Source: a virus. From it: a stretch of DNA of 25,906 bases. Below are positions 1 to 25,906 of the stretch, piece after piece (positions within the stretch are counted from its first letter, which is position 1; every line of letters starts with the position of its first letter). The notes beneath the pieces were generated by a model, which saw only the letters and a list, made by a program, of their open reading frames with translations, was not told the DNA's origin and did no database searches. Made by a program: the position numbers and the translations under genes. The stretch is taken from positions 1-25,906 of the IMG/VR virus record IMGVR_UViG_3300017991_001369, one strand, 5' to 3'.

Positions 1-275
1 ACCCGAGACGCAGCAAACAATTCATCTGGCATTTGGTAGCAATTACCGGAAGAGATGGTAACGGCTTTGTCAGCATTGTCAGCGTCCTTCGCTATATACG
101 CAGTGTTCTTGACGTAAGAAACGAATTTGAGCGTCAGGTCGGGGCCACTTGCGGCAGTTACATGAAGCAATGCCCCGGCTCTTTCGCCCAGTTGAAATGC
201 TCGGGCTTTTTCGGGCGTATCAGTGACGTTAATCGTTTCAATTGTCGCCCCAGTGCGGGCAATAGGCGCAACCAT
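1..275 (-). CDS. Partial gene running off the left edge; small virion-type protein of unknown function
   Basis: Reading leftward from an ATG at 275, the frame stays open for 91 codons to the window edge, so only the N-terminus is present. The protein begins MVAPIARTGATIE and reads as a beta-rich, alanine/threonine-rich sequence without a recognisable motif. The start is well supported: the ATG shares one base with the stop of the upstream 1272-aa gene (TAATG), and a GGAGG Shine-Dalgarno lies 8 bases upstream inside that gene. Its position at the end of the probable ejection-protein cassette suggests another virion protein, but this is inference from context only. The C-terminus is not in the window. 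Confidence 0.8.
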   Translation of the reverse strand, partial: MVAPIARTGATIETINVTDTPEKARAFQLGERAGALLHVTAASGPDLTLKFVSYVKNTAYIAKDADNADKAVTISSGNCYQMPDELFAASR

Positions 276-3200
276 TATGACATCCTCCGGGGGTTCATCA
301 TGTCCATCAGCATTTTAACCTTAGTGGTGTCGTTACTGCGGGGGTTAGCCTGCGGGGGCGGCAACTGACCACCAAACGGCAAATCAATGTCCGTATCGAA
401 CCTTGGCTGGCCCATAGGGGGATTTGGGCCAGACGGACGCTCTTGGGGCAGGGATTGGAACAAGTCCTCAAATCCCGCATTAAGATCATTGGGATCGCCG
501 GGGTCTGGCTCCGGCTCGGCGTTAAGGGCATTGTAGGTGTAAGTCCCAGCACCCGCACCAAGCATTGACAGAATTGATGGGATATACCCGGCAAGGCTCT
601 TAGCATTCTTGAAATCTGGATTGCGAAACAGATTTACAAGCCCTCGGGCGGATTGGTAGACCGGGTCGTAGGGGAATGGGGTCGGGGGCTTAGGCGGCGG
701 GGTGTCAGCCACTTGCTGGTCTACGGCTTCGGCTCCAGCCTGCTGTGCAGCCGCTTGCTGCTCCGCAGCCTGTTGTGCCCGCGACTGCTTGCCTCGCGTC
801 CGCTTGGCTGCCGACTTCTTGGCAGTGGCCTTTTTCGCTTGCTGGGCATCCGGGGCCGCACCGCCCGCTGTGGTAGATGCGCTGGGGTCTGGAACGAATC
901 CATCCGCGTCGGCAGGGGCAGTCTTTGCGCCACCCTTACCTTTACTGGTGGCCGTCTTGGCCTGTCGGCTTTTTCCGGTGGCTTCGCTCAAGACTTGAGC
1001 GGCAGAACGTCGGGGCTTGCGAGCCATAGCGAGATACTCCACAGGGTTATTGGAATCGGGGGATTGGGCTTGAGCGGAGCCAGCCGCAGCACCGCCCGCA
1101 AGGGCGATCAGTCCTGCGATACTTAGCGGCTTGGTGGGATCGGGGAACATCGACCTGCGCTCTTGCGCGGCTTGATCGAGTTCGGCGTTCACATCTTCAA
1201 ACTGGTCTTCTGGGACAAAGTCGCTGCCAGAATCACCTTCTGGCACAAACCCGTCATCAGTAGGTGGCGGCGCGTCTTCCGGCACATAGTCGGCTTCCGC
1301 AACAAACTGGTCATCGTTGACCCCGCCGTCCCCATACTGCTGGCGTTTCGCCAGTGCTTCCTGTTCGGAGGCAAGCAACGACTGCTCGTCATAAAGGTTT
1401 CTTTGGTCAGTGGGCTGCCGCCTGCTTTGAACGTCGGCCTCCATAGCCCTGCGGTACTGATCGCTAGGCTGGAATACTGTGCCGGATGCCCTCTTTGCTC
1501 GGTCAGTGGTTGGCTCAACAGCCTCAAGAATGTTCATCGACGCCTGAACATGAGGCTCCAGCCGCGCCGCCATCCCGGGGTCTGGCAAGTCGAGCAAATC
1601 GAGAATGAATCCCGCCACTTCCCTGGCGGTAGGTCGGCGGGTAACAATCTGCTGGCCTTCGGGGAACTGCATGAATCCCCGCCAGATCGGCATGAGGGAG
1701 TCCAGATTGAGCGGAGCGGCCCTGACTTCGGTCAACGACGCCTCTCGCAACAGACGGTCGCCTCCGCTGGCAGCGGCAGATTTTTTTACGTCACCGCTAG
1801 AATCGAATGCGTCTGACATAGCCGCTGCTGCGCTGTCCACAGCATCAACTGTCTGCCCCGGCCCCCCGAGTTCCCCTACGGAAATGCCGCCATTTCCAGA
1901 GGTTGCCAGCATATCCGGGTCAACGTATTCGTTGACCATGCGGAAGATTTTCTCCCGCATCTTATCAACGTAAGACTTGCCTTCCCGCAAGGCTAGGTCA
2001 TCGTCTCGTTTCTTGGATTTAGCGGTTCGGCCCCCTGAACCAGGAAGCAACTCTTCTTTGACTTCTCTGGGGTCATAGAAGTAGTTGGGGTCTTGCGTTA
2101 AGTCTTCGACCGGGGCTGCTGGGCCTGGGTTTTTCTGTGTCCGCTCCCGTTCCCTTGCAGCCTTGAATTCTGCGTCGATCTCGGCTGGGTCGCGAGCGAA
2201 GCCTGCTGCGGGGCTTTTGTCAGTCAGCCTCGCGGGTTCGTCTGGGCCGAATGACAGGTTCTCCCTCGCGCCGCCGCTCTTCTTGAATTCCTTCTCGGCG
2301 ATCTCTGGCGGGGTTGGGAGGACAACTTCCGTTCTGGTTGCGCGCTCCCGGGGCGGGGCTGCCTTGCCCCGCTTTGTAGCCCTGCGTTGCGCCCGCAGGG
2401 AATCTACCGTAATACCGAGTCGGTTGGCTTCCTCAACGTCTTGCAAAAGAATCCAAGCCAGCCGATTGGGCGCGTCTGGTGGAATGTCTTTGTAGATGCC
2501 GGTGCGACGTTCGGACTGTTCGGCCAGCCGATACTTCTGCCGCGTATCGCTATCTATGTAGTTCCTTAGACGCATCACCTCGGGGAGAGCGTTGCGTCCT
2601 TCGGGAACAAACACATCCCTCGGGGCGGGCATCTGCCGAGAAGACAGATCGCGGTTGTCGATAAAGGAATCTATCTCTGGGTGGGCTTCCATCAATGAGC
2701 CGAGAGCGGAGGTCATCGCCTCGCCCCGGCGGGTGGTCGGGAAGTCCGGGTCATATCGCGCTAGTTCGACATAGGAATCAATGATTTCCTGTGCCTGGGC
2801 TAACGCTTTTGCCGCAGGCTCGGAGAGTTGCTCTATATCCGATGGGGCAATTCTCTCAACGACGTTGGCGTCTGCCTCAAACTCTGGCCTGTATCGAGTT
2901 ATCCTTCTCGTCTCACCAAAGTTTGGATTTGGTTCTACCCCTCCTTCGGGAGGATCGAAAGTAAACTCATCTAAGCGATCTTCGAGAATCTCAAATCGCC
3001 TAACTGGGGCAGTGGGAGCGGCTGTCTCGGAGGGTGCAGTGCTTGCGGCAGGCTGCCTGTCAAAGGCTGCGAGTAGTTCGTCCTCTCGCCTGTTGACTAA
3101 GCCCTTTTTTTCAATGTATTCCCACCAGAGGTCTGTGTTGTCAGCCTGTTCTGCCAACTCGGCCAGCCGCCTACGGTCTTGTTGAGCCTCGTCAATGATG

Positions 3201-4093
3201 CTCTGGCGGGCCATGTTGCGAACGCTATCGTCATCAAGTTGCGCTCGCAGCGTATCGAGAATGGCCTGTTTCTCTTGGATGAGGGCAGGCTTCTCGGCGG
3301 CTGGGGCGGCTTCGATGCGGAAGTAATAGTCAGTGTCGGTCGCGCGAATCGCGCTTTCTATACGACCCCGCATCAACTCGATTTGTTCGCTTACGCGGGG
3401 ATCGACGGACGAACCCCCGCCTTGTGAGCCGCGCTTAGGGCTGCCTTCCATCTCCACCACTGAGCGATAGCCGCGCCTGATTTGTTCCTGGCTCCAGCCT
3501 TCAGGATCGGTCACTACGGAGGTGTTGTCTGGCGAAGCACCCTCTAAGTACACCAACTCGGAATCGTCCGGCACTCTCTCTCGGGTCGCCGCAACGTCCA
3601 CCGACTCAATTGTTTCTAGACCGCCGTCCTCTATTGCTCGCCTCGCGCGCGAGCGGGCGCGCGCTTCCGATGTAGTGTCGGGCGAGAGTGAGGTCGCATC
3701 GCCAAAAACGTCCGCGACGATCTGGGCGTCGGCAGCGTCAAGCGCACCGAGCAGGCGACTCTGAACCTCTGGCGAAGCGTTGGAGAAAGCCAGACCATAT
3801 AGGCGGCTTCCGGCGTCGGGGGCCGCTCGATGCTGCATTGCAGCGGCGAGCAGCGAATCGGCAATCTGCTGGAGGCTACTTGCTTCCTTCACCTTCATTC
3901 GCCGTTCGATGCCTGCCAGCACCGTAGGACGCTCGACGGCAAGACGCGACATCTCTGCGTCTAAGGCAGGGGCTTCGGCAGCGACGAGATCGTCCAAAGT
4001 CGCAAAAGGGCTACCGGGTGGTTGGTCGCCCACACCACCGCGTAAGCGGCGCGACTTTTTGCCGGAAGATTTTCTGCGCCTGCCGCGAGCCAT
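275..4093 (-). CDS. Very large (1272 aa) probable internal virion / DNA-ejection protein
   Basis: I do not recognise a family. The N-terminus is strongly basic (MARGRRRKSSGKKSRR), followed by a long charged, probably helical region to about residue 900. Short F/Y-V-P-E/D motifs recur near residues 490, 935, 948, 957 and 1064. A hydrophobic Ala/Gly segment (about 985-1005, SIAGLIALAGGAAAGSAQA) is followed by a Lys/Ala-rich stretch near 1090-1110 that resembles histone H1-like tails (KKATAKKSAAKRTRGK). A second hydrophobic Gly/Ala segment lies near 1165-1190, ahead of a proline-rich C-terminus. The start follows the upstream stop directly (TAAATG), with GAAGG 8 bases before it. Size, DNA-binding-like tails, membrane-like segments and place after the tail genes fit an ejection protein comparable in position to T7 gp15/gp16, but no homology is visible. 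No lysozyme motif was seen. Confidence 0.85.
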   Translation of the reverse strand: MARGRRRKSSGKKSRRLRGGVGDQPPGSPFATLDDLVAAEAPALDAEMSRLAVERPTVLAGIERRMKVKEASSLQQIADSLLAAAMQHRAAPDAGSRLYGLAFSNASPEVQSRLLGALDAADAQIVADVFGDATSLSPDTTSEARARSRARRAIEDGGLETIESVDVAATRERVPDDSELVYLEGASPDNTSVVTDPEGWSQEQIRRGYRSVVEMEGSPKRGSQGGGSSVDPRVSEQIELMRGRIESAIRATDTDYYFRIEAAPAAEKPALIQEKQAILDTLRAQLDDDSVRNMARQSIIDEAQQDRRRLAELAEQADNTDLWWEYIEKKGLVNRREDELLAAFDRQPAASTAPSETAAPTAPVRRFEILEDRLDEFTFDPPEGGVEPNPNFGETRRITRYRPEFEADANVVERIAPSDIEQLSEPAAKALAQAQEIIDSYVELARYDPDFPTTRRGEAMTSALGSLMEAHPEIDSFIDNRDLSSRQMPAPRDVFVPEGRNALPEVMRLRNYIDSDTRQKYRLAEQSERRTGIYKDIPPDAPNRLAWILLQDVEEANRLGITVDSLRAQRRATKRGKAAPPRERATRTEVVLPTPPEIAEKEFKKSGGARENLSFGPDEPARLTDKSPAAGFARDPAEIDAEFKAARERERTQKNPGPAAPVEDLTQDPNYFYDPREVKEELLPGSGGRTAKSKKRDDDLALREGKSYVDKMREKIFRMVNEYVDPDMLATSGNGGISVGELGGPGQTVDAVDSAAAAMSDAFDSSGDVKKSAAASGGDRLLREASLTEVRAAPLNLDSLMPIWRGFMQFPEGQQIVTRRPTAREVAGFILDLLDLPDPGMAARLEPHVQASMNILEAVEPTTDRAKRASGTVFQPSDQYRRAMEADVQSRRQPTDQRNLYDEQSLLASEQEALAKRQQYGDGGVNDDQFVAEADYVPEDAPPPTDDGFVPEGDSGSDFVPEDQFEDVNAELDQAAQERRSMFPDPTKPLSIAGLIALAGGAAAGSAQAQSPDSNNPVEYLAMARKPRRSAAQVLSEATGKSRQAKTATSKGKGGAKTAPADADGFVPDPSASTTAGGAAPDAQQAKKATAKKSAAKRTRGKQSRAQQAAEQQAAAQQAGAEAVDQQVADTPPPKPPTPFPYDPVYQSARGLVNLFRNPDFKNAKSLAGYIPSILSMLGAGAGTYTYNALNAEPEPDPGDPNDLNAGFEDLFQSLPQERPSGPNPPMGQPRFDTDIDLPFGGQLPPPQANPRSNDTTKVKMLMDMMNPRRMS

Positions 4094-4414
4094 TTACTCG
4101 GCCTTCTTCTTGCGCTTCTTAGGCTCTTTCTCTAGCGGAACCTTGGACATAGCCTTCCGCATCGACCCCTTTTTGAAGTCCTCTTCGGTGACAGGGATGG
4201 GGGCTGGCGATCCTTTGGTTTCGCTATGCAGAGAGGCCAGTTTCTCGGACTCCGATTCCTCCTCTTCTTCTTCGTCTTCATCGTCCATGTCCTCGGGCAT
4301 CTTGCCAGGACGCTTGGCGTTGGACTTCATGTCGGCGAACACTGTTTCCCGCAAGATGCGGTCAACGCAAGAACGCTTGAGGTCACTGAGGTCGATAGGG
4401 AACGACATAGCCAT
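4094..4414 (-). CDS. Small acidic hypothetical protein with a basic C-terminus (106 aa)
   Basis: The protein starts MAMSFPIDLSDLKRS and carries an extreme acidic run near residues 43-56 (DMDDEDEEEEEESESE), then a short linker and a lysine-rich tail (KEPKKRKKKAE). The acidic run comes from a low-complexity GAA/GAG stretch at about 4250-4290. The start has AGGA 7 bases upstream; a second in-frame ATG two codons later is an alternative. Its stop abuts the start of the 1272-aa gene, so the two are probably translationally coupled. The charge pattern suggests a partner or chaperone for a basic protein such as its large neighbour, but that is inference. No family is recognised. Confidence 0.75.
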   Translation of the reverse strand: MAMSFPIDLSDLKRSCVDRILRETVFADMKSNAKRPGKMPEDMDDEDEEEEEESESEKLASLHSETKGSPAPIPVTEEDFKKGSMRKAMSKVPLEKEPKKRKKKAE

Positions 4415-4423
4415 TGGTTTGTC

Positions 4424-4903
4424 CTAACTGAGGATTGATCCGAGAACGCCAAAGAAATTGTTGCCGCGAGACATATCGCCCATTCGTCGGTCTGTCTGAC
4501 GCTGGAGATTGCTGATGAACTCAAAAGCCTTGTCTTTCCGTAGAGCGTTCTGTGATGTCCGCTCTGTCTGGTCGGTGTCGAGCAACAGCCTCCGCAGCCC
4601 ATCCTGCTCCTCCGCAATCGCGGATTGGTAATCGAAGAGAGCCTGCTGATCGTCCATCCGGCGAGCCATTGCTGCGCTGTTCGCACTCGGCGCAGACGCA
4701 AACTGCTGTGCAGCCATCATTCCAGAGCGATATGCTTCGCCCGCACCACCCGCTCGAATTCCTGCTTGCTGTGGCCGATACGCCCGCTGGTTGCCGACGA
4801 AAGCCCTGTTAGCCTCGGCATCGGATTTCTGCTTCCGCAACGATTCGCCGCTGGCGACTATCGGGCCGGAATACGTTGTGGTGAATGAATCGCGCGCGAA
4901 CAT
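4424..4903 (-). CDS. Probable internal virion protein, Gln/Arg-rich and helical (159 aa)
   Basis: The frame is open further upstream, but the upstream extension is Arg/Cys-rich nonsense lying over the preceding gene. The true start is the ATG at 4903, which shares one base with that gene's stop (TAATG). The protein begins MFARDSFTTTYSG, is rich in Gln, Ala, Arg and Ser, appears almost wholly helical, and ends in a short hydrophobic tail (NNFFGVLGSILS). There is no signal peptide or cysteine. Composition and tail resemble those of the preceding glycine-zipper protein. Together they look like a two-gene ejection-protein cassette such as podoviruses carry after their tail genes. The specific function is unknown. 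Confidence 0.8.
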   Translation of the reverse strand: MFARDSFTTTYSGPIVASGESLRKQKSDAEANRAFVGNQRAYRPQQAGIRAGGAGEAYRSGMMAAQQFASAPSANSAAMARRMDDQQALFDYQSAIAEEQDGLRRLLLDTDQTERTSQNALRKDKAFEFISNLQRQTDRRMGDMSRGNNFFGVLGSILS

Positions 4904-5628
4904 TATGCGAATAGCCCTGAGAGAAGATTGGCAGTACCGGAGCCAGCACTGGCTCCGAGAGCGGCACCACCCGGGCCTCCGATCATGCCGCCCAGGAGCG
5001 CGCCGATGCCTGCGCCCGCGCCGCCGTATGTGCCTCCTCGACTCATTCGGGCGGGATTGCCGAACCAACCGGCTCCGTAGCCGCCCGAACCGTCCGCGCC
5101 CCCTCGGTACGCAGTCCAGGCATTCCCCGCCGACGAGAGCAAGCCGCCACCCGCAAGCAAGTTTGCCATGTTGTGGGTGTACTCCAGGCTGGTGTTGCGG
5201 CGTTGTTCATCAAGCCTGTTTCGGATATTGCGAATATCCTCCCGCTTGGACAGATTGATGCCCCTCAAATCGTTCATGTACGACTCGTCCATGCCGTACC
5301 GGCGGGCGGCATCGGCCCGCTGCGAGTAGATGTCGGCACTTCGGGCCTTCTCTGCCTGCTTCTGGTAACCGCGATTAGCCTGTTCCATTTGCTGGAACCG
5401 GGCGTTTCCCCGTTGTTGTGAAAGTGCCTGGGAGTAAGCGTTTTGGGTTCTTGCGCCAGCACCGCCGCCAAATGCTGCGGGCTGGGATGACCCTCGTCCA
5501 TACTGACGCTGCTCGGCGGCTCGATATGGGCCTTGCGTTTGAATCCTCGACGCACCACCAATGGGCGTAGTTCCTCTGCCCAAAGGCCGGATATTGCCCA
5601 TCCCGGGGACGCTCACTGCTGGCCGCAT
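4903..5628 (-). CDS. Probable internal virion / ejection protein with C-terminal glycine zipper (241 aa)
   Basis: Residues 1-75 are Gly/Gln/Arg-rich and probably flexible. Residues about 75-155 form a charged helical region rich in Gln, Arg and Ala (for example QKQAEKARSADIYSQRADAA). The last 40 residues hold a textbook glycine-zipper segment (GAGIGALLGGMIGG, about 204-218) with small residues every four positions, of the kind that inserts into membranes, then a second Gly/Ala run and LLSGLFA at the end. The start has AGGTG 5 bases upstream. Known podovirus ejection proteins (T7 gp14-gp16, P22 gp7/gp16/gp20) leave the capsid and help form a DNA conduit through the host envelope; the composition and position here match such a role, but no direct homology is claimed. 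Confidence 0.8.
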   Translation of the reverse strand: MRPAVSVPGMGNIRPLGRGTTPIGGASRIQTQGPYRAAEQRQYGRGSSQPAAFGGGAGARTQNAYSQALSQQRGNARFQQMEQANRGYQKQAEKARSADIYSQRADAARRYGMDESYMNDLRGINLSKREDIRNIRNRLDEQRRNTSLEYTHNMANLLAGGGLLSSAGNAWTAYRGGADGSGGYGAGWFGNPARMSRGGTYGGAGAGIGALLGGMIGGPGGAALGASAGSGTANLLSGLFA

Positions 5629-5687
5629 ACCATCACCTATTCCTGTCCAGATTATGGTGTTACTGCAAGCAAAACCGGCTCGGGTTG

Positions 5688-6050
5688 TTACCCGAAGACG
5701 ATGACTGAAACTTGCTGCAAGGTGCCCAGATCGCCGTAGATTCGCACAACGAACTCATCTATGTTCTTGTCGGGGTGAATTACCGCCGACATCTGCCCAG
5801 GTGCTAACACTGTCACAATAGGCATATATTCATTGTCGATGTTGCAGGGTTGCAGGAATCTGATGCGGTAATCCCCTGGGCCAATCGCCTCGGCTTCGAC
5901 CGACGCAATGTTGTGGGAGCGAATGATGGAGCCATCTGCCGAGAATGCCAACGATGCAATCAGAGAAGGGCAGTTGAGGGAGTCGCGAATCAACGCTTCG
6001 CGCTCGTCAATCCTCTGCTTCTCTCCCGGATCGTATGTAATAATGCTCAT
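5688..6050 (-). CDS. Small accessory tail protein with a fibre-tip-like beta domain (120 aa)
   Basis: The N-terminal 35 residues are charged (MSIITYDPGEKQRIDEREAL). The remaining part follows the layout of the common beta-sandwich found at phage fibre tips: an opening S-H-N-I-A-S-V strand, a G-x-Y-R-I-R-F strand, a D/N-x-x-Y turn (NIDNEYMPIV), and closing F-V-V-R-I-Y and V-S-V-I-V-F-G strands. The start overlaps the stop of the upstream 82-aa gene by four bases (ATGA). A 59-base gap with no visible gene separates its stop from the next gene. The fold assignment rests on pattern only. It probably acts on the virion surface near the tail, given its neighbours. Confidence 0.7.
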   Translation of the reverse strand: MSIITYDPGEKQRIDEREALIRDSLNCPSLIASLAFSADGSIIRSHNIASVEAEAIGPGDYRIRFLQPCNIDNEYMPIVTVLAPGQMSAVIHPDKNIDEFVVRIYGDLGTLQQVSVIVFG

Positions 6051-6295
6051 TTTTGATATGTTTCCGCATACGATTGGGGGGATAATCCGTAACCATCTGG
6101 CTCAGAGAAATCGGCCCGCCAAGCATCCCGATACTTCATGTCAGTCGGAAGTTCGGAGCGGTCGATAATCCGGTACGGCACACCTTCATCGACTACCAGT
6201 TGGGCTAATTGATGCTCGTCAGTGATTCCGGCTTGCCCTACTGGCGTCACTGAAATGCCACCGTTCTGCTGGGGAGCGATTATGCAACGAGGCAT
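6047..6295 (-). CDS. Small conserved phage protein of the P-x-R-x-x-x-x-S-x-L-P-x-D-x-x-x-R-x-A-W type (82 aa)
   Basis: The middle and C-terminal part reads VPYRIIDRSELPTDMKYRDAW. This matches a pattern I recall from many small phage proteins encoded among tail or fibre genes: a short beta strand, then S/D-D/E-L-P-x-D, then an R-x-A-W. Its biochemical role is not established. The start has AGGG 7 bases upstream and lies 9 bases after the stop of the 329-aa fibre-like gene. The stop overlaps the next start (ATGA), indicating coupled translation with the 120-aa protein. No membrane segment or cysteine pair is present. Confidence 0.72.
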   Translation of the reverse strand: MPRCIIAPQQNGGISVTPVGQAGITDEHQLAQLVVDEGVPYRIIDRSELPTDMKYRDAWRADFSEPDGYGLSPQSYAETYQK

Positions 6296-6304
6296 GGCAG
6301 TGCC

Positions 6305-7294
6305 CTATTGATAGACTGCTAAAGCCACATACAGTGGATTGTAAGCAGCGTTGATAGCACCCTGGTTGGCATCATGGGCATGGTAACCAAAACCGCCCAC
6401 AAAGTATGAAGGCGTCATGTTGGTGGCGAACAGGGACATTCCAGTTCCGAAATTGTTAGGTTGGGCGTAATGCTGATTACAGACAACGCAGTACGCATTA
6501 TTGGGCAATGCCTGGGCGAATGTGATGCGGAAAGCACCCAAACTCGCATTGCCTTCGGCAGTGTATACGGCATTGAATGTGCTGATGGATTGTTGTGCAG
6601 ACATATCAAATGCCGCAAACGCCACAAGGCGGCTGTCTGCTGGGGCTGGCCCGGGTGATGGCGACCCGTCGAAAAACCCGTACACATCTTGGACGGTGTT
6701 GTCGCCTAATCGGATTGTCTTCTTTTGCAGATTCCGCAGATTGATTGTGAGTTCGGTGCCTGCGGGAGTCTCGTCTACGGATGCCGACAGAAATCTGGGA
6801 GTCTCTGTGCTGGCAAGAATGGGCAACGCTTCTAGCAGGGTTGTGGAGGGATCAATCCGCAGATGTCGGCCTGTTTGTTTTGAGATGGACAGGTTGATCT
6901 TCGATACTGCGGCATTGGACTCGACGTTGTTTTCTACGTCGATATACCTCCCGCTCTGCACCCGAGGCTCGGATAAAGGTGAGTTTGTGGTGACCGGCTG
7001 GCTGTCCCGATAAGGGTGATCTCTGCCTTCCCCTGCATATCTGCCCGGGTTGCTGGATAGTCTCTGCTGGAACGGAACAGTAGGCGAATAGTCCAAATTA
7101 GTCAGATCGTATTTCCGGCTGTCTCTGGTAATAAGCCGCAGTTTCCGGCGAGGGGTGGCGTCGGTTGCGTCCCGCCCCTGCGACAGGGTGGCCGTCGCCG
7201 CATTGCCGATTGCGTTGGCAAGCGTCTGCGCGGCATTCGCGGACAGACCGCCCTCAATGAGAGTCTGGACTAAGTCGCCACTAACTGTTGGCAT
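6305..7294 (-). CDS. Probable tail fibre / receptor-contact protein (329 aa)
   Basis: Residues 1-45 form an alanine-rich N-terminal helix (NAAQTLANAIGNAATATL), a likely trimerising or docking element. The middle is rich in short beta segments. From about residue 220 the sequence follows a phage fibre-tip pattern: AFAAFDMSAQQSISTFNAVY, then GAFRITFAQALPNNAYCVV, and a final Gly/His/Tyr-rich part (VGGFGYHAHDANQG) with a hydrophobic last strand (PLYVALAVYQ). Its start overlaps the end of the tail-nozzle gene by 14 bases. I infer a fibre or appendage attached to the nozzle. It lacks a chaperone domain, enzyme motif or collagen-like repeats. Host receptor is unknown. Confidence 0.72.
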   Translation of the reverse strand: MPTVSGDLVQTLIEGGLSANAAQTLANAIGNAATATLSQGRDATDATPRRKLRLITRDSRKYDLTNLDYSPTVPFQQRLSSNPGRYAGEGRDHPYRDSQPVTTNSPLSEPRVQSGRYIDVENNVESNAAVSKINLSISKQTGRHLRIDPSTTLLEALPILASTETPRFLSASVDETPAGTELTINLRNLQKKTIRLGDNTVQDVYGFFDGSPSPGPAPADSRLVAFAAFDMSAQQSISTFNAVYTAEGNASLGAFRITFAQALPNNAYCVVCNQHYAQPNNFGTGMSLFATNMTPSYFVGGFGYHAHDANQGAINAAYNPLYVALAVYQ

Positions 7295-10200
7295 CGACTC
7301 CCTCGACTTCCAATCCGTACAGAACAGTCTTGCTTGGGGCGAGATCGTCGGCGTCCGCGCTTCTAGCCTGAGAACTAAGTTCGATGGCGATGTGCCTGTC
7401 AGAACTGGACATATCTGTCAGCGAACGTCCCGCAAATCGAGCCATCGCAACGCCAGTAGCGGGGCCAAACGGAGTTCTGCTGGAAACCATATCCAGGGTT
7501 GTCTGCGACGAATTCGCGTCATGCACAAAGCCGGTGCCCCTATCTCGCCGCATGGCATTGGGCCTCGGGCTTGTGTCGTTGTTGTAATACTCCCGCAGGA
7601 TAAGCGTAGTGGAGGTTTCGGTTGGGCGGTAAGCGACTGACACTGACCGGTCTTGCTGTGAGTCCCCGCCCCGGGTATTGCCGTCGTTGTTCAACTCCAT
7701 TGAGCCGGTGCGAAGCGTCCAGGGGACGGTGGCTCGCGAGTAAACGACAACTTCTGCGGGAGGATTACCCTGTTGTTCGAGAGTAGAGGGAACCCTGGCG
7801 ACACTGTAGCCTAGCGCATTATCTGCCGGATTGCCGGTTGGGGATGGCTCGATAATCAGCGGTTCGTTCGCGATGAAGACTCCAAAAATGTCAATGCCGC
7901 CATAGCCGTAGCCGCCGTCGATAATCTGAATTTGCGTAACCTTGCCTTTTCTGACAATTGCCTGGAACTTCGCAGTTCCACTACCGTTCAGCGTACTGAC
8001 CGATACGGCGGGTGGATCGACATAACCACTGCCACCGTACTGGACAACAACTTGCACAATGTCCCGAAACGCTGTGTCCCGCAGCCCTTCCAAGCGATGG
8101 AGGTGGCCGTCAATCGAGGCGTAGAGGGTCTTATCCGGCTCCAATTCGTCCCGAAAGTCAGTAGCGCAAGTGAGCGCAGTGGGGTAAGTTTCTGTCCACC
8201 AAACCTTGTTGCGTATGTGGTAGCAAAGGGCGAGGTCGGGGTATTCGCGGGTAGTGTCATTGGTTACCACAAATACCCGCAGTATTGCAGATTGTGCATC
8301 GACCTTCAGGAAGAACGCATCTCTGTATTGGAGTTGCAGAAGGTTGTCATCGAAGAAGTTGCGGATAGGCTCGCTAAGTGTCTCGATGGCACCGCCCGGG
8401 GTCATGCTGTAGACCCCTCGCTCATCAACGGCATAGAGCAAATCGTCATAGATGTCCCAGGCGTTTTGGGACAACGCACCGCGATGAGCGACGAGATTGA
8501 TGGTCGCGTCGATTGAGGGGTCAGTGTTATAGGTCAGGCTATAGCAATGACTGTTCTGCATTGCCAGCAGGAGATGCCCAAACGGAACTAATGCCGTCAA
8601 GTAGTCGGTAGCCCGCAAGTTGGTCTGGATGGGCAATTCGTTCACATCTGGGCAAGACTCAAATTCGTCGTATTCAGAGAAAAAGATTGTGTTCGCGTCT
8701 TTGCCTGAACTGGAAACTCCGTACCAAAGCCTGTCTTGCCAAGCAACGGCCACACCCATATCGGAACGGGGAATTCCAAACCGGAAAGCATTCACCGCAC
8801 CATTCGGTAGAACTACGGGCAACGCCGCATAGTTAGAGCGATTGGGGTCAAAAAGTTCTTCGTCAGATAACTCATCTCGTCCACCGTTGCTGATGGTGAT
8901 GTTGCCATCGTTGATCTCGCCGTACACATCAGTGCGATAGTAGACGAGTGATTGGTCTGCGGACGTTCGGAAGAACTCCACATAATCGGCGCGGCTCGGC
9001 GGGATAACCCCGTCCAACGTCCAGTTGAGGCGGCTGGCCCTCCCGCTTCCGTTAGCGTCGGCCTCGACGGAGGCGAACGGCGACAGGTCTGAGTAGGTAA
9101 CCGGCCTTGTCATATCCCGGATGGTGCATGGCTTATCGGTGCCCGGTGACAGCAGGGGTCGTTCCAGTGTGAGAATGTTGCCTTGGACGCTCTTGATTCT
9201 CGCCATGTGTTCGATATTTTCTGCGTCCGTAATCTGCATTCCCGGCTTGATGCCGGTTGCGTCAGACACAGTGATTCTTCGCGAATTGTCGAGCGGATTG
9301 CTGGTGGTGTAGGTGGGCCTCGATACCACTGTTCTGCTGTAATCAGCAAACCGATAGGCGCATTCATAAGAACCCTGCATCGTTCCCCGCAGAACAGGGA
9401 TCAGTTTCGCAGGGGTAACATCGGTGTATAAGACGGTGTCGCTAGCAAAACCGTCGCCGCCATCCAAGATGGCAACCGAGGTCACCGTCCCACCGCTGAC
9501 GGTAGCCCCGAGCCGCAGGCCATACCCACTGCCGCCCCTGAACAGTATTTGAGGCTCGCGGTAGTAATCTCTGCCGCCACTCAAAATCGTCACACTACCG
9601 ATGCGTTCGCCTGCGACTGACGCTGCCAGTTGCACTGTGGTGAACTTCCAAACGTCGCTGTTTGTAAATCCGTTTCCGACTGCGTTTGGGTCAGTAAGGA
9701 ACGGTGGTGCTTTTTGCCGCAGACGAACGTAGCCGACTTCGTTCGCGGCAGTCCAACCGCTGCCAGAAATCACCACCTTGGGGGCGTCTTCTGCGGGGCT
9801 TGTGATGACAGCACCCGGCATAAGCAGTGAGCCAGCAGTGCCCGCCGTATCAACCTCTTCCGCTTGCAGATAAAAGTCGGTGTATGAGGCTTCCACATCG
9901 GTGCCGCCGCGAACTTCGTTGAACCAGCCAGCCGCATTCCGAAAGTATTTCCTGCTCCCGGTAACTCCAAATATCCAAGTGGAGTCTAGTCTGCCGCCTC
10001 GATCTACAACCGTATAACCCGCAGCATTGAACTGGTAAAAGCGAATGGCAAACTTGGCACCTTTTTCGAGGAAACTGCCGGGGTTGATGACTTCAATTGT
10101 GCCTGCTGCTATCCCAATAGTGTCGTTGTTCGCAGCATCGCGGAAATCAACAATGGGCTGGGCCAAGTTATACCCGTTCGGTTGATCTGTTCCCACATGG

Positions 10201-12017
10201 CCCTTGCCCCACCATCTGGTGTATGAATCCTGTACGGTTGATGATAGTTGGTAAAGATTGTCTCCATTGTCATTCCTTACAGTATCGGTTGTTAGCAATC
10301 TGCGGTCTTGGCCGCTCTGCGGTGTGTATCGGTTGCCCCAAGCAATCCCCAGCGTAAGGTCGGGGCGACCGTCCGTATATTTTTCCTCGTCTATTTTGTG
10401 ACTTCCGAGAGTCCAAGATTCGGGGCAGGGTGCGAGGTAAATGCGAATGACCGGCAACTGTGATTCCGCCTCTAGGGCATACGCTGAACCGTCAACCTTT
10501 CTTGCGGGTTCCATCGTAATGTCGGCGTAAGGGCGATCATTGTCATCAAACTGTACTAACGCATTCTTGACTGTCCAGTTAGAAAAATTAGTCAGCCCGT
10601 TTTCTGGCCCCGTCAGGGCGTAATAGGAAATGTATGTGTAATCGGGGAAATAGTAATCCCCAGCGATGCGAATGGCCCGGTTGTTGCCTAGCCAATCATC
10701 GGGAGTTACGCCAATAGTTATCTGCTGGCTTTTAGCAAATATGTAGTTGTATGCCGACGCCCCAAGACCCCAAAACTTGTCGCGATTCGCATACCACATA
10801 TATGTGAATCGGGTTGGTATGTTGTTGATTGGGGGGGTGTATGTGTTCTCAAAGTAGTCGTTGCTGGTGTACCAACCCGACCGCTTGTACCCAAACTTCA
10901 CCGGAGTCGCGGTGTTGATGATGTTCGTAGTGAACACTGAATCAGTCGCGAAACCGGCGGGGTCTACGTTGCCGGTTTTGTACGATGCCGACAGTGGCGC
11001 GAACTTGAACTGCGCGAAGGCGTCTGTCTGCACAACTGCGTTATTGGCTTCGTAGTGCAGCGGGATAAGGGCAGTGTACACTCCGGTTACGGGCGAAAAC
11101 GAAACGTCAACGCCAAATGTGGTCAAGCCTTCGCGATATGCGATCTGCGGGGCTTGGCCTGGGTCATGGAACCCATGTGTACTGCCAGCCGAATAAGAAC
11201 CATTGAAGTCATTTGAGAGTTGCCCACCGTCGCTTTCGCGAAACCCATAGACTGCGGGGCTTTGCTCTAAATTTCCAATCGCGGAAAATCCGACGCCCAG
11301 TTGTTCGTCGCTGACTGCGATTTCGGGGACTTCGCGGTAGTTGCTACCGCCATCGACAATATCAATTGCGACGATAGACCCACCTTGAACGACGGCCTTG
11401 AGTTTTGCAGGACGGTCTGGGTCGCCGCCTGACACAGTGATCTTCGGCGGGGTGTAGTAAGAAGTGCCGCTGTTGACAACATCTACGCGCTCAATGAACC
11501 ATCCATCCCCACTTGGAGTCACCGTTGGGGCAACCGTAGGGGCAGCCAGACCCATCGGGACTGCCTGAGCGGTGTTGTCAACTATGGTGATCGGCGGTAT
11601 GTCGTTTCCGAAAAACACATAGATGCTGCCATGCCGGTCTTCGCAGAATGAAGGGCGACCTTGGGGCGTTTGCGTTGTGCTGTAAACAGACAAATCGACT
11701 GATGATGTTAACGGCCCAGCATCAACGCGGAATCTTCTGAACAGCCGGTATCCGCTTGCGGTGTCGCCTGACTCGTCCGTAAGGTTTGCTGAAGGCCGGA
11801 ACGAATAAAGAATGTCGAACTCGTTCGGCCCCCGCGATTGGCGGTACACCGCTTCGTATGTTTCGCCGTAAGTGGTGTACTTGGGGGTCAAGCCGGGGCG
11901 GGGGGTCAGTTCTCCCAAGTTGCGGATTTGCAGGTTGTTCTGCACCCGCATCACACCAGGGGGAAGCGAGAACTGGCTTGCCGCAGTAACAAGACCCTTC
12001 CAATCGCTGGTCTTCAT
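7281..12017 (-). CDS. Tail nozzle protein (tail tubular protein B-like), unusually large (1578 aa)
   Basis: The N-terminus (SLPPGVMRVQNNLQIRNLGE followed by L-T-P-R-P-G) is typical of podovirus nozzle proteins of the T7 gp12 type. The propeller-like part is at about 1045-1290, with AWQDRLWYGVSSSG, IFFSEYDEFE, LLLAMQNSHCYSLTY and a W-W-T-E-T-Y-P strand. A large insertion separates these ends and holds three copies of a G-G-x-x-Y-x-x-P / G-x-V-x-x-I-x-I-x-D-G-G module (about 174-236, 802-860, 1320-1380) and one D-A-T-G-I module (about 911-955). T7 gp12 has 794 residues, so this protein is roughly double. The start lies 3 bases after the adaptor gene's stop. It should form the distal end of the short tail, joined to the adaptor and carrying fibres. 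Confidence 0.88.
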   Translation of the reverse strand: MKTSDWKGLVTAASQFSLPPGVMRVQNNLQIRNLGELTPRPGLTPKYTTYGETYEAVYRQSRGPNEFDILYSFRPSANLTDESGDTASGYRLFRRFRVDAGPLTSSVDLSVYSTTQTPQGRPSFCEDRHGSIYVFFGNDIPPITIVDNTAQAVPMGLAAPTVAPTVTPSGDGWFIERVDVVNSGTSYYTPPKITVSGGDPDRPAKLKAVVQGGSIVAIDIVDGGSNYREVPEIAVSDEQLGVGFSAIGNLEQSPAVYGFRESDGGQLSNDFNGSYSAGSTHGFHDPGQAPQIAYREGLTTFGVDVSFSPVTGVYTALIPLHYEANNAVVQTDAFAQFKFAPLSASYKTGNVDPAGFATDSVFTTNIINTATPVKFGYKRSGWYTSNDYFENTYTPPINNIPTRFTYMWYANRDKFWGLGASAYNYIFAKSQQITIGVTPDDWLGNNRAIRIAGDYYFPDYTYISYYALTGPENGLTNFSNWTVKNALVQFDDNDRPYADITMEPARKVDGSAYALEAESQLPVIRIYLAPCPESWTLGSHKIDEEKYTDGRPDLTLGIAWGNRYTPQSGQDRRLLTTDTVRNDNGDNLYQLSSTVQDSYTRWWGKGHVGTDQPNGYNLAQPIVDFRDAANNDTIGIAAGTIEVINPGSFLEKGAKFAIRFYQFNAAGYTVVDRGGRLDSTWIFGVTGSRKYFRNAAGWFNEVRGGTDVEASYTDFYLQAEEVDTAGTAGSLLMPGAVITSPAEDAPKVVISGSGWTAANEVGYVRLRQKAPPFLTDPNAVGNGFTNSDVWKFTTVQLAASVAGERIGSVTILSGGRDYYREPQILFRGGSGYGLRLGATVSGGTVTSVAILDGGDGFASDTVLYTDVTPAKLIPVLRGTMQGSYECAYRFADYSRTVVSRPTYTTSNPLDNSRRITVSDATGIKPGMQITDAENIEHMARIKSVQGNILTLERPLLSPGTDKPCTIRDMTRPVTYSDLSPFASVEADANGSGRASRLNWTLDGVIPPSRADYVEFFRTSADQSLVYYRTDVYGEINDGNITISNGGRDELSDEELFDPNRSNYAALPVVLPNGAVNAFRFGIPRSDMGVAVAWQDRLWYGVSSSGKDANTIFFSEYDEFESCPDVNELPIQTNLRATDYLTALVPFGHLLLAMQNSHCYSLTYNTDPSIDATINLVAHRGALSQNAWDIYDDLLYAVDERGVYSMTPGGAIETLSEPIRNFFDDNLLQLQYRDAFFLKVDAQSAILRVFVVTNDTTREYPDLALCYHIRNKVWWTETYPTALTCATDFRDELEPDKTLYASIDGHLHRLEGLRDTAFRDIVQVVVQYGGSGYVDPPAVSVSTLNGSGTAKFQAIVRKGKVTQIQIIDGGYGYGGIDIFGVFIANEPLIIEPSPTGNPADNALGYSVARVPSTLEQQGNPPAEVVVYSRATVPWTLRTGSMELNNDGNTRGGDSQQDRSVSVAYRPTETSTTLILREYYNNDTSPRPNAMRRDRGTGFVHDANSSQTTLDMVSSRTPFGPATGVAMARFAGRSLTDMSSSDRHIAIELSSQARSADADDLAPSKTVLYGLEVEGVDANS

Positions 12018-12020
12018 GGA

Positions 12021-13160
12021 TCACTCTTGGTCGGGCAGTTGAGACGAATAGTAGCCCATCGTTCGCGGAGTGGGATAGCCGATGGGGCTTGGCTGTCCGC
12101 TCAAGGGGGACACAACGTCCCGCTCCATCGCCAGCCGCAGATCGCGATTGAACAACTGCACCACATCTGCCCCAGGCTTCCCGGCAAGCCTCGCGTACCA
12201 CATCTCCGCTGCCGAAAGAACAGCGGTGTACATCTGCGGGCTACAGTCGATCTTGTCTGTGATGGTGTATTTTAATTGCAAATTGAACCCGTATGTCAGC
12301 CCCGGGGGCTTGAAATACAAAGTAGTGGCACTCACAACCTCTGTGATCTCCGCTTCGTCTTGAAAGGGGGTTAGTGACCCGAGCGGTTCGGGGTAATCGG
12401 TGTCAGTGCCTAATCGAATAATGCTGCCCACCATATCAGGACTCATGGCATCTTGGTTGCTGGCACCTTGTAAACCAGAATGTCCGAATAGGGTGGTGGC
12501 AAACTGTGGTTCATAGCCGATGTACTTAATCATCTTCGGCTGGTAACGGTAGGTGTAGTGAATCACCGTCGAGTTGGTAGGAACTCCAACGAAACGCACT
12601 TGGTAGCGGTCAGGGTTCACATCTGACCGCATAATGGTGTAGTAGAAGGGTTCGCCAGACCCCCGAGTGTTCACCTCAAGACGTTGCCATTCCTGCGGCG
12701 TTATGTAGCAGTGCAGCGTACCGACTGTGTCGGTGACTAAGGCGTCGATGTCTTTGAGGTCGGGCGGCAGATCGTAGTAAGTCTGTACCAATACCGGTAC
12801 AGTCGAACCGTCTTTTTTGGCGGCAGTATCCAGGGTTATCTGGGTGCCGTTGATGGAGGTGACGCGAACGGGGTGAGAAAAGTATTCCGGGGAGATTTCC
12901 AGCATCCTGCCGACCACAATGCCTGTTGCGTCAGCCACAAAGATGGTAGCGTTGCCGTTAGTAATGGTGGCGGTGGTGGAAATCTGCTGCGTAACGAATG
13001 ACCCGGTCTTGGTGTGCCATAGCCAGTTCTTGGCATGGAGAACTTCCCGCGCCCCATGAATGACTGCTTTGGTGATAGCAGTATGCTGCCCGTCTTGGGC
13101 ACCGCCGCCAGTAGCCGTAAGCAGATAATCGGCAACGTCTTGAGCGGTGTGGATAATCAT
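12021..13160 (-). CDS. Head-tail adaptor (tail tubular protein A-like), with an inserted beta domain (379 aa)
   Basis: The N-terminal part (DVADYLLTATGGGA, then KAVIHGAREVLHAKNWLWH) has the helical layout of podovirus adaptors such as T7 gp11, where aromatic W-x-W-H residues follow a long helix. A beta module at about 66-114 (TIFVADATGIVVG and TSINGTQITL) is inserted, followed by Y-Y-D-L-P-P-D-L and a second beta region with YQVRFVGVPTNST. A C-terminal helix holds AAEMWYARLAGKPGAD and FNRDLRLAMERD. T7 gp11 has 196 residues, so this version is enlarged. It should bind beneath the portal and above the nozzle. The start overlaps the stop of the 182-aa gene (ATGA), with AAGG 4 bases upstream; spacing is short but the coupling supports it. 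Confidence 0.85.
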   Translation of the reverse strand: MIIHTAQDVADYLLTATGGGAQDGQHTAITKAVIHGAREVLHAKNWLWHTKTGSFVTQQISTTATITNGNATIFVADATGIVVGRMLEISPEYFSHPVRVTSINGTQITLDTAAKKDGSTVPVLVQTYYDLPPDLKDIDALVTDTVGTLHCYITPQEWQRLEVNTRGSGEPFYYTIMRSDVNPDRYQVRFVGVPTNSTVIHYTYRYQPKMIKYIGYEPQFATTLFGHSGLQGASNQDAMSPDMVGSIIRLGTDTDYPEPLGSLTPFQDEAEITEVVSATTLYFKPPGLTYGFNLQLKYTITDKIDCSPQMYTAVLSAAEMWYARLAGKPGADVVQLFNRDLRLAMERDVVSPLSGQPSPIGYPTPRTMGYYSSQLPDQE

Positions 13161-13705
13161 GTTGCCTTGTTTCGCTTGTGGCGGGGCGCATGTTTCTCAA
13201 CGATCATTTCTCGCAACTCACCTTCTTTCCTTCCCGGGTGTGCCTTCTTGTATTTCTTCAGGGCTTTCTGCATGAGCCTTTCAGAAAGTGGCACTGGTGG
13301 CGGCGGGGGTATTGGCTCGGCAGTGTGTTCGACAATGCCGGTGACATTGAGGTTCCGCTGCTGGGCTACCTTTTTGATGTCGCTGGCCGAGTCAATCCAG
13401 GCAGCCGGGTCGGCTGGGCCTCGCTTGTCGGCCAAGCCGGATTGGTAGTATTTCCCAGAAGTGTTAATGCCAGCCTGCTTGGCGGCATTAAGAATCCTCT
13501 TCCTGTTGGCTGGCGATAGTTCGCTCATCCACTCCCCGTTGTACCGTCCTTGCATTACGGCTCGGTCTGTTCCTCGCACCCCGGGAGGTGCCTGCAAGGC
13601 GCACATTTCTGCGAACATCTCGGATTGGCCTTGCTGGATCATCTTGAGAAAGTGATCGACTGCTGCCTTTCCGGCTTCTCTGACGCTGGTTGGTACTGCT
13701 GGCAT
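13157..13705 (-). CDS. Hypothetical protein between portal and tail adaptor (182 aa)
   Basis: The protein starts MPAVPTSVREAGKAAVDHF and seems mostly helical to about residue 125. A proline run (PIPPPPPVP, about 131-139) links to a basic C-terminal helix (LMQKALKKYKKAHPGRKEGE) and a final R-H-K-R-N-K tail. No family is recognised. Its first 218 bases lie inside the 3' part of the HNH nuclease frame. A GAAGGG element is about 20 bases upstream, further than usual for a ribosome site, and the frame is closed by TGA not far above the ATG, so no earlier ATG exists. Its place between portal and adaptor suggests a head-completion or packaging role, which is inference. Confidence 0.75.
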   Translation of the reverse strand: MPAVPTSVREAGKAAVDHFLKMIQQGQSEMFAEMCALQAPPGVRGTDRAVMQGRYNGEWMSELSPANRKRILNAAKQAGINTSGKYYQSGLADKRGPADPAAWIDSASDIKKVAQQRNLNVTGIVEHTAEPIPPPPPVPLSERLMQKALKKYKKAHPGRKEGELREMIVEKHAPRHKRNKAT

Positions 13706-13967
13706 GGCGGCTAAGGTATTGCATGGCCCTTCGGGCAGAAGGAAGCGAATCTCCGATCATCCCCAATCCGGTATTGCATTTCTGACACAGCACCCCGCGT
13801 ATCAGTCCGGTCTTATGGCAGTGATCCACATGGGTCGCCTGCCTGGAACGACAGATAGGGCATACACCTTTGGTTTTGCGTTTCAAGCGGTCAAACTGCG
13901 AAATCGTCAACCCATATCGTTGCTTCAGATTAGATGCCCGCTTGCGAAGGCGTTTGTCTGAAGACAT
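13488..13967 (-). CDS. HNH nuclease of the phage recombination endonuclease VII family
   Basis: Residues 20-88 show the endonuclease VII pattern: Y-G-L-T-I-S-Q-F, C36-x2-C39, the VDHCHKTGLIRGVLC core with D48-H49 and H51, C61-x2-C64-N65, then a helix (SARRAMQYLSRH). The four cysteines should bind a structural zinc; the DH/H/N residues form the metal-dependent active site. Such enzymes resolve branched DNA during phage packaging or act as free-standing homing nucleases. The domain ends at residue 88, almost exactly where the next gene begins at 13705. The remaining 71 residues are Arg/Ser-rich and look like an out-of-frame reading of that gene. There is no clear Shine-Dalgarno before the ATG, which lies 9 bases after the portal stop. 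Confidence 0.82.
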   Translation of the reverse strand: MSSDKRLRKRASNLKQRYGLTISQFDRLKRKTKGVCPICRSRQATHVDHCHKTGLIRGVLCQKCNTGLGMIGDSLPSARRAMQYLSRHASSTNQRQRSRKGSSRSLSQDDPARPIRDVRRNVRLAGTSRGARNRPSRNARTVQRGVDERTIASQQEEDS

Positions 13968-13976
13968 AGGTGAGTT

Positions 13977-16070
13977 TTATTGAGGGGGCGGCTGCAACTC
14001 ACTTGGTATCTGGTCTGCGGGCGGCGGCTCCATGCCTTCTGGTAAAGGCAACTCTTCTAACGGTGGGCCACCCGCCCCCGCCGCCGCCTGCTCTGGCGGG
14101 GGGGACAGCCCGGGCGGCGCGGCTGGGGGCGTAGGCGGCGGGAGTGGTGGAGGAGGCGGCAGCAAGTACGGGGTGGCGTCAATGTCCAACGAGTCAGCCC
14201 AATCGTTGATAAGGGCATTCATCGGATCGACGAACCCTGACATAGCAAGCGGTTGCAGAAGCGGGCCAAGCGTTTGGACGGCCATCTGCATCTGCTCAAC
14301 GCGAGTAGCCTTGTTTGGCTTGCGGGCAGAACCAGCCTCAACGCGATACAAGAAGTCTCTAGTTAGGCTAACAATGTCCATGTTGCCTACGCTCTTATCC
14401 CAGGCAGCGGAGGCTAGGGGGCCAAGGACAGGGACAACGTCTTCGCCCGTCAACAGCCACCGGCAGGCAAGGGCTTCTCGGCGGGCCAGAAGACTCATGC
14501 AGTCCTCGACCTCGTTCGCCATGTTGTCGGGCCTAATCGAAATGTTCTCTTGCTTTATTTGCGCCTCTGCTGCACTTCTGTACTGTGCCCTGGTAAGCCC
14601 ATAAGCCAGTTCTGACAAGCCGGTGCGTTTGTCGAAAAGGTCGAATACGGCTTGGATAATGTCGTAGAGGTCTTTGTTGACCTGGGGCATTTGGAATACA
14701 GACAGCACATCTTGGACAGATCGCCCAAGCATTTCACTCAATTCGACAATCTTGAACCCACCCTGCGTAGGTGCCAGGATTTGGTCTTTGAGGTCTTGGT
14801 CGGCGGCTTTCGATACGCCAACCATCGTTTCGCAAGAAGTGGCAACGCGGGTAGCCAGAAACGACATAGCCCAATTCAGAAACCGCAATTCAGGAATCGC
14901 GGGGCGTATGTGGCTAATCGGCCAAGCGTAGTTAGGCTTGGTGTGGAACGACAGCATGGTGAACGGCCAGCCCCTCGGGTCGGCGTAGTAGGGGATGGGC
15001 CATGCTGCCCTAACTAGCAGACTGTCGGGGATACCCGATTCTTCGCCAACTGGTTCATCGAGAACCTCTGGCGGGATATTCAGCGGGTATTCGACGCCTT
15101 CGCAGATAACCAGATAGACGTAATCGCCCAACGTATCGAACACACCCTTGTTTTCTTTGGGTGCGTCCATGAGCCGGTCGCCAGCCCCGCACTTCGACCA
15201 CACCTTATAGATTGTGACGAGGTCGTTCGTCTGGCCTTTGTCCCTTTTGTTGCGGCCCCTGCGCGGCTCGCTGTCGCACTTAATGGTGGTCGAGGAGTTC
15301 AGGTGCTTCTTGAGGTCGGCTTCTGGAACACCGTACTCCAGGGCGACTTCCCGCAGCGGGCGAACCTGTCGCCGCGCACACCACAACATATCGTCCATGT
15401 TGTCAAAATCGGGATCAATCAACAGGTTGTCTACGGTGTCATAGAAAGACCCGATCATTCTCACTGGAGGGGTGCTGCCGTTACCCGAAGTTTCCAGCGT
15501 CAACAACTCTGTCCAGAAGACCCCGGCACCCTTGACCAGTGCTTCGTTGCAGACCTTGCGGGCCTGCGTCTTCAGGTCTAACTCAACAGGAGTCCAGTTG
15601 AGATACGCCTGCATCAATTCGGCAGCAACCCGCCTGTCCATCTTGGAATCTTGCTGTTGCTGCAATACCGTCATGATCTGCTGCTGCTGGGGCGTAACAG
15701 CCTGCGGATTCATGGGGTCGGGAGGCGGCACACCGAGGACTACGGGGTCAATCTCGGGATGCTCCATCACCGTCACCGTCCTAACGGGATTGCGGTGATA
15801 GATTACTGAGCCGAAGATTTCGACTAACTCAAATACCTTATTTACTTGCATACGGAAGGCGGGCGGCGAAATGCTCGCGTTGTACCCGCGCTCGCCGCGC
15901 GAATACTGATCCTTCCACATGAAGTTGTGTTCACCGTCAAAGAAGTTTGCGGCTTCTTTGGCGTCTTCCGTAAAAGGCTTTTTGTACTTGATCGCGGCTT
16001 CGATCTTCTTGATCCAAGTCGAGACGATCTGCCTTAGCGGATTACTTGGCGGCAACTTGCTCGCGGGCAC
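13977..16070 (-). CDS. Portal protein with GTG start and proline-rich C-terminal tail (697 aa)
   Basis: The portal forms the dodecameric ring at the capsid vertex through which DNA is packaged and ejected. Features typical of podovirus portals: an N-terminal helical region (WIKKIEAAIKYKKPFTEDAK), G-E-H-N-F-M-W-K, a wing domain with VWSKCGAGDRLM, and a stem/crown region with FQMPQVNKDLYDIIQAVFDL and ARREALACRWLL. A Gln-rich loop (QQQQIMTVLQQQQ) lies near residues 125-140. The last 62 residues contain about 26 prolines. The start is GTG at 16070, supported by GGAGG 9 bases upstream; no other good start precedes the conserved region. It overlaps the 111-aa gene by 29 bases. Confidence 0.88.
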   Translation of the reverse strand: MPASKLPPSNPLRQIVSTWIKKIEAAIKYKKPFTEDAKEAANFFDGEHNFMWKDQYSRGERGYNASISPPAFRMQVNKVFELVEIFGSVIYHRNPVRTVTVMEHPEIDPVVLGVPPPDPMNPQAVTPQQQQIMTVLQQQQDSKMDRRVAAELMQAYLNWTPVELDLKTQARKVCNEALVKGAGVFWTELLTLETSGNGSTPPVRMIGSFYDTVDNLLIDPDFDNMDDMLWCARRQVRPLREVALEYGVPEADLKKHLNSSTTIKCDSEPRRGRNKRDKGQTNDLVTIYKVWSKCGAGDRLMDAPKENKGVFDTLGDYVYLVICEGVEYPLNIPPEVLDEPVGEESGIPDSLLVRAAWPIPYYADPRGWPFTMLSFHTKPNYAWPISHIRPAIPELRFLNWAMSFLATRVATSCETMVGVSKAADQDLKDQILAPTQGGFKIVELSEMLGRSVQDVLSVFQMPQVNKDLYDIIQAVFDLFDKRTGLSELAYGLTRAQYRSAAEAQIKQENISIRPDNMANEVEDCMSLLARREALACRWLLTGEDVVPVLGPLASAAWDKSVGNMDIVSLTRDFLYRVEAGSARKPNKATRVEQMQMAVQTLGPLLQPLAMSGFVDPMNALINDWADSLDIDATPYLLPPPPPLPPPTPPAAPPGLSPPPEQAAAGAGGPPLEELPLPEGMEPPPADQIPSELQPPPQ

Positions 16071-16377
16071 TGGCTCTTACCTCCGCAGCCTTCTGCTTTT
16101 TCGCCATCGCGTTCTTAGTCGTTTCGGTGAAATCCCATACGCCAAGTTGATCCCAGCCATTGTCGAGTTTGATGCCTGGGTCATCGCGGTGGTGGACGCT
16201 GGGTCGCTCCACCCAGCCCGCAGTGGGAGTAAAAGTAAGAATCTGGATGGTGCTGTCGCCGGGTTCTTTGATAACCCACCCTATACATGGGCTAGAAAAT
16301 GTGTGTTGATCCAGGGAAAAGAGGACAACATCGCCCAGATTTGGCTTGGGCATTCGCCAGTTCGCAGTTTCACTCAT
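16042..16377 (-). CDS. Small conserved phage protein between terminase and portal (111 aa)
   Basis: The N-terminal two thirds look like a compact beta barrel: PNLGDVVLFSLDQ, CIGWVIKE, STIQILTFTPTAGW and a closing L-G-V-W-D-F. This layout (P-x-x-G-D-x-V, a V-x-L/F-T-P strand, a final G-x-W) recurs in small phage proteins encoded beside structural genes; their function is not established. A lysine/alanine-rich helix forms the C-terminus (KKQKAAEVRASAREQ). The start overlaps the end of the terminase by 8 bases, and the stop lies inside the portal start region, so all three are probably translated as a coupled unit. Gene size and context suggest a packaging or head-joining accessory role, which is inference. 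Confidence 0.78.
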   Translation of the reverse strand: MSETANWRMPKPNLGDVVLFSLDQHTFSSPCIGWVIKEPGDSTIQILTFTPTAGWVERPSVHHRDDPGIKLDNGWDQLGVWDFTETTKNAMAKKQKAAEVRASAREQVAAK

Positions 16378-18064
16378 TGGAAGAGTCTCCTTGTGGGCCT
16401 AAGTATATGAACGAATCCTGTTGTAGCCCCATCCGTTTTTTTCGGTTGGCTCGCCACTTGACCCACCAGGGTTCGTCTTCTACCTGAACAGGGGGTTTGT
16501 GATAACGGGGTCTGAAGGCGGCGAGGTACTCCATGCACTGGACAAGGTGGGTGTCGCCCTTTGTAACAGGCTGGTCGGTGACAATGGCAGTCCCGGCTAC
16601 GAAGTTGACCCGCTTGCGGTAACGCTTGATTTCCCGCTCTAGGTCGGGCAGGGAGTGGTAGAGAACCCTGAAGAGCGGGCTGCCGCTGGGTCGGATATGC
16701 AGCGAGTTCCGGGTTGCCTCCGTTCTGGCGGGTATGTCATCGCAACCGGCTATGAAGGAGTGCCCGGTGGTTTCGCTGCGGATTCCGCGCTTGACCAGTT
16801 GCTCTGTGTATTGCTCGACGGGCAGGCGTCCCGAGCCGATGTCCCGAATCCTGCCGCCATGAGCGTCGATGATGAATGCCTGGAAGGGGTGTTTGACCTT
16901 GCCTGCAAACTTCTCTCCGAAAATCTGGGCATTGCAATGCCGTATGTAGAGTTGGTCATACAGCAAGACGAATTCTTCAGACGGCGGTACTGCGGCGAAC
17001 AGCACTGCGGTAACTGAATGCCCGGGGTCGATTACCGCATAGCGGCACCAATCGTTGGGGATTTGGCCGTCTGGCAGTTCTGTACGCTCCATCCCATGCA
17101 CCCGCATATCGAAGTTGGGGTACATGAGGATGCTGTCGGTGATGAAATCACCCTCAGATCGCATCCGCAGAATATCTTCGCCGCTGGCTGCCCACCGCTC
17201 GATGGACTTCCGTTTTTCATCTTCATCTAGGTGCGGGTTGTCGAGCATCCGCAGTTTGAACTGGACGATGTCCGGGTTTTCTGGATTAGCCTCCAGTACC
17301 GCATCTGCCCGCTCTTTCAGATTCAAAAGCGCATTATTCGTTGAATGGGGCATGGCTGACCAGCAAAGCACCCCTTTGCGGTCAACGAGCCTCGCCTGCA
17401 TTTCGGGAACCCAGGACTCAGAATTCAAGTCTTCGTCGAAATGGCACCTGTCGCAAGAAAATCCTTGCGGGGGTTCCCCTTCAGAACTAAAGAAATAGAT
17501 TTGCCACCCGTTGTGCATAATGCAGTGCTGTATGTACTTGGCAGACTTCAGCACCCAAGATCGCTTAGAGACGAGTCGGGCAGGGATGAGGGGCGGGGCA
17601 GGGCGGCACTGATCCTTGCGGTCGGCATCTGTGTTCGGATTGTATGCCCGCCATTCCTTCGTCTCTAAGTCTTTGATGATCTTGTAAGCCCCCTTTTCAA
17701 ATAGTAGGGGGTATACGGTTAGACCAATATGCCGCCAATCTTTCCCGATAATCACAAGTACCCCGTTTTCCTTCGGGTACTTGTTGTAGGGGTCTTGCCC
17801 AGTAACAGCCCTGGCGTCTTCCACAAACGTACACAGGGATTTGCCTGACCGATTGCCGCCGATCACCAAGATTTCATGGGCGCGGCATTCATGAATCTTC
17901 TGCTGGGTCGGGGTCGGCTGGTATAGCCTCAGACCCTCCAGCCTTCTTTCCCTCAGTTCGGACTGAATCGACTTGATCTCGTCCTTCTGAAATTCGGTCA
18001 GGGAGGGCGGGGATGGAATGATCGGTGGTGTCGGAATCTGGGGATGGCGGGAGGGCTTTGGCAT
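16370..18064 (-). CDS. terL: Terminase large subunit (564 aa)
   Basis: This is the ATP-driven DNA packaging motor. The ATPase domain has Walker A GGNRSGKS (69-76), a Walker B-like C-H-F-D-E-D (207-212) and a coupling motif region W-S-A-M-P-H-S-T (235-242). The RNase H-like nuclease domain has acidic residues in V-I-D-P-G-H (D345), I-I-D-A-H-G (D399) and K-G-D-T-H-L-V-Q (D503), as expected for the metal site. The length is ordinary for the family. An AAGGGG Shine-Dalgarno sits about 10 bases before the ATG, inside the upstream zinc-ribbon gene, which overlaps the first 59 codons in another frame. The first 20 residues are proline-rich and outside the core. It should dock on the portal encoded two genes downstream. 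Confidence 0.95.
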   Translation of the reverse strand: MPKPSRHPQIPTPPIIPSPPSLTEFQKDEIKSIQSELRERRLEGLRLYQPTPTQQKIHECRAHEILVIGGNRSGKSLCTFVEDARAVTGQDPYNKYPKENGVLVIIGKDWRHIGLTVYPLLFEKGAYKIIKDLETKEWRAYNPNTDADRKDQCRPAPPLIPARLVSKRSWVLKSAKYIQHCIMHNGWQIYFFSSEGEPPQGFSCDRCHFDEDLNSESWVPEMQARLVDRKGVLCWSAMPHSTNNALLNLKERADAVLEANPENPDIVQFKLRMLDNPHLDEDEKRKSIERWAASGEDILRMRSEGDFITDSILMYPNFDMRVHGMERTELPDGQIPNDWCRYAVIDPGHSVTAVLFAAVPPSEEFVLLYDQLYIRHCNAQIFGEKFAGKVKHPFQAFIIDAHGGRIRDIGSGRLPVEQYTEQLVKRGIRSETTGHSFIAGCDDIPARTEATRNSLHIRPSGSPLFRVLYHSLPDLEREIKRYRKRVNFVAGTAIVTDQPVTKGDTHLVQCMEYLAAFRPRYHKPPVQVEDEPWWVKWRANRKKRMGLQQDSFIYLGPQGDSSNE

Positions 18065-18554
18065 CTAGGGTAATCCCCTTATATGTCTGGATGGCTTGCT
18101 GGAACCGGGCATCCAACTCCGCTTCGAGTTCTTCTTCAGTCCAGAGGCTAAGAGGCTTCTTGGCACCGCCAACCTCTACGTTCTTGGAAACCAGCCTTGT
18201 AATAGTCTCGATCAGTTTGTTTCTAGCAGACGATCCTGGCGGCGAATCATAGTATTGTTTGACCAGAATTGAGGCGAATCCAGAGACACCACCGAAATAC
18301 TGGAAGACCCTTTCCAGCACTTCGGCAGAGTGCGGGATATTGCTGCCGCCATTGGTGGCAATTTCGGCGAACAGATCGACGCCAGCGGACTCAATCTTGG
18401 CAAGTCTCTTCGCCCGCCGAGCCTGCTTTCGTTCAGCCTGTTTCTTCTGTTGCTGTAAAAGACAGAGTTTGCAAGTAGACGGTGCCTTTTTGCTCCAGTT
18501 TTCGGGAGCATCGTCATACTCGTTGGCACAAACGCCGCAAGTCTTTTTGCCCAT
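17889..18554 (-). CDS. Probable terminase small subunit with N-terminal zinc ribbon (221 aa)
   Basis: The N-terminus has C6-x2-C9 and C28-x2-C31, a four-cysteine zinc-binding pattern, followed by a basic helix (KKQAERKQARRAKRLAKIE). Residues 50-160 are helical (VLERVFQYFGG, then ARNKLIETITRL and TEEELEAELDARF). Position immediately before the large terminase and a DNA-binding-like N-terminus suggest the small subunit that recognises the packaging site; I cannot match it to a small-subunit family by sequence. Residues 164-221 overlap the start of the terminase in another frame and are low-complexity (Pro, Asp, Ser). There is no ordinary Shine-Dalgarno between the hairpin at 18565-18597 and the ATG; a G-rich stretch in that hairpin may serve. 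Confidence 0.68.
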   Translation of the reverse strand: MGKKTCGVCANEYDDAPENWSKKAPSTCKLCLLQQQKKQAERKQARRAKRLAKIESAGVDLFAEIATNGGSNIPHSAEVLERVFQYFGGVSGFASILVKQYYDSPPGSSARNKLIETITRLVSKNVEVGGAKKPLSLWTEEELEAELDARFQQAIQTYKGITLDAKALPPSPDSDTTDHSIPALPDRISEGRDQVDSVRTEGKKAGGSEAIPADPDPAEDS

Positions 18555-18564
18555 GCCGATAGCA

Positions 18565-18597
18565 TAACACCCCCCCGGGGCAACCGGAGGGGTGTTA
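18565..18597 (-). promoter_or_regulatory. Strong hairpin between the capsid genes and the terminase genes
   Basis: A perfect 9-bp inverted repeat (TAACACCCC / GGGGTGTTA) at 18565-18573 and 18589-18597 encloses a further 4-bp CCGG/CCGG pairing with a five-base loop and one mismatch, about 13 paired positions in all. In the minus-strand transcript it lies about 30 bases after the decoration-protein stop and ends 10 bases before the ATG of the zinc-ribbon gene. No U tract follows, so it is not a classical intrinsic terminator. It could attenuate transcription, protect mRNA ends, or cover the G-rich ribosome site of the next gene. Confidence 0.65.
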
Positions 18598-18626
18598 GCG
18601 GACGTTACAGAGAAGCGTTGTGGTGG

Positions 18627-19322
18627 TCAGGCCCAGCCAACCCCGTTGGTAAAGACCCGCACCGTAGCACCGGCAGAAGCAGCGGTGCCGCCGAGAGTCT
18701 GGTCGTAGGTGGCCGGATCAATCGTCCCGAACGCCTGACCAATCACCACACTTTCAGCATTACCGGTGGCAACCGGGAGAATGTTGGTGGCAGCAGTCAC
18801 CTTTCCGGGGTCTGCGCCAGCCGGGGAAACCCGAACTGCCGCACCGGGGTTGATCGCTCCACCGACAATCTTCTTCAGGTTGGCTGGCCCCTTAAAGACC
18901 AACCAGACGATGTCGTTAGCCCGCACAGTGCCGGTCAGGTACTCGTCAAGGAACGCGACCCGCTTGCCGGTCACAACGTCGGCACTGGTAGCCTTCGCGG
19001 TGAACTCGGCAGTGCCGGTCATTCCAGACGCAGCCTTGAGGACGTAAGCCTGACCGGAATCCGCACCGTCGCGGTTGGCATTCAGGACGGTACTTTCGTT
19101 AGCGGGCTTGAACCGAGCCGCTACGCAGTACACCAGTTCGTTGGACAGGCGAGTCTTGGCAACAGGGTGAATGTCCTGAAACGCCTTGACCTGACCGACG
19201 ATCTCGCTGCCAGCGGCAGGAACCCCATTGGCGTAGGAGTCACCGCTGGAATACTCAATGGCTTCCCCATTGAGAAGAGTGGTGCCGCGAGTGAAAGGGG
19301 GGTCGCTAAAAAGCGATGACAT
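18627..19322 (-). CDS. Probable capsid decoration / head-stabilising protein (231 aa)
   Basis: The protein starts MSSLFSDPPFTRGTTLLNGE and is rich in Gly, Ala, Thr and Val with few charged helices, as in small beta-barrel capsid cement proteins. The second half has repeated short strands around glycines, such as IVGGAINPGAAVRVSPAGAD and ESVVIGQAFGTIDPAT. Residues 75-125 hold one K-R-V-A-F-L-D strand. No enzyme motif or membrane segment is present. GAGG lies 8 bases before the ATG. It is encoded 12 bases downstream of the major capsid protein, the usual place for decoration proteins. The role is inferred from composition and position. Another virion role, such as head fibre, is possible. Confidence 0.7.
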   Translation of the reverse strand: MSSLFSDPPFTRGTTLLNGEAIEYSSGDSYANGVPAAGSEIVGQVKAFQDIHPVAKTRLSNELVYCVAARFKPANESTVLNANRDGADSGQAYVLKAASGMTGTAEFTAKATSADVVTGKRVAFLDEYLTGTVRANDIVWLVFKGPANLKKIVGGAINPGAAVRVSPAGADPGKVTAATNILPVATGNAESVVIGQAFGTIDPATYDQTLGGTAASAGATVRVFTNGVGWA

Positions 19323-19334
19323 TTGGTGTACCTC

Positions 19335-20480
19335 TTATTGGTCGGGGCCGTCAGTGAGAAGGAAGAAGTTCCGAGGACTACGAAAACGCAGGTTCCCGAG
19401 GACGCTACAGGAATACCTATATGACTGTAGTTCCTCGTTAAAGAACGGCCCCTCCGCAGTAAACAACTGCGACTCAAGGCAGTGCATCTCCATGTTTCCG
19501 ATGGAGATTCCGTAGCCCTGGCCTGCCGGAACCGAATACTCCGACGCAATTTCGACCCCGTCCTGCTCGAAGACATCAGTAAACCCGTATGCCCGTAGGC
19601 CGGTCGAGCGGGTCACAATCGCCCGTTCGCTGCTGCTAAGGCGATTGAGGTACTGAATGTAGAGGTTGCGGTCGAGAATCACCATGTCAATGGCCGATTC
19701 CCTGGTGTCATTGCGCTTGGTCTGGAAAATTCCTTCGCGAGTAGCCTCGACGCAGTTCTCTTTCCAGGAGTTGCCGTTCGGAACTCCGAAGCCAGTGCTG
19801 TTGTAATTGATGAGGATCGGCGAGTAAAAGTCCGCTTCTGGATCAACAGGGCAAACCGGCCAAGTGCTGGTGCCACTCAGCCGCCCGCCACCGTAGTAGC
19901 CGAGGTTCGTCCGCAGGCCCGCGTAAGTATCGTCGGGCAGGAGGAACTTATCATCGACATTGGCATTCCGGGCCTTGAACGGGTCGGTGGTCTGGCTGGT
20001 GTCGATGGACTGATTGGAGTGCCCGGTGAAACTACCAAGCCCATGAAAGTCATTTTCATGGCCCGGGGCATTCCCATCCGCGTAGACCTGAAAAGCAAGA
20101 TGCTGTTCGAGGGACTCCTGCAACCGGGTAGCCATACCGGAGGCGACGTTAACCAAAGCCTCCTGGTTCCGGTTCTCCAACATCTCCCTACGATAAATAC
20201 TGTCTGTGGTTACGAAGCCGCGCCAAGGGAGTTCCGCTCGCTTCCAGAGCGACTGTCGAGAAAAGGTTCTAGGAGTATCGCCCGTATTACCGGAAACAGG
20301 GGTATTGCGATAACGGACATTCCAGTCCATCCCGCGCCCCGATTGATTCATCATGACGTTGCCGCTGGCTTCCAGGGCGGCAAACACCTTGAACTTACGG
20401 AAAGTAGCCAGTTCCTCTTCCCGCAGGTGATTTACGATAGTCGTTCCGATAACCCGCGACCAATCGGTAGGAGAAGCCAT
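19335..20480 (-). CDS. Major capsid protein (381 aa)
   Basis: Position directly after a scaffold-type gene, plus length, supports this call. The N-terminal region has WSRVIGTTIVNHLREEELATF, then R-G-M-D-W-N-V-R-Y-R-N-T-P-V and a LPWRGFVTTDSIYRREMLEN segment followed by an amphipathic helix (GMATRLQESLEQHLAFQVY), an arrangement like the N-arm, E-loop and spine helix of HK97-fold capsids. A later FQTKRNDTRESAIDMVILD segment and SEYSVPAGQGYGISIGN fit the P- and A-domains. GGAAAGG lies about 11 bases before the ATG. The protein would assemble around the scaffold and be stabilised by the next gene's product. The fold is inferred, not proved. Confidence 0.85.
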   Translation of the reverse strand: MASPTDWSRVIGTTIVNHLREEELATFRKFKVFAALEASGNVMMNQSGRGMDWNVRYRNTPVSGNTGDTPRTFSRQSLWKRAELPWRGFVTTDSIYRREMLENRNQEALVNVASGMATRLQESLEQHLAFQVYADGNAPGHENDFHGLGSFTGHSNQSIDTSQTTDPFKARNANVDDKFLLPDDTYAGLRTNLGYYGGGRLSGTSTWPVCPVDPEADFYSPILINYNSTGFGVPNGNSWKENCVEATREGIFQTKRNDTRESAIDMVILDRNLYIQYLNRLSSSERAIVTRSTGLRAYGFTDVFEQDGVEIASEYSVPAGQGYGISIGNMEMHCLESQLFTAEGPFFNEELQSYRYSCSVLGNLRFRSPRNFFLLTDGPDQ

Positions 20481-20499
20481 GTCTTTCTGTACCTTTCCG

Positions 20500-21579
20500 C
20501 TATTCCAAGTTGGAAATGCCTTGCGCTCTTAGGTCAGCCTTCAAGCGTTCGGCGAAAGTGAGGGGGCGTTGGGGAACTCTGGAGTCGGTGGTTGCTGCGG
20601 AGTTGCGAGGAGCGGTGCGTTTCGCTTGCGTCCTCAGAAACTCCATATTGCGTTGAGCCTGCTGCTGCTGCTGATTTTGCTGCGGTGCGGGCTGCGGTGC
20701 GGGTGCTGCTTGCTGTGGGGCTGGTGCTTGCTGCTGAAACTGCTGAACTACTTGCAATGCCAAGTCTCGTTCAAGTTTGGCGACTGCGTAGTCCCATCGA
20801 GCCTCGGGATCGGAAATGCCCATTCCCTTAGCGTCTTCAATGTATTTCTGGACTATGACCCCTTCGCGAGATGCAATCTTTTTTTCAGGGTCTTGGTATA
20901 GCCACTCAGCATTTTCTTGCTCGATCTGCTGGACGAAATTCTCCTGACGCTGGCGGGTGATCTGCTGACTCACCATCTGCTCTGCCCGTTGGGTGGCAAT
21001 TTGCTCCACCATCGGGCCTAACGCCTGCTCGGGATTGTCGAGGAATTTGCGGGCGAAATCGGCCCGGTAGTTCATCCATTCCGTAAGTTGGGCCTTTGCC
21101 TCAAGCGGCGCATGTTCTGCGATGGTTTCGCGGCCTTCAGCATCGCGGACGAGGTATTGCTTGTAGGAGTCTTTGAGTTGCGGAGGCGACCACCAACTGG
21201 GCTTTTCCGGTTCCGGCTGCGGCGCAGCCTGCTGCTGTGCCGGTGCCTGCTGTGCTTCCCGCCACTTCTGGAACGCTTCCCGCTGCGGGAGATACTCGGA
21301 AACCACCGGGACGAGTTGCTGATACTGCTGGAGTGCCCGGGTCGCGGCCTGCTCCCGCTGCATGGTTTCGTACAAGTTTTGGGCAATTTGCCGATCATCC
21401 ATCCCCTGGAACTGCGGCAAGTCCCGGAAGCCAGCGTAGTAATCTTCGGGTGCTTGCTGCGTAGCGGCACCCTGCTCGGCAGATGCTTCGGGTGATTCGT
21501 AGCCGGAATCCTCACTGCCCGCTTCTGCGGACACATCGGCAACTTCCTCGACCTCTGCTTCCATCGTTTCTTCAGACAT
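20500..21579 (-). CDS. Capsid assembly scaffold protein (359 aa)
   Basis: The protein is acidic at the N-terminus (MSEETMEAEVEEVADVSAEA), then helical with Gln/Ala-rich stretches (near residues 105-120 and 275-305, for example QQNQQQQQAQ) and ends in an amphipathic helix with FAERLKADLRAQGIS. This composition, the lack of cysteines and the location just before the capsid gene fit scaffolds, whose C-terminal helix often binds the capsid protein. An ATG 26 codons further upstream exists but lies in the end of the preceding gene; the ATG at 21579 is preferred because AGGTGA precedes it and the upstream stop is only 4 bases away. The CAG-rich DNA gives long CTG runs on the plus strand. Confidence 0.85.
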   Translation of the reverse strand: MSEETMEAEVEEVADVSAEAGSEDSGYESPEASAEQGAATQQAPEDYYAGFRDLPQFQGMDDRQIAQNLYETMQREQAATRALQQYQQLVPVVSEYLPQREAFQKWREAQQAPAQQQAAPQPEPEKPSWWSPPQLKDSYKQYLVRDAEGRETIAEHAPLEAKAQLTEWMNYRADFARKFLDNPEQALGPMVEQIATQRAEQMVSQQITRQRQENFVQQIEQENAEWLYQDPEKKIASREGVIVQKYIEDAKGMGISDPEARWDYAVAKLERDLALQVVQQFQQQAPAPQQAAPAPQPAPQQNQQQQQAQRNMEFLRTQAKRTAPRNSAATTDSRVPQRPLTFAERLKADLRAQGISNLE

Positions 21580-21583
21580 TGTC

Positions 21584-23335
21584 TCACCTGTTTCTCGGTA
21601 GGGTGCGAACGCGACCTGTTGGTATTTTGCGTTTCGGATTGCGTTTGCGGAAGTCACTTATATCAGTGACGGTGTCTTGCCTATCAGAAGACCAATCTTC
21701 AAACAACGAACGGTATCTTGGACTGTCGGCTTGAGGCGTCTGGCCGTACTCGTCGCGAATAGGGTTGTTCGGGTCTGGGTCTGATAGGTAACCCTGCATT
21801 GTTTGCGGGGTCATCGACAACGAAATGCCGGTGTTGTAGCCCATTTCCCCCTTTACATCACCAAATTCTGCCTTGGCGGCTGCCCTTCCAGAACGCGCTA
21901 GGTTTTGGAGAATTGGCACACGCGCCCGCGCGTTCAGGCCAAGGCTGCCAACGCCGGTCAAGGCAGCCACACCCGCATTAATAGGGTCGCCCGCGATGCC
22001 CGGGACAACCATCAGTGCGTCATTGAATGCTGCCGTTGAGTGAAACGGCACAATCGGGCCGTCTGCCCCGGGGTCAGAACTCGGCTCGGGAGCGTTTTCT
22101 GGCCGATCTGTCGGGCCAAACCAGGGATTGGCGGGGTCGTTGCTGGTCGTATCTCCTGCCCAGACCTGCGCGTTAGTCGGGATTTCTTGCAGACCTTGAT
22201 TCAAATACCTTATCCACATAGGCAGTCTGGCCGACACTTGCCGCCAGTCATCGCCCTCTAGTTTCGCTCCCCTCACCCGAAGGTCGTTGATTTCGTCCGC
22301 AGTACCTTCTGGCCGGATAGGAGTCAACCGGTCAATGTCGTTTAGGACATCGACGAATGCCCCCCGCTCATCTCGGTTGAAGTTGTTCATCATGACAGGG
22401 GTGGTCAAGTACCGCGTTGCCCTGCCGTACATTGTGTTTCCGCTTTCCGACTTCTGGCCTAATCCAGAAGCGGTCATGGCACTGAACTGGGGCAGGTAAC
22501 TGCCGGATGCCCAATCGTTGAAGAACCTGGGGTCTTGGCGTTGCGCGTACCGCATCACCTCCATGGTGTAATCGAGGGCACTGCCGGGGTCGGGCGACAT
22601 TATGAAGCCCGCCTGCTTGCGGGCGATCTGGTCGCCAGGAAGTGAGTCAGGGCGAGTTGAACTCAAGGATGTGAATGGAAGATTTTCATACGCGACACCC
22701 AAGCCCGCACCAATGAGATTGATGGCGGCACCCTGGAGCGGCTCGGGGCTATGCAACCCTGTCTGGAAGGTGGCGAAAAGGTTGTAATCCAGCAGTTTCT
22801 TGGCGGCGTCTACCCCTGTGTCGGTAAGCCGCCAATCCGCGTTCGCCCGGTTGCGGAAACTGGGGTCTTGCCGGAAGGACTCTGCCTCCTCTGGTGTTAC
22901 CCCGGTATCGGGACGGTCATCCCCGATGATTGATGTGTCCCGCATCCAAGACAGGAAGTCGTTGACCATCGTCTGGGCAAGTTGCTCGCCCTCGGGGGAT
23001 ACGTTGATCGGGGGTTTGATGCCAAGAATCTTGGCTCGGAACAGCGGAGCGACTTCTTTGATGCTCGCCCGCATACGCGCGCGGGCCTCTTCAGAGCGGC
23101 TTGCCAGCCAGGGGGCTAGGTAAGCGTCCAGTTTGGGGCCAGCCATGCCCAAAAAATCCATGTGCTTGGCGTACTCTGGTGTGCCGTAGAGCGAACTACG
23201 CTCATACCACTCTTCCCAATTGCGGTCAGAGTAGCGACCACCAGAGTCGGATTTGTACAGGTCTGGCGAAAAGTAATCGACGGCGGGCTGGACTACGTTG
23301 TTCGCTATTCCAAGTACAAAGTCTTCGTAGTTCAT
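21584..23335 (-). CDS. Unrecognised virion-module protein (583 aa)
   Basis: I do not recognise this protein. Residues 1-100 are Trp/Tyr-rich and charged (YSDRNWEEWYERSSLYG). A hydrophobic Gly/Ala/Leu segment near 205-215 (NLIGAGLGVAYENL) and another at about 450-480 (MVVPGIAGDPINAGVAALTG) may contact membranes or pack in a coat. The last 20 residues are strongly basic (RKRNPKRKIPTGRVRTLPRN). The start shares a base with the previous stop (TGATG). Its stop is 4 bases from the scaffold start. Lying upstream of the scaffold suggests a capsid-internal or assembly protein. Hydrophobic patches plus a basic tail would also suit an ejection protein packaged via the scaffold, but this is inference. 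Confidence 0.8.
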   Translation of the reverse strand: MNYEDFVLGIANNVVQPAVDYFSPDLYKSDSGGRYSDRNWEEWYERSSLYGTPEYAKHMDFLGMAGPKLDAYLAPWLASRSEEARARMRASIKEVAPLFRAKILGIKPPINVSPEGEQLAQTMVNDFLSWMRDTSIIGDDRPDTGVTPEEAESFRQDPSFRNRANADWRLTDTGVDAAKKLLDYNLFATFQTGLHSPEPLQGAAINLIGAGLGVAYENLPFTSLSSTRPDSLPGDQIARKQAGFIMSPDPGSALDYTMEVMRYAQRQDPRFFNDWASGSYLPQFSAMTASGLGQKSESGNTMYGRATRYLTTPVMMNNFNRDERGAFVDVLNDIDRLTPIRPEGTADEINDLRVRGAKLEGDDWRQVSARLPMWIRYLNQGLQEIPTNAQVWAGDTTSNDPANPWFGPTDRPENAPEPSSDPGADGPIVPFHSTAAFNDALMVVPGIAGDPINAGVAALTGVGSLGLNARARVPILQNLARSGRAAAKAEFGDVKGEMGYNTGISLSMTPQTMQGYLSDPDPNNPIRDEYGQTPQADSPRYRSLFEDWSSDRQDTVTDISDFRKRNPKRKIPTGRVRTLPRNR

Positions 23336-24297
23336 CAGTTCATCAAGCCAGACAGCGGGCCTGCTGGGTTCTGCGATGTGTTGCGGCTACCCTCGTCTCC
23401 AGGGCTTGTGTCAGACAGAAGCCCGGTGGTGATGCCGCCCAGGGTCAGAATCTCCCGGAGCCGTTGCGGCAACATTGCCTGCACTTGCGGCGGTAAAGAC
23501 AGGAGCATCCGCAGGTCGCGAAGCCGCAGGCCGGTGGGCTGGTCGATCTCGTAGTCGGGCGAATCCATGTTGTTGCGGAGCCGATCCATATTGCGTTCCA
23601 GAACGCCTTCGGCGTCCTCAACGCCCAGGTAAGACCGGCCATCTTTACGCCGCATCTCGGCCAGCACCCGATCTACCTCCATTGCGTCGTACATCTGGGT
23701 GTCGCCCTCGCGTCCGACGTAATCAGTCATAGCCCGCTCAAAGCCCTCGGCCCGCTGGCGAGCATCAATGGCTTTTTGCTTCATATCATCGACGTAGTCC
23801 CGAGTCATCCCGGCATCCCCCATGATCTCTCCTGGGATCGGGATTACGACTTGCCGGTCATCGAACTCGGTATCCCCCATTGCAGCAACGGGGAGATCGT
23901 CCATCTCATCGGGGATGGGGTCACTGACGGCAAAGTCGCCGTCGGGGAAGCGACTGTCAGTTACAACGCGACTTTCATACTCCCGGTCAGGCTCATCCGG
24001 CATAGACAGACGCCCTTCTTCTGGGAAGTCGGGGTCTTCAGTGCGGATTAGGCCGATGTCATCGTCGTAGCGGTCATAGTCGATCTCGGGGAAGTATTTC
24101 CGGTAGTCAGGCTCGTTGATGACGCTCAACTGCTGGCCGAGTTCCCGGGCATTCTCAATCGCCTGCTCAAGGTTCGCCATACCGCCGTAGTACGGGGCGA
24201 TCTGCTCACCAGTGCTGATGACCCTGCCTGTGCGGAGAGGGATTTCCTTCTTGTTGTAGACCTGGGGGCGCGGTCTTCCTCGTCCTCTTCCCATCAT
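23335..24297 (-). CDS. Unrecognised virion-module protein, acidic with basic N-terminus (about 320 aa)
   Basis: The N-terminus is basic (MMGRGRGRPRPQVYNKKEIP), the middle (about residues 60-150) is extremely rich in Asp, Glu, Pro and Tyr (PEIDYDRYDDDIGL), and the C-terminal part is helical (RMLLSLPPQVQAMLPQRLRE) with a short hydrophobic stretch near 285-300 (LTLGGITTGLL) and a Ser/Asn/Gly-rich end. No known domain is visible. Upstream in-frame codons overlap the preceding gene, so the start is the ATG at 24297 (TAATG junction) or the next codon, ATG at 24294, which has better spacing from GGAAAGG. The stop overlaps the next start (TGATG). Placement with the 583-aa gene ahead of the scaffold suggests a shared role in the head. 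Confidence 0.78.
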   Translation of the reverse strand: MMGRGRGRPRPQVYNKKEIPLRTGRVISTGEQIAPYYGGMANLEQAIENARELGQQLSVINEPDYRKYFPEIDYDRYDDDIGLIRTEDPDFPEEGRLSMPDEPDREYESRVVTDSRFPDGDFAVSDPIPDEMDDLPVAAMGDTEFDDRQVVIPIPGEIMGDAGMTRDYVDDMKQKAIDARQRAEGFERAMTDYVGREGDTQMYDAMEVDRVLAEMRRKDGRSYLGVEDAEGVLERNMDRLRNNMDSPDYEIDQPTGLRLRDLRMLLSLPPQVQAMLPQRLREILTLGGITTGLLSDTSPGDEGSRNTSQNPAGPLSGLMN

Positions 24298-24710
24298 TAA
24301 CCCTTTCCGTAACGCCACTGCCTTCGCCATTTCCGAAGGCTTTTAGCGGCTGAGAGATCACTTCGATACCACCGCAAAGTTATCCACACTGACTGCCAGA
24401 TGATCTGGGAGAGTGCTTCCTGCCACTTATCGTATTCGGGTTCCCCGTACACAAACGCAAGATGCCTCTTGCAAGAAGCAACTGTCTGCTTGAGTGCCTT
24501 GACCTCCAGAGTCTCTCCTGACTTGCTGTTGTCGATAGCGTCACAGGGAAATTCCTGTATCAGCACCGAAGCAACGTCAAAACACTTATGGTGCCCAAGG
24601 AGATATTTCCGCAATGGAAGTCTCCCCCAGACATACTTCTGGAAGCCGATGATTTCCGTTTTGAACTTGCCCACATTTTTCTTACGGCTTTTTCGTCCCA
24701 CAACTGGCAC
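24297..24710 (-). CDS. Basic, tryptophan-rich hypothetical protein with GTG start (137 aa)
   Basis: The start codon is GTG at 24710, inside the last 29 bases of the preceding 44-codon gene; an AAGAAG element lies about 10 bases upstream. The protein is basic at both ends (RKSRKKNVGKFK at the start, SLRKWRRQWRYGKG at the end). The middle has C43, C56 and C80 without a clear zinc pattern, and a Trp-rich segment (KWQEALSQIIWQSVWITLRW). The family is not recognised. The basic ends could mean nucleic-acid binding. The stop overlaps the next start (TAATG), so it is translationally coupled to the following gene. Confidence 0.7.
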   Translation of the reverse strand: MPVVGRKSRKKNVGKFKTEIIGFQKYVWGRLPLRKYLLGHHKCFDVASVLIQEFPCDAIDNSKSGETLEVKALKQTVASCKRHLAFVYGEPEYDKWQEALSQIIWQSVWITLRWYRSDLSAAKSLRKWRRQWRYGKG

Positions 24711-24816
24711 CCTTCGCCATCTTCTTGTTGAGTCTGCGGTTCTGCATCTCTCCGTAGGCGGCGGTCAGTTTATCCTTCAAGGACATCTTCTTCGGTGTCT
24801 TTTTCCCGGCAGGCAA
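24682..24816 (-). CDS. 44-codon lysine-rich small protein with TTG start
   Basis: A very strong ribosome site, GGAGGTGATC, ends 2 bases before a TTG (GGAGG to TTG spacing 6 bases). From there the frame reads MPAGKKTPKKMSLKDKLTAA and ends in GASCGTKKP before TAA, 44 residues with about a quarter lysine. An internal ATG at codon 11 has no comparable ribosome site. It overlaps the next gene by 29 bases. The N-terminus is a basic tail; the middle could form one helix (LKDKLTAAYGEMQNRRLNKK). No family is recognised. It was found by following the ribosome site, because it is short and lacks an ATG start. Alternatively the site serves as a standby for the next gene. Confidence 0.6.
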   Translation of the reverse strand: MPAGKKTPKKMSLKDKLTAAYGEMQNRRLNKKMAKGASCGTKKP

Positions 24817-24817
24817 A

Positions 24818-24827
24818 GATCACCTCC
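24818..24827 (-). promoter_or_regulatory. Near-perfect Shine-Dalgarno for the TTG-start small gene
   Basis: On the minus strand this reads GGAGGTGATC, matching the 16S anti-Shine-Dalgarno over nine or ten bases. It is one of the strongest ribosome sites in the window, and it decides the TTG at 24816 as the start of the 44-residue gene. Confidence 0.65.
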
Positions 24828-24944
24828 CTTCATTCGGATGCGTCGGTTTCCCGACTAAGGACGTTGCTCTCTTTGTATATGGGCGCAAAGCACCGCCCCG
24901 GGTTACTCGCGACAGGGGCGAAGCGAGGCCCGGGGCCAGTGCCG
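24828..24944 (-). other. Short gap without a gene; one GNRA-type hairpin
   Basis: No gene of useful length is seen on either strand. On the minus strand, 24842-24855 forms GTCGG-GAAA-CCGAC, a 5-bp stem closed by a GAAA tetraloop. A GC-rich pairing, CGCCCC at 24894-24899 with GGGGCG at 24915-24920, is also present. No U tract follows either, so I do not call a terminator. Confidence 0.35.
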
Positions 24945-25151
24945 TCAATCAAACAAGTGCGGATGGTGTTTCTCGACAGCCTCAATCGTCGCCAGTAGCC
25001 CCTCTACGCTTTTTCGCAATTGGACTATTTCTTCAGCCGCTACCCAATCCAAATGCTCACTAACCGGGATAGGCTCGCCAGCAGTTTCTATCTTCGCCCG
25101 CGCTCGCAGCAGGAAGACCAAGTCATCTAGGTCTGGCGTTTTTTTCGTCAT
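24945..25151 (-). CDS. Hypothetical small protein, acidic and helical (68 aa)
   Basis: The protein starts MTKKTPDLDDLVFLLRARAK and ends EKHHPHLFD. It appears to be two helices joined by a short P-I-P-V-S-E turn. The second helix (EEIVQLRKSVEGLLATIEAV) has heptad-like leucines, so it may dimerise. The start overlaps the stop of the upstream 74-aa gene (ATGA), which supports the start and indicates coupled translation. No family is recognised and no catalytic motif is present. Such short proteins at the head of phage late operons are often accessory and dispensable, but no role can be read from the sequence. Confidence 0.68.
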   Translation of the reverse strand: MTKKTPDLDDLVFLLRARAKIETAGEPIPVSEHLDWVAAEEIVQLRKSVEGLLATIEAVEKHHPHLFD

Positions 25152-25372
25152 TTATGCCGGATAGGGGCTTTGGGGTGCGGTATGTCCCACATGGGATTCC
25201 CCATTACCCGAATCTCGCAGGAGTCGATATGCACAACCCGGCCATCGGAGAAGGTGTGTACTAACCACACTGTATTGATAGATGGGCCGTAATCTATCAA
25301 AAACAGCGCATGGCCTTCCCCCAGTGGGGTTTGCACCCACAGCGGAGGCTCGATCCGGTGGATTTGCGTCAT
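25148..25372 (-). CDS. Small conserved phage beta-barrel-like protein (74 aa)
   Basis: The layout is PLWVQTPLGEGHALFLIDYG, then I-N-T-V-W-L-V, then S-D-G-R-V-V-H-I-D and a last I-R-V-M-G-N strand. I recall this pattern (V-x-T-P-x-G-x-G, I-D-Y-G, W-x-V, G-x-x-x-H-x-x, N-x-x-x) in small proteins of many short-tailed phages; their function is unknown. It reads as a five-stranded SH3-like barrel. The start overlaps the stop of the coiled-coil gene upstream (ATGA) and its stop overlaps the next start in the same way, so the three genes form one translated unit. There is no membrane segment. Confidence 0.75.
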   Translation of the reverse strand: MTQIHRIEPPLWVQTPLGEGHALFLIDYGPSINTVWLVHTFSDGRVVHIDSCEIRVMGNPMWDIPHPKAPIRHK

Positions 25373-25677
25373 CGCTTCCTGGCCTCCAGGGACTTCAACT
25401 TGGCTTTGAGGGCGACAATCTGATCTTGGTAGTCCTGCACCACTGCCTTGAGCCGCTCTACCTCCAGCCCATTTCCGATAGCCTCGGCAGCCAAATCCCG
25501 CCGCACCTCCTGAAACGCATCCCGAAACTGGCTTAGTCGCCGAATGCAGTTCGCCGCCCGAGCCAGCGTATCCGCATCCTCCTGCAACACAGGGCAGAGA
25601 GCCTCCAGCCGCCGGATGACCTCTTCATCCGACATAGCCCCATCCTTGTCGGCCTTCTTCTTTCGTCTGACAATCAT
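25369..25677 (-). CDS. Coiled-coil hypothetical protein, first gene of the leftward operon (102 aa)
   Basis: The N-terminus is basic (MIVRRKKKADKDG). Residues 15-100 appear to be almost continuous helix with two cysteines (C28, C44) and a C-terminal heptad stretch (LKAVVQDYQDQIVALKAKLK) ending E-A-R-K-R. The ATG at 25677 is chosen because GAGGG lies 7 bases upstream; an adjacent TTG at 25680 would sit too close. Being first after the gene-free leader makes it the head of the virion operon. No family is recognised. A small dimeric regulator is one guess; the sequence shows no helix-turn-helix. Confidence 0.7.
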   Translation of the reverse strand: MIVRRKKKADKDGAMSDEEVIRRLEALCPVLQEDADTLARAANCIRRLSQFRDAFQEVRRDLAAEAIGNGLEVERLKAVVQDYQDQIVALKAKLKSLEARKR

Positions 25678-25696
25678 CAAATATCCCTCTTTGATT

Positions 25697-25728
25697 AGGT
25701 GTCCTGCCGTCGAGTTAGGTAGACACCT
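25697..25728. repeat. Inverted repeat in the operon leader (possible operator)
   Basis: AGGTGTC at 25697-25703 pairs with GACACCT at 25722-25728 across 18 bases. It lies 19 to 51 bases before the first leftward start and just downstream of the TTGACA element. Spacing and position suit an operator or the base of a leader hairpin. A second, weaker pair, AGGTT at 25821-25825 and AACCT at 25831-25835, also occurs in the same gap. Confidence 0.4.
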
Positions 25729-25743
25729 TCAGTACAACCCCGA

Positions 25744-25749
25744 TGTCAA
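25744..25749 (-). promoter_or_regulatory. TTGACA, possible -35 element for the leftward operon
   Basis: A perfect TTGACA reads on the minus strand 67 bases before the first gene. At 17-bp spacing the -10 position (25721-25726) reads GTGTCT, a poor match, so a sigma70 promoter is not established; it may need an activator or a phage RNA polymerase may be used instead. The -10 position overlaps the inverted repeat. Confidence 0.25.
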
Positions 25750-25893
25750 GACCGGCCCTTGACCAAAGTTGTCCAGAGAGAAGCCCAAACTCGGCGAAAA
25801 CGTCAGACAGAAGGGAGATAAGGTTCGGCTAACCTACGTTCGTTACTCAGCAGGGGGTGTTAGGGCAGGGGTCTGCAAAACTGGAAAAAATCC

Positions 25894-25901
25894 AGGAGGG
25901 G
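25894..25901 (+). promoter_or_regulatory. Rightward Shine-Dalgarno (AGGAGGGG) at the window edge
   Basis: AGGAGGGG on the plus strand ends 5 bases before the window end, so a rightward gene probably starts within the next few bases outside the window. It is the only strong plus-strand ribosome site noticed and would mark the point where transcription direction changes. The start codon itself is not in the window. Confidence 0.4.
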
Positions 25902-25906
25902 AACGT

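Follow-up and report, generated by a model that had tools for sequence, protein, structure and literature searches.

The genes F1 to F5 of the viral contig IMGVR_UViG_3300017991_001369, the last two of which are apparently fused here, quite probably constitute a sequence-unrelated internal-virion (ejection) operon of an uncultured short-tailed phage. The window, i.e., the whole stretch of 25,906 nucleotides that was analysed, corresponds to this 25.9-kb contig. We favour the ejection reading because the gene order is kept group-wide, because the cassette occupies the same place as SU10 gp20-24, P22 gp7/gp20/gp16 and LUZ24 gp53-gp50, because the Gly-rich C-terminal end of F1 recurs in P22 gp7, Sf6 gp11, SU10 gp22 and LUZ24 gp53, and because F1 and F2 are predicted to form long helices and F4/F5 are variable and fast-evolving like gp15/gp16. 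The cassette thus appears ejection-like by its layout and style, and it matched no known family. The sequence-only reading had proposed a candidate ejection cassette, and this proposal stands by virtue of the conserved order, the matching layouts and the Gly-rich end of F1, whereas its details of a histone-like tail and a charge-matched partner do not.

Genomic setting and gene order

The main genes of the contig are all on the minus strand, as are the other genes for which coordinates are given here. They encode the major capsid protein (19335-20480; PHROG major head protein, E 7e-9), TerL (16370-18064; 25% identity with Arthrobacter phage terminases), a portal with a weak SU10-type match (13977-16070) and an adaptor-like protein (12021-13160) that matched PF24175 SU10_adaptor with an E-value of 1.7e-4, below the curated cut-off. 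A 1578-aa nozzle-like protein in the tail tube B position (7281-12017), which lacks a PDB match and is named by its position, is followed by a 329-aa fibre-like protein (6305-7294) that has 20 family members in the group; the fibre gene is located behind the nozzle gene in every group piece that carries both. Between the fibre gene and F1 there is a 120-aa fibre-related protein (5688-6050), whose weak PHROG matches are those of the fibre C-terminus. The cassette itself consists, as had been noticed from the sequence, of four adjoining genes (5628-275) behind the adaptor, nozzle-like and fibre genes. Next to the giant lies the start of a conserved ~114-aa protein (3-275; blastp matches in L081, L082, L084 and L085), which in relatives comes after the giants and is truncated here by the contig end.

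TerL relatives are carried by 57 uncultured viral loci, and neither such a relative nor a host was found among the bacterial genomes searched. When isolates were queried with the TerL, portal, capsid, adaptor, giant, F2-type and 1133-aa proteins, the search returned either no relatives or only remote terminase/portal matches. The overlapping proteins of a 55.8-kb contig (G001) are 100% identical to those of the window; that contig ends at residue 949 of the giant, at the FVPE repeats. A protein of 1115-1175 aa is common to the group (E 1e-111 to 5e-257) and lies farther downstream, outside the 25.9-kb contig. The idea that this downstream protein, of 1133-1175 aa in the form considered, is a polyvalent-domain protein was dropped, as 0 Pfam matches were obtained.

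The order nozzle > fibre > F1 > F2 > F3 > giant is kept in ~18 distinct uncultured contigs. Profile searches revealed that F1, F2 and F3 adjoin in all the non-divergent contigs and that F4, F5 and, often, the ~114-aa protein come next. In three divergent contigs the order F2 > F3 > giant is kept, with giants of 1223, 1397 and 2300 aa. The F2 frame also exists in L080 and L088, although F2 had been merged into another frame there by the gene caller. F1, F2 and F3 are conserved as proteins, and the giant only in place and style. Ejection genes have been described as an operon that starts with a ~200-aa protein and proceeds to a larger ORF; they are often matched by size and synteny, not by sequence (PMC8954989); as in that description, the genes analysed here are clustered behind the tail genes, with a ~200-aa protein first and larger ORFs later.

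The small genes lie directly behind the fibre gene and several fibre-related genes are near, and F3, which is small, conserved and acidic in its middle, is assembly-helper-like. These features would also fit assembly factors or tail accessories, such as fibre chaperones or tail completion proteins, the large proteins alone entering the virion. We consider this unlikely: the F1-F2-F3-F4 order is fixed, while the fibre-related genes of 82 and 120 aa change place between contigs, and F1 and F2 are helical, Ala/Gln/Gly-rich and hydrophobic at their ends, i.e., of the gp7 type and unlike fibre proteins.

The small proteins F1 to F3 and the giant ORF

Under the preferred ejection reading, F1 (241 aa; 4903-5628), a family with 17 distinct members in the group, would be the counterpart in style of the gp7-type proteins. 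A long helix is predicted at residues 57-159, followed by a Gly-rich tail that ends in ANLLSGLFA. The strong glycine zipper previously noticed in this first gene of the cassette was confirmed at residues 205-229 (4942-5016), where seven glycines have an exact i+4 spacing, a chain that was reached by 0 of 300 shuffles. It is lineage-specific, though: in the other F1 members the glycine chains are 1-5 long, and about half of the F1 relatives stop just past the coiled core. This lack of conservation within the family counts against the ejection reading, and so may the apparent lack of a strong transmembrane segment in F1 and F2, as would be expected of gp14- and gp16-like ejection proteins. Their best 19-residue hydropathy values (KD19) are 1.30 for F1 and 0.44 for F2; the value is 1.48 for the giant, 1.31 for T7 gp14 and 1.28 for Sf6 gp11.

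F2 (159 aa; 4424-4903) is all-helical, ends in FFGVLGSILS and is found in all the cassette-bearing members of the group, the three divergent contigs included. Its start is ATG 4903, which overlaps F1 in a TAATG, and not TTG 5068; the resulting N-terminus, MFxxxxFxxTYxGP, is conserved in the relatives. Structure prediction with AlphaFold, a check that the sequence-only reading had proposed for all the cassette proteins, was run for F1 and F2 and yielded long helices (F1 57-159, F2 76-158), but these were mostly single helices of low confidence (mean pLDDT 58), which counts against the ejection reading. The idea that F1 and F2 are paralogues was rejected (hhalign probability 3.4%), no relationship between them being detectable. 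F3 (106 aa; 4094-4414) has a conserved, near-neutral head (LSDLKxS), an acidic middle (-12 in 35 aa) and a basic tail (+7). The earlier description of a very acidic small protein applies to its middle part, the net charge being only -4. The proposal that it is the charge-matched partner of a basic giant failed, since the giant is acidic overall, with a net charge of -42; its last 250 residues alone are weakly positive (+7).

The giant ORF (1272 aa; 275-4093) is probably composed of an F4-like part (residues 1-1022; 1028-4093) and a 250-aa F5-like part (residues 1023-1272; 275-1027). The former begins with a basic N-terminal sequence, MARGRRRKSSGKKSRR, and contains three FVPE motifs, one YVPE motif and a hydrophobic segment (nt 1067-1129); the latter starts at an internal ATG (1027) and carries a Lys/Ala-rich stretch, one FVPD and a second hydrophobic segment (nt 533-598). 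The two hydrophobic Gly/Ala segments, at residues 989-1009 and 1166-1187, had been correctly described. The F-V-P-E repeats are well above chance, with five [FY]VP[ED] motifs against 0.04 expected, but they are present in this contig only and in no giant of the relatives, which ruled them out as a group-wide conserved motif. The Lys/Ala-rich H1-like stretch is real (residues 1023-1120), but the view of the histone-like tail as a special feature is not supported, as the tail appears to belong to a separate low-complexity K/A/Q-rich gene that is fused here. In the relatives F4 and F5 are two separate adjacent genes (e.g., 968 + 285 aa or 855 + 417 aa), and residue 1023 of the giant is a Met with a GGAG 9 nt upstream, from which the sequence begins MARKPRRS, resembling the start of the second gene of the relatives; a GGAG-type site precedes 4 of the 96 internal in-frame ATGs of the giant. 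For these reasons the 1272-aa ORF looks like an F4/F5 fusion joined near residue 1023, though it may instead reflect a lost stop codon or an assembly error. No second contig with such a fusion was found when it was looked for.

F4 and F5 are long, mostly low-complexity, partly Lys/Ala-rich and fast-evolving proteins, highly variable in size (F4 ranges from 180 to 2300 aa across the group) and devoid of a conserved enzymatic domain. Such proteins could instead be host-takeover or DNA-protecting effectors that are delivered with the DNA and have no part in the conduit. This seems to us quite improbable, in view of the lack of any catalytic or polyvalent domain in the Pfam search and of the C-terminal motif that F4 has in common with F1 and F2 (see below). 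The Pfam search of the giant gave 0 matches and hence no transglycosylase domain, and no peptidoglycan-hydrolase domain was found by Pfam in the cassette, which counts against the ejection reading, although P22 also lacks one.

The basic N-termini of F4/F5 and of F0, a 320-aa protein encoded at 23335-24297 that begins with MMGRGRGRPRP and ends in GPLSGLMN, might bind DNA, as would be expected if F1-F4 were internal proteins with a scaffold-like or DNA-packing function that stay behind in the head instead of being ejected. This is very improbable, however: a separate acidic scaffold-like gene (20500-21579) already precedes the capsid gene, and the position behind the nozzle is that of the SU10, P22 and LUZ24 ejection genes. 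Within the favoured ejection reading, F0 is possibly a further internal virion protein, judging from its sequence.

A C-terminal motif shared by unrelated proteins

A short hydrophobic motif (LGGLI, LSGLF, LGSLM) closes the unrelated proteins F1, F2 and F4, as well as F0; it was defined as [LIMVF][GSA][GSA][LIM] within the last residues. It was present in 13 of 17 F1, 10 of 18 F2 and 8 of 19 F4 proteins, where composition shuffles gave ~0.2 expected in each case. When the 39 gene families with at least 4 members each were surveyed, F1, F2 and one F4 family had the motif in 28 of their 40 members and the other 36 families in 3 of 279; the motif was defined after the F1/F2 tails were seen, so that there is a post hoc element in these group counts. 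The giant of this contig ends in ...MNPRRMS and does not carry it. Isolates provided an independent check (T7, Sf6, epsilon15, N4, SU10 and P22, the T7 gene 9 fragment being left out): the motif was observed in 5/22 ejection proteins versus 1/40 other virion proteins, in a small sample in which Sf6 and P22 are mutually related. Ends of this type occur in P22 gp7, Sf6 gp11/gp12, SU10 gp20/gp22 and LUZ24 gp53. The motif is not exclusive to ejection proteins, since it also had one occurrence in a scaffold protein and one in a tail-side protein (LUZ24 and BPP-1).

The motif may act in head entry, in docking close to the portal or in the assembly of the conduit. Its role as a simple entry signal is weakened because the N-terminal parts of P22 gp7 and gp20 are reported to mediate head entry (PMC8402733). 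A doubtful but conceivable reading is that it acts as a common docking signal, by which cargo would be placed at the portal or inner capsid, or the ejected proteins would be joined into one conduit; if so, its recurrence in P22, Sf6, SU10 and LUZ24 would make the motif a general hallmark of the ejection proteins of phages that lack an ordered internal core. Encapsulin cargo-loading peptides are also short C-terminal motifs, with the consensus SDGSLGIGSLKRS (PMC8346489); they are reminiscent of the LGSLF/LGGLM ends found here, a mere resemblance, and the shell fold is the same HK97 fold. A real docking signal would bear on the sorting and assembly of internal proteins, which are poorly understood even in P22. 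As a homology-free tell-tale, the motif could in addition aid the annotation of ejection genes in uncultured phages.

We propose that F1 and F2, as helical proteins, and the large, mostly low-complexity F4/F5 would enter the head close to the portal while the procapsid is being assembled. The small F3 would act as an assembly helper or as a minor component. Upon infection, these proteins would exit via the portal, the adaptor and the nozzle ahead of the DNA. F1 and F2 could then insert their Gly-rich/hydrophobic C-termini in the membrane, and their long helices would associate to form a conduit across the envelope, which F4/F5 might line or extend.

Comparison with known ejection systems

Of all the components of short-tailed phages, ejection proteins are the hardest to recognise, since they diverge beyond sequence detection. 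F1-F3 had 0 convincing matches in Pfam, PHROGs, NCBIfam or the PDB, and when F1, F2, F3 and the 1133-aa family were compared with the virion proteins of T7, Sf6, epsilon15, N4 and SU10, all hhalign probabilities were <2%. The lack of sequence or profile similarity between the cassette and any ejection protein tested counts against the ejection reading. A remote-homology check had been proposed earlier, and the absence of family or profile matches supports the earlier view of an "unrelated or highly diverged" machine. The group hence contributes three small families (F1-F3), together with a conserved protein of ~1150 aa, that are without database matches.

The cassette had been likened to T7 gp13-gp16 without visible similarity. 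Both sets of genes lie behind the tail genes and run from small to giant, in T7 as internal virion proteins, and profile comparison likewise found no similarity. However, T7 gp14-16 have neither the zipper nor the C-terminal motif, and no transglycosylase domain was found by Pfam in the giant described here. In SU10, gp20-gp24 (260, 350, 322, 551 and 1473 aa) lie behind the nozzle gp17 and also run roughly from small to giant; they are present in virions and gone after genome release (PMC9509320). The C-termini of SU10 gp21 and gp22 are Gly-rich and gp22 has a 6-glycine zipper, which resembles F1, and the adaptor and portal of the contig are weakly matched by those of the SU10 type. SU10 differs in that it has no sequence or profile similarity to the cassette and in that gp20 has a reported transglycosylase activity (PMC9509320), a domain of this kind not being found here. 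The size variability and fast evolution reported for gp15/gp16 (PMC8954989) are like those of F4/F5.

P22 gp7/gp20/gp16 (Sf6 gp11-gp13) also form an operon of small and then larger proteins. The C-terminus of P22 gp7 (229 aa), IGGGIGLLGSLF, is Gly-rich in the style of F1, as is that of Sf6 gp11; F1 ends in NLLSGLFA and 13 of the 17 F1 members end in a way that resembles the L-[GS]-S-L-F type of gp7, a low-complexity likeness that is no proof of kinship. In contrast to P22/Sf6, to which no profile similarity was detected (the Sf6 homologues were used), the group has the extra proteins F2 and F3 and a very size-variable F4/F5. The LUZ24 particle proteins gp53-gp50 differ in order and sizes and are alike in layout and sequence style: gp53 carries a zipper of 11 glycines and has VGGLLF at its C-terminus, gp52 ends in GILSKLFGG, and proteins of 505 and 1055 aa come next. 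Glycine chains of at least 6 were detected in SU10 gp22 (6), LUZ24 gp53 (11) and F1 (7), and in none of the other virion proteins checked. Taken together, this looks like a machine of a known kind, made up of hitherto undescribed protein families, for which the layout and zipper of P22, SU10 and LUZ24 seem to provide a better nearest model than T7.

N- and C-terminal ends of the large proteins and of a further family

The main other family with an end resembling the short hydrophobic C-terminal motif of the cassette proteins F1, F2 and F4 was one of ~335-aa proteins, found in the uncultured viral loci L079:553-1572 (-), L120:7961-8953 (-) and L125:12160-13161; in several genomes ends such as NWGLGGIV and DWGLGGVI were observed. 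At the N-terminus, the adjoining large proteins F4 and F5 of locus L081 (15446-13437 and 13433-12000, respectively, both (-)) are identical in their first 13 residues, MGRGSRRPPTPEV, and the window protein F0, encoded upstream of the cassette, starts with MMGRGRGRPRP. These three starts possibly represent a common N-terminal signal.

A conserved protein downstream of the cassette

Downstream of the cassette, the phage group encodes a strongly conserved protein of 1115-1175 aa (G001, the contig matching the window, L079:10447-13848 (-)), with relatives in L080, L081, L082, L083, L086 and L092. Searches of Pfam, PHROG and NCBIfam returned no family accounting for it, and no relatives were found among isolates. 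It is a candidate for a further internal virion protein.

Putative accessory and endonuclease genes and a metallopeptidase-like gene

The 82-aa gene (window 6047-6295 (-)), whose relatives lie elsewhere in fibre regions of related phages, and the 120-aa protein (window 5688-6050 (-)), with the same weak PHROG matches as the fibre C-terminus, would be mobile fibre accessories. Between portal and adaptor, a 159-aa ORF (window 13488-13967 (-)) carries a full Endonuclease_7 domain (PF02945, E 2.7e-20) and shares >200 bases with a conserved 182-aa gene (window 13157-13705); it is probably a homing or recombination endonuclease. A DUF2201/VWA metallopeptidase-like protein (PF13203, E 2.6e-24) is also encoded (G001, L078:12333-13856 (+)), and the annotation of a distant relative, Microcystis phage Mae-Yong1326-1, includes CobS/CobT-like genes.
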